Made by a program: the position numbers and the translations under genes
Notes under the pieces: model-generated
What the model was told of the DNA's origin: nothing
Seen by the model: the letters and a program-made list of their open reading frames with translations, nothing else
The model's database searches: none
DNA from: Myxococcota bacterium
GTDB lineage: Bacteria > Myxococcota_A > UBA9042 > DTJE01
Assembly (NCBI GenBank): GCA_017994695.1
Contig: JAGOKF010000001.1
Coordinates: 1 to 64,000, forward strand
Direction of reading: 5' to 3'
DNA: 64,000 bases
In this document: positions 1-64,000 of the stretch, piece after piece
Layout: the number at the start of each line of letters is the position of its first letter
Position numbering within the stretch: position 1 is the first letter of the stretch

Positions 1-478
1 GTCCAAAGACCCGCCCCGATGAAGAGGGGATTGCGACTTCCCCCCCCCTTCGTTCCGTCCGGCCCATCCGGAGGCCAAAGACCCGCCCCGATTAAGAGGG
101 GATTGCGACGCTCCCGGACGGCCTCACGGAACACGCGGCGGATGATGTCCAAAGACCCGCCCCGATGAAGAGGGGATTGCGACGTCCGTCCTCGGTCGAT
201 GCGAACGGGAGCAGAGAGAGTCCAAAGACCCGCCCCGATGAAGAGGGGATTGCGACCCAAAACCTGACCCCCCGGAGGTCCGAACCAGTGAAATGTCCAA
301 AGACCCGCCCCGATGAAGAGGGGATTGCGACAGGACCAGGTTCGGGGAGGACCAGTAGTGGCGCGGAGTCCAAAGACCCGCCCCGATGAAGAGGGGATTG
401 CGACATGGTATCGCAGAACAGACGCATCATCACCCGGCCGTGTCCGAAGACCCGCCCCGATGAAGAGGGGATTGCGAC
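1..478 (+). CRISPR. CRISPR array, 7 repeats and 6 spacers, open at the left window edge
   Basis: Seven 37-nt repeats start at 1, 73, 147, 220, 295, 368 and 442. Spacers are 35, 37, 36, 38, 36 and 37 nt. The repeat begins GTCCAAAG and ends GGGGATTGCGAC. Its CCCC and GGGG blocks can form a short hairpin. The ATTGCGAC end resembles the 8-nt 5-prime handle (ATTGAAAC-like) of type III crRNAs, so transcription probably runs rightward from a leader left of the window. Repeat 2 has two substitutions (T to G at repeat position 2, G to T in GATGAAG) and the last repeat has one (A to G at position 5). A changed terminal repeat fits the old, leader-distal end. The cas6 gene nearby is the likely processing enzyme. 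The true size of the array cannot be seen. Confidence 0.97.
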
Positions 479-653
479 GCAAATGGTCATACGATCTAGA
501 ACACAGCCAGACTGCCTGGAGGAAACCTCGCGGGTGAAGACCAGCACGACGGGCACAGAGGCAGGACGCCGCCGGAAGCCCCATGCATCGTCATGGTGTT
601 TGCTGCTGGAAAACGTGCTAGGCTTCCCTTGAACGAACAGCAGCGAGGCGGCG
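479..653. other. Array trailer and upstream region of the RT-primase gene
   Basis: No gene or further repeat copy is visible here. A TGCTAGGCT stretch at 616-624 resembles an extended -10 element, but no good -35 lies at the right distance. A GAGG ribosome-binding site at 645-648 precedes the ATG at 654. The RT-primase gene may be read from a weak local promoter or by read-through from the array. Confidence 0.4.
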
Positions 654-3158
654 ATGCACCTGGTGACCCTCGAGGCACTGGCGGATCCTGCAAGACTGCG
701 GAGGGCGTTCGATGAGGTGAACATCCGGAAGGGCTCCGCCGGAACGGACGGAGTCACCGTGCACCAGTTCGGCGCCGACCTGGAGCGCCAGATCGCCCGT
801 CTCGCAGAGGAACTCGCTTCCGAAACCTACCGGGCTCTTCCGGTGCTTCGTGTGAACGTGCAGGAACATGGAAAGACACGTCCTCTTGCAGTGCCGACGG
901 TGCGGGACAGGGTCGTGCAAAGGGCCCTGGCCGAACTGCTCCAACCGGTCCTGGAACCGCACCTTTCGGATGCAGCCTACGCCTTCCGTCCCGGCAGGGG
1001 AGCCCTGGCGGCGGTCCAGGCCGCGAAGAAGGCCCTCGAAGAGGGACGCCGGACCGTCGTGGTCGGGGACATCCAGCGCTTCTTCGAACGCATTGACCAC
1101 GGACTGTTGCTGACCGCACTGGGCTCCTTTGTCCGGGATCACCGCCTGCTTCGACTGGTCCAGGACATGGTCCGCGCCCAGGTGCTGGACCACATGGTCC
1201 TGCAGGACAACCTGCTGACCGTACACCAGGGATCGCCGCTCTCGCCGCTGTTGTCCAACCTCTATCTGGTCCCGTTCGACCGTTCGGTCCTGGAGGCCGG
1301 GTACCAGTTGATCCGTTACTGTGACGACTTCGCCGCCCCGTGCCGGGACCCGGCAGAGGCCCTCCGGTTGCTGGAACGGTGCCGCCAGCGCCTGTCCGAA
1401 CTTCGCCTGGCCCTCCATCCATCCAAGACCCGGATCGCCATGCCCGGGGAACCCTTCGTGTTCCTGGGATTCCGATTCCTGGAACAGGAGGTCGGACCGT
1501 CGAGGGAGGCCGTAGAAAGCCTGGAGGGCCGGCTCGCCGAGGCGGCTGGTCGAGGTGCGGGACGCGCCGAACTGGGCGACATCCTGCGCGGGTGGTTCCA
1601 GTATTTCGGCTCGGTCCCGGCAGAACTCTCCAGGACACCGGAAGGCAGGCTCGCCTGCGAGGGAGCCGGCCTGGCGGCCCCAACCGGCGAAGGGCAGCAG
1701 GATCCGACGACGCCGGGAACGGATGAGAGACCGCGACGCGATCCGATCGACCTGCGTCTGGACATGGGCGGAATGCTGCGCATGCTGGAGATCTTTGCGG
1801 GTCGCGAGGACCGGTACGCCGAGGAACGCCTGGACTCCCGGGGACAACGGCGCTTCCTGGCAGTGGAACGCCCGCTGCAGCCGGAGGACCTGCAAGATCA
1901 CCTGGAGGGCCGACGCACCCTGGGGATCTTCCCTGTCCGAAGCAACGGCACCGTGCGGATTCTGGCCTTCAACCTCAACGTGCGGAAATCGGACCTGGAC
2001 GAGGACCCGGCCTCCCGGGAGGCTGCCCTGTGCGAGGTGCACTCCTTCGCCATCGCCCTCCTCAAGTCGATCCGCGTCCTGGGCATCGATGCCCTGCTGG
2101 AGGATTCCGGAAGCAAGGGAAGGCACGTCTGGGTGTTCTTCCAGGAAGCCGTATTGTCCGCCGATGCCCGAAGGCTGGCCCTCCGGATCCTGGAGGCGGC
2201 CGGACCCGTGCCACAGGGAATCGTGCTGGAACACTTCCCGGACCGGGACCGCTGGAAACCGGACCAGTGCGGGCCCGCGCTGAAGTTGCCGCTGGGGCTG
2301 CACGGGCGCACGGGGCGACGGTGCTGGCTCCTGGCAGAGGACGGACGTCCCGTACCGGATCCACCGGGCGCCCTGGCAGCAGTCCGCCTCGTGACCCGTT
2401 CGGTTCTGGAGTCGCTGGCACCCGTGCAGGTTGAGGGAAACTCGGAATCCGGGACGGAGACCCGTCCGGAACACGACGCGGGGCGGCACAGGGGCGATCC
2501 GGCCTGGAGCGATGCCGACGCGGCACCCCTGACCGGGTTTCCGGCAGCCCGTCGGGTCCTGGCGGCATGCGCCATCGTCCGATACCTCTACCGCAAGGCT
2601 CGAGCCACGGCCTGGCTCTCCCACGGCGAGCGCCTCGTCCTGCTGCACTCGCTGGGTCATGTCGGCACCGAGGCAGCGTCGGTCATCCACCGGATCATGT
2701 CCTTCACCCGGAACTACGACCGGCGAACGACCCAGCGATGGTTCGATTCCCGGAAGGACCACCCCATTTCCTGCGTGCGGATCCGGGAAACCTTCTCGGG
2801 GCTCAGCGCGGGCCTGTCCTGCGACTGTCGCCTTCCCGTTCCCCGGGGGGGCTATCCCTCCCCCGTGCTCCACGCCGTGGCGGCCGGGGAGGTGGAGGTC
2901 TTCCGGCAGGCGGCCACGGAGCGGGAGCAGAAGCGCCTGGCCAGGCATCCCGTCGAGCGTGCGGAGGCCGAGCGGATCGTGGCCCGACTGGCGGACCTGC
3001 GCCGACAACAACGGGGAATCGACAAGGCCATCGGCGAGTTGCAGGCGACTCTTTCCCTCTTGATGGATGCTGCGGGCGGGGACCGGCTGGAACTGTCCAC
3101 CGGGACCCTGGTGCGGGAGTCCCGGGAGACCGGTCCGGTGTTTCGCATCGAGTTGTAG
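654..3158 (+). CDS. CRISPR-associated reverse transcriptase fused to primase-like (AEP/PriS) and PriL-like Cys domains
   Basis: An 834-aa fusion. Residues 20-330 form a group II intron-like reverse transcriptase: GTDGV (30-34), GDIQRFFERID with D139, QGSPLSPLLSN (192-202), the catalytic YCDD at 222-225 and a later FLGFRF. The first YADD position is Cys, but both Asp remain. Residues 360-600 resemble the archaeo-eukaryotic primase small subunit found in CRISPR-associated and TOTE-type prim-pols, with SGSKGRHVW carrying H491. At the expected metal-binding DxD the sequence reads N440-L-N442. Residues 640-770 have four Cys, ending SCDC, like the PriL-type domain of those primases; the tail is a coiled coil. 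RT-AEP fusions are known in type III loci, where they are linked to spacer acquisition. No Cas1 is fused here. The gene is convergent with the CARF-HEPN gene, 8 bp away. Confidence 0.9.
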   Translation: MHLVTLEALADPARLRRAFDEVNIRKGSAGTDGVTVHQFGADLERQIARLAEELASETYRALPVLRVNVQEHGKTRPLAVPTVRDRVVQRALAELLQPVLEPHLSDAAYAFRPGRGALAAVQAAKKALEEGRRTVVVGDIQRFFERIDHGLLLTALGSFVRDHRLLRLVQDMVRAQVLDHMVLQDNLLTVHQGSPLSPLLSNLYLVPFDRSVLEAGYQLIRYCDDFAAPCRDPAEALRLLERCRQRLSELRLALHPSKTRIAMPGEPFVFLGFRFLEQEVGPSREAVESLEGRLAEAAGRGAGRAELGDILRGWFQYFGSVPAELSRTPEGRLACEGAGLAAPTGEGQQDPTTPGTDERPRRDPIDLRLDMGGMLRMLEIFAGREDRYAEERLDSRGQRRFLAVERPLQPEDLQDHLEGRRTLGIFPVRSNGTVRILAFNLNVRKSDLDEDPASREAALCEVHSFAIALLKSIRVLGIDALLEDSGSKGRHVWVFFQEAVLSADARRLALRILEAAGPVPQGIVLEHFPDRDRWKPDQCGPALKLPLGLHGRTGRRCWLLAEDGRPVPDPPGALAAVRLVTRSVLESLAPVQVEGNSESGTETRPEHDAGRHRGDPAWSDADAAPLTGFPAARRVLAACAIVRYLYRKARATAWLSHGERLVLLHSLGHVGTEAASVIHRIMSFTRNYDRRTTQRWFDSRKDHPISCVRIRETFSGLSAGLSCDCRLPVPRGGYPSPVLHAVAAGEVEVFRQAATEREQKRLARHPVERAEAERIVARLADLRRQQRGIDKAIGELQATLSLLMDAAGGDRLELSTGTLVRESRETGPVFRIEL

Positions 3159-3166
3159 CGAATCGT

Positions 3167-4774
3167 TCAGTCCGGTCGCGAATACCGCCGGAAGCGAACG
3201 AACCGGAATCGGACGACCCGGGATCCGTCCTTGTCCGTCTGGACGTCCCGCCGGGAGGTGGCCGCCACGCAGGTGATTCCCCTGCGCTCCAGGCGCTCCA
3301 CGAGCAGGTGGGTCAACGTGAATTCCCCCTGGACCATCGCATGCGTGGTATCGGCGGGGATCCGTTCCAGAACACTGTCCGCCAGCCGGATCAGACCCTG
3401 CTCGTCGAGGTCCGGCGGCACTTCGGGGAAGGGAATGTCCACCACCCGGGGAGCCATGGTCGCCGCCGCGGCACGCTGTCCTTCGTCCCAGAGGTCCGAG
3501 GGGTGGTTGCTCAGATTGAGGAAGATGGACGACTCCCGATCCCGCTTCCCGACGGGCGGCGGTTGTCCCGCGGTGGCCTGGAGGTGCTCCACCTCCCTGC
3601 CAATTTCCTTGATCAGCCTGTCAGCGACTCGGGGAGAATCGTTCATGCCTCCGTGATCGATGTCGTTGCGCAGCATGGCGAGCGTTTCAAAACCCTTCAT
3701 ATTGCGGTAGCAGTCCCCCTCCGCAGCCATGCGGGCCTTCCGGGAGAAACCCCGGCCCGGCGTGGCGGCCTCGGGCGACGCGTACCTCGTGACCCATGCC
3801 TCCCGGACCGTGGTGGCGGCCTCCGAGTAGCGCTGCATGTCCAGATACAGTCTGGCGAGCGCCGCCAGGGCGGCGTCCCCCTCGGGCCCTTTCAGGCTGT
3901 CGGTCCGAGCCAGCGGGGCCGCGAATCTTCGGATCCGGTCCAGCACGTCGGCCAGGGGCGGAAGATACCGACGGACCTCCTCCTCGGACTCATCCAGCGC
4001 GCTCATCAGATTCCTGCTCGCGGAGACCTCCTCTTCCCTTCCCAGGAGCAGATCGCCGGTGCGGACCGTGACCAGGGCTTCCCCGAAGTTCTTCAAGGCC
4101 TCCGCCAGCCGATCCAGGACGGGCTTCGGGCCCTGTTGTCCCTGGAGGGCCCATTGCTTGCGGAGATCCCTTCCCAGCCGACGGGCGGGCTCCGCCACGC
4201 CTGAAACCCGGCCCGTCTTCAGGAACAGCGACAGCGCCTGAGCCCAATCCACCAGTTCCGTGAAGGCGGTCAGTTCCCAGACGTCGGTGGGTTGATCCTT
4301 CACCAGGTTCCCGGCATAGAAGACCCGCACCTCGGGACGGCGGTCGTCCACCGCCCGAACGAAGGACAGTGCGGCCGCCGCGAAGAACGGCTGGGAACGG
4401 AAGCCGTTGGTGATGTCCAGGACCAGCAGGGTGTCCTCGGGAACCCGGAACTCCTGTCGCAGCGTGTCGAACTGCTGCCACAGTTCCCCAGGGTTCTCTC
4501 CGTTGGGGATTGCTCTGCGCTTGAGCGACAGACCGGTCAGATGCCGGATTTCCGCGGTCAAGGGACCTTCGTGCCTGGTCCAGGCCTCGTCGGTGCAGAT
4601 GATCACGACCTCGTCCGGCGGGATGCCCTCCTGTTGCAGCATCCGGCAGAGAGCCGCGGTGGCGTAGCAGGAGGTGTGACTCCCCTCGCCCCGACCCCAC
4701 TGGTATCGGGTTGTTTCGTATTGCGTCCTGCCCAGGAATGCCGCCAAACGGGTCCTCTTTCCTGCCGAATCCAT
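3167..4774 (-). CDS. CARF-HEPN ancillary RNase (TM1812/Csx2-like) with an extra C-terminal domain
   Basis: A 535-aa protein, the last gene of the cmr operon. The N-terminal Rossmann-like part ends in DITNGFRSQP (120-129), the counterpart of the DxTHGFR motif of TM1812/Csx2-type CARF sensors that bind cyclic oligoadenylate. A helical region of about 200-400 contains RNDIDH (369-374), the R-x4-H motif of HEPN ribonucleases. Residues 416-535 form a separate small domain (FLNLSNHPSDLW at 418-429, VQGEFTLTH at 481-489, then ATSRRDV). I associate it with small stand-alone CRISPR-accessory proteins, possibly related to Csx15-type predicted ring nucleases; that link is from memory and uncertain. Expected role: RNA degradation when Cas10 makes cyclic oligoadenylate, possibly with built-in signal removal. 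Confidence 0.85.
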   Translation of the reverse strand: MDSAGKRTRLAAFLGRTQYETTRYQWGRGEGSHTSCYATAALCRMLQQEGIPPDEVVIICTDEAWTRHEGPLTAEIRHLTGLSLKRRAIPNGENPGELWQQFDTLRQEFRVPEDTLLVLDITNGFRSQPFFAAAALSFVRAVDDRRPEVRVFYAGNLVKDQPTDVWELTAFTELVDWAQALSLFLKTGRVSGVAEPARRLGRDLRKQWALQGQQGPKPVLDRLAEALKNFGEALVTVRTGDLLLGREEEVSASRNLMSALDESEEEVRRYLPPLADVLDRIRRFAAPLARTDSLKGPEGDAALAALARLYLDMQRYSEAATTVREAWVTRYASPEAATPGRGFSRKARMAAEGDCYRNMKGFETLAMLRNDIDHGGMNDSPRVADRLIKEIGREVEHLQATAGQPPPVGKRDRESSIFLNLSNHPSDLWDEGQRAAAATMAPRVVDIPFPEVPPDLDEQGLIRLADSVLERIPADTTHAMVQGEFTLTHLLVERLERRGITCVAATSRRDVQTDKDGSRVVRFRFVRFRRYSRPD

Positions 4775-4798
4775 CGAAGACTCCCTGTACTCCGGGGC

Positions 4799-5755
4799 TC
4801 AGGCCCCGTCCACCACCTTCAGGCGCCCCAGTCCGATAGAGGTCTTCTTGCCGACCCCCAGAATCTCCGCCGCCGCGAGCAGGGATCCGAACCGGGAGAG
4901 CGGTGGACCTTCGAAATCGATCTCGCCGACCCAGCCGTCCAGCGGAATGCGACGGTGCCCCTGGCGGGCCGAGGAGGTCGTTGCTCCGCTCTCCCGGGCG
5001 AGCCGGTTGCGGGAGGAGACGACCTCCCCAGCCGCCCGCACCAGGTCCCGGAAATCCAGTTCCAGCGCTTGAGCGCAATGAAAGTAGGCCAGGGAGGAGA
5101 CCTGACCCAGCAGCGATTTCGCGATCCGCAGGAAGGTCACCTCCTCCGCCGTTCGCGGTTCCGGATGGCCCAGTTGCAGGGGCGTGAGGAACCGGATCGT
5201 GACGGTCCGCTCGATCTGCAGCGGCCGGGCTGGAAGACGGAGCAGCGGCGGCGTTTTCCCGGTGTCTCGTCCCGCGACCACGAGCGGGACCTCCCCCTCA
5301 TCCCCATTCGCCGTGGCATTCAGGAGACGGACCGGCAGTTCGGTCGGCCCGAGGACCAGATGCTCCATCGCTGCCCGCAGAAAGGGCCACAACGCCACCG
5401 CACGCCCCACCAGGATCACGCGAACGGAGGCCCGTTCCCGATCCTCCGGAGGCACGATCCGGATGGCGGACGGGATCTCGGTTTCCGAACGGCGACGATC
5501 GGACCAGGGAGGAACCCGTGGGTCGAACAGCACACCGAAGGGACAACCGAACACCGCGGCGCAATCGCCGCATTCCTCGCGTTCCGGATGGAGGCACCAG
5601 ACGCGGCGGCGAAAGGCGGTCTTCAGGGCGCCCCGCACGACCGCAGGTGCGGCAACCATGGGCCTGCCAGATCCCTGCGCCGCCAGCGAGCAGTGGATGT
5701 CGGAATGAAAAAGCGAAGAACGGTTTGATCCGACATCCTTGGAATCATCAGCCAT
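4799..5755 (-). CDS. cas6: CRISPR endoribonuclease Cas6
   Basis: About 318 aa from the ATG at 5755, which overlaps the cmr6 stop by 8 bp; the longer frame to 5797 would cut further into cmr6. Cas6 cleaves the repeat RNA to give crRNAs with an 8-nt 5-prime tag. The sequence has the N-terminal Cys cluster seen in PF10040-type Cas6 (CLHPEREECGDC, then CPFG) and ends in the glycine-rich loop GVGKKTSIGLGRLKV typical of RAMP proteins. It sits between cmr6 and the CARF-HEPN gene in one operon. The catalytic His cannot be assigned from sequence alone. Confidence 0.9.
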   Translation of the reverse strand: MADDSKDVGSNRSSLFHSDIHCSLAAQGSGRPMVAAPAVVRGALKTAFRRRVWCLHPEREECGDCAAVFGCPFGVLFDPRVPPWSDRRRSETEIPSAIRIVPPEDRERASVRVILVGRAVALWPFLRAAMEHLVLGPTELPVRLLNATANGDEGEVPLVVAGRDTGKTPPLLRLPARPLQIERTVTIRFLTPLQLGHPEPRTAEEVTFLRIAKSLLGQVSSLAYFHCAQALELDFRDLVRAAGEVVSSRNRLARESGATTSSARQGHRRIPLDGWVGEIDFEGPPLSRFGSLLAAAEILGVGKKTSIGLGRLKVVDGA

Positions 5756-6479
5756 GGAAATTGCCATATCCCGCCCTCGTCTTGGCTCCGACACCATGGA
5801 CGGTCAAGGCCCGCTGCAACAGTTGCATGGCAAGCCCAGCGAGATCCTTGTCGGATGCCTCGACGGCAAAGAAGAAACGCCCCCGAACCGCAACGAAGGA
5901 AACCGGGGTCGGGTCATCCCAGTCGGCCGCGGGTCGGTCATCGCGACTTCCGTATGCCAGGTGATGCGGGGTCATCACATCCCTCACAAAGGGAGTGGGA
6001 CAGGAACTCGTGGGAACCCACCAGGCATCGTGAAAGACCACCATGCCGGCAGCCTCCGTCGTTCCGAAAAGGGCTTCCTGCATGTCCTTCAGGGGACCAT
6101 CGTCGTGCCCGGCGGCAACGGCTTTTTCCCGGAGGGACTGCGCGAGGGAGGCCACGACTCCCTTCAGGCTGGATCCGGGAATCAGGGGCATCCCGTAGGT
6201 GTGGTGAAGCCGCAACCCCCACTCGAACACGCCCCGGTCTCCCAGGCCCGTGACCAGGCGGCCAAGGACGTCCATTTCGAGGGTGGCCGCAGCCATTCCA
6301 TCGCCACCGGCACCTCCCTCGGGAAAGCAGGCCTTCCAACGGCCCAGCCATTGGCGGTAGGCCGGGTTGGGCCCAAGATCACACAGTCTTTGCACCAGCA
6401 CCTCCCGGGCTGCCGGGGTCTCGAACCAGTCGGCATAGTCCTTCCGAATCTTGAAGAGCAGTCCCGGATGCAGGTCCAT
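5748..6479 (-). CDS. cmr6: Type III-B RAMP protein Cmr6
   Basis: 243 aa. The start at 6479 is chosen because GGAAGGAGGACCC sits directly upstream; the longer open frame to 6779 overlaps cmr5. Cmr6 caps the 3-prime end of the Cmr backbone. Visible features are the RAMP motif IPGSSLKGVV near residues 99-108, preceded by HHTYGMP, and the C-terminal glycine loop GVGAKTRAGYGNF. Both are the hallmarks of Cmr6. The gene overlaps cas6 downstream. Confidence 0.95.
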   Translation of the reverse strand: MDLHPGLLFKIRKDYADWFETPAAREVLVQRLCDLGPNPAYRQWLGRWKACFPEGGAGGDGMAAATLEMDVLGRLVTGLGDRGVFEWGLRLHHTYGMPLIPGSSLKGVVASLAQSLREKAVAAGHDDGPLKDMQEALFGTTEAAGMVVFHDAWWVPTSSCPTPFVRDVMTPHHLAYGSRDDRPAADWDDPTPVSFVAVRGRFFFAVEASDKDLAGLAMQLLQRALTVHGVGAKTRAGYGNFHG

Positions 6480-6492
6480 GGGTCCTCCTTCC

Positions 6493-6951
6493 TCAGGCGG
6501 GATCGGTCCACCGAGCCTCGGCCAGGCGCTTGAACCACAGCGCCGCCATGGCCGCCAACTCAGTGAGTTCCCTGTATTCCCGGACCGGCGAAGACAGGCA
6601 GCGCGAGAGCAGCGCCTCGACGGCCGAGGAACGGGCATCGGGCCGCACTCCGGTGCGCTCCTGCATGGATGGGTCGGCAAGCACTCTGGCCAGGCAGCGC
6701 AGATATGCCCCATGGCATTCCAGGTCCTGGTCTTCCCGACCCCCGGCCGCCAGGCCTCTGAGTCCGCCCTTGCCGGCAAAGAACGTCACCGCCAGCGTCA
6801 GGCCGTTCTGCCGCATGCAGCGCGGGAAGTCCTGGCTGCGATTCCGGAAGTTCTTGCGGAATTCCGGCAACTGGCCCTGTCTCGTCCTCTCCCACTCCAG
6901 GATCCCTTGCCAGACCGACTCGGCCACTCGGGCCTCGATGGAGCGAGGCAT
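6493..6951 (-). CDS. cmr5: Type III-B small subunit Cmr5
   Basis: 152 aa, all-helical in appearance, the usual size for Cmr5 (Cas11-like small subunit), which lines the central filament of the Cmr complex. The N-terminal IEARVAESVW helix, the central GLTLAVTFFAGKGG and the late ELAAMAALWFKRLAEA helix fit the family. It lies in the standard position between cmr4 and cmr6. GGGGAGG precedes its ATG, which lies 3 bp after the cmr4 stop. Confidence 0.92.
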   Translation of the reverse strand: MPRSIEARVAESVWQGILEWERTRQGQLPEFRKNFRNRSQDFPRCMRQNGLTLAVTFFAGKGGLRGLAAGGREDQDLECHGAYLRCLARVLADPSMQERTGVRPDARSSAVEALLSRCLSSPVREYRELTELAAMAALWFKRLAEARWTDPA

Positions 6952-6954
6952 GAT

Positions 6955-7890
6955 TCAACCTCCCCGGACCCGGGCCAGGCGCACCCGGCCGTGTCCCGTG
7001 GTCTCCTTGCCGCCGAAGGAATGCACGATGTGCGTTCGGTCCCTCCAGAGGAGATCCAGGCATCCCTGGCCGTCCAGGGCCTCGGCCTTGGGCCTCCGAC
7101 TGCCGAACGAGTGAATGGCCCCGACCAGCACCGACTCGGCCGGCAGGTACTCCTCGTTCCACAGGGCACCCTGCTGGACCGTCCGGGTCCCCGGGTCGAT
7201 GCGCACGCGGGCCACGACCTCGGTGGCATGTTCGGCGAAATACCGGAAGGTGTCGTCGGGCAACAGGCAGAGGCGACGGGTCAGGTAGTCGTCCTCCCCC
7301 TCCGCCAACAGGTTCCGGGCGAGGAATGCTCCGACGACCTCCAGCCGTTCATCGACCTGGAGGTTCGTCTCCATGTCCTCCAGGTCCAGGCGCGGACTCG
7401 CGGCGACGAACAGGAGGCTCCCAGGTGCCACACGCGCTGCGGCGTCGTCCGGCATGGCCGCGCTGTCGCGGACGAGTTCCGCAAGGGCACCCCGGAACCT
7501 TTCGTCCCCGAATCCGACCTCCTGCGCCAGTCTCAGCAGCCGGCGCAACGCGATGGGACTGGTGGTCAATGCAAAGACGGCCCGGGACGCCCGGACCGGC
7601 AGGATCAGCAACCGGGCATCGGAGGTGGCCAGGGCCCCGGCGAAGGTATCGCGATCCCCATCCTCTTCGGCACCCCGTTTCCGGAAGCCGAACAAGGTGT
7701 CCTCATCGCCGGTCGAACCCCGGGCCGCGACCCATGACCGCAAGGCCCCCTTGACCGAGGATCCCGGAATGTAGGGATAGCCGGTGCTGCGCTCGCGCAC
7801 CAGCGGAAGGTCCACGATGTCCACCGAACTCCCCGACCCGACATGCAGCGGCGAGAGGGCGTGGACGAAGAACAGGTCCGTCGCGGTCAT
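6955..7890 (-). CDS. cmr4: Type III-B backbone RAMP nuclease Cmr4 (Cas7 family)
   Basis: 311 aa. The start is ATG 7890, overlapping the cmr3 stop as ATGA, with GAGG upstream; the longer frame to 7929 is not needed. Cmr4 forms the repeated backbone and cuts the bound target RNA at 6-nt steps. The N-terminus has HVGSG, VDLPLVRE and IPGSSVKGALR (41-51). D27 in VDLPL sits where the family has its cleaving Asp, so target cleavage is expected to be active. The C-terminus carries a SFGGKETTGHGR-like glycine loop. Confidence 0.95.
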   Translation of the reverse strand: MTATDLFFVHALSPLHVGSGSSVDIVDLPLVRERSTGYPYIPGSSVKGALRSWVAARGSTGDEDTLFGFRKRGAEEDGDRDTFAGALATSDARLLILPVRASRAVFALTTSPIALRRLLRLAQEVGFGDERFRGALAELVRDSAAMPDDAAARVAPGSLLFVAASPRLDLEDMETNLQVDERLEVVGAFLARNLLAEGEDDYLTRRLCLLPDDTFRYFAEHATEVVARVRIDPGTRTVQQGALWNEEYLPAESVLVGAIHSFGSRRPKAEALDGQGCLDLLWRDRTHIVHSFGGKETTGHGRVRLARVRGG

Positions 7891-9122
7891 GACATTCCTC
7901 CTGTCGAGGTCCCCCAAATGGCGTCCCATGCCCGATCCATGGCCTGGGCGTCCCCGTAGCCGCCCACCGCGATCAGGCCGTACCCCTGCAAGCGATCTTC
8001 CGGCCGGGAAGAGAGGTTCGTGAACCAGAGGGCCCGGGCGGCGTCCACGGCGGCCCTGGGCGAATCGTAGCGGACCACGAAGACCGAACCCGGGGGCACG
8101 GCCCTGCGAGCAGCCCGAGGCGCCGCGCGGCCCCCTTCCAGCAGACGGCTTCCCGACACCGCTTGAAACCCAGGGACGAGGGCGGCCCTCACCTGCCCTC
8201 CGTGAAGCAGGGACGGCTCCGGAAGAAAGCCCTCGGAGAACAGGGCAGGAGTCAGGACCAGCAGTCGCAGGTATCCCCCCGAATCCACGATGGATGAAGC
8301 CACCTGGTCCGGAAGGCCGCCTGGACGGGCCTCGGGAACCGCCCCGGGCATCGCGATCATGCGGGCAAGACCCTGCTGGCCCCCCAGGGTCAAGGACATC
8401 GGAGCCTCATCCTCGGCCAGGGAATCCGAAGCGATCCACCAGGCCGTCTCGGGCCGCTCGGCGATCTCGAGGTGCTCCGTCACGAACAGCCCACCGCTCC
8501 TGGCCGCTCTTTCCTTCGTCAGCACGACGTGGACCTGCTCGGAGGTCAGGAACAGTTCCCGTCGGTCCTCGACCAGGGAGCCAAGGGCCACGGCAAGGTC
8601 ATCCCAATTTCCGGCCGCCCAGTCCAGGAAGGCGTTCCAGGGCATCCAGCGGGGTGGTCGTCCGATGGGTTTGGCCATCGGAGACTGGTCCAGGGACATG
8701 GGCACGAGGACCGGACCGGCATCGCTCAGTCCCATCCACCCATCCCCGGGACCGGGCGCCACCGGACGCAGAAGCCGCAGGAAGGCATCGTTCGGCTCCG
8801 GGACTTCGAAGAGTTCCAGATCTTGCGGCAGAGGGACCCAGATCTCGGGCCGATCGCCCGCGTTTCGCGTGGCCGGTAGCGGCCCCCGCAGGTCCAGGGT
8901 GCCCAGGTTGTTTCGTCCACCGACGCGCTCCTCCACGACGGCGTCGAATCCGTCCACGAGGTCCTTCAGACGCCCCAGGCGATGAGCCAGGGCCGCGCGG
9001 ATCGCCCCTCGGAGGGTCTGGGGCCACGGGGCCTGGAGGCTCCGGGCCGTGCCACCCTCGCCCGGCGAACGTCCGTCCCCGAACTGCAAGGCCTGAAGGG
9101 GCTCAATCAGGAAATCCGCCAT
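7887..9122 (-). CDS. cmr3: Type III-B RAMP protein Cmr3 (Cas5 family)
   Basis: 411 aa. Cmr3 binds the 5-prime crRNA tag next to Cas10. The N-terminus MADFLIEPLQALQFGDGR matches the Cmr3 pattern with FGDGRP-like residues. The next helix, PWPQTLRGAIRAAL, is the Cmr3 equivalent of the RAMP insertion. A central WWIASDS segment and late Gly-rich segments follow. It overlaps cmr4 by ATGA and starts 6 bp after the cas10 stop. Confidence 0.93.
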   Translation of the reverse strand: MADFLIEPLQALQFGDGRSPGEGGTARSLQAPWPQTLRGAIRAALAHRLGRLKDLVDGFDAVVEERVGGRNNLGTLDLRGPLPATRNAGDRPEIWVPLPQDLELFEVPEPNDAFLRLLRPVAPGPGDGWMGLSDAGPVLVPMSLDQSPMAKPIGRPPRWMPWNAFLDWAAGNWDDLAVALGSLVEDRRELFLTSEQVHVVLTKERAARSGGLFVTEHLEIAERPETAWWIASDSLAEDEAPMSLTLGGQQGLARMIAMPGAVPEARPGGLPDQVASSIVDSGGYLRLLVLTPALFSEGFLPEPSLLHGGQVRAALVPGFQAVSGSRLLEGGRAAPRAARRAVPPGSVFVVRYDSPRAAVDAARALWFTNLSSRPEDRLQGYGLIAVGGYGDAQAMDRAWDAIWGTSTGGMS

Positions 9123-9128
9123 CTGTCG

Positions 9129-10808
9129 TCACCCCCCTGCCGGCGGTCTGGGCCGGTGCTGGTGCAGGAACCTGCCGGCCAGGAGCAGGCCGATCAGGGC
9201 CTCGATCCCGTCCGCATCCCCGTGAACCTGCTGAACCCACGAAATCAAGGATTCCAATCGTGCCTCCGCCTGCCCGTCGTCCCCGCGCTTCCGGGCAAGG
9301 ATCCGACGAGCGACGTCCCAGCGGGCCTCGGCCGGGACCCCGTTCAGCCCGACCCGCAGGTCGTAGGCCGCCTTTTCCGCCAACTGTCCCGCATCGTACA
9401 GTCCCGCTGCCTCCCCCAGAGCCCAGGCCAGGTTCCCCGTTGCGGCGGGATCCGGAGCCGCGGGGCCGCAGACGGTGAGGAAATCGCCGCTCCGCTTCCG
9501 GATCCGCAGGGCCAGGGCCCCCCGACGAGCCAGGGACTCGGACCGGGTCCTGCGCCACTTCTTGGCCTCCCGCTCGGCGGTCGCGGCCCATTCCCGCACC
9601 CGGTCGAAGGGGGTCAGCATGTGGGCCACGGCGATTCCCGCGGACAGGCTGCATCCCGGAACCTGTTGCGCAAAGAGTTCGGACAGGTCGGTCGCGGCGT
9701 GGACGGCAGTGGCCAACGGGAAGGCCGCCAGCACGTCGTCCCCGCCGCAGTAGATGGGCTCCCCGAGGTGTCCGGCAGCATCGTCGCGGATCCGGCCGCG
9801 GGCCGTCACGGCGAAGGACTGGAGCGATCGCGAAAGCGCCCGGTGCGCCTCCGGGTCGTTCCTTCCCGAGATCGCGGCGCCGATCCCGTCCCCGTCGGCC
9901 AGCACCAGGGCGTAGTAGGGCGTCGAACGGAACCCCGACCCTTTCAGCAGGGCCCGCAGTTCCCGGATCTCCTGTTCTCCCAGCCCGGCATCCTTGGCCT
10001 CGATCTCCAGGCGGTCCGGAAAGTACCAGGCCGCATCGATCCGGCTCACCCCGAACAGCCGGCAGGCAGCCTCCTCGAATTCCCGCAATGCATCGAACCG
10101 TTCTTTGGGCCACACCCGCCTGCCGGCTCGGATCGTGATGTCGTTGATGCTCGCGAAACGCTCCCGGTACCTGTCCAGGCGTTTCACCGCTCCCAGGGCA
10201 TCGAGGCGCTCTTCGCCCTTGAGCAGCAGTCTCCGGCGCAGTCGGACCAGAGAGGCGGATGCCGAGCGGTCCAGCACGTCCTCCCGGCCGGCGTCCAGCC
10301 AGGACTTGGGTCGTCCGTCGGGAGATCCGGGTCGCCCGTCCCGGGCCAGGAAATCCCGGGTCCGTTTCCGACCGTCCAGCAGGCGCTCGGCGGCATCGCG
10401 GGCCTCCGCATAGGTCTCCCTGGTGGCCCAGGCGGCGTAGAACTGGCACCAGTCCTCCAGTCGGGCCTGATCCTGGAAGACCGGCAGGTCCAGGCAGTTC
10501 CGGAATTCCCCGATCACCTCCTGGACGTGATCGGACCAGCGGTCGCCGAGGGCCTTCCGGGCGGCCAGCACGGCGGCCCGGGCCTGCTCGGGGCCGCCCG
10601 GACAGTAGGCAAGCACCTTGTTCGGCGATCCCTCGTCATCGACATCGGCCGGGAAGATCAGGGTCGCCCCGGCCTCCTGTGCCCCCCGGGCCGCGGCCCC
10701 CGCCAGATCCGACAGGATCCGGGACCCGGCCAGGAGGTCCGACAGGCGCCGAGCCGACGCGATGAAGGGCTGGACCGGTCCCACGTGGATCACGAGCACG
10801 GTCGTCAT
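9129..10808 (-). CDS. cas10: Type III-B large subunit Cas10/Cmr2, no HD domain visible
   Basis: 559 aa from ATG 10808, which overlaps the cmr1 stop as ATGA. The larger open frame to 11261 only runs into cmr1. It starts with VLVIHVGPVQPFIASARR, the Cmr2 palm-type N-terminus, with no HD-nuclease domain in front. The polymerase palm has LVLADGDGIG and YCGGDDVLAAF, with GGDD at 355-358, the site that makes cyclic oligoadenylate from ATP. The protein is shorter than Cas10s that carry an HD domain. Prediction: it signals through cyclic oligoadenylate to the CARF-HEPN protein at the end of the operon but does not cut DNA through HD. Confidence 0.95.
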   Translation of the reverse strand: MTTVLVIHVGPVQPFIASARRLSDLLAGSRILSDLAGAAARGAQEAGATLIFPADVDDEGSPNKVLAYCPGGPEQARAAVLAARKALGDRWSDHVQEVIGEFRNCLDLPVFQDQARLEDWCQFYAAWATRETYAEARDAAERLLDGRKRTRDFLARDGRPGSPDGRPKSWLDAGREDVLDRSASASLVRLRRRLLLKGEERLDALGAVKRLDRYRERFASINDITIRAGRRVWPKERFDALREFEEAACRLFGVSRIDAAWYFPDRLEIEAKDAGLGEQEIRELRALLKGSGFRSTPYYALVLADGDGIGAAISGRNDPEAHRALSRSLQSFAVTARGRIRDDAAGHLGEPIYCGGDDVLAAFPLATAVHAATDLSELFAQQVPGCSLSAGIAVAHMLTPFDRVREWAATAEREAKKWRRTRSESLARRGALALRIRKRSGDFLTVCGPAAPDPAATGNLAWALGEAAGLYDAGQLAEKAAYDLRVGLNGVPAEARWDVARRILARKRGDDGQAEARLESLISWVQQVHGDADGIEALIGLLLAGRFLHQHRPRPPAGG

Positions 10809-12322
10809 AGGCGAATCCTCCCGGTATCCATGCCCGCGATGCGCCTGAGCAGCGCCCAGGGGGCGGGACCACCGCCCGACTCCCGCAACGGCTGCACCTG
10901 GGGACCAAAGGCCTTGTCTCCTGCCAGGGGCTCCGCTTCCCGTGGAACCGGAATGGTGCGATGGCCATGCTGCACCTCCAGTCCCTCGGGCGGCTCGATC
11001 GGCGTGTTGAGCATCAGGCCGACCAGGGCATACCGATCGGTCCCCTCGAGCCGGTACGGGCGCAGGATCAGAGGCGATGCCATGCGCTGGAGCCCTCCGG
11101 CGGGGGTCAGCGTGATCTGCCCGTCGGGATCGTCCCGTGTCTGGAACCGGAACACGATGGGCAGGCCGAAGGCCGCCCGGGGAAAGAAGACCGGCAGACG
11201 CGGTTCGTGATTGGTAGACCACCGCTTCAGGATCCGGCGCAGCGCATCGGCCTCGGGCCACCGGCTCCGGCCCGGGCGATTTCCTTGCCTGGGGTTCCTG
11301 GCGAAGCCGACGCCCTGACGGAAGCGCTGCATGACCTGGCCGACGGCGTCGGCGATGCGCTCGGGCATTTCGAGGACCGGCCCCGGCTCATCCTTGACGT
11401 TTCTCTGCCTTGGACCGGGCGCGAGATCCGCTACCGCCACGAAGGCCCCTTTGAGGACCGGCACGTCCCCTGCGTGTTCCGACGTCCCGCAGACGAATGT
11501 CCCCGAGGTCGCTTCGATGGCCCGAAGCAGTTCGGCCGCGCTTCGGCAACGGGGGGCGATGGCCTGGGCATGGGGTCCTTCGACCCTCTCCAGAACGACC
11601 GCCCCGGCACCCCGGCGCGTCCGTGCCCCGATCCCCCCGAAACATCCCCAGGCCCACAGCGCCCCGGCCACCTGCTTCACGAGGTCTTCCCGGAAGGCAT
11701 CGTCCAGTTCCCGCCCCGCGAAGGAAGGCAATCTGGCCAGGTTCGACCGCACCTGAGTCAGGTCCAGGTCGACCCGGACTCGCGCCGAGGACCCGAACCA
11801 GCAGGACTGGGCCGGACGGGCGCCGGGCCCCCGGATTTCCCGGGCAGGAAAGTAGAGATAGCCCAGGCCGCTGCCGATGGGGGCCCGGCGATCCGTCATC
11901 GGACGCACCTGGACGGAACCTTCCACCTCCTCGACCACGATCCGGACCGCCGAGGCCATCGGCTCGTTGGTCCTCCCGTGCGAGGCGTCCCAGGCCACCG
12001 AGGCCATGCCCCACAACAGCGCCTCGGCCTCCCGGAGGGGGCGATAGTCGATCCTCTGTCCCGGTGGCCGTGGGGCGAGATCGAACCGGGCGGCCTGGGT
12101 GGCCCGCCACCAGAACCGCAGTTGCCCCCGGATCGAGGGAACCCGGAAGGGGCGGTCCTCCTCGACCCTGGCCGGCACGACGCCCCCGCCGAAGACCGGG
12201 GTCAGCAGGCCCACCCGGAAGGTCCAGCAGGGGATCGCCGAGGCCGGCCCCGTGGTTGGCTGCAGCATGTCCTTCCACTTAGGAATCGCTTCACTCGTCC
12301 GGGGGTTCACGGGTCTGGGCAC
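10805..12322 (-). CDS. cmr1: Type III-B RAMP protein Cmr1
   Basis: 505 aa, first gene of the cmr operon. The start is a GTG at 12322 with GGGAGG 6 nt upstream. Cmr1 joins Cmr6 at the 3-prime end of the complex. It has LLTPVFGGG, the strong Cmr1 signature SIRGQLRFWWRA (63-74) and the glycine loop GCFGGIGARTRRGAG near residue 220-238. A promoter lies at 12407-12435. The downstream order cas10-cmr3-cmr4-cmr5-cmr6-cas6 is tight, mostly with overlaps, so one transcript is expected. Confidence 0.95.
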   Translation of the reverse strand: MPRPVNPRTSEAIPKWKDMLQPTTGPASAIPCWTFRVGLLTPVFGGGVVPARVEEDRPFRVPSIRGQLRFWWRATQAARFDLAPRPPGQRIDYRPLREAEALLWGMASVAWDASHGRTNEPMASAVRIVVEEVEGSVQVRPMTDRRAPIGSGLGYLYFPAREIRGPGARPAQSCWFGSSARVRVDLDLTQVRSNLARLPSFAGRELDDAFREDLVKQVAGALWAWGCFGGIGARTRRGAGAVVLERVEGPHAQAIAPRCRSAAELLRAIEATSGTFVCGTSEHAGDVPVLKGAFVAVADLAPGPRQRNVKDEPGPVLEMPERIADAVGQVMQRFRQGVGFARNPRQGNRPGRSRWPEADALRRILKRWSTNHEPRLPVFFPRAAFGLPIVFRFQTRDDPDGQITLTPAGGLQRMASPLILRPYRLEGTDRYALVGLMLNTPIEPPEGLEVQHGHRTIPVPREAEPLAGDKAFGPQVQPLRESGGGPAPWALLRRIAGMDTGRIRL

Positions 12323-12406
12323 GTCGTCCTCCCTGCTTCACGTGCTGCCGCAGATGACACGGCACCAGTGCGGCGTTTCCAAGGGTCCTGTGGCGGAGCG
12401 GAGCCG

Positions 12407-12435
12407 ATTCTGCCGGACCGCCTTCGAAAAGTCAA
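12407..12435 (-). promoter_or_regulatory. Promoter of the cmr-cas operon
   Basis: On the minus strand TTGACT (12435-12430) is followed after exactly 17 nt by CAGAAT (12412-12407), a good match to a sigma-70 type promoter. Transcription would start near 12400 and leave a leader of about 78 nt before the cmr1 GTG. It lies in the gap between the DUF1232 gene and cmr1. Confidence 0.6.
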
Positions 12436-12457
12436 CCGGGCCCCGCAGCCGGAACCT

Positions 12458-12799
12458 TCATCCGAGCAGGCGATCCACCGTGGCCCGGGCCTTGGCCTTG
12501 ACACCGTCGTCGATGTAGGCCGCCACGGTCCCGATGGCCGCCGCCAGGACGCCGGCGTCGTCGGTGTACCCCGCGACGGGAATGACATCCGGGATGGCGT
12601 CCACGGGGCTGATGAAGTAGGCCAGGGCCCCCACGATGACGGCCTTGGCCCAGGCCGGCGTCTCCGGGCGCTGCATCGCGTAGTAGAGCAGCAGCGCCGG
12701 GTAGAGCACCGCCCTTCCGGCCGCGGCGGCGAACCGGGTCACCTTGTCCCAGAACGAACTGTCCGAGTACTCATGGGAACCATCACCAGCGCGACTCAT
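12458..12799 (-). CDS. YkvA/DUF1232 family small membrane protein
   Basis: 113 aa from the ATG at 12799, with GGAGGAACGC just upstream; an in-frame ATG four codons earlier is possible. It has the DUF1232 core YFISPVDAIPDVIP and a hydrophobic segment AVLYPALLLYYAM, followed by a second apolar stretch. The family is widespread with no settled function. The gene lies between the tubulin-type operon (divergent) and the cmr operon (same strand). The cmr promoter follows its stop, so co-regulation is possible but not shown. Confidence 0.85.
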   Translation of the reverse strand: MSRAGDGSHEYSDSSFWDKVTRFAAAAGRAVLYPALLLYYAMQRPETPAWAKAVIVGALAYFISPVDAIPDVIPVAGYTDDAGVLAAAIGTVAAYIDDGVKAKARATVDRLLG

Positions 12800-13122
12800 G
12801 CGTTCCTCCATTCCAAGGCCTCCGGGAAGAATACGCCGCCCCTGGGACATTCTGAGCCCCATCGCCGGGCAGCGACCCGATCCTCCACATCTCCCGGAGG
12901 ATCCGGTCCCACGAAGCGCCCATTCCCTCGCGATCTCCCGGGCCCGACGCTCGATGCGCCACAGGTGTCCGGCGATGTCCGGCGGCCCCGGTCCGGTCAG
13001 GCGACTCCGGATGCCAGGTATCGATGATCCGGCAGACCTGCCCGCTCGGGGCCGGCGTCGGGAATTTGCGGATGGGAGTATCTTCTGGAGGCTGCCAAAC
13101 CTTGCCTCGCTTCCACCTGGGA
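12800..13122. other. Divergent intergenic region between the DUF1232 gene and the tubulin-type operon
   Basis: About 320 bp without a convincing gene. Open frames crossing it have no recognisable protein features. The right end leads into a promoter at 13123-13151. On the minus strand TATTCT near 12830 could be a -10 for the DUF1232 gene, but no good -35 is seen. I found no clear inverted repeat or operator. Confidence 0.4.
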
Positions 13123-13151
13123 TTGACGCCTGGCAACATCTGGTGTTACAC
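13123..13151 (+). promoter_or_regulatory. Candidate promoter of the tubulin/kinase/vWA operon
   Basis: TTGACG at 13123-13128 is followed after 17 nt by TTACAC (one base later, TACACA), giving a good -35 with a moderate -10. It ends 37 bp before the ATG at 13189 and is the only promoter-like pair found ahead of the ten-gene block. Confidence 0.45.
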
Positions 13152-13188
13152 ACCGCAACGAGCCTCGCTCTGGAGAAACGGCAAGGGC

Positions 13189-14781
13189 ATGCACCACTTG
13201 TTTCCAAGGCCTCGTCGCGCTCTGTGGACATTGCTGGTGGCATGCCTTGCGGTGAAAGGCCCTGCGGCCGCCGCCGAGGGGCCACTGGCCCGACTGGCGG
13301 CACGGCTGGAGGTGGACAGGCAGCGGGCGGACCACGTGCTGGTCGTGGACATGTCCGGGTCCATGCAGTGGGAGGCGAGACCGGGATCTCGCCGGAAGGC
13401 GTCCCCGGGGGCACGGCGCATGGACGTGCTGCTGGAAGCCTTGCCGGCCCTGCTGGAAGGCATCGCTCCGGGAGACCACGTCGTGGTGGTCGGCTTTCAC
13501 GAAACGCTGGTCGAGGATCCCGCCCTCGTTGTGGACCGATGGGATGGTGAGGAATCCCTTCGGCACCTGCTGTCGGCCCTCCGGTCCCGCATCCGCTTCG
13601 GGCCGGCCACGGATCTCGGTCTGGCCTTGGAAGCGGCGATGAAGCATGTCGCACGCCCGGACGGGAATCCCATTCAGTTCGTCTATTTCCTGACCGACGG
13701 CGAGCATGATGCTCCGCATGGTTCCCCCTATCGAGATCCGGATTCTCCGGCCTGGAGCCGATCTGCCTCGATCTGGGAAGGGCTCTTCCGTTCCGAGGAC
13801 CGCTTGTTGGGGGTCTATCTTTTTGGACTGTTCGATGTCCGGGACTCGGGACCCTTGGCTCGCGTTCTTCCTCGCCTGAATTTTCTCACATTCCGGAGCG
13901 GGGCTGACTTCCGTTCCTACCTGGCCACCCTCACGGGCGACGCCCTGCGCCATCGGGTTGCGATGGCATCCCGGCGGGAGGCCGCGAAAGCCGACTGGAC
14001 CGCCTCGATCTCCGAGGAACCCGTTCCGCTGGCTGGAGACGGAACGGCCGAGGTGGAGTTGGCGCTGGAGGTCACGATTCCCCACCTGGACTTCTCGGGA
14101 CGCCTGGAGGTCGCGGAGGCCTCGGCCGTGTTCCCGGAAGGAGGCGAGATCCGAATCCCCGCGACCGCATGGGACTTCACCGACGGCTTCGGAAAGACCC
14201 GGACCCTCACCGTCGCCGTGAGGGGACCTGCCCGGACCACCGACTGGTGGTCATTCGGGCGTTGCCATGAGACGACGCTGAACCTGGACCTTTCCTGGTC
14301 GGCCCTCGGGTGGGAGCCACGCGGGGACTTCGAATCAACCGGATTGGCCGATGTGCGTCCGTTTCACCTGACTGGACGGAAGGCCTCGGCGACGATCCGG
14401 CACTGCACCCGGGGACTGCTGTGGGTTCCGATCCTGATCGCTGCGCTGCTGTTGTCATCGGGAGTCCTGCTGTTCCTGCGCTACCGTCCCAGGACGCTGA
14501 ATGTCTCGGTTTCCGGTGGGCCCCGGTACCGCGGCACGGCCCGGAAGGTGACCGTGGGATCCGCCCCGTCTTGCACCCTGGTGGTTCCCGGATTCCCGCC
14601 TCGGGCCTTCCAGATCCTCCGGGAGCGGGCGGGCCTGGGAAGTCGCTTTCGCCTGAAGGTGGAAGCCTCCGGCTGCAAGGTGAACGGACGACCGGTATCG
14701 CAAGGTCTGGAACTGGACGCAAGCCCCAGCCAGACCCTGGAGGCCGGAGACAAGGTGGTGCGCTTGAGCATCGAGATGTAG
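13189..14781 (+). CDS. Membrane-anchored vWA-domain protein with a C-terminal FHA-like domain
   Basis: 530 aa from ATG 13189. A Sec-type signal peptide (residues 1-30) is followed by a von Willebrand A domain with an intact MIDAS, DMSGS (D54, S56, S58), and later FLTDGEHD. A beta-rich region follows, then a transmembrane helix at about 407-428. The cytoplasmic tail of about 100 residues (VTVGS, VNGRPV, AGDKVVRL) has the pattern of an FHA fold. The vWA part is therefore predicted outside the membrane and the FHA-like part inside. It is the first gene of the operon, ending 7 bp before the tubulin-like gene. It may link an outside binding event to inside phospho-signalling; that is inference. 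Confidence 0.85.
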   Translation: MHHLFPRPRRALWTLLVACLAVKGPAAAAEGPLARLAARLEVDRQRADHVLVVDMSGSMQWEARPGSRRKASPGARRMDVLLEALPALLEGIAPGDHVVVVGFHETLVEDPALVVDRWDGEESLRHLLSALRSRIRFGPATDLGLALEAAMKHVARPDGNPIQFVYFLTDGEHDAPHGSPYRDPDSPAWSRSASIWEGLFRSEDRLLGVYLFGLFDVRDSGPLARVLPRLNFLTFRSGADFRSYLATLTGDALRHRVAMASRREAAKADWTASISEEPVPLAGDGTAEVELALEVTIPHLDFSGRLEVAEASAVFPEGGEIRIPATAWDFTDGFGKTRTLTVAVRGPARTTDWWSFGRCHETTLNLDLSWSALGWEPRGDFESTGLADVRPFHLTGRKASATIRHCTRGLLWVPILIAALLLSSGVLLFLRYRPRTLNVSVSGGPRYRGTARKVTVGSAPSCTLVVPGFPPRAFQILRERAGLGSRFRLKVEASGCKVNGRPVSQGLELDASPSQTLEAGDKVVRLSIEM

Positions 14782-14788
14782 GGAGCAG

Positions 14789-17700
14789 ATGATGATGGCC
14801 GACAACAGCACATGGGATACCGCATCTAGAGCCGGAGCCCTCGATCGAGACAGGGTGCCCACCCTTGTCATCGGACTGGGGGGGGCCGGGGGACAGATCG
14901 TGGCACGGGTCAAGCGGCTCGTCCGGCAGGTCTACGGGGATCGCCCCCAAATCTCGCGCCTGGTGAACTACCTGGTGGTGGATGCCGACAAGTTTGAGAA
15001 CCTCGACGCCCTGACCCGAAGGGTGATTCTTCCCAGATCTCCGGAGGAGGGTGGCGAGTTCCTGTCCCTCGCGGGATTCAACCCCCGGCAGAGATACGAC
15101 GCCTATCTGGGGCTTCCGGGAAAATCCGAGGATCTCAAAGCGTGGTTCCCGGAGGAGGACCGGGAACTTCTCCCGAACCAGCGCATCGACAACGGAGCGG
15201 CCCGGTGTCGTCCGCTGGGGCGATTCCTGCTGTACTCGAGCCCCATCGAGTCGGTGCTGTCCCGAAAGATCGCTGAAGCCTTCGAGCAGAGAGACACCAA
15301 CGTCTACGTGGAGAACCGCCAGTTGCGTGTCCTTCTGTTCTGCAGCAGTTGCGGAGGGACCGGCAGCAGTTGTCTGGTGGACGTGTTGTTCATTCTGCAC
15401 CGGCTGGTGCAGAGACAGCGGCACGTCGCACCCGTTGTAGATCTCTTCGCCCTGGGACCGGAGCCCTTCGTGAAAGCCAACACGGAGGTGTCGATCGCCC
15501 TGGAGCCCTATCTTCGAGCCAACAGTTTCGCCTTCTTCCGGGAGATCGACTTCCTGCTCAAGCATCCCGACCGTTTCAACGAGATCGCGATGGATGCCTT
15601 GTCGGCGGGTCGCAGCCAGGGGGGAGTGGAATCGCTGACCGGCCTGCCCCCCGATCAAAGACCTCCTCTGGACAATATCTACGTGTTCGACGGCAGCGTC
15701 CCGGCAGGCGTGGGCGATTTCCAGGACCTGAGCGCCCTCTACGACTATGTGGCTCGTGCATCCTTCTACGCGAAGTTCGTCCCTGAAGTGCGAGCACGCC
15801 TGGACAGTCTGGCGTCGAACGTTGAGCGGTTCAAGGGACTGGACAAACAGCGCGAGAGACGGAAGAGTTTTGCCGCCCTGGGTGTGGCCGAGGTCTGCAC
15901 CGGCGACGACTTCACCCTGCGCTATCTCCAGTTGCGATCCGCTCGCGACGGCCTGCTCCGGGGCCTGGTGGGAGACAGTTATCCGGATTTCGACTCGGCC
16001 ACCCGGGAAGTATGTTCCCGCCTGCAGGCCGACATCGATGCGGCATGTACGACACTGATCGAAGAGATTCGCAGGGCTGGCGACCAGGGCCTCGAACTGC
16101 TGATGAACCACGACCAGTTCCGGGTCAACGAAAAGGTGAAGTGGGATCTGGTCCGGAAGGCAGACGAGTCTTTGCGAGGGGCAGAACGAGACCTGATGAG
16201 GTCCGTGGACGCGGCCCTGATGGCCCAGGACACGCTGCTGCACCAGAAAGGCTCGGCCGTCCGAAGCGCCTTCCAGGCCCAGTTGGACGCGCTGTGCGCG
16301 ACCCTCTGTGATGGACAGGGAGTGATCTTCCTGGAGCGAGTGCTGACCGAACTGAACAAGCGCCTGGAGCGGGACATCGAGGTCGAGGTCGGAGCCATGA
16401 ACTCTTCCCAGGAAGCAGCGGATGGAATCCTGGAGGCGCTTCCCCAGGGGAAGGGGGATATCGGCAGCCTGGTGACCCATCTGATCGACCGCAAGGATGA
16501 ACGATTGCTGTTCCAGTTCCTGGACGACCTGATCGCGTACCGCAAACATGCCGTGGCGGTCAACCTGCACCGATTGAAGGCGGAACTGCTGCGGAGACTG
16601 GCCGGAGACGTCGGGAGGGACGCAACTCCGATGGAGTACAACGAGGGGATTCGCCGCTACCAGGTCGGTGTGACGTCGGTACGCAGCCCGCTGGACAGCC
16701 GCATCGAGGAACTGGCTTCCCTGAGGCTGCACCTGACGAATCTGGCCGGGAGTTCCAGCCCTTACGAGGTCTTCCGAGAGGAGCGCCGCGTGGCCCAGAC
16801 CTCCCCCACGATGCACATCTTGACGATGGAGAACCAGGAAAGCCTCGACCGGGAGTTCGCTGCGCTCTTTCCAGAATGGGCCCATCCGAACGATCGCGAT
16901 CGCCAGAAGGCTCGGGCCGAGCGCAACAAGGAAATCCTCCGGACCATCGCAGGGGCGCTGGATCGGCCAGAGATCGGCCCCGTGGATTTGAAAGCGATGG
17001 GACAGGAGACCTGGACATACGCCATCGAAGAGTACGTGACCCGGTGCTTTCACGAGCAGAAACGGCCGTCCATCGCCGATCGAATGAGGGATTCTGGGGA
17101 GGCCGGAGAGTTCCAGAAGATGCTTTGGCGAAACAGTGAGCCTGGAGTACGGATCCAGTATGAGGCCATGGTCGACCGCGGGGACATCGATGAAATCGTC
17201 CGGTCCGTCTTCATTGGCAGCCCCGGCGCGACCCTGGATGCCTTCGCTCAGGAAGGTGGCTCCTCGGGAAACTCCTACACCTTCCCCTGCCCCGATGATC
17301 GTTGGGTCTATCTGCGGGCCCGTGCTGTTCTCCCGATTTGGGTGTTCTCATCGATCGAGGCCCAGTCGGTCTACTATCACACCCGCGAGGTTGGAAACCG
17401 CCCACACATCGACCACCGGTTCAACCGAGGCCTCCTGGAGGAATGGGACCCATCGAACCAGGGTTCGGTCCCGGATGCGACCGAGGTCTTCTTCTCGCTC
17501 TATGCTGTGAGCCTGTTGCTGGGACCAGACTGGAAGACCCTCATTCCAGAGGAGGACCATGACCGGCGGGATCAGTTGGTGAATGACTTCCGACGGGTTG
17601 CATGGTTCGATTCCATGACCTGCATGCGCCACAACCTTCCACCTCTATTCCTGTACCAGGTCTTGTCGGGTCCGCCGGAGGCGCAGGGCGTTTACGGAAT

Positions 17701-18181
17701 TCCCTGGGAACTGGCATGGAGGGAAGGAAGGGGAGTCCTCCACGTTCAGGGGAGGGCCCCTCGACCTCTACGGATCCTGCCTCTGCCCATGAGCCGGCTG
17801 CAAGACAGGCAGCAGGTGCTGGACCAGTACCGGTCCCAGCAGGGTCTGTACCGGATTCACGCCCGCTTCCTGATCGAGATCCTCCACGGCCACCCGGCAG
17901 GGCGGACGCTGTTGGAGTTTGCAGCAGAGTCCCTGGAGAGATTCTGCCTGAAGCAACTGGAGACACTTCGTGGCACTCCGCTTTACGGAATCGCGAGAAA
18001 CCTCTCTGCCGCGCTGCGCAGCACAGAACAGAGGCGCATCCTGGCAGACGAGGCCTTCTATGAAAAGGCATCGTTGGAACTTTCCAGGATCCAGAAGCGC
18101 CTTTCCAGTGATCTCGAATCCTTGTCAGGACCCGACTCGGCCCTGGAGGATTCTTCGGCGAGGAGCGCTCAGGTCTTCTGA
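14789..18181 (+). CDS. Bacterial tubulin-like protein (Tubulin_2/FtsZ-like)
   Basis: 1130 aa; three consecutive ATGs at 14789-14797 make the exact start uncertain. The first 200 residues have the FtsZ/tubulin nucleotide-binding pattern: VIGLGGAGGQI (27-37), VVDADKFEN (63-71) and the glycine signature CGGTGSS (188-194). The rest is much longer than FtsZ, largely helical and unfamiliar. It fits the Tubulin_2 family, whose members occur beside vWA proteins. An FtsZ-like family in such neighbourhoods was proposed to act in membrane remodelling (Makarova and Koonin, 2010). I expect GTP binding and perhaps filament formation; hydrolysis cannot be judged, as no clear T7 catalytic motif was identified. 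Confidence 0.85.
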   Translation: MMMADNSTWDTASRAGALDRDRVPTLVIGLGGAGGQIVARVKRLVRQVYGDRPQISRLVNYLVVDADKFENLDALTRRVILPRSPEEGGEFLSLAGFNPRQRYDAYLGLPGKSEDLKAWFPEEDRELLPNQRIDNGAARCRPLGRFLLYSSPIESVLSRKIAEAFEQRDTNVYVENRQLRVLLFCSSCGGTGSSCLVDVLFILHRLVQRQRHVAPVVDLFALGPEPFVKANTEVSIALEPYLRANSFAFFREIDFLLKHPDRFNEIAMDALSAGRSQGGVESLTGLPPDQRPPLDNIYVFDGSVPAGVGDFQDLSALYDYVARASFYAKFVPEVRARLDSLASNVERFKGLDKQRERRKSFAALGVAEVCTGDDFTLRYLQLRSARDGLLRGLVGDSYPDFDSATREVCSRLQADIDAACTTLIEEIRRAGDQGLELLMNHDQFRVNEKVKWDLVRKADESLRGAERDLMRSVDAALMAQDTLLHQKGSAVRSAFQAQLDALCATLCDGQGVIFLERVLTELNKRLERDIEVEVGAMNSSQEAADGILEALPQGKGDIGSLVTHLIDRKDERLLFQFLDDLIAYRKHAVAVNLHRLKAELLRRLAGDVGRDATPMEYNEGIRRYQVGVTSVRSPLDSRIEELASLRLHLTNLAGSSSPYEVFREERRVAQTSPTMHILTMENQESLDREFAALFPEWAHPNDRDRQKARAERNKEILRTIAGALDRPEIGPVDLKAMGQETWTYAIEEYVTRCFHEQKRPSIADRMRDSGEAGEFQKMLWRNSEPGVRIQYEAMVDRGDIDEIVRSVFIGSPGATLDAFAQEGGSSGNSYTFPCPDDRWVYLRARAVLPIWVFSSIEAQSVYYHTREVGNRPHIDHRFNRGLLEEWDPSNQGSVPDATEVFFSLYAVSLLLGPDWKTLIPEEDHDRRDQLVNDFRRVAWFDSMTCMRHNLPPLFLYQVLSGPPEAQGVYGIPWELAWREGRGVLHVQGRAPRPLRILPLPMSRLQDRQQVLDQYRSQQGLYRIHARFLIEILHGHPAGRTLLEFAAESLERFCLKQLETLRGTPLYGIARNLSAALRSTEQRRILADEAFYEKASLELSRIQKRLSSDLESLSGPDSALEDSSARSAQVF

Positions 18182-18202
18182 ACCTGAGGGGTGGGGAGAA
18201 AC

Positions 18203-20788
18203 GTGAGCCTGAGGCCCAGTTATATCGTTTGGATGCGACCCCGTGGAGAGGGGGAAGCGATTGCGTGGCTCCCTCCTCCCGAGGTTGTTCTGCGCCGCTG
18301 GGCGAGGCAGGCGGACCCGACGGCTCCCTGGGTGCGCTTCGTCGTGCCAACCGAGGAGACCAAGGCCCGCCTGGGAAAAGACCTCCTGGCCTTGCTCCAG
18401 GATGCCCCTGCAACTCCCCGGAGGGAGGTTGGCGTTGCATGCCTGCTGGTCTTCGACGGAATCGAGGCCGGTCCGGGCTTCCTGGAGCGGTGCACACAGC
18501 AGGCGCAACAGTGGCTGGCCGCACTTCAGGACGTGTCCGCACGGGCAGGCACCGGAGTCTTTCAGAACCTCACCGTGGACTTGTGGATGCGCCTGCCGCT
18601 CCTCTCTGGAGCCCTGCCGAATCGCGGTCTGCAGGAACAGTGGCTGAGAGAGATGCGACAGGCGCTGATGGTGATACCTGGCAGCCTGGCCTCGGTTCGG
18701 CGGATCTGGTGGACGGCCGCGTCGAACGTCGATCCGGAAGGGCACCCGGAGGGACGGAACCTTGCCAGGGTCGAGGACTACGATGCGGTGCTGGCGGAGG
18801 GGATTGTGCTCTGGCTCCAGGCAGACCTGGAGCCGGAACTCGCCGTGGGACAGGCTCCGGTTGGTCCATCGAGCACGCCCCATGCCAGCCTCGGCTGCGC
18901 GCGGCTGGTCTTCGAGTCTCGGCGCCTCCGGGAGGAACGAAGTCAGCGATTTGCCCGGGAGTTCCTCCCGGGCGTGGCGGACGCTCACTCCGGAATGCGA
19001 AGAATCCCCGCCACCGATTCCGAGCGCTTTGTCTCGGAAGATCTCCCTCTGGCGGAGGGAATGCGGGGCCTGAAGGTCGAGACCACCCTGAACCTCCTTC
19101 GTCGGCCGAGCCTGCTCAACGAAGCCTTCCCGGGCTCGGTCCAACTTCAGGACCTGAAAGGGTTGATCCGAAAAGTGCGGCCTCCCGTGGAGGCGGACCT
19201 CGAGGAGCGACCCTTCGAAACTGCAGGCAACACGGTCCCTGCCCGGGTGATGGAGCGAGCGTATCGTCTGCTGGCGGACGACCTCTTCGCGGTGGTCCGC
19301 GAGGTCCGACAGGCTCGTCACCGGCTGTTTGAACAGGCCGTTCGGGAGCTTGAAGGGGAGATCGCCCGGCGTCTCGAAGACGGGTCGGTCTCCTACCTGG
19401 CACAACTGGACCAGGCGCTGTGGGACCGGCGCGCCTGGATGGAACGGGAACGGGGACGGGTCGAAGACGTGGCCCGGGAAGCCTTCGCGGAGGAGCAGCC
19501 GGCCCCGGAAACGCCAACAGGGTGGTGGGGTCGGCTGAAAGAGCTCTTTTCCCGGCCAGAGGGGCGTTTCGGACTGGTGCCCGAGGAAGAACCGAACCCA
19601 GTGACCTATCACGACCGTCTGGTGGCTCTGTTGAAAGTCCGACCGCTACCGGAAGCATGGATCACCAGGACGTTCCTGGCGGCAATCCCGGTGGGCATGG
19701 CCCTGTCACTGGCAACCCGGTGGATTGCCCCAGAGGTCGCGAGCCTGCCGTTCCTGGGTTCGCCGCTGACGGGCATGGCGGTGGTCCTGGCGGCCTGGAC
19801 CGGCCTGTCACTGAAGCGTCTGGCGACGCTGAGACGGAAGCGGCAGCGGGCCCTGGAGGCACTGTATATCGCACTGGAACGCCACGGGCGGATCCTGATT
19901 CGCAACCATCTCATCCGCAGCCTGAAGCGCCTCTACCAGGACGTCGCCGCCACGCTGGCCCTCCCAAGAAATCCGGAGGTGTCAGCCGAGGCCCTGGCGG
20001 GGATCCGGGAATCGCTGACGGAGTGTCGTCCCTGGTCGGAGGGACTGCGCCGCGCACTGACCCTGAAGGACGATCCGGAAGCGACGGAACCCGGGTTCGT
20101 GCCCCTGGCGGAAAGGCTCCAGTCGTTGATCAACGCGGTCAAGGAATCGGCGGAACGCATCGGTGCCGACCTTCCGGGAGAAGCCTTCGTCCCGGGTCCG
20201 GTGGTCGACTCGCTGGTGAACGCCGAGGATGCGGCCTCTTTCCCGTTCCTGACGAAGGCCGCCCCCGCAGCCATCGAGCCGGCAGACCAGCCTTCCCGGG
20301 AAGAGATGCTCCGGTTGTGGATGCAATCGGGCATTGCCCGGAAGGCATGGGAAGATCTGGCCACGAACCGGAAGACTGCCGTTGATGCCCTGGCGGAAAG
20401 CACGCGGTCCTGGGCCTTCGAAACAGGTTTTCGCTACCTGGAAGATACGGACCTGGAGCGCATCGTAGCGTTTCTGGTACGGCACCGCGGGGCCACGGTG
20501 GATCGCTGGCGATCCTTCCTGGAGCGTGGAGCCTTCCCCTTCTGCCCGCTGGGGGAGAACGGGCGGCTCCTACCCCTGAGGCGGCTGCATCTGACATGGC
20601 CCGGAAGTGTTGGCGACCAGTTGGGGGTCGTCCTGCAGGCCTACCCAAAAGTGTTGCCTCCCCAGTGGGGCGGAGCGCCGTCCATCGTCGCGACTTGCCT
20701 CCAGGGGCCGGGAGGAGACGCCTCGCTGCCAGCACTGCCGCTGGATTTCCCGTCGCCGGGAAGCGAGGACAGCGGAGTGGTACTGTAG
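18203..20788 (+). CDS. Unrecognised large protein with a central transmembrane pair
   Basis: 861 aa from GTG 18203, with GGGGAG 4-5 nt upstream; an in-frame GTG at 18191 lacks a site. I do not recognise the family. Residues 1-250 are mixed alpha/beta. A helical region follows, with many Arg/Glu residues. Two hydrophobic helices lie near residues 487-540 (FLAAIPVGMALSLATRW and GMAVVLAAWTGLSL), followed by a long basic coiled-coil-like helix and a helical C-terminus. Its position directly after the tubulin-like gene suggests a membrane adaptor or regulator for the filament. It could equally be a scaffold for the kinase and phosphatase. Confidence 0.7.
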   Translation: MSLRPSYIVWMRPRGEGEAIAWLPPPEVVLRRWARQADPTAPWVRFVVPTEETKARLGKDLLALLQDAPATPRREVGVACLLVFDGIEAGPGFLERCTQQAQQWLAALQDVSARAGTGVFQNLTVDLWMRLPLLSGALPNRGLQEQWLREMRQALMVIPGSLASVRRIWWTAASNVDPEGHPEGRNLARVEDYDAVLAEGIVLWLQADLEPELAVGQAPVGPSSTPHASLGCARLVFESRRLREERSQRFAREFLPGVADAHSGMRRIPATDSERFVSEDLPLAEGMRGLKVETTLNLLRRPSLLNEAFPGSVQLQDLKGLIRKVRPPVEADLEERPFETAGNTVPARVMERAYRLLADDLFAVVREVRQARHRLFEQAVRELEGEIARRLEDGSVSYLAQLDQALWDRRAWMERERGRVEDVAREAFAEEQPAPETPTGWWGRLKELFSRPEGRFGLVPEEEPNPVTYHDRLVALLKVRPLPEAWITRTFLAAIPVGMALSLATRWIAPEVASLPFLGSPLTGMAVVLAAWTGLSLKRLATLRRKRQRALEALYIALERHGRILIRNHLIRSLKRLYQDVAATLALPRNPEVSAEALAGIRESLTECRPWSEGLRRALTLKDDPEATEPGFVPLAERLQSLINAVKESAERIGADLPGEAFVPGPVVDSLVNAEDAASFPFLTKAAPAAIEPADQPSREEMLRLWMQSGIARKAWEDLATNRKTAVDALAESTRSWAFETGFRYLEDTDLERIVAFLVRHRGATVDRWRSFLERGAFPFCPLGENGRLLPLRRLHLTWPGSVGDQLGVVLQAYPKVLPPQWGGAPSIVATCLQGPGGDASLPALPLDFPSPGSEDSGVVL

Positions 20789-20812
20789 GCAGATTGGGGG
20801 GAGCGGACGGCG

Positions 20813-22288
20813 ATGACGGATGGAAGCGAGGCGACGCGAACCGGATTCCAGCCCCCCTTGGGGACGGCCGGGTCGATCCCGAGCGCGGGTGAAGCCACAC
20901 TGGCTGAAGTCCCCGTTCCGGAAGTCCCTGGGCCCGTTCCCGGGGCAGATGCGGCCCCTTCGATCGTCCCAGGGGCCGATCCCGCCCCATCGGCAGCCGT
21001 CGGCGGGTTGCCACCGGAAACTGGCACCCCGCCCTCGGTAGAAGGCGGGGTTCCCATGCCGCCAGCAATGGTTCCTTCCCCCGAGAAATCCTCCTCTTCC
21101 CCACCCTCCGGCCCCACCGCCGTGGCGCCCGCGGCGGGGATCTTCCTGGTGTTGTTCTGCGCTCTCTGGCCGGTGCATGACGTTCTAGCGACGCGGATCG
21201 CGATCCCCGCCCTCGGAAGTCCCTGGTCGTTCCTGCTGCAGATGACTGGGCTGTTCCTGGTGATCTGGGGAGCCCTGGAACTGGTGCTTCGTCACGAGGA
21301 GGACCTGACATTCCTGGAGGGCGGCCGATTCCGCGGCTTCCTCCGCCGGGTGAACCGGACCACCGGCCAGGAGAAGCGGGGCCCGATCCTGACCGTCCTG
21401 TGCGCTATCGCCACAGTGGTGGCCATGATCCAAGGTGCCTGGAGGCTGGTGCCCCTGGGTGCGGTGCCTGCCTTCGCTCTGTTCTGGCAGGCGGCGAGAA
21501 CCCCGAAGGAGCGCTGGGCGGTTCTTCCCTTCGTTCGGAACCTGCCTGCCAGCCTCCCCAGCCTGCCTGTCCCAGGGCCCGGCGAGGAGGGGGATGTTCG
21601 GGTGGACCTGACCTGGGAGTTCCCACGGATTTCCTTGTCGGACGCTTCCGTCGTCTGCGGCGAGGGCAGGGCCAGGCTCGTGATCCGAAGCGAGGACATC
21701 ATGCGGGCGCGGGAGTCGAATCCCACCCGTGGACCCGTCGCGACACTGCTGGCCGAGGAGTCCACCCGCCACGCGATGATCCGGGAACTGGCCTGCAATG
21801 GCCCGTCGACCGAGATTCCGCGTCTGGCAGGGATTGTCGGTTCCCTGTCGGCGGCCGGGAGGTTCTTTCTGCACGAGGAACTGGCTTGCCTGCTGGGGCT
21901 CGTGCAATCCATTCCGCTGCGCTCCGACGAGGAGTCCCTGGCCCGCACGGATTACTGGCGCTATCCCGTCGAGACCCTGGCAGACCGTGCAGGGGACAGC
22001 ATCGACCGGGCCCTGCTGCTGGCCGCCCTGATGCACCATCTGTACGGCGAGCCGGCCGAACCGGCACGACGCATGACGCTGCTGTTCCTGGTGGACTGGG
22101 CAAACCGCCGGGGGGCCGTCGCCGTCGGCGGTGCCACGCTGGCACTTCCGGAAGAGAGCTTTTCCCACCCGGCCCGACCGGGTGAACGATTGTACTTCTG
22201 CGACCCCGAAGACGGGGGAAAGATCGGGGGGATCCCGACAGGAACCTCTGTGGAGTGTTTCGAGATCGTGTCGTTGTGGCCGTCCTAG
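20813..22288 (+). CDS. Membrane protein with a degenerate transglutaminase-like C-terminal domain
   Basis: 491 aa. A Pro/Ala/Gly-rich N-terminal tail of about 100 residues is followed by three hydrophobic segments (near 103-120, 140-160 and 195-225) and then a cytosolic-looking domain. In that domain RYPVETLADRAGDSIDRALLLAAL matches, over its length, the ETL...GDCxDxAxLLAALL core of bacterial transglutaminase-like peptidases, but with Ser where the catalytic Cys should be. A late YFCDPEDGG resembles the family's Asp strand, and no His is found in between. It therefore looks like an inactive relative, perhaps a binding domain. The family assignment is moderate. It belongs to the operon, with gaps of 24 and 20 bp to its neighbours. 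Confidence 0.65.
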   Translation: MTDGSEATRTGFQPPLGTAGSIPSAGEATLAEVPVPEVPGPVPGADAAPSIVPGADPAPSAAVGGLPPETGTPPSVEGGVPMPPAMVPSPEKSSSSPPSGPTAVAPAAGIFLVLFCALWPVHDVLATRIAIPALGSPWSFLLQMTGLFLVIWGALELVLRHEEDLTFLEGGRFRGFLRRVNRTTGQEKRGPILTVLCAIATVVAMIQGAWRLVPLGAVPAFALFWQAARTPKERWAVLPFVRNLPASLPSLPVPGPGEEGDVRVDLTWEFPRISLSDASVVCGEGRARLVIRSEDIMRARESNPTRGPVATLLAEESTRHAMIRELACNGPSTEIPRLAGIVGSLSAAGRFFLHEELACLLGLVQSIPLRSDEESLARTDYWRYPVETLADRAGDSIDRALLLAALMHHLYGEPAEPARRMTLLFLVDWANRRGAVAVGGATLALPEESFSHPARPGERLYFCDPEDGGKIGGIPTGTSVECFEIVSLWPS

Positions 22289-22308
22289 GACAAGTCTGGG
22301 GGATGGGA

Positions 22309-23457
22309 ATGGACCAGGGAAGCCTGTGGAACAAGGTCTACGAGCAGCGGAGTCTGGACGAGCAGCAGCGCATCGGCCAGGAGCGGACGGAGCGGGAAGG
22401 CCGGATCCTGGCCATCGACGGCTGCTACGACCACTGGCAGGAGGTCGTTCCCCACGTCCGGGCGGCGGTGAAGGATCTGGTCCAGCCTCTGAAGGATCTG
22501 AAGGATCTCCCCAGGCCCCTCGGCGACTACCACCTGGTCGCGCTGGGATGCCCGGGAGAAGAAAACGCCCCGGCTGTTCTGGACGCGCTCCTTCAGTACC
22601 TGGAAGGTGGCGGTTGCGTGCTGACCACCGATTGGTGCCTGGGAAAGGTGCTGACCCACGAGCGAGAGACAAACCGGTCCCGGGAGTGGCTTGGATCGGC
22701 CGTGGTCACCACCCCCGAGACGACGGGAAGCGCCTTCACGGTGGATTACCGGAAGACGGCGCCCGATCATCCGTTGTTGCGAGGGCTGCCTTCCCGGGGC
22801 CGCTGGATCATCACTGGCTGGTCCCACATTGTCCAGGTGATCGACCGGAACCGAGTCCGGGTTTTGCTGGAATCGGCAGAACTGGCGCGGAGTCATGGCC
22901 ACGGAACCCTGCTCTTCGAGACCCAGGTGGGCAGGGGACTGCTGGTGCACTTCATCTCCCACGCCTATGCCCAAGAGGGCGAGGAACAGGACATGACGGC
23001 CGCGATGATGCTGTTGGCGAACCTGTTCGACATCGCCACCGCCCGGGCGGCAGGATCGGCCGCGGTGACCCCTGTTGCGTCGGGCGGGCGGTGGATGCGG
23101 CTCCGAGGGCCGTCCTCTGCCCTGACGGTGACCTTGAAAGCCGATGACACGGAGGCGGATCTGCGGTTGACTCGCGACAAGGCCAGGCGTCTGCTGGCAG
23201 ATCTGGCAGACGAGGACGGCAATCCGTTCTACAAGTACATCCACCCGGACGTACCTCTGGCCGAATTCCGACATGCTCCGGGAGAGGGATGGTCGGTCCG
23301 GGTTCCCGAAGGCAGCGCCAATGGGCTGTTGCTGGACGGGGACCGGGTCGGTACGGGCTGGACCGCCCTGAGGTCGGGGCAGCGGCTGGTCCTGTTCGGC
23401 ACCAGGCGGGGCCGTGCCGTGGAGGACCTGTCCCTTGGGGTGGAGATTCCGGAATGA
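22309..23457 (+). CDS. Glutamine-amidotransferase-fold (ThuA-like) protein with a C-terminal FHA-like module
   Basis: 382 aa from ATG 22309, with GGGGG upstream; an in-frame ATG at 22303 is too close to it. The first 250 residues have a class I glutamine-amidotransferase-like Rossmann pattern: YHLVALGCPGEE, then LQYLEGGGCVLTTDW, HPLLRGL and a late GRGLLVHFISHAY. This resembles ThuA-like or transmembrane GATase1-like proteins that lack amidotransferase activity. Residues 265-382 are a module shared with three other proteins of this operon (DEDGNPFYKY, then NGLLLDG, then GRAVEDLSL). Its stop overlaps the phosphatase start as ATGA, so the two are probably translated together. Confidence 0.7.
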   Translation: MDQGSLWNKVYEQRSLDEQQRIGQERTEREGRILAIDGCYDHWQEVVPHVRAAVKDLVQPLKDLKDLPRPLGDYHLVALGCPGEENAPAVLDALLQYLEGGGCVLTTDWCLGKVLTHERETNRSREWLGSAVVTTPETTGSAFTVDYRKTAPDHPLLRGLPSRGRWIITGWSHIVQVIDRNRVRVLLESAELARSHGHGTLLFETQVGRGLLVHFISHAYAQEGEEQDMTAAMMLLANLFDIATARAAGSAAVTPVASGGRWMRLRGPSSALTVTLKADDTEADLRLTRDKARRLLADLADEDGNPFYKYIHPDVPLAEFRHAPGEGWSVRVPEGSANGLLLDGDRVGTGWTALRSGQRLVLFGTRRGRAVEDLSLGVEIPE

Positions 23458-25040
23458 GCGCGTACCGGGGCGACGACAGAAGCCTCCCGCTGCCTGAACG
23501 GATCCGGCGGATCCTTGAGGAGACGGGGAGGACCGTGGATACGGAAACGGATCTCCGGGATCGCATGGCGGCGATTCTGGGCCTGCTGCAGACTCGGTCC
23601 GAATCGCCCGGAAGCGGGGATTCCCGGCAGCGGGTGCTGCCCCTGGAGCCGGGACACCTGTATGCCGTGGTCGGCGACCTCCACGGGGACTTCGCGGCCT
23701 TCGACGACATCCTGCGGTCCTTCTTCCCCAGGGACCTGACCGAGGAGGAGGCAGCCCGCCGGCATGTCCTCCTGCTGGGGGACATCCTGGACCGGGGCCG
23801 GCGGGACCTGCAGTTGCTTCATGCCCTGCTGGCCCTGAGGGAGGTGCTGGGAGAGCGCCTGATCCTGATGCGAGGCAACCATGAACACTGGGTAGCGGAC
23901 GAGGAAGGAGCCCTCCGAACCACCGCGGAGGGGGGCCAGGAATTGCTGCTGAACTACCTCCGAGGCAAGGTACCCGACGGGAATCTGCTGGCCCTGCACC
24001 GGTTCTTCGAGGGCATGCCCCACGTCCTGCTGTTGACCCACCCGGCAGGTGGGGCCTTGCTGGTCCATGCGGGAGTGCCCCCCGAGTTCCTGGTCCGGAA
24101 ATACCTCTCGAATCTTCTCGCCTCGACCGCCAGCCCCGAAGAACTGCTCCAGGCCGCCCTGCAGGTCGAGAACATCCGGAGCGCCTTCCTGTGGGGACGG
24201 GGCCCGTTGGAAGGTGTCCCGCGCCCGGATCGTCCCTACCCGTATCGGCGCTTCTACCCCGAGGACGTGGAGTCGTTCCTGGGAGTCCTGGGGGCACGGG
24301 TGCTTCTTCGGGGACACGACACCGAGAACCGGGGATACGGTGTGCAGATGGCCGGACGGTGCATCACCGTGTCGTCCTCGGGGACGGCCCTGGCAGGCCG
24401 AAACCCCGATAGCTACTTCGATCACACGGTGCAGATGCCTCGATACCTGGTGCTGGACGGGGACCGGTTCGGTCTTGGCCAGCGGGGTTCAGGAGAGTAC
24501 GAGCACCTGGACGCCGGAATCGCGGTCCGAGAGGTCTTCGGCCGGGATGTCGTCGTCCTGGTGGACGAGGAGTCGCAGGGTCCGGGGCAGGAGTCCGAGG
24601 CCATGACCCTGGCCCGCAAGATCCACCAGGCGCTCCCGTTGGCTTCCGACGTTCCCATTCACCTCTACCAGCGCCGCCTGTACTCGGTCGATGCGGCAGA
24701 GTTCCTGGTCCTGCTGGAACCACGCATCGCACGCTTCGACCGGGAACTGGATCGGTCTTTCCATGCAAGGTACACGTTCCACCTGTCCCGGGAGGAGGGG
24801 CGATTCCGATTGCGACGCTGGCGCGGACCATGGATGCCTGACAGGGAAGAGGAGGACTGCCGCGAAGAGGACAGCCGGGACGATTTCGTCCGGAAGTGTG
24901 CCGCGTTCCTGGTCCGGATCCTGGACCTGCCGGTGGCGAAGCCCGGAGTGGGTTCCTCGACCGTGGCAGAGGGTTCGGCGGCCGATCCAGAGACGGGGAT
25001 TCCGGCAACGCCTGGCGGAATGGAGGAGGAGGGACCATGA
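23454..25040 (+). CDS. PPP-family Ser/Thr protein phosphatase
   Basis: 528 aa from ATG 23454 (ATGA overlap with the previous gene). All metallophosphoesterase motifs of the PPP family are present: GDLHG (74-78), GDILDRG (109-115), RGNHE (140-144), LLVHAG and RGHD. These bind two metals for phosphoester hydrolysis. The C-terminal third is an unfamiliar extension. It sits immediately before a Ser/Thr kinase and overlaps it as ATGA, so the two probably form an opposing pair acting on partners in this operon. Related kinase-phosphatase-vWA triads, such as TerY-P, use a PP2C-type phosphatase; here it is PPP. Confidence 0.9.
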   Translation: MSAYRGDDRSLPLPERIRRILEETGRTVDTETDLRDRMAAILGLLQTRSESPGSGDSRQRVLPLEPGHLYAVVGDLHGDFAAFDDILRSFFPRDLTEEEAARRHVLLLGDILDRGRRDLQLLHALLALREVLGERLILMRGNHEHWVADEEGALRTTAEGGQELLLNYLRGKVPDGNLLALHRFFEGMPHVLLLTHPAGGALLVHAGVPPEFLVRKYLSNLLASTASPEELLQAALQVENIRSAFLWGRGPLEGVPRPDRPYPYRRFYPEDVESFLGVLGARVLLRGHDTENRGYGVQMAGRCITVSSSGTALAGRNPDSYFDHTVQMPRYLVLDGDRFGLGQRGSGEYEHLDAGIAVREVFGRDVVVLVDEESQGPGQESEAMTLARKIHQALPLASDVPIHLYQRRLYSVDAAEFLVLLEPRIARFDRELDRSFHARYTFHLSREEGRFRLRRWRGPWMPDREEEDCREEDSRDDFVRKCAAFLVRILDLPVAKPGVGSSTVAEGSAADPETGIPATPGGMEEEGP

Positions 25041-26482
25041 GCATCGGGAGGATCCACGGCTATGATCTGGAACAGGTCCTGAAGGCCGACATGAGCCTGG
25101 TGTTTCGTGCCTCGAAAGGAGGGGAACCTCGGTTCCTGAAGGTCTATCGCCTGAGAAAAGAGGACCCCGTCAACGCCCGGCGAATGCATGAGGCGCAGGA
25201 GGCCCTGCGGGGACCCCTGAGGGACCTGGGAAACATCACCGAAGACATCCTGGAGCACGGCGTCATCCCCCTCTCGGCCGCCGCGGTCGGGGACTACGGC
25301 GCGGGAGCCGATTTGCAGTTCCAACCCGAGGCCTACTACCAGGTGAAGCCTTGGCTGAAGTGCATCAACGTGGCCGACTACCTGGGCCAGGTGCGGACCC
25401 GCCTCGGGACGCTGTTCCGGGACTGGGGGAGCGAGGCGGCCCGAACCGAAACGGTCGAGCACCTGGAGAGGATGCGGACGCTCTTCGGAATGCTGGCCGC
25501 CATCCTGAAACGCTGTCATGACCACGGCATCGTCCACCAGGACCTGAAGCCCCAGCAGGTGCTTCTGGTGGAACTCCCCGTGTCCGGGGAGGGGTTCCTG
25601 GGAAAATACCGCCTGATGTTCGCGGACTTCGATGCGGCCTTCCTAGCATCGACCGGCCCGATCCACCGGGTCACAACGCTGCGGTACGAGAGTTTCGAGC
25701 ACGTCACCGGTGGTCGACTTGGGCCCTGGTCGGACGTCTTCACGATGGGACGCATGATCGGGGAGGCTCTGGGCCTGGGCGCGCCGCTGCTCTGGACCTC
25801 GGAGGAGGAAGGCTCGGGGCTGACGGAGGTCGACCAGGCCCGGTACGTGAAGCGCGCCCGCTACTGCCTCTCGTTCCAGGACTACTATGCCCGCCAGTTC
25901 GAACCGGTCCCGGTGGACCGGGAGGGGCTCAAGCGACTGGATGGCCTCCTGGCTCGCTGTTTCCAGGAGGATCCATCCTCCCGCCCCTCCGCCGGGGAAC
26001 TGGCCCGGGAATTGATGGGCCTTCGGCTGTTCCAGACTTCCCGGGAGCCCGTTCCACCACCCTCCCCGCCACCGCCACCTCCTCCCGCAACGCCCCCGAC
26101 GACGGGCAGACTTCGGGAACCTTGGTTCCGGCTTCGAGCGGACGAGCGACAGGCATACACCGTGAAGGCGGGCCAAACCATTCTGGATCGCCGGTCCGCC
26201 AAGGCCCAGTTCCCGGACTTGGCGGACGATGACGGGAACGAGTTCTACCGGTACCTCCCCGATGCCCCCGCCCTCGAGTTCCGCCTGGTGGAGGGCGAGG
26301 GTTGGGAGGTTCGGGTACCCCCGACCATGCCCAACGGGTTCCACCTGCGGCGCGGAGGGGCGCCAGAGATGCCGTTGACGGAGGCCTGGGTCCCCCTGGA
26401 GGTCGGGGACGAACTGGCCCTCTACTCGAGGAAACAGGGGCGGGTGGTGCCGCACCTGTCGCTGAAGGTGTCGGTTTCCTGA
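25037..26482 (+). CDS. Ser/Thr protein kinase with a C-terminal FHA-like module
   Basis: 481 aa from ATG 25037, preceded by GGAGGAGGAGGGACC. The kinase domain (about 1-340) has the ATP Lys in FLKVYR (K35), the catalytic loop HQDLKPQQ (167-174, D169 and K171) and DFD at 197-199 in place of DFG. HRD is HQD, so it is a non-RD kinase, and the loop Asn is Gln174. These changes suggest low or unusual activity, not clear inactivity. A Pro-rich linker leads to the shared FHA-like module (about 362-481: DDDGNEFYRY, NGFHLRRG, GRVVPHLSL). The partner phosphatase precedes it. Confidence 0.85.
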   Translation: MSIGRIHGYDLEQVLKADMSLVFRASKGGEPRFLKVYRLRKEDPVNARRMHEAQEALRGPLRDLGNITEDILEHGVIPLSAAAVGDYGAGADLQFQPEAYYQVKPWLKCINVADYLGQVRTRLGTLFRDWGSEAARTETVEHLERMRTLFGMLAAILKRCHDHGIVHQDLKPQQVLLVELPVSGEGFLGKYRLMFADFDAAFLASTGPIHRVTTLRYESFEHVTGGRLGPWSDVFTMGRMIGEALGLGAPLLWTSEEEGSGLTEVDQARYVKRARYCLSFQDYYARQFEPVPVDREGLKRLDGLLARCFQEDPSSRPSAGELARELMGLRLFQTSREPVPPPSPPPPPPPATPPTTGRLREPWFRLRADERQAYTVKAGQTILDRRSAKAQFPDLADDDGNEFYRYLPDAPALEFRLVEGEGWEVRVPPTMPNGFHLRRGGAPEMPLTEAWVPLEVGDELALYSRKQGRVVPHLSLKVSVS

Positions 26483-26487
26483 AAGCC

Positions 26488-26505
26488 GTCCCGCAGAGGC
26501 GGGAC
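26488..26505 (+). other. Perfect stem-loop in the kinase-vWA gap
   Basis: GTCCCGC and GCGGGAC pair perfectly around the 4-nt loop AGAG. It lies 5 nt after the kinase stop, in the only sizeable gap (57 bp) within the operon. No T-run follows, so it is not a standard terminator. It may stabilise or partly separate the upstream and downstream halves of the mRNA. Confidence 0.5.
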
Positions 26506-26539
26506 ACAATGGCGGTTCCAACACGAACAGGAGGTCGAG

Positions 26540-27250
26540 ATGCCGGATCTGCAGGTCAGCAAAATCAAGGGCGTGGCGGACATCGTCTTCTGCCTGGATG
26601 TCACGGGCTCCATGCAGCCGTGCATTGACGGGCTGAAAAGAAACGTCCACCGGCTGGTAGAGGCGCTCCAGTCCCCGATGGAGGTGCAGCCCGGAGTGGT
26701 CGCCGCCGTGAAGGACTGGCGGGCCAAGGTCTACGGGTATCGCGACATCGATGCCGATGGCCCCCTGGCCATGATCGAGGACTTCCCGATGGTGCAGACA
26801 GCCGCCGAGTTGCGGAACCAGTTGGAGGACCCGAGGATGCAGGCGGCGGGCGGTGGTGACGAACCCGAGTCGCTGCTGGACGCACTCTACCGGATCGCGA
26901 AGAACACCCCCTGGCGGGGAGAGAAGGAAGCCCACCGATTCGTTGTCGTGTTCACCGACGCGACACCGAAGCCCTCGTTGCACCCGAGCACGGTCGGGGG
27001 GGCAGGACCCACGGACCTGCCGGAGGTACTGCAGGCCCTCAACGCGGCACGGATCAAACCGGTGCTGTACGCCCTGAAAGGGCCTGAAACCGAGACCATT
27101 CAGAACCTCAGGCCCGCCTTGTTGAAAGCCTGCAAACTGTTCACCAGCCGAGAGGAGGCCCTGGCCTTCTTCTCTTCGGAAGTGCAGTTCGCGACCCTGG
27201 TGGATCGGCTGGCGGCCACGGTCACCGCCTCGGCCAGCGAGGTCCTCTGA
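26540..27250 (+). CDS. Cytosolic vWA-domain protein (TerY-like)
   Basis: 236 aa with no signal peptide and no membrane segment. It is essentially a single von Willebrand A domain: VFCLDVTGSM carries a DxTxS form of the MIDAS (D20, T22, S24), with VVVFTDATPK later. Stand-alone vWA proteins encoded next to a kinase and a phosphatase resemble TerY of the TerY-P triad, which act as metal-dependent protein-binding parts. A GGAGG site precedes the start. This is the second vWA protein of the operon; the first is membrane-bound. Confidence 0.85.
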   Translation: MPDLQVSKIKGVADIVFCLDVTGSMQPCIDGLKRNVHRLVEALQSPMEVQPGVVAAVKDWRAKVYGYRDIDADGPLAMIEDFPMVQTAAELRNQLEDPRMQAAGGGDEPESLLDALYRIAKNTPWRGEKEAHRFVVVFTDATPKPSLHPSTVGGAGPTDLPEVLQALNAARIKPVLYALKGPETETIQNLRPALLKACKLFTSREEALAFFSSEVQFATLVDRLAATVTASASEVL

Positions 27251-27261
27251 CGGAGGAAGGC

Positions 27262-27708
27262 GTGAGCCGGATCTGCCAGATCTGCACGATGCTCGTCCCG
27301 CCGGGCAGGAACACCTGCCCGACCTGCGGCGCGTCGTCGCAGAACTTCTCCGCCGCCTTCCTGGAGTTCACGGCCGGAACGGCCCTGTGCCGGGTCCGGG
27401 AGTTCCCTTTCCTGATGACCCGAGACTGGGTCTCCCGACACTTCCGGACTCTCGAGGACGGCGAAGGCAACCCGATCTATCGGTATTTCTATCCGGATCT
27501 TCCGATGGTGCGCGTGCTGCCAGGAGACTCGGGCTACCGCTTCCTTTCGGACGTTCCCGGTGACGACCAGCACAACCATGCCCGGCTGGACGGCCAGCCC
27601 CTGGATCACCGCGGCGTGATTCTTGGCCCACGGGGAGGCCAGCTGGAGATCTGGGCCCGACGCAATCGCACCGCCGTCTGCCGATTCGACATCCGCTTCA
27701 TCGCGTAG
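27262..27708 (+). CDS. Zinc-ribbon protein with an FHA-like module
   Basis: 148 aa from a GTG start at 27262. The N-terminus has two CxxC knuckles (CQIC and CPTC, spaced by about 11 residues), a one-zinc ribbon. Residues 30-148 align by eye with the module shared in this operon (GEGNPIYRYFYPD, then the strand pattern ending LEIWARRN). Here the stretch VSRHF before it also looks like the SxxH of a true FHA domain. Probably an adaptor binding a phosphorylated partner; function is otherwise unknown. Confidence 0.75.
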   Translation: MSRICQICTMLVPPGRNTCPTCGASSQNFSAAFLEFTAGTALCRVREFPFLMTRDWVSRHFRTLEDGEGNPIYRYFYPDLPMVRVLPGDSGYRFLSDVPGDDQHNHARLDGQPLDHRGVILGPRGGQLEIWARRNRTAVCRFDIRFIA

Positions 27709-27717
27709 GAGGCGGCA

Positions 27718-28845
27718 ATGGAGCCCTCCCGAGTCCGGGAACTGGCCCGTCGAATCGTCGGGGCCTGGACCGACCCGATCCTTCGAATCAAGGCCGTACA
27801 TGACTGGATCATCCTGAACACCGCCTATGACGAAACCGTTCTGGAAGGCCGCGACGCTCCCTCGGCCGTGTACCGGGCAGAGGGAGTCCTGGAGCGGCGC
27901 AAGGCCGTCTGCTCGGGGTATGCCCATGCGGTGGAACTGCTGCTGCAGGCTCTGGAAATTCCCGTTCTGTACGTGACCAATGCGAACCACGCCTGGAACA
28001 TGGTGCAGGTCAGGAACGTCTGGTATCACCTGGACGTCACCTGGGACGACCCGATTCCGGACACGCCCGGGCAGGTGCTCTACACCTACTTCCTGCTTTC
28101 CTCGGCCACGCTCGCGATGTCCCGGACCTTCCGGGAGTCCCGGCCAGCGCCGGCGGACTACCTGGCGACGGTCCGGGAATGGGACGGCCGCCCGGTGGTG
28201 CATGCGGTCCAGGAGGCCGAGGCGGCTTTCCGGAGCGTGTCGCCTTCGGTGCGTCCCGTATCGCTGCTGGTGTGGAAGACGGACCCCGAGGAGGTCGTGG
28301 ATCGGGTCCGCCGTGCCTTCGGCAGGGGGATGTTCGGACCGGTGGACCCGCGCATCCGTTGGTCGGTCTGGACATCGGGAACCCCCCTGGGAGAAGTCCG
28401 TTTCGGTGCGACCAGGGAGGAGGTCGAGCGCATCCCGGCCCCGGTCCTTCCACCCCCTGTGGGAGACGGCCTGCCAGTGGCGGGCTGGTTCCGCCTGCGG
28501 GGGCCCGGGATCCAGGATGTCCTGACCGTGCGGATGGACGCCTCCCAGGCTCCCTTTCGGCTGGATCGAACCTCGGCAATGGCCCTGGATGGAATCCGGG
28601 ACGAAGCGGGCCGACCATTCCACCGGTACTTCGAAAAGGGAGGAGATCCCTTGCTGGAGTTCAACATCGCTGGGGGCCGATGGGCCGTTCGGGCGCCGAC
28701 GGGAGCCGTGAACGGTTTCCTGCGCAACGGCTCCCCCGTGGGACCCGAATGGACTCCCATCGCAGTCGGCGACCTCCTGACTCTGGTGAGCCGACGACAG
28801 GGCCGTGCCGTGCCTTCACTGACCCTCAGAGTCAGTGATCGATAG
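27718..28845 (+). CDS. Transglutaminase-like protein with a C-terminal FHA-like module
   Basis: 375 aa. Residues 1-150 form a transglutaminase-core domain with the full catalytic triad: C65 in KAVCSGYA, H91 in NANHAWN and D106 in YHLDVTWDD. Such domains act as peptidases, amidases or crosslinking enzymes. No signal peptide is seen, so it is predicted to be cytosolic. Residues 258-375 are the shared FHA-like module (DEAGRPFHRY, VNGFLRNG, GRAVPSLTL). It is the last gene of the operon and ends 1 bp from the convergent carbamate kinase gene. Together with the upstream Cys-to-Ser membrane relative it makes an active/inactive pair. Confidence 0.85.
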   Translation: MEPSRVRELARRIVGAWTDPILRIKAVHDWIILNTAYDETVLEGRDAPSAVYRAEGVLERRKAVCSGYAHAVELLLQALEIPVLYVTNANHAWNMVQVRNVWYHLDVTWDDPIPDTPGQVLYTYFLLSSATLAMSRTFRESRPAPADYLATVREWDGRPVVHAVQEAEAAFRSVSPSVRPVSLLVWKTDPEEVVDRVRRAFGRGMFGPVDPRIRWSVWTSGTPLGEVRFGATREEVERIPAPVLPPPVGDGLPVAGWFRLRGPGIQDVLTVRMDASQAPFRLDRTSAMALDGIRDEAGRPFHRYFEKGGDPLLEFNIAGGRWAVRAPTGAVNGFLRNGSPVGPEWTPIAVGDLLTLVSRRQGRAVPSLTLRVSDR

Positions 28846-28846
28846 G

Positions 28847-29830
28847 TCAGCAGGCGCCGATGACGTGGGTGCCGCCGCGGCCCTGGAGGGCCGCCTCGAG
28901 GGTCTCGGGATTCGTGATGATGGCCCGCTTGCCGCCACGCTCCAGGAACTCGCAGACGGCCAGGACCTTCGGCCCCATGCTGCCCGCGGGGAACTCCCCC
29001 TGGCGGTAGAGGTCCATCAGGTTCTCGGAGGTGATGGCCGACAGGGCCTCCTGGTCCGGCTTGCCGTAGTGGACGAAGACCTGGGGCACCTCGGTCAGGA
29101 TGATGAAGATGTCGGCCCCGATCTGGTTCGCCAGCAGCGACGACGAGAGGTCCTTGTCGATCACCGCCTCGATGCCCTCGTAGGAGTCGTCGGGCTTCTT
29201 GATGATCGGGATGCCACCGCCGCCGCAGGCGATCACGATGTGCCCCTCGGCGCAGGCCTCCCGGATCATGTGCCGCTGGACCACCTTCAGGGGACGCGGG
29301 GAGGGCACCACCCTCCGCCATCCCCGCCCCGAGTCCTCGACGATGGTCCAGCCCAGCTGGTCCCGGCGCCGCTCGGCCTCCTCCTTCGTCAGGAAGGGCC
29401 CCACGGGCTTGGAAGGGGCCTTGAACGCCGGGTCCTCGGGGTCCACCAGCACCTGGGTCACCACCGTCACCACATAGCGCTTCAGTTGCCGGCGGCGCAG
29501 TTCGTTCAGCATCGCCTGCTGGAGGAAGTAGCCCAGGCTCCCCTCGGTCTGGGCCACCAGCACGTCCATCGGCATCAGGGGCACCGATCCGTCGGAGGTC
29601 TCGTTCAGCAGCAGCAGGTGGCCCACCTGGGGCCCGTTCCCGTGGGTGATCACGATGTTGTAGTCCCGGTCCACCAGGGTCTGGAGCTGCTGGCAGATCC
29701 GGGCGGCGTTGCGCTCCTGCTCGTGGATGGTGCCCTTCTCGCCCCGGAGCATGAAGGCGTGCCCCCCCAGGGCCAGCAGCACGATGGGCTTCTCCTTCTT
29801 CGTCTTCTGCGTGGCGTTCGGTGCCGGCAT
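28847..29830 (-). CDS. arcC: Carbamate kinase
   Basis: 327 aa, the expected family size with a short charged N-terminal addition. It interconverts carbamoyl phosphate plus ADP with carbamate plus ATP. Motifs include LLALGGHAF, ITHGNGPQVG (nucleotide and carbamate region), CGGGGIPII, DKDLSSSLLA and the late GSMGPKV. CAGGAG precedes the ATG. No arginine deiminase or ornithine carbamoyltransferase gene is adjacent, so the carbamoyl phosphate source is unknown. It is divergent from the methyltransferase gene. Confidence 0.95.
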   Translation of the reverse strand: MPAPNATQKTKKEKPIVLLALGGHAFMLRGEKGTIHEQERNAARICQQLQTLVDRDYNIVITHGNGPQVGHLLLLNETSDGSVPLMPMDVLVAQTEGSLGYFLQQAMLNELRRRQLKRYVVTVVTQVLVDPEDPAFKAPSKPVGPFLTKEEAERRRDQLGWTIVEDSGRGWRRVVPSPRPLKVVQRHMIREACAEGHIVIACGGGGIPIIKKPDDSYEGIEAVIDKDLSSSLLANQIGADIFIILTEVPQVFVHYGKPDQEALSAITSENLMDLYRQGEFPAGSMGPKVLAVCEFLERGGKRAIITNPETLEAALQGRGGTHVIGAC

Positions 29831-29931
29831 GGTACCGCTCCTGTCCCAAGTGGATGCCCCCCTTGCCGAACCGGGGGGAGGGGCCGAATATACGGCGGAT
29901 TCCGGAGGGGCGACAAGGCCCGGAGCACGCC

Positions 29932-30888
29932 ATGGAGACCTTCGACCAGGAAACCGTCCTGCGCCACGCCGGGATGCTGGCGAACCGGGTCCGGAAGCGG
30001 ATGTCCGTGCTGGGAAAGGGGTTCCGGAAGGAGGGCATCGAGGCCTTCCGGCTCTACGACTGGGACATCCCCGAGGTCCGGGCGGTGGTGGACTGGTACG
30101 CGGGCCACCTGGTCGTCGGGGAGTACGTCCGGGAACAGCACGGCCCGGACTACCTGCCGGCTCTGGCCGAGGCCGTCGGGGAGGCCCTGGGGGTCCCCCC
30201 GGAGCGCCGCCATCTCCGGAGACGGAGGACCGGCAGGCCCGAGGACGGTCCCCGCTACGTCCCCCTGGGGGAAGGCGGCGAGCGGATCCGGGTCCGGGAG
30301 CGGGACCTGGTGTTCCTGGTGAACCTCGAGGATCGCCTGGACACGGGCCTCTTCCCGGACCACCGGGACACCCGCCGGATGATCCGGGACCTGGCCCGGG
30401 ACCGGACGTTCCTGAACCTCTACGCCTACACCGGCACCTTCACCTGCGCGGCGATGGCCGGGGGCGCCCGGGCCTCCTGGACCGTGGACCGGTCGGCACG
30501 CTACCTGGACTGGGCCCGGGAGAACCTGCGGGAAAACGACCTGTTGGGCCCCGCCTGCCACCTGGAACGGGACGACGCCCTGTCCTTCCTGTCCCGGGCG
30601 GCATCCCGGGGACTGCGCTTCGACCTGATCTTCGTGGACCCGCCCTCCTTCTCCGAGAATCCCGAGGGGCGCTTCGAGGTCCAGCGGGACCACCCGGACC
30701 TGCTCCGGAGGGTGCTGCGGGTCGCCCTGCCCGGCGCCCTGGTGTTCTTCAGCACGAACCACCAGCGCTTCGATCCCCGCCTCCGGGACCTGCCGGCCCG
30801 GTCGGTCCGGGAGATCACCGACCGGACGGTGCCCCGGGACTACCGGAACCGCCAGGTCCACCGGTGCTGGCGGATCGAGGCGATGTGA
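29932..30888 (+). CDS. Class I SAM-dependent rRNA methyltransferase (RlmK/RlmI-like)
   Basis: 318 aa from ATG 29932; the longer frame overlaps the arcC promoter side and lacks support. The fold matches the RlmK domain of RlmKL and RlmI: TGLFPDHRDTR, LNLYAYTGTFTCAAMAGGA (SAM-binding motif I), VDRSARYLDWARENL, and the catalytic-site motif LIFVDPPSFS. These enzymes methylate 23S rRNA; RlmK makes m7G. The exact target base cannot be assigned. The N-terminal THUMP/RlmL part is missing, so this is the stand-alone form. Confidence 0.85.
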   Translation: METFDQETVLRHAGMLANRVRKRMSVLGKGFRKEGIEAFRLYDWDIPEVRAVVDWYAGHLVVGEYVREQHGPDYLPALAEAVGEALGVPPERRHLRRRRTGRPEDGPRYVPLGEGGERIRVRERDLVFLVNLEDRLDTGLFPDHRDTRRMIRDLARDRTFLNLYAYTGTFTCAAMAGGARASWTVDRSARYLDWARENLRENDLLGPACHLERDDALSFLSRAASRGLRFDLIFVDPPSFSENPEGRFEVQRDHPDLLRRVLRVALPGALVFFSTNHQRFDPRLRDLPARSVREITDRTVPRDYRNRQVHRCWRIEAM

Positions 30889-31198
30889 CTTGTAGCCTCA
30901 TTTGTGCCTTTTCGTCACGCCCGAGCCAGGATACGACACACCCATGAAACCGGCCCGGGAAGCCGGTCTCCGGGAATCCGACGTCTCCGGAACTGCCCGG
31001 AAGGCCCGCCTCAAAGCCGGATGCAACACATCCGATTATCAACGGAAAAATCCGACCAATGCGCCACAAAAACGGGGCGTTCCGCGATGTTGACAAGGCC
31101 CTCCCGCGGCGGTTTCATCGATTCCCAGGAGCGGAGAGAGCGACACGGCGACATCGGGAGGGGTCTCTCCGCCCCCAGGGCCGAACAGAGGGGTTGCC
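30889..31198. promoter_or_regulatory. Upstream region of the hdr-mvh operon with a promoter
   Basis: 310 bp without a credible gene. TTGACA at 31090-31095 is followed after 17 nt by TTTCAT (31113-31118), a plausible promoter about 80 nt ahead of the ATG at 31199. GAGGGG acts as ribosome-binding site. A 6-bp hairpin at 949-967 of this kilobase (30949-30967, ACCGGC/GCCGGT) lacks a T-run. I see no clear operator. Confidence 0.5.
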
Positions 31199-32350
31199 AT
31201 GAGCCACGTGATCACTCCGATGGTGGAGGTCCCGCAACTGATCGGGGAATCCGGCGCCCCGTCGCTGGACCTCTGCTTCCAGTGCGGGACGTGCAGCGGC
31301 ACCTGTCCGTGGAACCGGGTCTCCCGCTTCCGGGTCCGGGACATCCTGACCCGGGCCCAGCTGGGTCTGGAGGGATACGAAGGCGAGGACCTCTGGATGT
31401 GCGCCACCTGCAACGCCTGCGTGGACCGGTGCCCCCAGGGCGTGGAGATCGTCGAGGTGGTCCGCACGATCCGGATGCTGATCACCGAGAGCGGCGCGGC
31501 CCCGAAGACCCTCCGGGCGGTCCTCGGAAGCGTCCAGTCCAACGGCAACCCCTGGTCCGGGGAACCGGGGGCCCGGATGGCCTGGGTCGGGGAACGCCCC
31601 GCGCCGCGGTTCGACGGCAGCCAGACCCATGCCTGGATGCCCTGCTGCGCCCAGGCCTACGACCCCCGAAACGTCCGGGTGGCCCGGGACACCCTCCGGG
31701 TCCTCGAGGCCGCCGGGGTCTCCTTCGGGCTGGTCGGCGGCGGGGAGCAGTGCTGCGGCGACGCGGTGCGCAAGGTCGGGGCCGAGTCGGCGTTCCAGAA
31801 CCTGGCGGCACACAACGCGGGGCTCTTCGAGGACCTGGGGGTCCGGGACCTGCTGGTCACCTCGCCCCACTGCCTGAACACCTTCCGGAAGGAGTACCCG
31901 GCCACGGGGGGCCGCTTCCGGGCGACACACCTGGTCGAGGTGCTCCGGGACCGCATCGGGGCGGGGACCCTGGCCCTGCGCCGGGAGGTCCCCCTGAAGG
32001 CGGTCTACCACGACCCCTGCTACCTGGGGCGCCACAACGGCATCTACGACGCCCCCCGGGAGGTGCTGGACGCCGTGCCCGGCCTGAAGCGCCTGGAGTT
32101 CCACCGCTGCCGGGAGGAGGCGATGTGCTGCGGCGGCGGCGGGGGCCGCCTGTGGATGGAGACCCCGGTCGAGGAGCGCTTCGCGGTGCTGAAACTGCGG
32201 GAGGCCGCGGCGATGGGGGCCGACGCGGTGGTGACGGCCTGCCCCTACTGCATCAGCATGTTCGAGGATGCGAGGACCGCCCTGGGCCTGGAGGCGATCC
32301 AGGTGCTGGACGTGGCCGAAGTGGTGGCCCGGGCCCTTCCGGAGGAATGA
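31199..32350 (+). CDS. HdrCB-type (HdrD-like) heterodisulfide reductase subunit
   Basis: 383 aa. The N-terminal part is HdrC-like with two [4Fe-4S] motifs: C26, C29, C32, C36 and C68, C71, C74, C78. The rest is HdrB-like with two CCG domains (MPCCAQAYD with EQCCGD, and HDPCYLGRH with AMCCGGGGG), the family site of the non-cubane clusters that reduce disulfides. The fusion order HdrC-HdrB is as in HdrD. In bacteria the true substrate is often not CoM-CoB heterodisulfide and is unknown here. It is followed at once by hdrA, so it forms the oxidising end of the complex. Confidence 0.9.
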   Translation: MSHVITPMVEVPQLIGESGAPSLDLCFQCGTCSGTCPWNRVSRFRVRDILTRAQLGLEGYEGEDLWMCATCNACVDRCPQGVEIVEVVRTIRMLITESGAAPKTLRAVLGSVQSNGNPWSGEPGARMAWVGERPAPRFDGSQTHAWMPCCAQAYDPRNVRVARDTLRVLEAAGVSFGLVGGGEQCCGDAVRKVGAESAFQNLAAHNAGLFEDLGVRDLLVTSPHCLNTFRKEYPATGGRFRATHLVEVLRDRIGAGTLALRREVPLKAVYHDPCYLGRHNGIYDAPREVLDAVPGLKRLEFHRCREEAMCCGGGGGRLWMETPVEERFAVLKLREAAAMGADAVVTACPYCISMFEDARTALGLEAIQVLDVAEVVARALPEE

Positions 32351-32352
32351 CC

Positions 32353-34308
32353 ATGGCGCGCATCGGCGTGTTCGTCTGTCACTGCGGGACCAACATCGCG
32401 GGGGTGGTGGACGTGGCCCGGGTCGCCGAGGCGGCCCGGGGCTGGCCCGACGTGGTCTTCGCCACCGACTACAAGTTCATGTGCTCGGACCCGGGACAGG
32501 CCCTCGTGAAGGACACCATCGTCCGGGAGAACCTGGACCGGGTGGTGGTGGCCGCCTGCTCCCCCCGGATGCACGAGCCCACCTTCCGGAAGGCCTGCGC
32601 GATGGCCGGCCTGAACCCCTTCCTGTTCGAGATGGCGAACATCCGGGAGCACTGCTCCTGGGTCCACGAGGACAAGGAGGAGGCGACCCGGAAGGCCATC
32701 GATTTGACCCGGGCCGCCGTGGCGAAGGCCCGGTTGCTGGAGCCGCTCCAGTCCCGGACCGTGCCGGTGACCCAGAAGGTGCTGGTGGTCGGGGGAGGGG
32801 TCGCCGGGATCCAGGCGGCCCTGGACATGGCCAACGCGGGCCTCAAGGTGGTGATGGTCGAGCGTCGCCAGTCAATCGGGGGCCGGATGGCCCAGCTGGA
32901 CAAGACCTTCCCGACGCTGGACTGCAGCGCCTGCATCCTGACCCCGAAGATGGTCCAGGTGTCCCAGCACCCGAACATCACGCTGCACACCTACAGCGAG
33001 GTGGAGCAGGTCACGGGCTTCGTGGGGAACTTCACCGTGTCGATCCGCCGCAAGGCCCGCTTCGTCCGGGAGGACGTCTGCACGGCCTGCGGGGTCTGCA
33101 TCGAAAAGTGCCCGAAGAAAGTGGACAGCGAGTTCGAGGAGGGGCTGGGGAAGCGGAAGGCCATCTACCGGGACTTCCCCCAGGCGGTCCCGGGACGGCC
33201 GGTGATCGACCGGGATCACTGCACCTACTTCCAGAACGGCAAGTGCCGCATCTGCGAGAAGTTCTGCGAGCCCGGGGCCATCTTCTGGGACGACCAGGAC
33301 CAGGTGGTCGAGGAGAAGGTCGGGGCCATCGTGGTGGCGACGGGGTACGACCTGCTGGAAACGGACCGGCTGCGGCCCTGGGGCTACGGGCGCTACCCCG
33401 ACGTGGTGACCGGGATCGAGTTCGAGCGGATCAACAACGCCACCGGGCCGACGGCGGGCCGGATCGTGTGCAAGGACGGCCGGGAGCCCCGGGCGGTCGC
33501 CATCCTGCACTGCATCGGCAGCCGGGACCGGAACCACCGGCACTACTGCAGCCGGGTCTGCTGCATGTACGCCCTGAAGTTCGCGCACCTGATCCGGGAG
33601 AAGACGAAGGCCACGGTGTACAACTTCTACATCGACATGCGGGCCTTCGGCAAGGGATACGAGGAGTTCTACGACCGGCTGCTCCACGAGGGCGTGAAGT
33701 TCGTCCGGGGCAAGGCCGCCTGCGTCACCGACGAGGCGATGACCCCCGAGGAGCAGGGCAGACTGGTGGTGGTCGCCGAGGCGACGACGCTCGGGGAGGT
33801 GATCCGGGTGCCGGTGGACATGGTGATCCTGGCCTCGGCCATCACCCCCCAGCGGGACGCCCCCGAGGTGGCCCGGCGGTTCGGCATGGGGCTCAGCCCC
33901 GACCAGTTCTTCCTGGAGAAGCACCCGAAACTGGAGCCCTTCGGCACGGCCACGGACGGGGTCTTCCTGGCCGGGGCCTGCCAGAGCCCGAAGGATATCC
34001 CCGACACCGTCGCCCACGCGGCGGCGGCGGCCTCCACCGCCATGTCGCTGGTCTTCCGGGGCATCGTCGAGGTGGAGGCCCAGACCGCCGAGGTGGACGC
34101 CGAGGCGTGCAGCGGGTGCCGGATCTGCCAGGACGTCTGCCCCTACGGGGCCATTTCGTTCCTGGCGGACCGGAAGGTCGCCGAGGTGAACGGGGGCCTC
34201 TGCAAGGGGTGCGGGACCTGCGTGGCGACCTGCCCGTCGGGGGCCATCCGGGGCAAGGGCTTCACCGACGCCCAGGTGCTGAGCCAGATCGACGCGCTCT
34301 TCGCGTGA
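32353..34308 (+). CDS. hdrA: HdrA, FAD-containing electron-bifurcating subunit
   Basis: 651 aa from ATG 32353, with GGAGG at 32341; an in-frame ATG at 32347 is too close to it. It has the HdrA N-terminal domain (FVCHCGTNIAG), the FAD motif VLVVGGGVAGIQAAL (GGGVAG at 147-152), inserted ferredoxin-like Cys groups (CTACGVCIEKCP and CRICEKFC) and a C-terminal double-cluster ferredoxin (CSGCRICQDVCP and CKGCGTCVATCP). HdrA is the flavin site where electrons from H2 through MvhADG are split between ferredoxin and the Hdr catalytic unit. Confidence 0.95.
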   Translation: MARIGVFVCHCGTNIAGVVDVARVAEAARGWPDVVFATDYKFMCSDPGQALVKDTIVRENLDRVVVAACSPRMHEPTFRKACAMAGLNPFLFEMANIREHCSWVHEDKEEATRKAIDLTRAAVAKARLLEPLQSRTVPVTQKVLVVGGGVAGIQAALDMANAGLKVVMVERRQSIGGRMAQLDKTFPTLDCSACILTPKMVQVSQHPNITLHTYSEVEQVTGFVGNFTVSIRRKARFVREDVCTACGVCIEKCPKKVDSEFEEGLGKRKAIYRDFPQAVPGRPVIDRDHCTYFQNGKCRICEKFCEPGAIFWDDQDQVVEEKVGAIVVATGYDLLETDRLRPWGYGRYPDVVTGIEFERINNATGPTAGRIVCKDGREPRAVAILHCIGSRDRNHRHYCSRVCCMYALKFAHLIREKTKATVYNFYIDMRAFGKGYEEFYDRLLHEGVKFVRGKAACVTDEAMTPEEQGRLVVVAEATTLGEVIRVPVDMVILASAITPQRDAPEVARRFGMGLSPDQFFLEKHPKLEPFGTATDGVFLAGACQSPKDIPDTVAHAAAAASTAMSLVFRGIVEVEAQTAEVDAEACSGCRICQDVCPYGAISFLADRKVAEVNGGLCKGCGTCVATCPSGAIRGKGFTDAQVLSQIDALFA

Positions 34309-34321
34309 AGGAGGTAGGGGG

Positions 34322-34780
34322 ATGGCCGATCGCTTCGAACCGAGAATCGCGGTGCTGTGCTGCAACTGGTGCACCTACGCCGGGGCCGACCTGGCGGGGA
34401 CCTCCCGGATGAAGTACGCGCCGAACGTCCGCCTGGTCCGGGTGATGTGCTCGGGGCGGGTGGACCCGGCCTTCGTGCTCCGGGCCTTCCAGGACGGCGC
34501 CGACGGGGTGCTGATCGCGGGATGCCATCCGGGGGACTGCCACTACATCAACGGCAACCACAAGACGATGCGCCGCTTCCCGGTGCTGAAGCGCATGCTG
34601 CGCCAGTGGGGCATCGAGGAGGGGCGCATCCGGCTCGAGTGGATCTCGGCCTCCGAGGGCGACGTCTTCGTGAAGGTGGTCAACGAGATGACCGAGACCG
34701 TGCGCGCCCTGGGACCGCTGGACTGGCAGGCCCGGACGGCGCAGGAGGTCCCGGACACGACCCATCACACGGCGGGGTGA
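34322..34780 (+). CDS. mvhD: MvhD iron-sulfur linker subunit
   Basis: 152 aa. MvhD carries a [2Fe-2S] cluster that passes electrons between the Mvh hydrogenase and HdrA. The Cys pattern VLCCNWCTYAGAD (C13, C14, C17), MCSGRVDP and GCHPGDCHY is typical of the family. It lies 13 bp after hdrA and 4 bp before the hydrogenase small subunit, in the same order as mvhD-mvhG-mvhA operons. Confidence 0.95.
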   Translation: MADRFEPRIAVLCCNWCTYAGADLAGTSRMKYAPNVRLVRVMCSGRVDPAFVLRAFQDGADGVLIAGCHPGDCHYINGNHKTMRRFPVLKRMLRQWGIEEGRIRLEWISASEGDVFVKVVNEMTETVRALGPLDWQARTAQEVPDTTHHTAG

Positions 34781-34784
34781 GGAC

Positions 34785-35768
34785 ATGGCGGAAGGGAAAC
34801 TCCAATTGGCGATGTACTGGGCGGCCTCCTGCGGGGGCTGCGACGTGGCGGTGCTGGACGTCAACGAGAAGATCCTGGACATCGCGGCGGCGGCGGACAT
34901 CCGCCTGTGGCCCATCGCGATGGACTTCAAGTACCGCGACGTCGAGGGGTGGAGCGACGGGGAGATCGACGTCTGCCTGTTCAACGGGGCGGTGCGCAAC
35001 AGCGAGCAGGCCTACCTGGCCCGGCTGCTGCGGCGCAAGGCCAAGGTGATGGTGGCCTTCGGGGCCTGCGCCTCCTTCGGGGGGATCCCGGGCCTGGCGA
35101 ACCTCCACGACCGGGAATCGATCTTCCAGGCGGTCTACGGCTACACCGCGTCCACACACAACCCCGCGGGCACGCGGCCTCAGACCCGCCTGGAGGTCCC
35201 CGAGGGGACCCTGACGCTGCCGGACTTCTTCGACCACGTCTTCGCGCTGCACCAGGTGGTGCCGGTGGAGTACTTCGTGCCGGGGTGCCCGCCGACGCCC
35301 AAGACCATCATGACCGCCATCGAGGCCATCGTGACGGGCAACCTCCCGCCTCCGGGATCCGTGGTGGGTGCATCGACCCAGTCGGTCTGCGAGGAGTGCC
35401 AGCGGGAGAAGTCGGAGAAGCCCGTGGTGGCCGAGTACCACCGGCCCCAGGAGATCCTGGTGGACCCGAAGCGCTGCCTGCTGGAGCAGGGGCTGACCTG
35501 CATGGGGTCCTCCACCCGGGGCGGCTGCGGGGCGCTGTGCCCGGCGGTCCACATGCCCTGCCGGGGCTGCTACGGCCCGATGCCCCGGAGCCTGGACATG
35601 GGCGCCGACGCGCTGGCGGCGATGACCACGATCCTGGACGCCTCCGACGAGGAGACGGCACGGCAGAAGACCGATCGCCTGGCGGACCCGCTGGGGACCT
35701 TCTACCGGTTCACGCTGCCGGTGTCGATGCTGCGCCGGGCGCCGAAGGGATCGGCCGCGCATTCCTGA
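34785..35768 (+). CDS. mvhG: NiFe hydrogenase small subunit MvhG (group 3c)
   Basis: 327 aa, no Tat signal, so cytosolic. The proximal cluster motif ASCGGCDVA (C16, C19) is at the N-terminus, with GACASFGGIPG and VPGCPPTP later. Further Cys groups (VCEEC, TCMGSSTRGGCGALCP, PCRGCYGP) hold the medial and distal clusters. It carries electrons from the NiFe site to MvhD and HdrA. Confidence 0.95.
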   Translation: MAEGKLQLAMYWAASCGGCDVAVLDVNEKILDIAAAADIRLWPIAMDFKYRDVEGWSDGEIDVCLFNGAVRNSEQAYLARLLRRKAKVMVAFGACASFGGIPGLANLHDRESIFQAVYGYTASTHNPAGTRPQTRLEVPEGTLTLPDFFDHVFALHQVVPVEYFVPGCPPTPKTIMTAIEAIVTGNLPPPGSVVGASTQSVCEECQREKSEKPVVAEYHRPQEILVDPKRCLLEQGLTCMGSSTRGGCGALCPAVHMPCRGCYGPMPRSLDMGADALAAMTTILDASDEETARQKTDRLADPLGTFYRFTLPVSMLRRAPKGSAAHS

Positions 35769-35806
35769 GGAACGGACGCGGGCCGGGAGGGCCCGGGGAG
35801 GATGCC

Positions 35807-37270
35807 ATGCAGACGATCACGGTGGACCCCATCACCCGCCTCGAGGGCCACGGGAAGTTCGACATCTTCCTGAACGACGAGGGGGAGGTCGAGAACGTCT
35901 ACTTCCAGATCCCCGAACTGCGGGGGATCGAGAAGTTCTGCGAGGGACGACCGGTCGAGGAACTGCCCCGGATCACCCAGCGGGCCTGCGGGGTCTGCCC
36001 GGGTCCCCACCACATGGCCTCCGCGAAGGCCTGCGACGGGGTCTACGGGGTGGAACCGCCCCCTGCCGGAAAGAAGCTCCGGGAACTGTTCCTGAACGCC
36101 CACTTCCTGCACAGCCACATCGCCCACTTCTACGCCCTGGCGGCCCCGGACTTCGTGGTGGGGCCCCAGGCGGACCCGACCACCCGCCACGTCCTGGGGG
36201 TGATCTCGAAGGTCGGACTGGAGGTGGGAGGGCAGGTGATCGCCTCCCGAGCCAAGGCCCAGCGGATCCAGGCCATCCTGGGCGGGAAGGCCACCCACGC
36301 GGTCTGCGGCATCCCCGGGGGCATGAGCAAGCCCCTCACGAATCCCGACGAGGTGGCCGAGATCCGGTCCCACTGCCGGGACCTGGTGGAGTTCGGGAAG
36401 TTCACCCTGCAACTCTTCGACGCGGTGGTGCTGAAGAACGCCGCCTACGTGGACCTGATCCGGAACGGCCCCTACACGATGAAGACCTACTACATGGGGC
36501 TGGTGGACCCGGAAGGGCGGGTCACGTTCTACGACGGGACGCTCCGGGTGATCGACGAGGACGGCGCGGAGTTCCTGCGCTTCGACCCCAGGCGGTACAC
36601 CGACCACATCGCGGAGCACGTGGAGCCCTGGTCCTACCTGAAGTTCCCCTACCTGAAGGCCATCGGCTGGAAGGGACTCGTCACGGGGAAGGACAGCGGG
36701 GTCTATCGGGTGGCGCCCCTGGCGCGGCTGAACGTCGCCACCGGGATGGCGACCCCCGTGGCCCAGGAGGCCTTCGAGCAGTACTTCCAGGTGCTGGGGC
36801 CCGGGCCGGTCCACGCCACGCTGGCGAACCACTGGGCCCGGGTGATCGAGTTGATGTACGCCGCCGAGCGGTGCCTGGAACTGATCGAGGACCCGGAGAT
36901 CTGCTCCCCGGAGGTCCGGACGATCCCGACCGGCATCGTCGGGGAGGGGGTGGGCGTGGTCGAGGCCCCCCGGGGGACCCTGTTCCACCACTACCGGACC
37001 GACGAGCAGGGCTTCGTCACCCGGTGCAACATGCTGGTGGCCACGGGAAACAACAACGCGGCCATCTGCATGAGCATCCGGGACGCGGCGAAGGGCCTGA
37101 TCCGGAAGGGCGTCGAGGTGACCGAGGGCATCCTGAACCAGATCGAGATGGCATTCCGGGCCTATGACCCGTGCTTCGGGTGCGCGACCCACTCCCTGCC
37201 CGGGCAGATGCCGATGGAGGTGCGGATCCTGGACCCCCACCGCGTGGTCCGGCACAGCATCGTCCGGTGA
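35807..37270 (+). CDS. mvhA: NiFe hydrogenase large subunit MvhA (group 3c)
   Basis: 487 aa from ATG 35807 with GGGGAGG upstream. The NiFe ligands are in RACGVCPGPHH (C61, C64) and DPCFGCATH (454-462, C456 and C459). A tail of 25 residues follows H462 and is expected to be removed by the protease encoded next. The protein oxidises or makes H2 in the cytosol. DPITRLEGHGK at the N-terminus is the usual large-subunit start. Confidence 0.96.
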   Translation: MQTITVDPITRLEGHGKFDIFLNDEGEVENVYFQIPELRGIEKFCEGRPVEELPRITQRACGVCPGPHHMASAKACDGVYGVEPPPAGKKLRELFLNAHFLHSHIAHFYALAAPDFVVGPQADPTTRHVLGVISKVGLEVGGQVIASRAKAQRIQAILGGKATHAVCGIPGGMSKPLTNPDEVAEIRSHCRDLVEFGKFTLQLFDAVVLKNAAYVDLIRNGPYTMKTYYMGLVDPEGRVTFYDGTLRVIDEDGAEFLRFDPRRYTDHIAEHVEPWSYLKFPYLKAIGWKGLVTGKDSGVYRVAPLARLNVATGMATPVAQEAFEQYFQVLGPGPVHATLANHWARVIELMYAAERCLELIEDPEICSPEVRTIPTGIVGEGVGVVEAPRGTLFHHYRTDEQGFVTRCNMLVATGNNNAAICMSIRDAAKGLIRKGVEVTEGILNQIEMAFRAYDPCFGCATHSLPGQMPMEVRILDPHRVVRHSIVR

Positions 37271-37293
37271 CGGGCGGGTTCCCGGGGGGCGCC

Positions 37294-37797
37294 ATGAAGG
37301 TGCTCGTGGTCGGCGTGGGCAGCACGATCCGCGGCGACGACGCCGTGGGGCCGGTGCTGGCGCAGGAGATGGCCGCCCGGTTTCCCGGCCGTTGCGAGGG
37401 ACTGGTGTTCGACGGTTCGGCCCTGGACCTCCTGGGGTGGATCGGACCCGAAAGAGGGTATGATCGGGTTGCCGTGGTGGATTGTCTGGAGGGAGGAGGG
37501 CTCGACGAGGGAGAGATGGCGCGCCTGGACCTGCCCGAGGTCCCAGGGGACCTGATCTCGTCCCACCACGCGGGGATCCGGGAGACGCTGCACCTGGCCC
37601 GCCGTCTCCGGGTGCCGCTGCCCGAGGACCTCCGCTTCTACGGCGTGGGGGTCCGGGACGCCCGGGCCTTCCGGGAGGGATTGAACCCGCGCCTGGCGGC
37701 CCGCATCCCGGACCTCGTGGCGGAACTGGCCCGGGACCTGGGCCTGCTCTCCGGGGAGACCGGGCCGCAGGGGAGGAGCGATGCGACGCCCCGATGA
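37294..37797 (+). CDS. Hydrogenase maturation protease (HycI/HoxW-type)
   Basis: 167 aa. It cleaves the C-terminal tail of the large subunit after nickel insertion. VVGVGSTIRGDDAVGP contains the GNxxRGDD-like motif (here GSTIRGDD) with the nickel-sensing Asp; AVVDCLEGGG and SSHHAGI match later family motifs. It follows mvhA by 23 bp and overlaps the next gene by 17 bp. Confidence 0.92.
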   Translation: MKVLVVGVGSTIRGDDAVGPVLAQEMAARFPGRCEGLVFDGSALDLLGWIGPERGYDRVAVVDCLEGGGLDEGEMARLDLPEVPGDLISSHHAGIRETLHLARRLRVPLPEDLRFYGVGVRDARAFREGLNPRLAARIPDLVAELARDLGLLSGETGPQGRSDATPR

Positions 37798-38524
37798 GGA
37801 CCCGTCGATCGAGGGGGTCGTCACGCCGGAGTTCCGGGTCATCCACCATCTGTTCCACGACTTCAAGGGGGGGCTGGCCACCATCGTGATGTGCCTGGAC
37901 GCGGTCCGGGAGGGCATGGTCGGCGAGGTCTCGCCGGCGCAGCAGCGCTGGCTGGAGAAGGCCGAGCGCAACTGCCAGCACCTGGCCACGCTGATCGACG
38001 ACTTCCGGGATCTGTCCCGGATCCAGGACGGGTGCTTCGCCACCGAGCGGGAGGTGATGGAGCCCGCCGCGATGCTGGCCACCCTCTCCCAGGAAGTGGC
38101 CGCCGAGGCCTCCCGCAGGCAGATCCAGGTCGTCTTCGAGGTGCCCGACCGGTTGCCGGGAACCTGCGAGGCGAGCCCTCTGGTGGCCCGGGTGCTGCAC
38201 CGGGCCTACGGGGTGCTGGTGGACTGCACCCGGACCCGGGGGCGCCTGGAGAGCCGGATCGTCGTCGAACAGGCATCGCCCCATTGCTGGCTGCGGGTCG
38301 AGGCGAAATCCGAGGGAGTCGAGATGGAGGTCGCGGCGCTGGACAGCGTCTTCGACCTGATGGACCAGACGGTGCGGGGGCTGCAACTGGGCCGCGGATA
38401 CACGCTGCTCTTCTGCAGGGCGGCGGCCCGGTTCCTGTCGGGAGACCTGTCCCTGAGGCCCTGGCCGGGCCGGGGGACCTGCCTGGACCTGAGACTGCCC
38501 CTGGGCCTGCCCGGGGAGCCCTGA
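37781..38524 (+). CDS. Small cytosolic histidine-kinase-like protein, ATPase lobe degenerate
   Basis: 247 aa, no membrane segment. The dimerisation helix has FHDFKGGLATI with H26 as the likely phospho-acceptor, in the place of HELRTPL. The second half follows the HATPase layout and has GRGYTLLFCRAAARFLSG where the G2 box lies, but the N box and the DxGxG G1 box cannot be found. It may dimerise with or tune the other kinases, or act as a phosphotransfer protein, and may not bind ATP. It overlaps the hydrogenase protease gene, tying the signalling genes to the hdr-mvh operon. Confidence 0.75.
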   Translation: MRRPDEDPSIEGVVTPEFRVIHHLFHDFKGGLATIVMCLDAVREGMVGEVSPAQQRWLEKAERNCQHLATLIDDFRDLSRIQDGCFATEREVMEPAAMLATLSQEVAAEASRRQIQVVFEVPDRLPGTCEASPLVARVLHRAYGVLVDCTRTRGRLESRIVVEQASPHCWLRVEAKSEGVEMEVAALDSVFDLMDQTVRGLQLGRGYTLLFCRAAARFLSGDLSLRPWPGRGTCLDLRLPLGLPGEP

Positions 38525-38535
38525 CGGAGGAGGAG

Positions 38536-38949
38536 ATGGAACAGAAGAAGGCCCGGATCTTCATGGTGGACGACGACACGGACCTGGTGGACATCGTCCG
38601 GTCGGTGCTGGAGTCGGCCGGCTACGAGTTCGTTTCGGCCAGCAGCGCCACCGAGGCCCTGGACCTGGTCGACTCGGTGAACCCGGACCTGATCATCCTG
38701 GACGTGATGATGGAGGACCTGGTGGCCGGCTTCCGGGTGGTCAACCACCTGAGGAACTTCGACCAGTTCCCGCAGAACCGGCGGTACGAGAAGGTGCCGA
38801 TCCTGATGATGACCTCCATCCAGCAGCAGACCCGGATGAAGTTCAGCCAGGACGCGGGCAGCCGGCTCCTGCCCATCGACGCCTTCCTGGAGAAGCCGGT
38901 GAAGCCGCGGGTCCTGCTGGAGAAGATCGCCGAGCTGCTCCGCCGGTAG
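38536..38949 (+). CDS. Receiver-only response regulator
   Basis: 137 aa, a CheY-like single receiver domain: VDDD (11-14), phospho-acceptor D56 in DLIILDVMM, MMTS and the Lys of FLEKPVKP. The loop after alpha-3 (NFDQFPQNRRYEK) is longer than usual. There is no DNA-binding or enzyme output, so it must act by protein contact or as a phosphorelay link. It sits between three kinase genes. Confidence 0.92.
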   Translation: MEQKKARIFMVDDDTDLVDIVRSVLESAGYEFVSASSATEALDLVDSVNPDLIILDVMMEDLVAGFRVVNHLRNFDQFPQNRRYEKVPILMMTSIQQQTRMKFSQDAGSRLLPIDAFLEKPVKPRVLLEKIAELLRR

Positions 38950-38973
38950 AGCCGGCCTGGAAGGGAGGATCGC

Positions 38974-40998
38974 GTGGACGGGAGACCTCCCAGGTCGAAT
39001 CCAGGGAAATCGGGACCCTTCCTGTCCATCCGCGTCAGCCTGTTCCTGGCCTTCGCCGTCCTGGTGCTGGCCGGCGGAGGCATCTCGGCCCTCATCGGCT
39101 GGTCGATCACCTCCGAGGCCGTGGTGGGAGAGGCCCAGCGGCGGGTCGAACAGGACCTCCAGTCGGCCTGGGCTCTCTACGACCATGCCCGGGAGCGGGT
39201 CTCCCACGCCGTGCAGACGGTGGCCCTGCTCCGGCGCACCCAGGAGGCCCTGCAAGGACAGGGGACGCACCGGGAAGACCTGACGCGGCGCCTCGAGGCC
39301 ATCCGGAAACGCAACGGACTCGATTTCCTGACCCTGGCGGACCGGGAGGGCCGCGTGGTGATCCGGACCCGACCACCCTACCAGTCCGGGGACCGGCTCG
39401 AACCGGACCCGGTGCGGGACCTGGCCCGACGGACCGGGAATGCCGGGGGGACCGTGCGGCTCCAGGCGTCGGCGCTGGCGATGGAGGGAGAGGACCTGGC
39501 CGCCCAGGCCGCCATCGAGGTCCGCCCGACGGCGATGGCCTCCAGCGGGGGGCCGGAACGGGTGGGGGACGGGCTGGTGATCGAGGTCGCCGAGACGGTG
39601 CTGGACGAAGGGGGGGGATATCTCGGGATGGTGGTGGGAGGCATCCTCTGGAACCGGAACCACCTCCTGCTGGACGGGATCCGGGACACGCTGTTCCGCA
39701 ACGAGTTCTTCCAGGGAAGCCCCGTGGGGACCGTGACGCTGTTCCTCGGGGACGTGCGGGTCGTCACGAACGTGCGGGACGAGGCGGGCGGGTCGGCGGT
39801 CGGGACGAGGCTGTCGAAGGCCGTCAAGGAGGTCGTGCTGGACCAGGGGCAGCCGTTTCGGGACCGGGCCTTCGTCGTGAAGGACTGGTACCTGACCGCC
39901 TACGACCCCATCCGGGACCCGAACGGGGAGGTGATCGGGATCCTGTACGTGGGGCTGCTGGAGTCCCGGTTCCTGGCCTACCGGACGCGCCTGATCCAGG
40001 GCTTCCTGATCCTGACCGGCATCGGCGTGCTGGCCTCCCTGCTGTTCGGCCTGGGCGCGGCGTGGTGGCTGTCCCGGCCCCTGCGGAACCTGACCGAGGC
40101 GGCCCGGCGGATGGCCGACCTGGACCTGAGCGTGCGGGCCGGAAACGGGGGCCCCTTCCAGGAGCTCCAGGTGCTGAACCGCACGTTCAACCGGATGGCC
40201 GAGAACCTGGACCAGGCGAGCCGCGACCTCCAGCGGGCCAACGAGGAGCTCCAGCGGGCCAACGAGGACCTCTCGCGCCTGAACCACAACTACATGGACA
40301 TGCTGGAGTTCGTGACCCACGAGCTGAAGTCCCCGCTGGCCTCCTGCCTGTTCGGAGTGGGATCCCTGAAGGACGGCCTGGTCGGGCAGCCCAGTCCGGA
40401 GCAGCGTCGCGTGCTGGAGACGATCGAGCGGAACCTGGAATACCTGAACGAGATGATCCTGAACTACCTGAATCTTTCCCGGATCGAGAAGGACCAGTTG
40501 CGATTCTCGCCGAAGGCCCTCCGCTTCCGGGCGGAGGTGCTGGATCCGGCCCTGGAACAGGTCTCCCGCCAGATCTATGTCGCGGGGATCTACACCCTGG
40601 TGGACGTCCCGGAGGACCTCGTGGTCGAGGGGGACCGGGACCTGCTCCGCATCGTGATGGACAACCTGCTGTCCAACGCGGTGAAATACGGCCGTCCGAA
40701 CAGCACGCTCCGGGTCCTCTACGAGCCCGGACCGGACGGGGCGCACCGCTTCTGCGTGCACAACGAGGGCATGGGCTTCCGGCCCGAGGAGGGAAGGCGG
40801 CTGTTCCAGAAGTTCAGCCGGCTGGACGTGGCGGAGTTGCGGGCCAAGCGGGGGACGGGCCTGGGGCTCTTCATCACCCAGCAGATCGTCCAGCGGCACG
40901 GAGGGCGCATCTGGGCCGAGTCCGAGTTCGGCCGGGATGCGCGTTTCTGGTTCGAACTGCCGGCCCGGGTGCCGGGGCCGCCGGGGGAGACGCCATGA
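38974..40998 (+). CDS. Membrane sensor histidine kinase with Cache-like sensor and HAMP
   Basis: 674 aa from a GTG start. TM1 spans about 19-41, followed by a large periplasmic Cache-like sensor (VKDWYLTAYDPIRD and DPNGEVIGILYVGL are typical of its end). TM2 is near 342-367, then HAMP, a short coiled coil (LQRANEELQRANEDL), HisKA with H449 in THELKSPLAS and a HATPase domain (N box DNLLSNAVKYG, G2 GTGLGLFITQQ). The G1 box reads NEGMGF. The ligand is unknown. It overlaps the next kinase gene as ATGA. Confidence 0.92.
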   Translation: MDGRPPRSNPGKSGPFLSIRVSLFLAFAVLVLAGGGISALIGWSITSEAVVGEAQRRVEQDLQSAWALYDHARERVSHAVQTVALLRRTQEALQGQGTHREDLTRRLEAIRKRNGLDFLTLADREGRVVIRTRPPYQSGDRLEPDPVRDLARRTGNAGGTVRLQASALAMEGEDLAAQAAIEVRPTAMASSGGPERVGDGLVIEVAETVLDEGGGYLGMVVGGILWNRNHLLLDGIRDTLFRNEFFQGSPVGTVTLFLGDVRVVTNVRDEAGGSAVGTRLSKAVKEVVLDQGQPFRDRAFVVKDWYLTAYDPIRDPNGEVIGILYVGLLESRFLAYRTRLIQGFLILTGIGVLASLLFGLGAAWWLSRPLRNLTEAARRMADLDLSVRAGNGGPFQELQVLNRTFNRMAENLDQASRDLQRANEELQRANEDLSRLNHNYMDMLEFVTHELKSPLASCLFGVGSLKDGLVGQPSPEQRRVLETIERNLEYLNEMILNYLNLSRIEKDQLRFSPKALRFRAEVLDPALEQVSRQIYVAGIYTLVDVPEDLVVEGDRDLLRIVMDNLLSNAVKYGRPNSTLRVLYEPGPDGAHRFCVHNEGMGFRPEEGRRLFQKFSRLDVAELRAKRGTGLGLFITQQIVQRHGGRIWAESEFGRDARFWFELPARVPGPPGETP

Positions 40999-42878
40999 GC
41001 GGCGCGGGGTCCCAGGTCCGCTCCCCGTGGCCCGCGGCGGCCAACCCCCTGGAGGACGAACTGGCGTCCCGGGCAGCCTGGCTGATCCGGATCCGCTGGA
41101 TCGCCGGGTTCGCGGTGATGCTCGGCTGTCTCGCTTCCTCCCTCTGGGAGATCGAGCACTGGCACAACGGACCCTGGGTGTGCCTGTGCGGGCTGGGCAT
41201 CTGGGCCTACAACACCCTGTTCGTCCGTCTGCGGCGCTGGATGCGCCGGAGGCGGGACGAGGGGATGTCCTGGGCCCGCTTCGCCAGCGCCCAGTTCCTG
41301 ACCGACTGGGGGGCCCTGATCTTGATCGTGCACCTGACCGGCGGCATCGCGAGTCCCGTGCTCTTCTTCTTCGTCTTCCACGCCATCATCGCCAGCATCC
41401 TGCTGCCGCCCCGGGCCTCCTTCGGCCACTCGGCGGTCGGGGTGGTGGCCGTGGTGGCCCTGGGGGTGCTGGAGGGCCTCCACCTGCTGCCCCACCATGC
41501 CCTCCCCTTCTATGCCGACGTGCCCTACGACCAGCCGCTGCCCGTGGCGATGCACCTCGGGTTCTTCGCCGCGGCGATCCTGGGATCGACCTACCTGGCC
41601 GGGTCCATCGCCCGGAGGCTGTGGGCCCGGACCCTGGAACTGCTGCGGCTGAACCGGGACGTGGAACTCGCCTACCAGCGGACCCGCACGCTCTACGACA
41701 TCACCCGGGCGGTCAACGGCACCCTGTCGCTCCCGGAGGTCCTGAACACCCTGGTGGCCCGGGCGGTCCACGCCATGGGGGTCCGGGCGGGCATCCTGCG
41801 GCTGCTGGACCCCGAAAGCGGGAGATTGCGCCTCAGCACCTCCTTCGGCCTCAGCGAGGACTACCTGCGGAAGGGCGACGTGGACCCGGAAAAGAGCCCC
41901 GTGGACCTGTCCGTGCTCCAGGGCTGGGCGGTCCAGGTGCCGGACATCGCGGAATCCGCGTCCTTCCAGTACCCGGAGGAGGCCCTCCGGGAGGGACTCC
42001 GGTCGGTGCTGGTCTGCCCGGTCACGCTCCGGGGGAAGGTGATCGGGGTGATGCGTCTCTACGGGGGGGAACGGAGGGAGTTCAGCGAGGAGGAGATCGC
42101 CTTCGCGATGGCCATCGCCTCCCAGGGGGCCGTCGCCATCGAGAACGCCCGGGCCTACCGGAACCTGGAGGAACTGGAGGAGGCCAAGGCGAAGTTCATC
42201 TTCCAGGTCCTCCACGAACTGAAGTCGCCGGTGGCGGCGCTGCGGTCGAGCCTGACAATCCTGCAGGAAGGGTTCCTGGACGAGCTGGACGAGCGGAAAC
42301 GGGCGCTGGTCGCCCGCATGGTGCGCCGGGTCAACGGCCTCCAGGACCTGCTCCGGGACCTGATGGAACTGGGGGCGATGAAGGGGCGACCCGGTGGGCG
42401 TCCCAAGGGGCGCGCGGACGTCGCGGAGGTGGCCCGGGAGGTGCTGGACGGAGTGGCCGCGGACGCCGAGGCCAAGGGAATCCGTCTGTCGAGCCGGATC
42501 CCCGGACAGCCCCTGGTGGTCCAGGGGAGCCCCGAGGACCTGGAGAAGGTGATCGGCAACCTGGTGCACAACGCGGTGAAATACACCCCCCGGGAAGGGA
42601 CCGTCGAGGTCGTGCTGGAGGAGACCCCCGAAGGAGCCCTGTTCGTGTGCCGGGACACGGGCATCGGGATGGACGAGAACGCGAAGGCCCAGTTGTTCCG
42701 GGAATTCTACCGGGCGGGCAACGCCAAGCACTTCGCCGAGGGAACCGGCCTGGGCCTGGTCCTGGTCAAGCGCCTGTTGGATCTCTACGGCGGGACCATC
42801 GAGGTGGACAGCCGCCTCGACGAGGGAAGCACCTTCCGGGTCCGGATCCCCTTCGGGGAGGTCCCTCCCGCGAACTGA
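40995..42878 (+). CDS. Membrane sensor histidine kinase with GAF domain
   Basis: 627 aa. The N-terminal 200 residues have about six hydrophobic helices, including ASPVLFFFVFHAIIASILL, an integral membrane sensor. A GAF domain follows (VRAGILRLLDPESG through MRLYGG). HisKA has H407 in LHELKSPVAA, and the HATPase domain is complete (NLVHNAVKYTP, CRDTGIGMDE, GTGLGLVLVKR). It is the last gene of the block that began at the hdr-mvh operon and may sense redox or membrane state; no ligand can be named. Confidence 0.92.
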   Translation: MSGAGSQVRSPWPAAANPLEDELASRAAWLIRIRWIAGFAVMLGCLASSLWEIEHWHNGPWVCLCGLGIWAYNTLFVRLRRWMRRRRDEGMSWARFASAQFLTDWGALILIVHLTGGIASPVLFFFVFHAIIASILLPPRASFGHSAVGVVAVVALGVLEGLHLLPHHALPFYADVPYDQPLPVAMHLGFFAAAILGSTYLAGSIARRLWARTLELLRLNRDVELAYQRTRTLYDITRAVNGTLSLPEVLNTLVARAVHAMGVRAGILRLLDPESGRLRLSTSFGLSEDYLRKGDVDPEKSPVDLSVLQGWAVQVPDIAESASFQYPEEALREGLRSVLVCPVTLRGKVIGVMRLYGGERREFSEEEIAFAMAIASQGAVAIENARAYRNLEELEEAKAKFIFQVLHELKSPVAALRSSLTILQEGFLDELDERKRALVARMVRRVNGLQDLLRDLMELGAMKGRPGGRPKGRADVAEVAREVLDGVAADAEAKGIRLSSRIPGQPLVVQGSPEDLEKVIGNLVHNAVKYTPREGTVEVVLEETPEGALFVCRDTGIGMDENAKAQLFREFYRAGNAKHFAEGTGLGLVLVKRLLDLYGGTIEVDSRLDEGSTFRVRIPFGEVPPAN

Positions 42879-42911
42879 AGAATCCCGCCCAGGAACCCCC
42901 GCCGGAAAGGG

Positions 42912-42940
42912 TTGACCTACCGCCTCCCCGACGATAGGGT
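42912..42940 (+). promoter_or_regulatory. Promoter upstream of the gene at 42972
   Basis: TTGACC (42912-42917), 17 nt, then TAGGGT (42935-42940), 31 bp before the ATG. The same TAGGGT -10 is used in the TPP-riboswitch promoter at 61376-61405, which supports it as a real element in this genome. Confidence 0.6.
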
Positions 42941-42971
42941 GGGTCCACGCCTCCGATGAGGAGCCTCCCCG

Positions 42972-45314
42972 ATGCAGTTCACCCGCCTGGCCGTGATGGC
43001 GTCCCGGTATCTCTACTGGTCCCCCAGGGCCGCCTTCCACACGAAGCACCTGGTCCAGATGCTCGGGTCGCTGCTGGACCCCGACCGCCCGGGTCATGCC
43101 TCGGTCGCCTTCCTGGACCGGAGGAAGCGGGTCACCTCCTGGCGAAGCGGGGCCGAGGCCATCGGGGACCTGAAGCGCTACGCCGCGATGCTGTCCGAGA
43201 TGATCCCCGTGCTGGAGACCCGCCAGGAGGGCGCGGACGAGTTCGCGATGAACCGCTTCACCGCGAACCTCTTCCGGGTCGTGTTCGACAAGGACCGCCT
43301 GCTGTCCTGGGCCGGGGACCACCTGCTGAACCAGGGCCGCGATGACGAGATGGGATCCCTGACGCTGATCCGGAAGATCCAGAACCACCCCTGCCCGGTG
43401 CTGGTGGACTTCACGTCGGACTGGAGCCTGGTGGGCAAGAGCCTGACCTGGGCACCGCTGTGCGTGGTAGGCAACTCCCTGCTGAACCTGGAGGGCCGGC
43501 TGCCTTCCTGGTACACCCCTCCCTCCCTGCCGCCCCTGGACGCGGCGGAGGCGGCCCAGTGCCTGGAGGAGTTCCTGCTGAAGGAGTGCGACCGCCTCTT
43601 CCACCGGGTCCGCACGGGCTGCCACCTGGGAACCGCCGCGGTGAAACTGCTCCACCGGGACTACCAGACGCCGATCTTCTACTACGCCGAGCCGGCGGTG
43701 CTCCCGGACCAGCCGGAGGGCTACCTGGACCGCACGTGCCTGGGCCACGTGGAGACGCTGTGCCGCAGCACGCTCGGCACCGAGGACCCGGTGGGCTCGG
43801 ACGTCCAGGGGTCGCTGCTGGAGGGGAACGTCCTGCTGCTCCGGCACAACATCCTGGGCAACCAGGCGGTCCAGGTCTTCTACCAGGCCCTGCCGTGGCT
43901 TCCGTCGGGGGCCCGGGACCGGTGGAACGAGGTGGAACGGGAGGTCTTCTTCCTCTGCGACAAGATCACCTTCGTCGAGTTCACGGCGGCGTTCCGGGTG
44001 TACGACATCATCACCGACCTGGAGATCCCGCTGAAACAGATGGGACTCTGGGGCGGGACGCTGGACGGGACCGCGAAACTGGCCCGGGCCCTGCGCCAGT
44101 CGGTCGCCTTCGAGGAATCCCGGTCCGGACAGAAGGCCCGGGCCTTCGACCTGGTGAAGCAGCTCCGGTGGTGCGTATCGCGCCTGGAGGCCGAGATGGT
44201 CCGGGTGACCGACGGGGTGATGACCCAGGAGCGGCGCTGGCGGTCAGCGGTCCAGGACACGGGCATCTACTTCGAGCGGGTGATCTCCTCCCGCGCGGTC
44301 CCACCCCTCAGAGACATGAGCCGGAACCTCACGGAGCAGATCGCCTCCTTCCGGATCACCGGCGAGGTGGTCCGCCAGGCCCGGGAGCGGGCCGAGCAGT
44401 TGCGGACGACCTTCTCGGACGTCAGCCGGGCGCTGGACGCGATGCTGGAAATGGAGCAGCAGGAGGAACGGGAGCGGTACGAGCGGACGCAGCGCGTGCT
44501 CGGATACGGCCTGGCGGCCCTGGCCACCCTGACCGCCTTTCCCCTGGTCGTGGGGGACATGAACTGGGCCGAGCTCCAGGAGGTGATTGCCCGGTGGCCG
44601 GGGCCCTTCCACTGGCTGGGAAGCGCCATCTCGGCCGTCCATCCCTACCTGGTGCTGGCGAGCCTGTCGGGCGCCCTGGGGGTCATCGGGCTGCTGCTGT
44701 TCGGGACCTTCTGGAGTTCGCGACAGCGGAGACCCCATCCCCAGCGGCAGTTCCTCGTCCTGGGAAAGAGGCTCAACCAGATGACCCGAGGGGTCGAGGA
44801 GATCCTCCCGATCGTCTCCCGGGTTCGCAGCAAGGCCTTCGTGTCCCGGGTCTGGGCCGGCAAGCAGGAGGACCAGGAGGTCCGGCAGGACCGGGAACGC
44901 CTGGATCGGGAGGACCGGAAGGCCCTCGAGGTGCTGCTCGAGGTGGACGACTGGCTGCGGCGGAACGAGGACGCGGCCGGAGCGCCGGGCATGGACTCGA
45001 CCACCCGGGAGATCCTGCGGTTCGTCATCCTGGTGGAGTTGATGGACCAGCGCCTGAATCCGTTCCCGCTGCCCCTGTCCCTGTGCTACTTCCGCTACGC
45101 CTCCCGGCGATACGTGGCCCGATCGATCGTGTCGGACTACGAGTTCGAGCAGGTGCTCAACGGATACGGCTACGAGGACTCGGAGGTCGAGGCCATCGAC
45201 AAGTGGGTCGAGAAATGGGGACGCCTGGGAGCCCGGGACCTCCTGAAGAAACTGGAGGAACTGGGAGTCTCGGCACAGCATGTCCGGCCCGTGGAGGCCC
45301 CGGCGGCCTCCTGA
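42972..45314 (+). CDS. Unrecognised two-TM protein with coiled coils
   Basis: 780 aa; I do not recognise the family. The first 390 residues are a soluble alpha/beta region without known motifs. Residues 390-510 are helical and rich in Arg/Glu, ending in an EMEQQEERERYERTQ coiled coil. Two transmembrane helices follow (near 512-530 and 556-583, LVLASLSGALGVIGLLLFG). The last 190 residues are charged and helical. The layout of long helix, two TMs and soluble tail recalls CorA-type transporters, but the CorA GMN motif is absent. It has its own promoter and stands alone between operons. Confidence 0.75.
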   Translation: MQFTRLAVMASRYLYWSPRAAFHTKHLVQMLGSLLDPDRPGHASVAFLDRRKRVTSWRSGAEAIGDLKRYAAMLSEMIPVLETRQEGADEFAMNRFTANLFRVVFDKDRLLSWAGDHLLNQGRDDEMGSLTLIRKIQNHPCPVLVDFTSDWSLVGKSLTWAPLCVVGNSLLNLEGRLPSWYTPPSLPPLDAAEAAQCLEEFLLKECDRLFHRVRTGCHLGTAAVKLLHRDYQTPIFYYAEPAVLPDQPEGYLDRTCLGHVETLCRSTLGTEDPVGSDVQGSLLEGNVLLLRHNILGNQAVQVFYQALPWLPSGARDRWNEVEREVFFLCDKITFVEFTAAFRVYDIITDLEIPLKQMGLWGGTLDGTAKLARALRQSVAFEESRSGQKARAFDLVKQLRWCVSRLEAEMVRVTDGVMTQERRWRSAVQDTGIYFERVISSRAVPPLRDMSRNLTEQIASFRITGEVVRQARERAEQLRTTFSDVSRALDAMLEMEQQEERERYERTQRVLGYGLAALATLTAFPLVVGDMNWAELQEVIARWPGPFHWLGSAISAVHPYLVLASLSGALGVIGLLLFGTFWSSRQRRPHPQRQFLVLGKRLNQMTRGVEEILPIVSRVRSKAFVSRVWAGKQEDQEVRQDRERLDREDRKALEVLLEVDDWLRRNEDAAGAPGMDSTTREILRFVILVELMDQRLNPFPLPLSLCYFRYASRRYVARSIVSDYEFEQVLNGYGYEDSEVEAIDKWVEKWGRLGARDLLKKLEELGVSAQHVRPVEAPAAS

Positions 45315-45335
45315 GAGGCGACCCGGGCAGCCCGG

Positions 45336-45364
45336 TTGACAAGGCCCGGTCGCCGAGGAAGATG
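45336..45364 (+). promoter_or_regulatory. Weak promoter ahead of the radical SAM gene
   Basis: TTGACA at 45336-45341 is a perfect -35. Seventeen nt later the sequence is AAGATG, a poor -10. The gene starts at 45387, so the distance fits. Transcription may depend on an alternative sigma factor or an activator. Confidence 0.3.
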
Positions 45365-45386
45365 TCCCGGAGGGACTGGAGACGTG

Positions 45387-47456
45387 ATGGCCTCCGGGGA
45401 TCACCGGCCCGCCCGCCTGCTGCTGCTCGAGTGCGTGACCCTGCTTCGCCAGCGGGTGGACCGCGCCCAGTTGTTCCCCTTCTGGAAGGGATGGGCGGAG
45501 GACCGGGGGATTCCGGTCCGCTGGGTCTGCGTCGGGGGTCGGGCCGGACTGGAGCCCGCCGGGCAGTCGTGGTTCCGCCCCGTGGTGAACCTGGATTCCG
45601 CGGATGCCCTTCGCCTGACGGAGGACCTCCGGCGCTGGGGAGCCACCCACGTGCTGGCCAACGAGGAACTGGCGACGGAGTGGGCCGGGAGGCTGACGGA
45701 GGCGATTCCGGGAATCTCCATGGTGGGAGGGCTCCGATCGGCGGAGATGACCTCCTGGATGGTTCGCCTCCGGGAAGAGGCCGAACGGCAGGGGACAATG
45801 CCGGCCCGTTGGCGCGGAGACTCCGCCTACACCCAGATCGACGTCTGGCAGCGGGAGCGGTGGCTGTCGCGCTGGATCGGGCTTCCGGATCCGCCGGCCG
45901 CCGAGGGACCGGCCGGCCGGAGGGTCGCGGACATCGCAGAGCCCCGGTATGACGCGGAGATCTTCAACGAGGCGGCGGCCCGCCTGGAGCCGATGATCCG
46001 GATCGTCGGGGGCGTCTTCTGCGACTGGACCGCACCGCTGCGGGACAACCCCGCCTACCGGGGCCTGGACCTGTCGGAATGCAGCCGGGACTACGGATGC
46101 TCCTTCTGCGCGATGCGGACGCCGGCGCCGGCCACCGGCGACCCCCTGGACGTCGCCGAACGCCAGTTCCGGCGGCTGCTGGCCTCGGGGACCCGGCCGC
46201 GCCGGGACAGCGGGCGCTACGACTTCTACGACATCCGGTTGTTCCTGCGCATCGACGAGTGGGTCGCCCGGGCGGCCGCCCTGGGCATCCCCCCGTCGGA
46301 GTTCTGCTTCTCCCCCCGGGTCGACCACGTGCTGAAGGCCCAGGATCGCCTCCGGAATGCACTGCCCCTCTGCGCGGACCGGGGATACGTCATCCGGCTC
46401 TTCCGCATCGGGGCCGAGAACTTCTCCGAGGCCGAGCAGATGCGGTTCAACAAGGGCGTCTCCGCGGTCCAGATCGAAGAGGCCCTGTCGCTGTTCCGGG
46501 AGTTCGAGTCCCGGTGGCCGGGAACCTTCCAGGCCACCCAGCCCCTGGCCTTCATCACCTTCACTCCCTGGACCACGCTGGAGGATTTCCGGCTGCTGCT
46601 GGAGAAGGCGGTGCATTGGGGATTCCCTCCCCGAGGCCGATGGCTCTTCTGCAAGCTGGAACTGGACCGGGACCAGCCCATCACCGCCCTGGCCCGGGCC
46701 GAGGGGGACCTGGTCGTCCCGGAGTTCGAGGACCCGGCCCTCCTCTACTCGTCTTCGGTCGTGGGGTCCCTGCACCCCTCCCAGGTGCCCTGGAGGTTCC
46801 GGGACCGCCGCGTGGCGACCTGCCATGCCCTGCTGGTGCGCTACTGCGCGGCCCTGGAACGGGCGTTCCCCGACACGGTCTTCGAGGGCGACCCCCTCTA
46901 CCGGGAGATCCAGGACCGGATCCGGGAGGACGGAGGCAGGGCCGCCACGCCTCTCGCCTTCGCCCAGGCCCTGGTCCGCACCATCGAGGAGGACCCCGCT
47001 GCCAGGGACGCCGGGGAGGTCTGGCGGCGGACCTACCGGGACCTGGTGCGCGCGGGGCTTTCCGGCCCGCCGATGCGCAGCCGGATGACCTGGCTGATCC
47101 GCCAGGTGCTGGAATCGGGCCGCAACAAGTGGGACGACCTCCACCTGGAGAACCTCTCCTGCGAGGAGGGATCCCGGGAGGCGATCCTGTCGTTGAGGAC
47201 CCGGGGACGTCCCTGCTCGGTGCGCATGGTCCCGGCCGGGAGCCTGGAGAACCCGGACATCCGGTCCGAGCGGTTCGCCGGGAGGCTGGAGGAGGCGTCG
47301 CCCCAGGATCGAAGCCTCCTGCTGGCCCGGCTGGGGCGGCTGTTCCGGGCCCTGGACCCCCTGGTGCCCCGCTACGCGCCGCTGTTCCTGGCCGGTTCGC
47401 CGACCGTGCCGGACCCGGTCGGCCCCGTTCCTTCGCTTGCCGACGACGACGGCTGA
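45387..47456 (+). CDS. B12-binding-type radical SAM protein with a CX5CX2C cluster motif
   Basis: 689 aa from ATG 45387 (GTG just before it is possible); the frame extends to a TTG at 45336 that overlaps the promoter. Residues 1-160 look like a cobalamin-binding Rossmann domain, and a radical SAM barrel follows. The cluster Cys are C232, C238 and C241 (ECSRDYGCSFC), a CX5CX2C spacing and not the usual CX3CX2C; HmdB is a known family with this variant. Later motifs include SPRVDHVLKAQDR and RFNKGVSAVQIEEAL, as in B12 radical SAM methyltransferase-like enzymes. The substrate is unknown. Confidence 0.75.
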   Translation: MASGDHRPARLLLLECVTLLRQRVDRAQLFPFWKGWAEDRGIPVRWVCVGGRAGLEPAGQSWFRPVVNLDSADALRLTEDLRRWGATHVLANEELATEWAGRLTEAIPGISMVGGLRSAEMTSWMVRLREEAERQGTMPARWRGDSAYTQIDVWQRERWLSRWIGLPDPPAAEGPAGRRVADIAEPRYDAEIFNEAAARLEPMIRIVGGVFCDWTAPLRDNPAYRGLDLSECSRDYGCSFCAMRTPAPATGDPLDVAERQFRRLLASGTRPRRDSGRYDFYDIRLFLRIDEWVARAAALGIPPSEFCFSPRVDHVLKAQDRLRNALPLCADRGYVIRLFRIGAENFSEAEQMRFNKGVSAVQIEEALSLFREFESRWPGTFQATQPLAFITFTPWTTLEDFRLLLEKAVHWGFPPRGRWLFCKLELDRDQPITALARAEGDLVVPEFEDPALLYSSSVVGSLHPSQVPWRFRDRRVATCHALLVRYCAALERAFPDTVFEGDPLYREIQDRIREDGGRAATPLAFAQALVRTIEEDPAARDAGEVWRRTYRDLVRAGLSGPPMRSRMTWLIRQVLESGRNKWDDLHLENLSCEEGSREAILSLRTRGRPCSVRMVPAGSLENPDIRSERFAGRLEEASPQDRSLLLARLGRLFRALDPLVPRYAPLFLAGSPTVPDPVGPVPSLADDDG

Positions 47457-47512
47457 GAACCGCGTCTCCGGGCCCCGGGGTCCTGTCCGTCCGGGGCGAG
47501 AGGCGACCGCCG

Positions 47513-47541
47513 TTGCCATTCCCGGGGACTGTCACTATGCT
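47513..47541 (+). promoter_or_regulatory. Promoter of the 2-hydroxyacyl-CoA dehydratase operon
   Basis: TTGCCA (47513-47518), 17 nt, TATGCT (47536-47541), followed 38 bp later by the ATG at 47580. Good agreement with a sigma-70 type promoter. Confidence 0.55.
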
Positions 47542-47579
47542 GGCCCTCCGTCGGAGGCCGCCTCGCCACAGGACGGGAC

Positions 47580-48524
47580 ATGGCGCGGTTCCTGGTCATC
47601 GGGCTCGGTCCCATCGGATCCCTGGTGGGGGGGCGTCTGGCCCGTTCGGGACACCAGGTCCACGGGGTCGAGCACGCGCCGGAACGGGCCCGGGCCGCCG
47701 AGGAGGGACTGGTCCTGGAGACCCCCGAGGGGACCTTCCAGGCCCGCCTGGCCACCGTGGATTCGTCGATCCCACCGGCCCTGGAGCGGGGTCCCTTCGA
47801 CGCGATGTTCCTCTGCACGAAGGCCAACGAGGTGGCCACGGCGGCCCGGTCGCTGGCCTCGGCGCCGGGGACCGGACCGGTCGTCTGCCTCCAGAACGGG
47901 TGGGAGATCGAGGAACCTCTGGTCGCGGCGCTGGGACCCGGCCGCGTGGTCCGGGGGGTGGTGCACTTCGCCGGGGAGATGCCCGGGCCGGGCCGAGTCC
48001 GGCAGACCTTCGCCCACGACCCGAGCTGGGTCGGGGCCCTCGATCCCCGGAGCCGGGCCGTCGCGGAACAGGTGGCATCCTGGCTCACCGAGGCCGGCAT
48101 GGTCACCCAGGCGACCGACCGGATCGACCGGGAGGTCTGGCGCAAGACGGTCCACCTGTGCATCCTGGCACCCCTGTGCGCGCTGACCCGCATGAACATG
48201 CGGGAGGCCCTGGGCCAGCGGGAGATCCGGCGCCTGGCCCAGGGCCTCCTGACCGAGTGCATCCAGGTCGGGGATCGCCTGGGGTACGACTGCGGCAACG
48301 GGTTCTTCGAGGCCTCGATGGGCTACGTGCTGGCCGCGGGCGACCACCCCCCGTCGATGCTGATGGACGTGATCCGGGGGCGGCCCACCGAGGTCTCCTT
48401 CCTGAACGGCAAGGTGGTGGAGGCGGCGGATCGACTGGGCATGGACGTGCCCCTGAACCGAGCCATCACGGCACTGCTGACGGCGATGGAAAGCCGGTGG
48501 CCCCGGGGATCCGGCCCCTCGTGA
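47580..48524 (+). CDS. Ketopantoate-reductase-like 2-oxoacid reductase (PanE/ApbA family)
   Basis: 314 aa. The N-terminal Rossmann fold has VIGLGPIGSLVG, and the NADP-dependent fold continues with FLCTKANEV and VVCLQNGWE. The helical C-terminal domain has EVWRKTVHLC with the family's catalytic Lys, and ends with PTEVSFLNGKVV, a standard PanE motif. PanE makes pantoate, but the family includes other 2-oxo to 2-hydroxy acid reductases. Being first in an operon with a 2-hydroxyacyl-CoA dehydratase component, this one may supply a 2-hydroxy acid; that is inference. Confidence 0.85.
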   Translation: MARFLVIGLGPIGSLVGGRLARSGHQVHGVEHAPERARAAEEGLVLETPEGTFQARLATVDSSIPPALERGPFDAMFLCTKANEVATAARSLASAPGTGPVVCLQNGWEIEEPLVAALGPGRVVRGVVHFAGEMPGPGRVRQTFAHDPSWVGALDPRSRAVAEQVASWLTEAGMVTQATDRIDREVWRKTVHLCILAPLCALTRMNMREALGQREIRRLAQGLLTECIQVGDRLGYDCGNGFFEASMGYVLAAGDHPPSMLMDVIRGRPTEVSFLNGKVVEAADRLGMDVPLNRAITALLTAMESRWPRGSGPS

Positions 48525-48533
48525 GGAGGGTCG

Positions 48534-49760
48534 ATGGGAAGACTGGCCTGCACGGCGATCCTGCAGGAACGGATGCGCCAGGCCTACCGGGAGGTCGTCG
48601 AGGCCGCCCGGGACCCGGGACGGCGGGTGGCCTGGTGCAGCAGCGTGGGACCGGTGGAACTGCTCCGGGCCCTGGGCTTCCAGGTCTTCATCCCCGAGAA
48701 CCACGCGGCGATGCTCGGGGCCTCCCGGATGGCGACGGACCTGATCCCCGAGGCGACGGCCCTGGGGTACTCCCCCGACGTCTGCTCCTACCTGACCTCG
48801 GACATCGGGGCCTTCTGCCGGGGAGTGACCGCCCTGTCCCGGGTGGACCCCTCCTTCCGGGAGGTCCCACGACCCGACGTGCTGGTCTACGAGACCCAGC
48901 AGTGCCGGGAGGTCGGGGACTGGTTCCGGTGGTACGGGGACCGCCTCGGGGTGCCCGTGCTCGGGGTCCCGGCACCCCGGTCGGTCGAGGCCCCGACCCC
49001 GGACCTGGTGGCGGCCCTGGCCTCCCGGCTGGAGGCCCTGGTCGGTCCCCTGGAGGAAATCGCCGGGCGTTCCCTGGATTTCCGACGGCTCCAGGATACG
49101 GTGGCCGTATCGCGGGAGACCTCCCGCCGCTGGCAGCAGGTGCTGGCGACGGGAGAGGCCCGGCCGGCCCCCTGGACCTTCTTCGACGCATGCATCCACA
49201 TGGGCCCGGCGGTCGTGCTCCGGGGGGATGCCCGGGCCCTGTCGTACTACGATCTGCTGCTGGACGAGCTGCGGCAGCGGGTCCGGGAAGGCCACGGGGC
49301 CGTGCCCGGGGAGGACGTGCGGCTGTACTGGGAGGGGATGCCGATCTGGGGCCGCCTCCGGGACCTCTCGGAGCGCCTGGCCTCCCTCGGGGCCGCCGTG
49401 GTGGGCAGCACCTACTGCTCCTCGTGGGTCTTCGAGGCCCTGGACCCGGACCGGCCCTTCGAGTCGATGGCCCGGGCCGGGCTGGACCTGTTCATCAGCC
49501 GCACCGATCCGGTCAAGGAGCGAATCCTGGCGGCCGAGGCCCGGCGATACGGGGTGTCCGGGATCGTCTTCCATGACGCGAAGACCTGTCCCCACAACAG
49601 CAACTCCCGGTTCGGCATGCCCCGGCGCCTGGTGCGGGAACGGGGCATCCCGACCGTCACGATCCAGAGCGATCTCAACGACCTGCGGCTGCACTTCGAC
49701 GAGGGGGTGCACCTGGCCCTTCAGGCCTTCGTGGAACAGTGCCGGGAGGCCGTGCCGTGA
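48534..49760 (+). CDS. 2-hydroxyacyl-CoA dehydratase / benzoyl-CoA reductase subunit (HgdB/BcrB-like)
   Basis: 408 aa. The family holds a [4Fe-4S] cluster and removes water from 2-hydroxyacyl-CoA (or reduces aromatic CoA esters) after ATP-driven one-electron activation. Conserved Cys positions include C35 in VAWCSSVGP, C84 in DVCSYLTSD and the YCSSW later; VYETQQCREVGDW and VFHDAKTCPHNSNSR match family blocks. These enzymes usually have two different subunits, but only one is encoded here. It is followed directly by the activator gene, overlapping as GTGA. Confidence 0.85.
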   Translation: MGRLACTAILQERMRQAYREVVEAARDPGRRVAWCSSVGPVELLRALGFQVFIPENHAAMLGASRMATDLIPEATALGYSPDVCSYLTSDIGAFCRGVTALSRVDPSFREVPRPDVLVYETQQCREVGDWFRWYGDRLGVPVLGVPAPRSVEAPTPDLVAALASRLEALVGPLEEIAGRSLDFRRLQDTVAVSRETSRRWQQVLATGEARPAPWTFFDACIHMGPAVVLRGDARALSYYDLLLDELRQRVREGHGAVPGEDVRLYWEGMPIWGRLRDLSERLASLGAAVVGSTYCSSWVFEALDPDRPFESMARAGLDLFISRTDPVKERILAAEARRYGVSGIVFHDAKTCPHNSNSRFGMPRRLVRERGIPTVTIQSDLNDLRLHFDEGVHLALQAFVEQCREAVP

Positions 49761-50560
49761 GCCGACCGGAGCGGGTGCTGGGCATCGACATCGGATCGTC
49801 CTACGGGAAGGCCGTCCTGGTGGACCGGGAGGCCCGGGTGCTGGCCCGGGCGGTGCGGCCGACGGGGATCGACTTCGCCGGGACCGCCCGGGCGCTGATC
49901 CTCGACCTGGCGGGACCGGAAGGGGTTTCCGGGCAGGGCATCGCGGTCGTGGCCACCGGCTACGGGCGGCAGCAGGTCCCCTCGGCCTTCCGACAGGTCA
50001 CCGAGGTGACCTGCCAGGCGCTGGCGGCATGGCACCTGTTCGGGAGGCCCCTGACGTTGATCGACATCGGCGGGCAGGACACCAAGGTGATCGAGGTGGA
50101 TCCGGGCGGGCGGCGGCGGTCCTTCCATCTGAACCGCAAGTGCGCCTCGGGGACCGGCGCCTTCCTGGAGGAGATGGCCGGCCGCCTGGGGACGGACCCC
50201 GCCGGGATGGACCGGCTGGCCGAGGAAGGCGTGGAGGCGGCCACCCTGTCGTCCTTCTGCACGGTCTTCGCCCAAAGCGAACTGCTGGCCCTGGCCCGCC
50301 AGGGGCGTTCCCCGGGGGACATCGCCCTGGGGGTCTTCGACGCGGTGGTGAAGCGGGTCCTCGAAATGGCCCGCCCCACCGGGGAGGTGGCCCTGACCGG
50401 TGGCGCCGCCCGGGGGGTGCTGGTGCACCGGATGGAACGGGCCCTCGGGAGGACGGTCCTCGTGCCCGATCATCCCCAGTTCACCGGGGCCCTGGGAGCC
50501 GCGCTGCTGGCCCTCCGGGAGGACCCCGACGTCCCGGCGGGGGAGGAGGGGTCCCCTTGA
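49757..50560 (+). CDS. 2-hydroxyacyl-CoA dehydratase activator ATPase (HgdC/BcrA family)
   Basis: 267 aa from GTG 49757, overlapping the previous stop. An ASKHA-fold ATPase that injects one electron into the dehydratase. LGIDIGSSYGKAVL and LIDIGGQDTKVIEVD are the ATP-binding strands; C129 in NRKCASGTGAF and C168 in SSFCTVFAQSE are the two Cys per monomer that hold the bridging [4Fe-4S] cluster, at nearly the same spacing as in HgdC. It is oxygen-sensitive by family, supporting an anaerobic host. Confidence 0.93.
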   Translation: MSRPERVLGIDIGSSYGKAVLVDREARVLARAVRPTGIDFAGTARALILDLAGPEGVSGQGIAVVATGYGRQQVPSAFRQVTEVTCQALAAWHLFGRPLTLIDIGGQDTKVIEVDPGGRRRSFHLNRKCASGTGAFLEEMAGRLGTDPAGMDRLAEEGVEAATLSSFCTVFAQSELLALARQGRSPGDIALGVFDAVVKRVLEMARPTGEVALTGGAARGVLVHRMERALGRTVLVPDHPQFTGALGAALLALREDPDVPAGEEGSP

Positions 50561-52647
50561 GTCTCGACGCGCTGTTCCGTCCACGGTCCGTGGCGGTGTT
50601 CGGGGCGACCCCCCGGGAAGGAACCATCGGCCACCAGGTGGTCCGCAACCTGGTCGATGCGGGATTCACCGGGCGGGTGGTGCCCGTGAATCCCGGGGGC
50701 GATCCGGTCTGCGGCCTTCCGGCGGTGACCTCCCTGGAGCAGGTGCCCGGGGGGACCGACCTGGCGAACGTCGCGGTGCGGCGGGACCGGGTGCCGGAGG
50801 TGCTGCGCCAGTGCGGGGCCGCAGGAATTCGCGCCGCCATCGTGCATTCCGCGGGATTCGCCGAGGCCGGGCCGGAAGGGACGGCCCTCCAGCAGGAATG
50901 CCTGGAGATCGCCCGCGAGCGGGGCATCCGGCTCCTGGGACCCAACGCCCAGGGAGTCCAGAACGGCGACCCGGCGGTGCGCCTCTACGGGACCTTCACC
51001 TTCACGCCCCTGCGACCGGGACCCGTGTCGATCCTGGCCCAGAGCGGGGGCGTCGCCGAGCTGCTGAACCTCCACCTCTGGCGGGCCGGGGTCGGGATCC
51101 GGCTCTACGGAAGCCCGGGAAACGCGGCGGACGTCGGGCTGGCGGACCTGCTGGAGGAGGTCTCCCGGGACCCGGAGACCCGGGTGGTGCTGCTGCACCT
51201 GGAAGGGGTGCCCGACCCCGTCGGGCTTCTTCGGGGAATGGCGCGCTGCCGGGAGGCGGGACAGGAGATCCTGGTGCTGTCCGGCGGACGCCACCAGGCG
51301 GGTCGGGAGGCCGTGGCCTCCCACACCGGGGCGCTGGCGGCCTCGGGAGGACTGCTGGAGGCCCTGGTGGCCCGCTCGGGCGCCCGGTGGGTCCGGGGTG
51401 CCCGGGAGGCGGTGGACCAGGCCGTCGGGCTGTGTCTTGGTCCAAGGAACCCCGGACACCGGACCGCGGTGGTCTGCAACGCCGGTGGAACGGGCATCCT
51501 GGCCCTGGAGGCGGCGGTGGATGCCGGCCTGCAGCCGGCCCGCCTCGCGCCCGGAACCCGGGACCGCCTCCGGGAGGGACAGTCCCCTCTGGCGAGCATC
51601 GGGACGCTGCTGGATCTCACGGCGACGGCGGACCCCGGCCAGGTCGCATCGGCCCTGCGGCTGGTGCTGGACGACCCCGGGGTGGACGGGGTGCTGCTTT
51701 CCCTGGTGACCCCCTTCTACATCGACGGGAAGGCCCTGTGCCGGGGCGTCGTGGAGGCCGCCCGGGACCGCTCCAAGCCCCTCGTCGTGCACCTGATGGC
51801 CAATCCCCGGACCCCCGACGCCGAGCGGATCCTCCGGGAAGGCGGCGTCCCGGCCTACCCGTTCCCCGAGGAGGCCGCCGCGGCGCTGGCCGCGACGATC
51901 CCCCGGGACCCGCTGGCCGTCCGTTCCGCCGGGGCCGGGATCCCGGCACGTCCGGAGCCGGGGTCCCCCGCCGGACCCGCCCGGGGACGCTGGCTGCCGC
52001 TGGAGGAAGCCTTCGACCTGCTGGAGGGCCTCGGCGTCCCGTGCCTGCCCCGCCGGGTGGTCCGGCGACCCGAGGACGGGATCCCCCCTCCTGCCTTCCC
52101 GCCGCCTTGGGTGCTGAAGGCGGACCTCCCCGAGGGGGCCCACAAGGCCCGGCAGGGGGCGGTGATCCGGGGACTCGGGACCCCGGAGGACCTGGCAGCG
52201 GAGACGGCCCGGTTGCGGAAGCGCTTTCCCGGCTGTTCCCTGCTGGTCCAGCCCCAGGTCTTCGCAGGGCTCGAACTGGCCCTGGGCCTCGTCCGGGAAC
52301 CGTCGGGCCTGGTGCTGGCGATGGCGGGACCGGGAGGGTCGGCCATCGAAGAACGGCCGGGGTTGCGCTTCCGACTGTGCCCCGTGTCCGCCGACGAGGC
52401 CCGGGAGGCCCTCGGCCTGGGAGCCGGCGGGGATCCCCTTCCGGGGGTTCCCGTCGAGGTCCTGGAGGCCCTGGCGGCGGCCTGGGCGACGATCTCCCGG
52501 CTGCCCGCCCGGCTTCCGGGCCTGGTCGAGCTGGACCTGAATCCCCTGGTCTGGACGGCGGCCGGGCTCGTGGCGGTGGACGCCCGGATCCGGATCGCCG
52601 ACGCCCGGGACCCCGGTCCGGGGAGCACCGGAACCATCCGGAACTGA
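50557..52647 (+). CDS. ADP-forming acyl-CoA synthetase, fused alpha-beta type
   Basis: 696 aa from a TTG start at 50557 that overlaps the activator stop as TTGA; GGGGAGGAGGGG lies upstream. The order is CoA-binding domain (VAVFGATPREGTIGHQVV), succinyl-CoA-ligase-like domain with the phospho-His H256 in SHTGALAASGG, and an ATP-grasp domain (WVLKADLPEGAHKARQGAV, late LDLNPLV). It turns acyl-CoA, ADP and phosphate into the acid and ATP, or the reverse. As the last gene of the operon it would recover ATP from the acyl-CoA product, typical of anaerobic fermentation. Confidence 0.9.
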   Translation: MSLDALFRPRSVAVFGATPREGTIGHQVVRNLVDAGFTGRVVPVNPGGDPVCGLPAVTSLEQVPGGTDLANVAVRRDRVPEVLRQCGAAGIRAAIVHSAGFAEAGPEGTALQQECLEIARERGIRLLGPNAQGVQNGDPAVRLYGTFTFTPLRPGPVSILAQSGGVAELLNLHLWRAGVGIRLYGSPGNAADVGLADLLEEVSRDPETRVVLLHLEGVPDPVGLLRGMARCREAGQEILVLSGGRHQAGREAVASHTGALAASGGLLEALVARSGARWVRGAREAVDQAVGLCLGPRNPGHRTAVVCNAGGTGILALEAAVDAGLQPARLAPGTRDRLREGQSPLASIGTLLDLTATADPGQVASALRLVLDDPGVDGVLLSLVTPFYIDGKALCRGVVEAARDRSKPLVVHLMANPRTPDAERILREGGVPAYPFPEEAAAALAATIPRDPLAVRSAGAGIPARPEPGSPAGPARGRWLPLEEAFDLLEGLGVPCLPRRVVRRPEDGIPPPAFPPPWVLKADLPEGAHKARQGAVIRGLGTPEDLAAETARLRKRFPGCSLLVQPQVFAGLELALGLVREPSGLVLAMAGPGGSAIEERPGLRFRLCPVSADEAREALGLGAGGDPLPGVPVEVLEALAAAWATISRLPARLPGLVELDLNPLVWTAAGLVAVDARIRIADARDPGPGSTGTIRN

Positions 52648-52728
52648 CCGGCCGACGGAACCGGATCCCTCGGAAGATGTCGTCCGGGTGCCACAGGAAC
52701 CTCCTCCCGGCAGGCAGGGCCCAAGGCG

Positions 52729-52734
52729 TATACT
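52729..52734 (+). promoter_or_regulatory. -10-like TATACT ahead of the propeller lipoprotein
   Basis: TATACT is a near-consensus -10, 30 bp before the GTG start at 52764. The sequence 17 nt upstream (CCCGGC) is a poor -35, so the promoter call rests on the -10 alone. Confidence 0.35.
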
Positions 52735-52763
52735 GCCCGGTGACGACGGGAAGGAAGGCACCG

Positions 52764-54341
52764 GTGCGGCCGGTTCGGGCAACGGCAGTCCTGGTCGTGA
52801 CGGCCCTGGCGATGGGCTGCGGAGGCGGCGGGTTTCCCGGGACCCCGGACCTGCCGGGAACGGGCGATCCGGGCCGCCTGGAAATCCCGGCGGACGGCGA
52901 GGCCGGCGACGGGGAACCGAGACCGGACCGGCCTCCTCCGGACCCGACCGCCGACGCGGTCCGGGAAGCGGATGCCGCGGCGGACCCGGAGACAGGCGAC
53001 GACGGGTATCCGGACGGGCCCCGCGGCTCCGGCGACGACGCGACCACGGTGGAGCCGGGGACGGAGGCCGTCGAGACCCCCGACCCGGATGCCGGCGGAG
53101 ACCCGCCGGACGACCTGCCGAACGACGGGGCCGCCGCCGACACGGGCCCGGAAGTCCCGCTGCCGGACGTCCCGCCGGTCGATGCCGGAATCCTCGTGAA
53201 CGCGATCCGGGAAGGCGATCAGTCCCAGCCGTCGGTGGCCCCCCGCAAGGGGGGAGGCTGGTGGGTGGCCTGGCAGACCCGGGCCCCCTCGGGCGGGGAC
53301 TGGCAGGTGGCGGCCCGGTGCCTGGCTCCCGACGGCACGCCGGCCTCGGAGGAGGTCCGGGTGTCCTCGGAAGACTGCCTTGCCGCCCGGCGGCCCTCGG
53401 TGGCGGTCACCGACGACGGATCCCTCTGGGTGGCCTACGAGGCCGACGGCCTGGACGGGGACGGGTCCGCCGTGGCCCTGCGGCGCCTGGCGTCCTGCGA
53501 TGCCGACGCGGGCCCGGAGTGGCGGTTGAACGCCTTCACGTCCTCCTTCCAGGGCGCTCCCGCCCTGGCCCCTCTGCCCGGCGGGACGGTCGTCGCCGCC
53601 TGGCAGAGCGAGTGCCGGGTTTCCTCGTCCTGCGCCTGGCTGGACGGTTCCTGGGCCGCCGTCGCCCACCGTCGGGCGAACGACGACGGCCCGATCGGCT
53701 TGGGCGAGTCCGTGGTCAACCGCTTCACCGTCGGGGACCAGTTCCAGCCCTCCGTCGCGGCGATGCCCGGAGGGGGCTGGTGGGTGGCCTGGGCCGGCGC
53801 CACCGACGTCTCCTCGATCTACGACGTCTTCCTGGACCGTTTCGACGCGGACGGCCTGCGCCAGGGAGAGGACCTCCCGGTCAACGGGTCGGTCGCAGGC
53901 CCGCAGTCCATGCCCCGGATCTGCGCGCTGGCCGGGGGCGGCGCGGCGGTGGCCTGGATGGACTGGGACCCCGCCGGCACGGCCATGGACCTGCGGGCCC
54001 GCCTGCTGGATCCCTCGGGACGGCCCCGATCGGCCGACCTGCCCCTGGCCGCGGACCCGGAGGGGCTGGAATCGTCGGTGGCCCTGGCGCCGGCCGGGGA
54101 CGGCTTCCGGGCGGCCTGGCGCCACCGCCGGTCCTCCTCGTCGCCCGGGACCGTGCGGTGGAGGGTCTTCGATGCCGACGGGAATCCGTCGGGACCGGAG
54201 CGGATCGCCTCGGAGGACCGCGACGGCGACTCGGGACAGCCGGCCCTGGCAACCGCGGCGGACGGCCGGGCGTTTCTGGTTTTCACCTCGTCCGCGGGGG
54301 ACGGATCCGGGACCGCCATCGTGGCCGTGCCCCTCCCCTGA
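52764..54341 (+). CDS. Surface lipoprotein with seven propeller-like repeats
   Basis: 525 aa from GTG 52764 with GGGAAGGAAGG upstream. A signal peptide ends in LAMGC, a lipobox with Cys19 as the lipid site. An Asp/Pro-rich linker of about 125 residues follows, then seven repeats of about 45-50 residues built on QPSVAxxxGGGWWVAW, a run of small residues, and a strand ending with a D(A/P)(D/S)G turn. Seven such units suggest a seven-bladed beta-propeller. No catalytic motif is seen. Likely a binding protein on the cell surface. It is followed by a separate membrane protein gene. Confidence 0.8.
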   Translation: MRPVRATAVLVVTALAMGCGGGGFPGTPDLPGTGDPGRLEIPADGEAGDGEPRPDRPPPDPTADAVREADAAADPETGDDGYPDGPRGSGDDATTVEPGTEAVETPDPDAGGDPPDDLPNDGAAADTGPEVPLPDVPPVDAGILVNAIREGDQSQPSVAPRKGGGWWVAWQTRAPSGGDWQVAARCLAPDGTPASEEVRVSSEDCLAARRPSVAVTDDGSLWVAYEADGLDGDGSAVALRRLASCDADAGPEWRLNAFTSSFQGAPALAPLPGGTVVAAWQSECRVSSSCAWLDGSWAAVAHRRANDDGPIGLGESVVNRFTVGDQFQPSVAAMPGGGWWVAWAGATDVSSIYDVFLDRFDADGLRQGEDLPVNGSVAGPQSMPRICALAGGGAAVAWMDWDPAGTAMDLRARLLDPSGRPRSADLPLAADPEGLESSVALAPAGDGFRAAWRHRRSSSSPGTVRWRVFDADGNPSGPERIASEDRDGDSGQPALATAADGRAFLVFTSSAGDGSGTAIVAVPLP

Positions 54342-54434
54342 CCGGCCGGGCCGAACATTCCCTCGTGACGGAAGCGCCCCCATTGGCCTCCCGGTTGCGG
54401 TACATTCCCCTTGCGGGCTCGAAGGGGAACGCGG

Positions 54435-56075
54435 ATGCCCTCGCAGGAAACGGGGAGGATCGGCTGGCGACCCGCCTCGATGATGGTGCTGACCGTGCTG
54501 GCGGTGGCGTCGGTCCAGCACTACCGGGACGACGTCCACTACGCCAACGAGGCTTCCCGGATCTACGCCGCGATGGCCGTTGCGCTTCATGGCACGCCGG
54601 TCCTGGACCCCGTCTTCGACCGCTACTTCCCGGGATGGCGATCGGCCTCCCGTCCCCCGAACGTGGACGTGGCGGTCTTCCGGGATCGCTACCACCTGGA
54701 CAAGGCCCCGGGGATCAGTCTGCTGGCAGTTCCAGGCATCTGGCTGATCGATCGCCTGGGATTGGAGATCCCCTTCCGGTGGATCGCCTGGGGTTTCGCG
54801 GTGCTCCTCTGCGCCATTCCCTCGGGGCTGCTCGGGTGGCTGGCCAGTCGCCGCCTGGAACGGGCCGGACTCCCGGGCTGGCCCGCCTGGGCCGCCGTGC
54901 TGGCGACCCCCTGGCTGGCCTACGGAGGCATGCTCTTCGGCCACGCCCTCGCGGCGGCCCTGGTGGGTGCGGCCCTGGTCCTCGGCCTGGGCCCTCTGGG
55001 ACCGGAGAAGGCCCCGGACCACCCAGCAGCGGGACGCCGGGAGGCCATCCTGGGAGGCGTGGCGGCGGGCATGGCCACCCTGGTGGAGTACCCGGCGGCC
55101 TTCTGGGTGGCCCTGGTGGTCCTGGTCCTGGCGGCCAGCCCCGGGCATCGATCCCGACTCCCCTGGTTCCTGCTGGGCGGCCTGCCCCTGGCCGGGGCGC
55201 TGCTGGCCTGGAACGCCTGGAACTTCGAATCCCCCTTCGCCCTGTCCTACGCCTTCAAGAGCAACGCGGATCTCCAGGCGATCCACGGCCAGGGCGCCTT
55301 CGGGTTCACCGCTCCCTCCTGGGAACGCCTAGCGGGCCTCTGCCTGGGAAGCCGCCGGGGCCTCTTCTTCGCGGCCCCCTGGCTGCTCTCGGGAATCCTC
55401 GGGGCCTGGGTGGCACTGGCAGACGACCGGATGCCCCGTCCCTGGAGGCTGGCCCTTCCGCTGGGATGCTGGGGATGGCCGCTGTTCGTGTCGGGATTCG
55501 TGGACTGGACGGCTGGCATGACCTTCGGACCCCGGCACCTCCTGGCCGGACTTCCGGCCCTCGCCCTGGCCGCCGCGGTCGCATTCCGCCGGTGGCCCGG
55601 GAGGCTGCCCCGGGCCCTGGCCGCCGCCTGGGTGCTGTCCTCCCTGCTGCTGAACGCCGCGGCCGCCTGGACCTTCCCCTACGCCCACCCGGAGGTCCGC
55701 AATCCCCTGGGAGAAGTGATGGTCCCGGTGCTGATCCAGGCGGGTACCGCGCCGATGGTCTGGGATGCCTGGCTGCCCGCGCCCTTGGGAGCGCTGCTCT
55801 CCCTGGCCTCGGCTCTGGGGGTCCTGGCCCTGGCCTGGCAATCCCCGGCGCCTTCGTCCCCTTCGGCCCGGCCTTCCCGGGCAATGGCCGGAGCCCTGGC
55901 CGCCGGCTGGTTCGCCCTGCACCTCGGAGCGGCCCTGGGCGTCACCGGGACCCCCGAGGAGGTCCGCGCGGCGGTCCGGAACCGGGCCCTTGCCTTCGAG
56001 ATGATGGGGCGGGAGGACCTGGCGGCGGCGGCACGCCGGTCCCTCCAGGCGTCGCCGGAGGTCCCGGCCCCCTGA
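54435..56075 (+). CDS. Polytopic membrane protein, GT39/ArnT-like glycosyltransferase
   Basis: 546 aa from ATG 54435; the frame also has a TTG at 54411. About a dozen hydrophobic helices. The first periplasmic loop has YANEASRIYAAMA, then FRDRYHLDKAPGISLLAVP, the pattern of dolichol-phosphate-mannosyltransferase (GT39/ArnT) type lipid-linked sugar transferases, where acidic residues near the first helix act in catalysis. The sugar and acceptor are unknown. It sits between two surface lipoproteins, which could be glycosylated. Confidence 0.75.
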   Translation: MPSQETGRIGWRPASMMVLTVLAVASVQHYRDDVHYANEASRIYAAMAVALHGTPVLDPVFDRYFPGWRSASRPPNVDVAVFRDRYHLDKAPGISLLAVPGIWLIDRLGLEIPFRWIAWGFAVLLCAIPSGLLGWLASRRLERAGLPGWPAWAAVLATPWLAYGGMLFGHALAAALVGAALVLGLGPLGPEKAPDHPAAGRREAILGGVAAGMATLVEYPAAFWVALVVLVLAASPGHRSRLPWFLLGGLPLAGALLAWNAWNFESPFALSYAFKSNADLQAIHGQGAFGFTAPSWERLAGLCLGSRRGLFFAAPWLLSGILGAWVALADDRMPRPWRLALPLGCWGWPLFVSGFVDWTAGMTFGPRHLLAGLPALALAAAVAFRRWPGRLPRALAAAWVLSSLLLNAAAAWTFPYAHPEVRNPLGEVMVPVLIQAGTAPMVWDAWLPAPLGALLSLASALGVLALAWQSPAPSSPSARPSRAMAGALAAGWFALHLGAALGVTGTPEEVRAAVRNRALAFEMMGREDLAAAARRSLQASPEVPAP

Positions 56076-56126
56076 ACCGCCTGTCCTCTGCAGTCCCGTT
56101 CCCAGGCCCCTTCTGGGCGCCCGGGG

Positions 56127-56155
56127 TTGACGGAACATGCCGAACACCGGATGAT
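56127..56155 (+). promoter_or_regulatory. Promoter of the Cys-rich lipoprotein gene
   Basis: TTGACG (56127-56132), 17 nt, GATGAT (56150-56155), 68 bp before the ATG at 56224. Four of six bases match the -10 consensus. Confidence 0.5.
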
Positions 56156-56223
56156 TCCGGACCTTTCCGGCCCCGGATTCCCGGGAGTCCGGAAACAGGG
56201 GCCCGACGGCCAGGAGTCCTCAG

Positions 56224-59200
56224 ATGACGAAGAGGTGTTCGGCGGCGGTGGTGATCGGAGCCTGGTTCCTTTGGGGCTGTTCCGGTGGTCCGGCCCTGGC
56301 CCCCGATCTCCCCGACGGCGGAACCACCGACGCGGCAGAGGACACCCGGGCCCCCGACGATGCCGGATCCGAATCGGCCGAGGTCCCGGGTCCGGTGGAC
56401 GACGGCCCCGATCGCGGAGACTCGGCCCGGCCGTTCGAGGACCCAGGAACCGATGCGGCGGGGGATCCGGGGGAGGAGGCCGCCCCGGAGGATGCGGCGC
56501 CTGCCGATCCGGGATTCCCGGAAGCAGACGACCTCTCCGACGACCCCGGAATTCCTCCCGAGGACCCAGGCAACCATCCCGACCTGGACGGGCACGAGGA
56601 TCCTGGGCCCGGGCCCGGACAGGACCTGGAGAACCCCGGGGACCTGCCCCTCTGCCCCCCCGGCAGCGGGTGCCCGGGAGAACCCTGCGACGAGGACGAC
56701 GACTGCGCCCGGGGACCCTGCGAGCCGCACCTGGGAACGGGGGCCTGTTCCGGTCCCTGCGCCGGGGACCGGGACTGCCCGGAAGACTGGTTCTGCGACC
56801 TCGACGCACCCGACGGGAATGCGGTCTGCCGGTCCCGGACGCCCTTCGCCTGCACTCCGGACGACTGCGACGACGGCCTGCCCTGCACCGAGGATCGCTG
56901 TTCCCACGCCACGGGAACCTGCATCCGGACGATCCTGCCGGGGTTCTGCCTGGTCGAAGGATCCTGCCTGCCGGAGGGCACCCCGCGCCCGGGATTCCCC
57001 TGCCAGCGGTGCGACCCGGACCGGTCCCCCCGGGACTGGTGGACCGAACCCGAGGGGACTCCCTGCGAGGACGGAGACCTGTGCACCCAGGAGGACCGCT
57101 GCGACGACCGGGGTTCCTGCCGACCGGGACCCGGAAGGACCTGCCCCGCCCCCGCCCCCCGGTGCGACGGGGACGTCCTGGTGGTCACCGGCGCGGCCTG
57201 CGAGGCCGAGACCGGCGAGTGCTACCACTTCGAGCAACCCGTTCCATGCCCCTTCGGGTGCGACCCGGCCGCCCTGGACTGCCGGCCGGACCCCTGCGCC
57301 GGCGTCCCGTGCCTTTCGCCACCCGGCCCCTGCCACGAGGCCTCCGGCTGGTGTGACGGTGGAACCTGCCGCTACGCCCCCCGGATCGCCGGTTCGCCCT
57401 GCGACGACGGCGACCCCTGCACGGACCAGGACCGGTGCGACGACTCCCTCGCCTGTGCCGGCGTGGCCCGATCCTGCCAGGCACCGACCCCCGAATGCAC
57501 CGCCGACGGATCCCTCCGGACCTTCCAGGACGGGACCTGCGACCCGGCCTCGGGCGACTGCGTCTTCCCCTGGATCGACACGCCCTGCGACCGGGGCTGC
57601 GACCCGCTTTCGAGACGCTGCGGCCGGGTGTTGATCGGCGAGTTCCGGACCCGGGGACCGGGGGGCGGCTTCGACGAGTACGTGTCCGTCTTCAACGCCG
57701 GGGCGGACCCGGTCGATCTCTCGGGTTGGATGCTGTACGCCAGCAACGGAAGCGGCCTCACGAGCCTCCGGGCGACCATCCCTCCCGGGACCGTCGTGCC
57801 GCCCCGGGGGTCCTGGCTGCTGGGGGTCCTCCCGCCGGGAGGAGGCGGCTATGGCGGAACGACCCCCCTGGATCAGTCCTACGGGACCGGGATCGCCGAT
57901 ACCGGGGGCCTGATGCTGGCCGACGCCCAGGGGAACCCCGTGGACCAGGCGGGGATGTCGGCCGGGAGCGCCTACGGAGAGGGCTCCCGGCTCGATCCCC
58001 TGATCGACAACAGCGACGCGGCCTACCGTCGCCGGACGGACTTCTGCGGACCGGACCGGGACACGGGGGACAACCGGCTGGACTTCCAACGGATCGAGTT
58101 CCCGCGGCCTCCCGGATCGCGGTCCTGCCCGCTTCCCTGCTCGGGGCGGCAGTGCGAGGCACCGGGCCCGGGATGCCTCGACGACTGGAACGCCGCGACC
58201 TGGACCGTTTCCTGCGACGAGACCGGCGTCTGCCGGCCCGCCCCGGATCCGACCCCCTGCGAGTTCGGGTGCGATGCCCGGATCGGGGCCTGCCGGGCCG
58301 AGGACTGCCAGGTCCTCTGCGACGACGGCAATCCCTGCACGCAGGATCGGTGCGACGCCCTGGGAAACTGCCTCCACGAGCCCCTCTCCCCCTGCTGCGG
58401 CAACGGGGCCCGGGAGGACCCCGAGGAGTGCGACGACGGCAACCGGCGCCCCGGGGACGGGTGCACGGCCGACTGTCGGTTCGAGTGCCCCCCGGGGACG
58501 GTGCTGGAGCAGGGCCTCTGCTTCGTTCCCGCCATCGGTCCCGGGGAGACCCAGGACGAGGCCTGCACCCGCATCGGCCGGGCACCGACCCCGACCGCCG
58601 TGGAGATCCTCTGGGACGAGGCGGCCCTGGGACGGGTGGCCGCGGGCCTCGGGTCCGTCTCCCTGGGCGACACCGGCGACTTCGCCCCGTCGATGTGGTG
58701 CGATCCCGTGGCGTCCGCATGCCACACCCACGACTTCGGGGGACGCTTCGTCAACCACGGCGCGCGCCCGGACCTGCCTTCCCTGGTCCCGGTGTTCACC
58801 TGCGCCCAGGCGGGGGTTCCAGCACCGGTGCGCCCCGCCCTGCAGGTCCATTTCCTCGAGATCGGCCAGGGAGATTCCATCCTGCTGGACCTGGGCGAGA
58901 CGGAGGTCCTGATCGACGGAGGCCCGGACCCGCTCCGGGCGACGAACTACATCGCTCCCTTCGTGGACGGCCCCATCGAGGCGATCCTCTGCACCCACCC
59001 CCACCTGGACCACCACGGGGGCCTGGACGAGGTGCTGCGGCGCTTCCAGGTGTCCGAGATCTGGGTCAACGGCGGCCAGAACGCCACGGCCTACGCGACC
59101 TTCCTGGCCCTGGCCCAGGCCGAGCCCGGATCCGTGGTCCGGGTCGTGGACCGGGGCGACTCGGCCTTCGCCGGGGACCTGGCCTTCGCGGTGCTGGGCC

Positions 59201-59583
59201 CCCCGACGCCCCGCTTCGCCGATCACAACCGGGACTCGGTGGTGTTGCGGACGGTCTTCGGGCGGGTCTCGTTCCTGTTCACCGGGGACATGGAGACGCC
59301 TTCGGAGAGCAGCGTGCTGGCGACGGGGATCCCCCTGGCCACCACGGTGCTGAAGGTGGCCCACCACGGGTCCAGCACCTCCAGCAGCCAGGCCTGGCTC
59401 GACGCGGTGCGGCCCGCTCTGGCGGTGTACCAGGCCGAGACGGGCAACCCCTACGGCCATCCCCACCAGGTGGTGGTGGACCGCTTCGCGGCGATGGGCA
59501 TCCCCCTGCTGGGGACCGACACCCGGGGTACCATCGTGGTCACCACCGACGGTTCCGCTTCCTCCTACGTCACTGCCCGCTGA
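56224..59583 (+). CDS. Large Cys-rich lipoprotein with lamin-tail domain and C-terminal ComEC-like metallo-beta-lactamase domain
   Basis: 1119 aa. The signal peptide ends in LWGC (lipobox, C19). Residues 20-135 are an Asp/Pro/Glu-rich linker. A long Cys-rich part follows, with DDGxPCTxDxCxxxxG repeats. A lamin-tail-like domain (VLIGEFRTRG through VVPPRGSWLLGV) is followed by more Cys-rich units and a DUF4215-type block (CGNGAREDPEECDDGN), common in Myxococcota. The last 270 residues are a metallo-beta-lactamase domain close to the ComEC/Rec2 C-terminus: HPHLDHHGG (925-933), then FLFTGDME and VAHHGSS. A metal-dependent hydrolase, perhaps an extracellular nuclease or phosphodiesterase, on a surface anchor. 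The gene ends 14 bp inside the convergent thiN gene. Confidence 0.85.
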   Translation: MTKRCSAAVVIGAWFLWGCSGGPALAPDLPDGGTTDAAEDTRAPDDAGSESAEVPGPVDDGPDRGDSARPFEDPGTDAAGDPGEEAAPEDAAPADPGFPEADDLSDDPGIPPEDPGNHPDLDGHEDPGPGPGQDLENPGDLPLCPPGSGCPGEPCDEDDDCARGPCEPHLGTGACSGPCAGDRDCPEDWFCDLDAPDGNAVCRSRTPFACTPDDCDDGLPCTEDRCSHATGTCIRTILPGFCLVEGSCLPEGTPRPGFPCQRCDPDRSPRDWWTEPEGTPCEDGDLCTQEDRCDDRGSCRPGPGRTCPAPAPRCDGDVLVVTGAACEAETGECYHFEQPVPCPFGCDPAALDCRPDPCAGVPCLSPPGPCHEASGWCDGGTCRYAPRIAGSPCDDGDPCTDQDRCDDSLACAGVARSCQAPTPECTADGSLRTFQDGTCDPASGDCVFPWIDTPCDRGCDPLSRRCGRVLIGEFRTRGPGGGFDEYVSVFNAGADPVDLSGWMLYASNGSGLTSLRATIPPGTVVPPRGSWLLGVLPPGGGGYGGTTPLDQSYGTGIADTGGLMLADAQGNPVDQAGMSAGSAYGEGSRLDPLIDNSDAAYRRRTDFCGPDRDTGDNRLDFQRIEFPRPPGSRSCPLPCSGRQCEAPGPGCLDDWNAATWTVSCDETGVCRPAPDPTPCEFGCDARIGACRAEDCQVLCDDGNPCTQDRCDALGNCLHEPLSPCCGNGAREDPEECDDGNRRPGDGCTADCRFECPPGTVLEQGLCFVPAIGPGETQDEACTRIGRAPTPTAVEILWDEAALGRVAAGLGSVSLGDTGDFAPSMWCDPVASACHTHDFGGRFVNHGARPDLPSLVPVFTCAQAGVPAPVRPALQVHFLEIGQGDSILLDLGETEVLIDGGPDPLRATNYIAPFVDGPIEAILCTHPHLDHHGGLDEVLRRFQVSEIWVNGGQNATAYATFLALAQAEPGSVVRVVDRGDSAFAGDLAFAVLGPPTPRFADHNRDSVVLRTVFGRVSFLFTGDMETPSESSVLATGIPLATTVLKVAHHGSSTSSSQAWLDAVRPALAVYQAETGNPYGHPHQVVVDRFAAMGIPLLGTDTRGTIVVTTDGSASSYVTAR

Positions 59584-60160
59584 AGGCGGCCTGGCCCGCG
59601 AAGACCTCCGCGATCCGGCAGGCCTCGGCCGCCACGCCCGCCGCATCCTCGCCCAGCAGCACGAAGAGCGGTTCCTTGCCCAGGGCCGGCGACTCCCAGA
59701 ACAGTCGCGGGACGCCGCCGGCCGCCTCGATCACCTCCCGGATCTTCCAGGGCATGCTGGCCCGGTCCGCCCGGGCGACCTCCTCCGGTTCCTTCGACCG
59801 GTCGATCGGGACCGGGAGATAGCCCATCGCCCGGACGCAGCCCTCGAGACCCTCGTCGTAGGCGAAGTTGATCCCGGCCCGGAGGACGGGGTCCCGGCGC
59901 ATCGTCTCGACCAGCAGCCGGGCCATGTGGTCCGAGGCCCCGAAGGCCGGAAGGCCCGAGGCCCGGGCCCGGCCGTGGACGCGGGTGATGCGCCCCTCCA
60001 CGGCCGCCACCTCCGACGGGTCCGAGGCCCCAGGGAGGGCGTATGCCAGGTTGACCCGGACCTCCGGGATGATCCGGGCGAATGCGTCGCAGCGCTCCAG
60101 CATGGCGATCGCCCGGACCAGGTTGCCCAGGATGCGATCCCGCTCGTGCCGGTCAGACAT
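59570..60160 (-). CDS. thiN: Stand-alone ThiN, thiamine-phosphate synthase
   Basis: 196 aa from ATG 60160 with GGAGG. ThiN joins the pyrimidine and thiazole phosphates to thiamine phosphate and usually occurs fused to ThiD; here it is alone. IPEVRVNLAYALPGA, VEGRITRV, FGASDHMARLLVETMRRDP and INFAYD match the family blocks. It follows the PurM-like gene with an 8-bp overlap under the same TPP riboswitch. Its 3-prime end overlaps the convergent lipoprotein gene by 14 bp. Confidence 0.88.
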   Translation of the reverse strand: MSDRHERDRILGNLVRAIAMLERCDAFARIIPEVRVNLAYALPGASDPSEVAAVEGRITRVHGRARASGLPAFGASDHMARLLVETMRRDPVLRAGINFAYDEGLEGCVRAMGYLPVPIDRSKEPEEVARADRASMPWKIREVIEAAGGVPRLFWESPALGKEPLFVLLGEDAAGVAAEACRIAEVFAGQAAFSGQ

Positions 60161-61205
60161 CGGGTTCCTCCAGGGTGCGGAAGAAGGCCGCCCAGAAGGG
60201 ATCCTCCTCGGGGAAGGCCAGCGTCGATTCCGTCCCGTCCGGCCGGACGACCGTCCGCCCCGCCGAGGCCGGGAGCATCTCGCCGACGATGGCCGCCTGG
60301 ATGCCCCGGGCGTGGAGCGCGGCCAGGATCCCGTCGGCCCGGTCCCTGGGAGCGGTCGCCACCAGCGTTCCCTCGCTGATGGAGGCGTAGGGATCCATGT
60401 CGAAATGGCGGCAGATCGCCGCCGCCTCGGCCGAGACCGGCACGAGGCCCAGGTCCGCCCGGATCCCGCACCTGCTGGCGTGGGCCACCTCGAAGAGGCC
60501 CCCCAGGACGCCCCCCTCGGTGGCGTCGTGCATGGCCGTGGCGCCCCCCGCCTCCCGGACGGCGCAGGCATCCTCGAGGACGCTCATCTGCCAGTAGGTA
60601 TCGCTGGCCCGGGCGACGACCTCCGGCCCGAGGATCCGGCCGAGAGTCTTCGGGTACTGGAGGGCCAGGATGGCCGCCGCCTCGATCGCGGCGCCCTTGG
60701 TCACGATCACGACGTCGCCGGGCCGGGCGCCCGACGGGGAAATGACCTCCCCCCGGGAGGCGAAGCCCCAGACGGTGCACCCCCCGTTCAGCACGTAGGG
60801 AATGCCCCCGTATGCCCCCGTGTGCCCGCCGACGATGGCGATGCCCAGACGGTCGCATTCCTCGTGGATCGCCTGCCAGACCTCCTCCAGGACCTCCCGG
60901 GGAGTGGCCGGGGGCAGCAGCAGACAGATGGTCATGTACTGTGGCTTCACCCCCATCACCGCCACGTCTCCGGCGCAGATGTGGACCACTCCCCACCCGA
61001 ACCGGCGCCACCCCCAGGAGGCCAGGCCGAAGGTCGGGTCCTCGGCGACGACCATCACCCGGTCCCCCAGGTCGACGACCGCCGCGTCCACGCCGTGCCT
61101 GGGCCCGAGGATCACCGAGGAATCGTGGCGGCCCAGGCGGGGGAAGATCACCTCATCGAAGGTGCCAGGGTCCAGTTTCCCGACTCGGGGCAGGGACCTG
61201 CTCAT
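60153..61205 (-). CDS. PurM-superfamily protein (AIR synthase/HypE/ThiL-like) under TPP control
   Basis: 350 aa from ATG 61205 with GGAGGCA upstream; the longer frame to 61250 has no site. A two-domain PurM fold is shown by VDAAVVDLGDRVMVVAEDP, CAGDVAVMGVKPQYMT, IVGGHTGAYGG and HDATEGGVLGG. Members include HypE, SelD, PurM and ThiL. The TPP riboswitch and the next gene thiN point to a thiamine role such as thiamine-phosphate kinase (ThiL), but the sequence looks closer to the HypE-like group, so the exact reaction is open. HypE itself is less likely because no other hyp genes are adjacent. Confidence 0.75.
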   Translation of the reverse strand: MSRSLPRVGKLDPGTFDEVIFPRLGRHDSSVILGPRHGVDAAVVDLGDRVMVVAEDPTFGLASWGWRRFGWGVVHICAGDVAVMGVKPQYMTICLLLPPATPREVLEEVWQAIHEECDRLGIAIVGGHTGAYGGIPYVLNGGCTVWGFASRGEVISPSGARPGDVVIVTKGAAIEAAAILALQYPKTLGRILGPEVVARASDTYWQMSVLEDACAVREAGGATAMHDATEGGVLGGLFEVAHASRCGIRADLGLVPVSAEAAAICRHFDMDPYASISEGTLVATAPRDRADGILAALHARGIQAAIVGEMLPASAGRTVVRPDGTESTLAFPEEDPFWAAFFRTLEEPDV

Positions 61206-61280
61206 GACTTGCCTCCACGGGAAGGGGTTGAGAACGACCCGGGAAGGCATCAGCGGAAGGTGGCGGAAGCATCACGGAAC

Positions 61281-61370
61281 ACTCCCTTCGCCGGCATGAC
61301 CCGGATCAGGTTCAATGGGTCGACGCGAGCGCAGCGTCCTCTCAGCCGGGTCCCTCCCGGCTCCCCAGTG
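61281..61370 (-). ncRNA. TPP riboswitch (THI element)
   Basis: On the minus strand the conserved parts occur in order: GGGGAGCC near 61366-61359, GGCTGAGAGGA near 61346-61336, ACCCATTGAACCTGATC near 61320-61304, GGGTCATGCCGGCGAAGGGA to about 61283. These are the hallmark pieces of the thiamine pyrophosphate aptamer. It lies 76 bp ahead of the PurM-like gene. GGAAGGCA (plus strand, 61242-61249) can pair, with one bulge, with the ribosome-binding site region 61210-61216, so translational shut-off is plausible. Confidence 0.93.
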
Positions 61371-61375
61371 GCCTG

Positions 61376-61405
61376 ACCCTATCCCTGCACGGGGGTGGAC
61401 GTCAA
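61376..61405 (-). promoter_or_regulatory. Promoter of the TPP-controlled operon
   Basis: Minus strand TTGACG (61405-61400), 18 nt, TAGGGT (61381-61376), ending just before the riboswitch. The same -10 occurs at 42935-42940. Confidence 0.6.
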
Positions 61406-61536
61406 GGGGGACCGGAGGTCGGCGCCTGCCCAGGGCAGCCTGCGAACCTCGCCGGGACTCGAATCCGGGCTCCAGGAGCCCCGGAACCGGGAGGACGGCT
61501 TCTTCGCCGCAGCACCGGACCCGCACGGAGGGGGGA

Positions 61537-61944
61537 TCAGGGGGCCTCGCCCGCGAGGGCCTTCCGGGCGGCTGCCTGGACCTTCTGGTCCGGGTCCTTC
61601 TGGGCCAGCCTGGCCAGCAGCGCCCGGGCCCGGGGTCGATCCCGCAGGACCCGGGCCGCCTGGACGGCCACCAGCCGGTCCTCCGGATCGGACCGGGTCG
61701 CCAGATGGTCCATGGCGTTCCACCGATCCGGTTCGGGAGCCTCGACCAGGAGTTTCTGGGCCTCGGCTCGCCGGGGAGGCCGCTGGCCCAGCAGCAGGGC
61801 CACCTGGTCCACCAGCGCCCCCCCCTCTTCCTGCTCCTCCACCTGGGCCTCCAGGTCGGCCTGGTACCACAGGTAGACCCCGGTGGCCCCAAGTGCGGTG
61901 ATGGCAACCAGCGCCAGGAAGCCGATCTTTTCCCGCCTCGTCAT
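61537..61944 (-). CDS. Small membrane-anchored protein with HEAT-like helices
   Basis: 135 aa. One N-terminal transmembrane helix (IGFLALVAITALGATGVYLWY) is followed by a helical domain of Leu/Ala/Arg-rich pairs (DPEDRLVAVQAARVL, KDPDQKVQAAARKAL) that resemble HEAT repeats. The family is not recognised. It is divergent from the rhomboid gene with about 105 bp between them. Confidence 0.65.
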   Translation of the reverse strand: MTRREKIGFLALVAITALGATGVYLWYQADLEAQVEEQEEGGALVDQVALLLGQRPPRRAEAQKLLVEAPEPDRWNAMDHLATRSDPEDRLVAVQAARVLRDRPRARALLARLAQKDPDQKVQAAARKALAGEAP

Positions 61945-62049
61945 CCCGATCCCCCGTTGGGGGCGAACCTACCACAACCGGACCGGGAAGGGATCGGGGG
62001 CCGCCGCGGGTCGATTGCGTCGAAAGGCGATCCGGTGCAGGCTTCCCCC

Positions 62050-63279
62050 ATGAAGCCGCTCCCGGAACGGCCCCGGCTCCAGCGCCTGGACGACCCCCCT
62101 GGCGGACTGCTCGACGGGGCCCCGGAACTGCGGGAGAAGGTCCGGGATCTGGCCGTGGTCTCCCGCCTGGCCGCCCCGTCCTTCGTGGCCCTCGCCCTGG
62201 CGGGATCCCTGGCCCTCCACTACGGGCTGTTCCTGGTCCTCGCCCCCCGGTCCTCCGGCGGGGGTCTCCACCCGGTGGCCCTGCTGCTCGCCGGGGCCAA
62301 GAGCAACCCCTTGATCGAGGCGGGGGAGTGGTGGCGGATGCTGGCGGCGATCTGGCTCCATGCCTCCTGGCCCCACCTCCTCGTGAACCTCGCGGGACTG
62401 CTGCTCCTGGGGCAGATCGGCGCCAATGCCCTCGGGGCCGGACGGATGCTGCTGGTCTTCTTCGTCGGGGGCGCCGCCTCCTTCCTGGCCTCCTTCCTGG
62501 CCGGAACCGGCGACTCGGTCGGGTCCTCGGGAGCGGTCCATGCCCTGCTGGGTTCGCTGCTGGTCTTCGGGGTGATCCACCGGCGCCGGATTCCCCGCTC
62601 GAGCCGCCCCTGGTGGATGGCGACCGCGCTGTTCTTCACCGCGATGACGGTGCTGACCCAGGCCCTGGACCCCCACAGCGATCGCATGGCCCACCTGGGG
62701 GGCCTCCTGGCCGGGGCCCTCCTGGGAGCCCCCCTGTCCCGGGCCCCGAGGCTCTTCGAGGGCGGCCCCGAACGCCGGTCCTGGCCCCTGGGCCTGCTGG
62801 TCGTCGCGGTGGTCTCCCTGGCCCTGGCGGCGGGGGTGACGGGGCTCGCGGGACTCCAATCCCAGCCGGTCCTGCCGGATCCCGGGCTCCGGGAGGCCCG
62901 CCCGGCGGGCCTGCGGATCCGCCTCCCATCCCGGTGGGAGGCCGGACGCCTCCGGGAGGGGCGATGCATGACCCCCCTTCCTCCCGGGACCTCCTGGACC
63001 CCCGCCCAGGGGGAGACCCTCTGCCTCCGGGACCCCTACGGAGCCTTGCTGCTGCTCGGTCCCCCCGCCTCGGTGACTCCGGGGGTCGCCGTGGACCCCT
63101 CCCTGACCGGCATCGGCGGGCTGCGGACCCTGCTCCGGGAACCGGGGGAGGACACCGAGAAGCGCTGGATGGTGCTGAACCCCCAGTGGGCCCTGTCGAT
63201 CCGTTTCTTCCGGATCCTGGCGCCGGCCTACGATCCCCTGCTGGAGGAGATCGCCTCCGGTATGCGGCTGGCCCCCTAG
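62050..63279 (+). CDS. Rhomboid-family intramembrane serine protease
   Basis: 409 aa from ATG 62050; longer open frames upstream cross the riboswitch region. Six or so transmembrane helices with the rhomboid motifs: WWRMLAAIWLHASWPHLLVNL (HxxxN-type oxyanion helix), GSSGAVHALLG with the GxSG nucleophile, and HLGGLLAGALLG with the catalytic His. A C-terminal region of about 130 residues follows the last helix (LVVAVVSLALAAGVTG) and looks extracytoplasmic. It cleaves membrane proteins within the bilayer; its substrate is unknown. Confidence 0.9.
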   Translation: MKPLPERPRLQRLDDPPGGLLDGAPELREKVRDLAVVSRLAAPSFVALALAGSLALHYGLFLVLAPRSSGGGLHPVALLLAGAKSNPLIEAGEWWRMLAAIWLHASWPHLLVNLAGLLLLGQIGANALGAGRMLLVFFVGGAASFLASFLAGTGDSVGSSGAVHALLGSLLVFGVIHRRRIPRSSRPWWMATALFFTAMTVLTQALDPHSDRMAHLGGLLAGALLGAPLSRAPRLFEGGPERRSWPLGLLVVAVVSLALAAGVTGLAGLQSQPVLPDPGLREARPAGLRIRLPSRWEAGRLREGRCMTPLPPGTSWTPAQGETLCLRDPYGALLLLGPPASVTPGVAVDPSLTGIGGLRTLLREPGEDTEKRWMVLNPQWALSIRFFRILAPAYDPLLEEIASGMRLAP

Positions 63280-63282
63280 GGT

Positions 63283-64000
63283 CTATGGTCGTCCCACGGC
63301 CACGTAGTCGAACCCCGCCTCCCGGAGCCTCGGGCCGGACCAGATGTTGCGGCCGTCCAGGACCAGCCGCCCCCGCATCCGGTCCCGCACCTGCCCGAAG
63401 TCCGGCTGCCGGAACTCCCCCCACTCGGTGACCAGCATCAGGACATCGGCTCCGGCCACCGCCTCCAGGGCTCCCGTGGCGTACGCCAGCCCCGGCCGCG
63501 GCCCGAGGACCTTGCGGGCGTTCTCCATCGCGACGGGGTCGTAGGCCGCCACGGTGGCTCCCCGTTCCAGGAGCCCCCGGACCACCTCCAGGGAGGGGGC
63601 CTCCCGCATGTCGTCGGTGTTGGGCTTGAAGGCGAGCCCCCACAGGGCCACGTGGACTCCCCCGAGGGACTCCCCGAGGCGTTCCACCAGTTTCCGGACC
63701 AGCAGGGTCTTCTGGCGCTCGTTGACCGCCTCCACCGCCTCGAGGATGCGCATCGGCACCCCGTGTTCCTGTCCCGTGGCGATCAGGGCCTTCACGTCCT
63801 TGGGGAAGCAGGACCCTCCGTAGCCCACTCCCGCGAACAGGAACTTGTTGCCGATCCGGGGGTCCGCCCCCATGCCCCGGCGCACCGCGTCCACGTCCGC
63901 CCCGACCCGGTCGCAGAGCGCCGCGATCTCGTTCATGAAACTGATCCGGGTGGCCAGCATCGCGTTGCTGGCGTACTTGGTCATCTCGCTGCTCTGGACG
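63283..64000 (-). CDS. ugd: UDP-glucose 6-dehydrogenase, truncated by the window edge
   Basis: The C-terminal 238 residues are visible; the frame stays open to 64000. It oxidises UDP-glucose to UDP-glucuronate with NAD, for polysaccharide synthesis. EMTKYASNAMLATRISFMNE, the catalytic-Cys block GYGGSCFPKD, LWGLAFKPNTDDMREAPS and the late DGRNIW are all typical. It is convergent with the rhomboid gene, 3 bp apart. Confidence 0.96.
   Translation of the reverse strand, partial: VQSSEMTKYASNAMLATRISFMNEIAALCDRVGADVDAVRRGMGADPRIGNKFLFAGVGYGGSCFPKDVKALIATGQEHGVPMRILEAVEAVNERQKTLLVRKLVERLGESLGGVHVALWGLAFKPNTDDMREAPSLEVVRGLLERGATVAAYDPVAMENARKVLGPRPGLAYATGALEAVAGADVLMLVTEWGEFRQPDFGQVRDRMRGRLVLDGRNIWSGPRLREAGFDYVAVGRP

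Follow-up and report, generated by a model that had tools for sequence, protein, structure and literature searches.

The ten co-directional genes g1 to g10 form an operon made of two fused modules, an FtsZl1 membrane core (g1 to g4) and a TerY-P-like phospho-switch (g5 to g10). Four proteins of the second module (g5, g7, g9 and g10) are tied together by a new operon-specific FHA module, which was absent from the original prediction made for this DNA. The operon lies in a window, by which we mean the whole stretch of 64,000 nucleotides of Myxococcota DNA that was analysed. The operon differs from the closest described systems in that it joins two themes, tubulin with vWA and kinase with phosphatase and vWA, and has a PPP phosphatase and a shared FHA domain. 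Its location, a hypervariable slot shared with known immune genes, is suggestive of a defence or envelope-stress machine, and we tentatively favour a phospho-regulated, envelope-sensing conflict system (a defence or envelope-attack response) in which FHA enzymes would be recruited to the FtsZl1 membrane core.

Table 1. Features of the ten-gene operon and of the slot that contains it (positions in the window unless another locus is named)
Feature	Position	Strand	Evidence or remark
g1, exported vWA protein	13189..14781	+	signal peptide, vWA, TM 406-424, cytosolic tail; VWA_2 2e-9 (Pfam)
g2, predicted FtsZl1/Tubulin_2 GTPase, 1130 aa	14789..18181	+	PF13809 8e-30 (Pfam)
g3, 865 aa	18191..20788	+	no Pfam match; corresponds in position to the third gene, with 2 TM, of related operons
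g4, membrane pseudo-transglutaminase, 3 TM	20813..22288	+	no catalytic Cys; no Pfam match
g5, putative GATase-like N-terminal domain and C-terminal FHA copy (23080-23457)	22303..23457	+	FHA copy by genome search
g6, PPP-type phosphatase	23454..25040	+	PF00149 Metallophos 7e-12; GDxHG, GDxxDRG and GNHE all present
g7, Ser/Thr kinase and C-terminal FHA copy (26120-26482)	25037..26482	+	PF00069 Pkinase 1e-13
g8, cytosolic TerY-like vWA	26540..27250	+	VWA_4 2e-8; DxTGSM
g9, zinc ribbon and FHA copy (27349-27708)	27262..27708	+	CxxC..CxxC in sequence
g10, cytosolic transglutaminase-like enzyme and C-terminal FHA copy (28468-28845)	27718..28845	+	PF01841 Transglut_core 1e-11
Right edge of variable slot	28846..28847	.	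synteny with sister species G001 starts exactly at 28847
CRISPR array	1-404
Reverse transcriptase fused to archaeo-eukaryotic primase (RVT_1 and AEP-TOTE)	654-3158	+	between array and type III-B genes
Type III-B CRISPR: Csx1-Csx20 CARF-HEPN gene, Cas6, RAMPs, Cmr3, Cas10/Cmr2	3167-12322	-
Mokosh MkoA-like SF1 helicase, genes of no assigned family, canonical vWA-PP2C-kinase TerY-P triad	L247 1778-11088 (contig C92)		PADLOC MkoA 9e-82

Recomputing the open reading frames and their spacing confirmed the predicted series of ten co-directional genes linked by small gaps or overlaps. All ten are on the + strand between 13189 and 28845 of the window, spaced by 7, 9, 24, 14, -4, -4, 57, 11 and 9 bp, the overlaps being of the ATGA type and the largest gap 57 bp. 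Gene starts were set by eye, that of g5 being 22303 or 22309. The window has a GC content of 69%, and GC3 is 0.76-0.84 in the ten operon genes, 0.91-0.96 in the host genes on the right and 0.72-0.84 in the CRISPR genes on the left.

The vWA domain of g1 has an intact MIDAS motif (DxSGS). We detected no FHA domain in the C-terminus of the window protein, and a relative gives PF00498 at E 0.055; the idea that this tail is a copy of the shared FHA domain was rejected (hhalign probability 0.2). The second protein contains the GTP-binding loops T1 (IGLGGAG, about 14870-14890) and T4 (CSSCGGTGSS, 15341-15370), and its AlphaFold model, reliable in roughly the first 400 residues only, matches CetZ2 best in the PDB and then tubulins (probability 1.00). 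By its sequence and model, g2 belongs to the FtsZl1/Tubulin_2 family, and it is the one PF13809 gene of the window genome. The third protein resembles the third gene product of related operons in place, size and TM position, with no significant sequence similarity to it in profile comparisons against the CSMAG and Bacteroidales relatives; the two TM segments are clear in the relatives and below the hydropathy threshold in the window protein. Finally, g4 matches L079 (BLASTP 28% over 309 aa, E 4e-14), and the catalytic Cys of its relatives aligns with an Asp in g4, while in CSMAG g4 the Cys is kept with no obvious His.

In the second module, the GATase fold proposed for g5 found no support in Pfam, NCBIfam or the PDB. 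Relatives of g5 occur in 9 other genomes of the 284 sampled (five at E 2e-7 or better) as stand-alone genes, one of them apparently with an N-terminal FHA-like stretch. Of the phylum's other genomes, 378 were searched for relatives of g6 and 120 have them; the 13 such neighbourhoods checked contain no further g1-g10 homologue save one generic kinase. The kinase motifs of g7 are divergent (HQDLKPQQ, DFD), and its activity is uncertain because DFG is replaced by DFD and the Asn by Gln. In contrast to g4, which has lost its catalytic Cys, g10 keeps the complete Cys/His/Asp set in an alignment to 9crn_A and appears to be an active transglutaminase. The family assignments of the original prediction hold for the vWA domain of g1 and for g2, g4, g6, g7, g8, g9 and g10. 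Those of a GATase domain in g5, an FHA-like tail in g1 and two TM segments in g3 could not be confirmed in the window proteins.

When the window's own genome was searched with g7, the last 120 residues of this protein were matched in g5 at E 1e-17 and in g10 at E 9e-17, and a profile built without g9 retrieved a fourth copy in that protein (E 2e-4). The domain is restricted to these four genes within the whole window genome. Two marginal, stop-interrupted matches were obtained in 378 other genomes of the phylum, and a scan of 84,980 genomes, made with strict patterns and not exhaustive, returned no relative; scans of viral contigs with tubulin or FHA queries gave no matches either. The AlphaFold model of the domain (pLDDT 85) has only FHA domains among its ten best PDB matches (probability 0.77-1.00, TM about 0.5-0.6), with modest Foldseek E-values, the best being 0.0096. 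The domain has a divergent FHA fold. An Asn-Gly pair is kept in the copies of g5, g7 and g10, and one Arg in all four; phosphothreonine binding by these copies is putative.

To follow the core in other genomes, we scanned 84,980 genomes for FtsZl1 with a pattern whose underlying alignment had been supplemented with short artificial peptides of the T4 loop, and obtained at least 80 loci among the matches listed. The tubulin is present in 7 of 36 genomes of the CSMAG class (labelled Actinomycetota), and two genomes of the class start the same gene series as the window. One CSMAG genome carries the vWA-TM, FtsZl1, 2-TM and membrane transglutaminase-like proteins in the window's order, and CSMAG profiles match g1 (3e-15, indicating homology), g2 (1e-28) and g4 (4e-17) of the window in hmmsearch. 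In one genome of this class the core stands alone, since amino-acid metabolism genes come next. Rumen Bacteroidales have the vWA, FtsZl1 and 2-TM genes, and three of their loci also the membrane transglutaminase-like gene; their g4 matches CSMAG g4 at 98% probability and their g3 matches CSMAG g3 at 79%. Homologues of g1 are found at 37 of 107 FtsZl1 loci among the matches listed. Genes g1 to g4 are thus a recurrent core that keeps its order in other lineages, recognized by sequence for g1, g2 and g4 and by position alone for g3. A single fixed ten-gene system, as originally proposed, does not agree with these data, the first four genes recurring alone in two other lineages.

The g5-g10 set is absent from the other FtsZl1 loci (about 107 among the matches listed, many on short contigs), and among the loci sampled the two halves come together in no genome other than this one. 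The full combination, already described as unfamiliar in the original prediction, indeed has no counterpart among these loci. That prediction was to be given up if the tubulin and the kinase half never co-occurred elsewhere, and with 0 of about 107 FtsZl1 loci among the matches listed the result comes close to this. On plasmids, tblastn with the tubulin query gave no match, and with the kinase query only weak matches to Rhizobium and Microvirga kinases. PF13809 was found in none of 11 sampled genomes from other genera of the family.

Most FtsZl1 loci, in cyanobacteria and in other genomes of the phylum, have no obvious immune neighbours. TIR genes occur at 3 of about 100 FtsZl1 loci among the matches listed, as a raw count. 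One Bacteroidales genome has a TPR-TIR gene no more than 10 bp behind its core, with a series of TIR-NTPase-TPR and related genes after it; a second one has TIR and Macro-TIR genes immediately upstream of the core. Such neighbours are at most suggestive of a defence role.

Several of these loci have features of their own. TIR, TIR-NTPase-TPR and WD40-bearing TIR-like genes lie directly downstream of a rumen Bacteroidales FtsZl1 core (L202 10876-20000 and L203 1-16100), and a Bacteroidales third core gene (L202 6584-9577) has an extra weak vWA match at residues 667-771. The CSMAG third core gene (L166 1157-3484, L161 5820-7856) starts with an FtsZ T1-like loop (IGLGEFG, LGLGSFG), suggesting that it may encode, along with two TM helices, another FtsZ-like domain that has degenerated. 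An Acidobacteriota operon (L211 9520-16656) has two PF13809 genes flanking a multi-CxxC zinc protein.

The parallels originally named for the operon, FtsZl1 with vWA neighbourhoods and the TerY-P triad, proved to be the right ones. Makarova and Koonin (2010) described FtsZl1 together with vWA and kinases and predicted a role in membrane remodelling (PMC2875224). As in those operons, the window has a GTPase with a coiled-coil and helical C-terminus, membrane partners, a Ser/Thr kinase (sometimes present in them) and an exported vWA protein encoded next to the GTPase, here g1. Unlike them it has no OmpA gene and none of its ten genes encodes the diverged P-loop GTPase partner, which is frequent and not universal, whereas it adds a PPP phosphatase, a second vWA, a zinc ribbon, a GATase-like protein and a transglutaminase, four of its proteins sharing the FHA domain. 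The pairing of tubulin and kinase is not new in itself, since kinases are already part of the published FtsZl1 operons (PMC2875224). Kaur et al. (2020) described two themes of GTPase-centred conflict systems that do not overlap, one of tubulin with vWA and one of kinase with phosphatase and vWA (PMC7159879). The GAP1-N2 systems of that study resemble the window operon in having a tubulin theme with a vWA-TM protein and a theme with a kinase carrying a zinc ribbon or beta domain, a PP2C phosphatase and a stand-alone vWA, but in the window the two themes are joined in one operon and PPP takes the place of PP2C. Assignment to GAP1-N2 was rejected: Pfam and NCBIfam reveal neither GAP1 nor a TRAFAC GTPase, nor any GTPase other than the tubulin type, among the ten genes. 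In TerY-P (Anantharaman 2012), as outlined in PMC11090510, a TerY-like vWA goes together with a PP2C-like phosphatase and with a kinase that bears a fused zinc ribbon, and the same source, citing Gao 2020, mentions OB-fold versions reported as antiphage systems. PADLOC found no known antiphage system in the ten genes, matching generic kinase models alone.

The right edge of the slot is defined by comparison with G001. The DNA identity is 89% over 28847-32404, with 94.6% right up to the edge and none leftward. The convergent neighbour at 28847, of the amino-acid kinase family, is conserved across the family and 97% identical in G001. The slot of G001 contains a different four-gene FtsZl1 operon (a vWA-like gene with a TM, PF13809, a gene of 846 aa and a 1432-aa membrane protein), which fills 12.6 kb exactly between both flanks, the breakpoints being defined to the single base. 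On the left, the flank of G001 corresponds to contig C92 of the window genome, where synteny stops equally sharply and low-GC3 genes lie beyond the break. Synteny implies that C92 adjoins contig C20 in the same slot, a join that the assembly does not show. If so, the slot would reach at least 43 kb in the window genome and would hold, in order, the helicase and TerY-P genes, the CRISPR array, the RT-primase, Csx1-Csx20, the type III-B effector genes and the ten-gene operon. The type III CRISPR locus said to adjoin the operon was recovered with its array, Csx1-Csx20, Cas6, RAMPs, Cmr3 and Cas10/Cmr2; its type III-B genes lie to the left of the operon and divergent from it, with a similarly low GC3. 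The case for a defence neighbourhood is stronger than originally stated, given the replacement in the G001 slot, the Mokosh-like helicase with TerY-P and the TIR genes next to two related cores. The conserved amino-acid kinase gene of another genus has an OLD/AAA-type ATPase-like gene (L240 477-1877) a few kb away, in low-GC3 DNA.

Beside the observed gene content, shared FHA domain, conserved core, variable slot and immune neighbours, we propose a mechanism for a conflict system. The exported vWA protein g1 and the membrane proteins g3 and g4 would monitor the envelope and hold the FtsZl1 GTPase g2 in place beneath the membrane. A phosphorylation switch would be set by g7 as kinase and g6 as PPP phosphatase, together with the TerY-like vWA g8, and phosphorylated sites of the core would recruit the FHA-bearing g5, g7, g9 and g10. 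The cysteine-type transglutaminase/protease-like g10 would then act where the attack occurs, as a maturation enzyme if its substrate is the core, or as an effector if it modifies proteins of the host or the invader. We infer the trigger and target of the system as well as the phospho-recognition, the recruitment and an assembly driven by GTP; likewise, the filament formation, external cue and transglutaminase role of the original prediction may apply.

Such a conflict system is favoured because FHA is exclusive to four operon genes, the core recurs and the slot is refilled by another FtsZl1 operon in G001; because an MkoA-like helicase and a TerY-P triad lie on the other side of the slot, type III-B CRISPR lies to the left of the operon, and some related cores in rumen Bacteroidales are flanked by TIR genes; and because TerY-P-like antiphage systems are reported, as outlined in PMC11090510, and both themes are filed among conflict systems (PMC7159879). 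Against it, both halves were found together in no sampled genome but this one, TIR genes are rare, most FtsZl1 loci lack immune neighbours, PADLOC gives generic kinase matches only and the kinase is divergent. We rank it, tentatively, above a phospho-regulated membrane-remodelling or envelope-maintenance machine with no defence role, in which the transglutaminase would mature or cross-link envelope proteins. The predicted remodelling function of FtsZl1 operons (PMC2875224), the membrane-bound core and the metabolic genes around the CSMAG core all agree with maintenance, which we nevertheless consider rather unlikely: the absence of PF13809 from the 11 sampled genomes of other genera of the family and the unrelated version at the same site in the sister species are both unusual for a maintenance machine, and the slot is shared with immune genes.

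Ranked below these is chance adjacency, in which a four-gene FtsZl1 operon and a six-gene FHA phospho-switch/transglutaminase operon would be independent systems abutting in a defence island. The g4-g5 gap of just 14 bp, the common direction of all ten genes, the loss of the catalytic Cys in g4 while the second half has an active-looking transglutaminase and the FtsZl1 operons already published with kinases (PMC2875224) make this unlikely, although the core stands alone elsewhere, the halves are together in no other sampled locus, GC3 differs slightly (0.76-0.78 in g1-g4, 0.78-0.84 in g5-g10) and the g1 tail is unrelated by sequence to the shared FHA. It is very improbable that the operon is a canonical TerY-P system with passengers. 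A TerY-like vWA (g8), a kinase, a protein phosphatase and a zinc ribbon do cluster as in the triad outlined in PMC11090510, but the phosphatase is PPP and not PP2C, the kinase ends in an FHA domain instead of a zinc ribbon or OB fold, the zinc ribbon is on a separate FHA protein, and transglutaminase and GATase-like genes are added. Canonical TerY-P identity was therefore rejected for g5-g10 on its defining features (phosphatase and kinase tail), and a true triad is present elsewhere in the same genome.

No described function for FtsZl1, a widespread relative of tubulin, was found in the literature since its discovery in 2010. The operon gives three testable handles, namely a domain that marks proteins working together, a minimal core across distant phyla and a slot in which FtsZl1 operons differ amid immune genes. 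If the conflict system is truly one of defence, a cytoskeletal GTPase joins the hubs of bacterial immunity. A bolder version, which we hold to be more doubtful than chance adjacency, is an immune machine with a tubulin-family GTPase hub under the membrane, an FHA "address tag" recruiting four enzymes and a transglutaminase effector, the FtsZl1 operons being exchangeable alleles at defence slots. Elsewhere in the window, a large protein with metallo-beta-lactamase and lamin-tail domains is encoded at 56224-59583 (+ strand).

Follow-up and report, generated by a model that had tools for sequence, protein, structure and literature searches.

A C-terminal module of predicted FHA fold on four proteins of a tubulin-centred operon in a Myxococcota bacterium

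The window analysed here, a stretch of 64,000 nucleotides from a Myxococcota genome (contig JAGOKF010000001.1, positions 1 to 64,000), contains a tightly packed operon of ten genes on the forward strand, centred on a tubulin-like protein. The first gene encodes a membrane vWA protein (13186..14781; PF13519, E 1.7e-9) with a signal-like N-terminus, a MIDAS motif reading DMSGS, a transmembrane segment at about residues 406-434 and a degenerate FHA-like domain of ~102 aa at its C-terminus (about 14473-14778). In an hhalign comparison this domain aligned over its full length with an FHA profile at a score of 31.0 (p 6e-5), higher than any of the 400 control segments. It is followed by a Tubulin-like GTPase of 1130 aa (Tubulin_2; 14789..18181; PF13809, E 8.2e-30), a protein of 865 aa with a TM-like segment and no Pfam family (18191..20788), and a protein of 491 aa with three TM-like segments (20813..22288). 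The last of these has a transglutaminase-like C-terminal segment, recognised by a phmmer match (3.2e-6) to a Peptidase_C93 protein at 2399-3202 of another tubulin locus (L031), in which the catalytic cysteine reads serine (AGDS).

Four of the remaining six genes, all on the same strand, encode proteins ending in a common module of approximately 120 residues. These are a GATase-like protein (22309..23457, module at about 23092-23454), a protein kinase with a Pro-rich linker preceding the module (25037..26482, module at about 26123-26479; PF00069, E 8.9e-14), a short zinc-ribbon protein recognised by its motif CQIC...CPTC (27262..27708, module at about 27349-27705) and a transglutaminase with intact Cys, His and Asp (27718..28845, module at about 28483-28842; PF01841, E 1.3e-11). 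The kinase motifs read HQDLKPQQ and DFD. Encoded between the GATase-like protein and the kinase, with ATGA overlaps on both sides, is a PPP-type (calcineurin-like) phosphatase which carries no module (23454..25040; PF00149, E 5.5e-12; motifs GDLHG, GDILDRG and GNHE). Both the kinase and the phosphatase genes retain most hallmark residues. A stand-alone vWA protein (26540..27250; PF25106, E 1.6e-8, with PF00092 also matched) has a MIDAS motif reading DVTGS. It should also be noted that, in a genome of the same genus, this junction is occupied by a different tubulin operon.

The four C-terminal copies had been pointed out in the original prediction, and both profile and pairwise tests confirmed their places. 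A module profile gave matches in the organism's own genome at 23080-23448, 26111-26476, 27346-27702 and 28480-28839 with E-values of 1e-55 to 8e-47, which confirm position only, because the profile was built from these same four copies. Pairwise comparison, which is independent of the profile, gave 42% identity over 118 aa between the GATase and transglutaminase copies (E 5e-19), 41% over 126 aa between the GATase and kinase copies (E 9e-18) and 44% over 124 aa between the kinase and transglutaminase copies (E 1e-15), a mutual identity of 41-44% across the full module length. With z values of 28-34 among these three in a test of 500 shuffles, they are clear paralogues. The zinc-ribbon copy aligned with the GATase copy at 40% identity over 45 aa (E 4e-6), and the same shuffle test returned z values of 12.4 against the GATase copy, 5.8 against the kinase copy and only 1.9 against the transglutaminase copy. 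It appears to be a divergent fourth member, tied in through the GATase copy and by its matching predicted topology. The shared motif pattern proposed originally (a WFRLR-type strand, GNxFYRY, NG and so forth) holds for the GATase, kinase and transglutaminase copies, but not for the zinc-ribbon copy, which deviates at the first strand (FLEF), at the NG turn (HNH) and at the last strand.

Searches of Pfam, NCBIfam, PADLOC and PDB sequences returned no family for the module; weak PADLOC matches to the kinase were attributed to general kinase similarity. The module profile found no copy beyond the four in the 3.96 Mb genome of the organism itself, where a weak match on contig C105 failed to hold up, and the module was not found in two overlapping genome samples, one of 52 relatives and one of 377 genomes of the phylum. 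A single match in one genome (G228) was rejected as being in the wrong frame with two stops. No relatives of the module were recovered from viral contigs (module query), plasmids (queried with the complete kinase and GATase-like proteins) or phages (transglutaminase module). A scan of genome contigs with the kinase as query gave distant kinases only. Relatives of the N-terminal part of the GATase-like protein were present in nine genomes of the phylum, in which these relatives were found without the module. On reading of their sequences, several GATase relatives in the phylum look secreted.

To characterise the fold, the kinase and zinc-ribbon copies were modelled with AlphaFold2 from an alignment only four sequences deep. 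The models reached pLDDT values of 79.4 and 87.1, respectively, the five models of each job varying between 57 and 79 and between 68 and 87, and the two copies showed identical topology, with the same order of strands and helices. Solved FHA domains were the top structural matches of both models and spanned the whole domain. For the kinase copy, rows 1-24 of the Foldseek search were all FHA (best E 1.2e-3, probability 1.00) and VIA-align gave a Z of 11.5 with 2.1 A over 98 residues; for the zinc-ribbon copy the Z was 9.2, and the best 50 rows listed were all FHA for both. Nothing noteworthy was matched in a viral structure library. As the two models share their topology and are best matched by solved FHA domains, an FHA fold for the module, as guessed in the original prediction, is supported by these predicted structures. 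It is not a full canonical sandwich, however, since in the kinase model strand beta4 is shrunk to a single bridge residue. The profile-profile comparison proposed alongside the modelling gave a near-absent signal (probability 16%, with one of 400 control segments scoring higher) that was marginal and restricted to the NG...GD stretch. Neither the operon proteins nor the isolated modules reached the PF00498 cut-off, although 21 FHA matches in other parts of the genome did so.

In canonical FHA domains the phosphate is contacted by an Arg after beta3 and a Ser before beta5, and a His at beta5 also belongs to the phosphothreonine (pThr) site. All four copies of the module keep the Arg at the end of beta3 and, when beta5 is placed in register with the predicted strand, have Pro at the Ser position; the His position reads Glu in three copies and Arg in one. 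This Ser/His register was given by MAFFT L-INS-i and G-INS-i, in agreement with the DSSP strands of both models, and the Arg and NG positions aligned with FHA in two of the three MAFFT modes. The NG of the beta6-beta7 loop is kept in three copies, with HNH in the zinc-ribbon copy. It had been suggested that the zinc-ribbon copy keeps the Ser and His of the pThr site; this proved to be an error of register, as its VSRHF (residues 57-61) falls in the model helix 54-60 and not before beta5. The register equating VSRHF with the FHA motif VSRRHA was produced by E-INS-i only and was rejected, since the predicted beta5 strand then has no aligned counterpart. Between the invariant Arg and beta5 lies an insert containing a helix, rich in acidic residues and situated where a peptide would bind. 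The insert, which is on the putative ligand side, contains the best conserved block of the module, DEDGNxFYRY (hypergeometric p 0.015). The kinase of tubulin locus L031 ends in two FHA-like domains, also without the Ser and His.

With two phosphate-reading residues missing, the module is probably a shared docking tag: an FHA-fold domain with a dismantled pThr pocket which would serve phospho-independent assembly in a tubulin-centred system. The alternatives of a phospho-peptide reader or a docking module had been left side by side in the original prediction; docking fits better, the reader being disfavoured by the replaced Ser and His, the Arg as the only residue left and the insert. We infer docking, its phospho-independence, a receptor and a role for each enzyme as follows. 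The C-terminal module would recruit four soluble proteins, the GATase-like protein, kinase, zinc ribbon and transglutaminase, to one membrane site, where the copies may bind one another or dock on a common receptor surface, for which the candidates are the cytosolic end of the membrane vWA protein and the tubulin-like polymer. How far the assembly is phosphorylated would then depend on the kinase and the PPP phosphatase, and proteins brought near would be substrates for the transglutaminase. Precedents are the FHA-fold domain of PrgH/YscD, which is required for assembly and not for pThr binding (PMC3635987), and effector-associated domains (EADs), in which one small domain tags several proteins of an operon (PMC7159879). 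The analogy favoured is with the EADs of conflict systems.

Set against a docking tag is the presence of a kinase and a phosphatase in one operon, which would suit a phospho-switch. It is conceivable, though unlikely, that the invariant Arg and the insert form a non-canonical site for a residue phosphorylated by the operon's own kinase, with assembly switched by kinase and phosphatase. Some phosphate binding may persist given the invariant Arg and the NG in three copies, and other tubulin loci of the phylum pair FHA domains retaining Ser and His with PP2C; however, the replacements at both positions in every copy and an acidic insert poorly suited to phosphate argue against this reading. An ordinary pThr-binding FHA domain, for which the fold, the Arg, the NG and the occurrence of FHA domains elsewhere in the genome could be cited, is hardly credible given these replacements and the lack of any PF00498 match.

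That each module regulates its own enzyme intramolecularly is improbable. In every case the module comes last, after a catalytic or zinc-ribbon part, and in the kinase behind the Pro-rich linker, which would accord with such a role, but the four partners are unrelated, one is a short non-catalytic zinc ribbon, and the phosphatase encoded between the module proteins has no module. The absence of a Pfam match, the faint profile signal and the shallow alignment might indicate an unrelated beta-sandwich, resembling FHA by convergence or model bias; the whole-domain matches and Z values of both models, together with the aligned Arg and NG, make this very improbable.

If the module is a docking tag, a fold that normally reads phosphate has been converted for assembly independent of phosphorylation and spread over several proteins of one operon. 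The wiring of poorly understood bacterial systems of the tubulin type would become directly testable, as members could be recognised by the tag and a single receptor would be expected for the four copies. The set of kinase, PPP phosphatase and transglutaminase would be a candidate defence combination, at a locus which looks exchangeable between related species. A broader and more tentative possibility is that phosphate-blind FHA domains act generally as coupling adaptors in the tubulin-centred conflict systems of bacteria. Here one such domain would have been multiplied onto four proteins, with the DEDGNxFYRY insert as a new ligand surface, and would be the all-beta equivalent of the EAD/Death-domain principle.

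Among known domains, the module resembles FHA (PF00498; APLF, Rad53 FHA1, GarA/OdhI) in its predicted whole-domain fold, the Arg and the NG of three copies, and differs in the lost Ser and His, the helix-bearing insert, the reduced beta4 and the lack of a family-model match. Like the type III secretion domain of PrgH/MxiG/YscD (Yop-YscD_cpl, PF16697; PMC3635987), it combines an FHA fold with poor conservation of the pThr residues, although there is no sequence link, and theirs is a single copy in a membrane ring protein whereas four copies lie here on different enzymes. As with EADs (PMC7159879), a small domain without enzymatic activity recurs on neighbouring signalling and enzymatic proteins of one operon, with the copies mutually closest. 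EADs are, however, described as alpha-helical or alpha+beta (PMC7159879), the module being a beta-sandwich with a helical insert, and a core-fused copy belongs to their definition, while here the tubulin carries no module and the degenerate FHA-like domain of the membrane vWA protein is a different one. The TerY-P triad consists of a vWA protein, PP2C and a kinase with a C-terminal zinc ribbon or OB-fold (PMC11090510). A kinase with a small C-terminal domain, a phosphatase, a stand-alone vWA protein and a zinc ribbon also occur together here, but the phosphatase is of the PPP and not the PP2C type, the small domain of the kinase is the FHA-like module, and the zinc ribbon belongs to a separate module-bearing protein. 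Finally, the tubulin theme of the GAP1-N2 GTPase-centric systems, reported for actinobacteria and firmicutes (PMC7159879), has DO-GTPase, GAP1 and FNIII proteins; Pfam recognised none of these among the ten genes, two of which (18191-20788 and 20813-22288) match no family. The theme is similar in combining a tubulin that has a long C-terminal extension with a membrane vWA protein ending in a beta-rich domain, and a sister theme includes a kinase, a phosphatase and a vWA protein (PMC7159879).

A module of ~120 residues terminates four proteins encoded by a tubulin operon, a compact gene series at 13186 to 28845 on the + strand of the window. The genes encode, in order, a membrane vWA protein, a tubulin-like protein (Tubulin_2, E 8.2e-30), two proteins with TM-like segments, a GATase-like protein, a PPP phosphatase, a kinase, a stand-alone vWA protein, a zinc-ribbon protein and a transglutaminase, with the module located on the GATase-like protein, the kinase, the zinc-ribbon protein and the transglutaminase. 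ATGA overlaps join the GATase and phosphatase genes (23454-23457) and the phosphatase and kinase genes (25037-25040), which points to a single transcript. The motifs of the phosphatase, the transglutaminase and the vWA proteins are intact, and the kinase retains its Lys, Asp and DFD with a Gln in place of the usual Asn.

Pairwise BLASTP among the GATase, transglutaminase and kinase copies gave identities of 42% (E 5e-19), 41% (9e-18) and 44% (1e-15). The zinc-ribbon copy matched the GATase copy with 40% identity over 45 residues (E 4e-6) and hardly matched the other two; shuffle tests concurred (z 28-34, 12.4, 5.8 and 1.9). The module occurs in the genome of the window only as these four copies, and no match to it was found in Pfam, NCBIfam, PADLOC or PDB sequences. 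PF00498 did not detect the module, though it detected 21 FHA domains elsewhere in the same genome. The profile-profile comparison proposed with the original prediction of an FHA-like module was done by hhalign, with the four copies on one side and nine FHA domains on the other (eight from this genome and one from that of a relative, G311). The probability was 16% over 29 columns, and 1 of 400 control segments scored above the module.

The predicted structures support an FHA fold. AlphaFold2, given a shallow alignment of the four copies, modelled the kinase copy (pLDDT 79.4, pTM 0.73) and the zinc-ribbon protein (pLDDT 87.1, pTM 0.79) with an identical order of elements, namely three strands followed by two helices, the second of them short, then beta5-beta6-beta7 and two final strands. 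The GATase and transglutaminase copies share 45-46% identity with the kinase copy. Foldseek rows 1-24 for the kinase copy against the PDB were all FHA domains, the E-values as such being modest (best 1.2e-3, probability 1.00). With VIA-align all 50 rows listed were FHA domains, among them that of APLF (Z 11.5, 98 residues superposed at 2.1 A), and for the zinc-ribbon copy the rows listed were likewise FHA domains only (Z 9.2). These models suggest that the module is FHA-folded.

To place the ligand site, the module was aligned with 14 further FHA or FHA-like sequences of the phylum (11 clear, 3 degenerate). Both L-INS-i and G-INS-i aligned an invariant Arg of the module to the FHA Arg, and the NG of three copies to the FHA NG. 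The position of the phosphothreonine (pThr) Ser is an invariant Pro and that of the His is Glu/Glu/Glu/Arg, with the zinc-ribbon copy read in gap-free register. In this register beta5 coincides with the predicted strand of the models. E-INS-i differed in pairing VSRHF of the zinc-ribbon copy with VSRRHA, a register which was rejected. The Ser and His earlier read in this copy are regarded as a chance likeness, since VSRHF forms helix 54-60 of the model and beta5 would otherwise stay unmatched. The module exceeds canonical FHA domains by ~12 residues in the stretch from the Arg to beta5, and these residues include its best conserved block, DEDGNxFYRY (9 of 13 columns common to at least three copies, p 0.015). 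Loops of this region make up the peptide site in FHA domains, and because the conserved insert sits in them, the peptide site of the module, as judged from the models, looks rebuilt.

Several Tubulin_2 loci gathered from the same phylum carry FHA domains, phosphatases or kinases. The G311 locus has two FHA proteins and a PP2C; that of G075 has an FHA protein, a PP2C and three vWA/TM-type proteins. The G132 locus encodes a PP2C-containing protein, a kinase (L031:3223-4695) whose C-terminus consists of two FHA-like domains in which the pThr Ser and His are missing, and a transglutaminase-like protease. This Peptidase_C93 protein is apparently active, and resembles a transglutaminase-like segment within gene 20813-22288 (+) of the window, where the catalytic Cys reads as Ser (RAGDS). 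The window has a degenerate FHA-like domain of this kind too (14473-14778, +), as the C-terminal tail of the membrane vWA protein, whose gene precedes that of the tubulin. It aligned to FHA over its full length with a score of 31.0, above 400/400 controls, and has Pro in place of the Ser and Ala in place of the His. This tail and the two G132 kinase domains are the degenerate sequences of the alignment described; such domains are therefore seen in tubulin loci of at least two distant lineages.

The module was found neither in 52 relatives nor in 377 genomes of the phylum, these being overlapping samples. In G001, a genome of the same genus, the DNA is 90-91% identical from window position 28847 onwards, and upstream of this junction (28845/28847) lies another tubulin operon (Tubulin_2 E 1.9e-22; G001:C4:567500-587400, 7707-17848 of that locus) encoding tubulin, a TM protein and an MZB/metallopeptidase protein. 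The genome of the window lacks this operon. The opposite flank of the G001 operon matches contig C92 of the window's genome at 86-88%, after which C92 diverges; C92 may join contig C20. This looks like an exchange of tubulin systems at one chromosomal site adjoining a type III-B CRISPR locus; the left border of the exchange coincides with a contig end in this genome, which hides its exact extent. C92 also carries an accessory protein-kinase-like gene (L092:14799-16088). The type III-B gene set (3167-12322, -; Cas10/Cmr2 and Cmr3 confirmed by Pfam) lies directly upstream of the tubulin operon, adjoined by a reverse transcriptase fused to a TOTE-type archaeo-eukaryotic primase domain (654-3158, +). 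Downstream, at about 31199-37270 (+), heterodisulfide-reductase-like and hydrogenase-like genes were recognized by eye from translations only.

We think that the module is a docking tag, because it is C-terminal, is carried by four unrelated partners and has an FHA fold that lacks the pThr Ser and His; as such it would dock the four operon proteins. It might instead still read phosphate non-canonically through the invariant Arg, which is retained at the FHA position, and this is considered unlikely. For the docking tag, effector-associated domains, which couple proteins of an operon (PMC7159879), offer a precedent as couplers. For the systems cited, PMC7159879 and PMC11090510 give computational descriptions, except for the antiphage activity of TerY-P-like modules, which PMC11090510 reports from Gao et al. 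2020. A further precedent for docking is taken from the FHA-like domains of PrgH/YscD: the pThr residues are poorly conserved and dispensable there, and deletion of the domains blocks assembly (PMC3635987).
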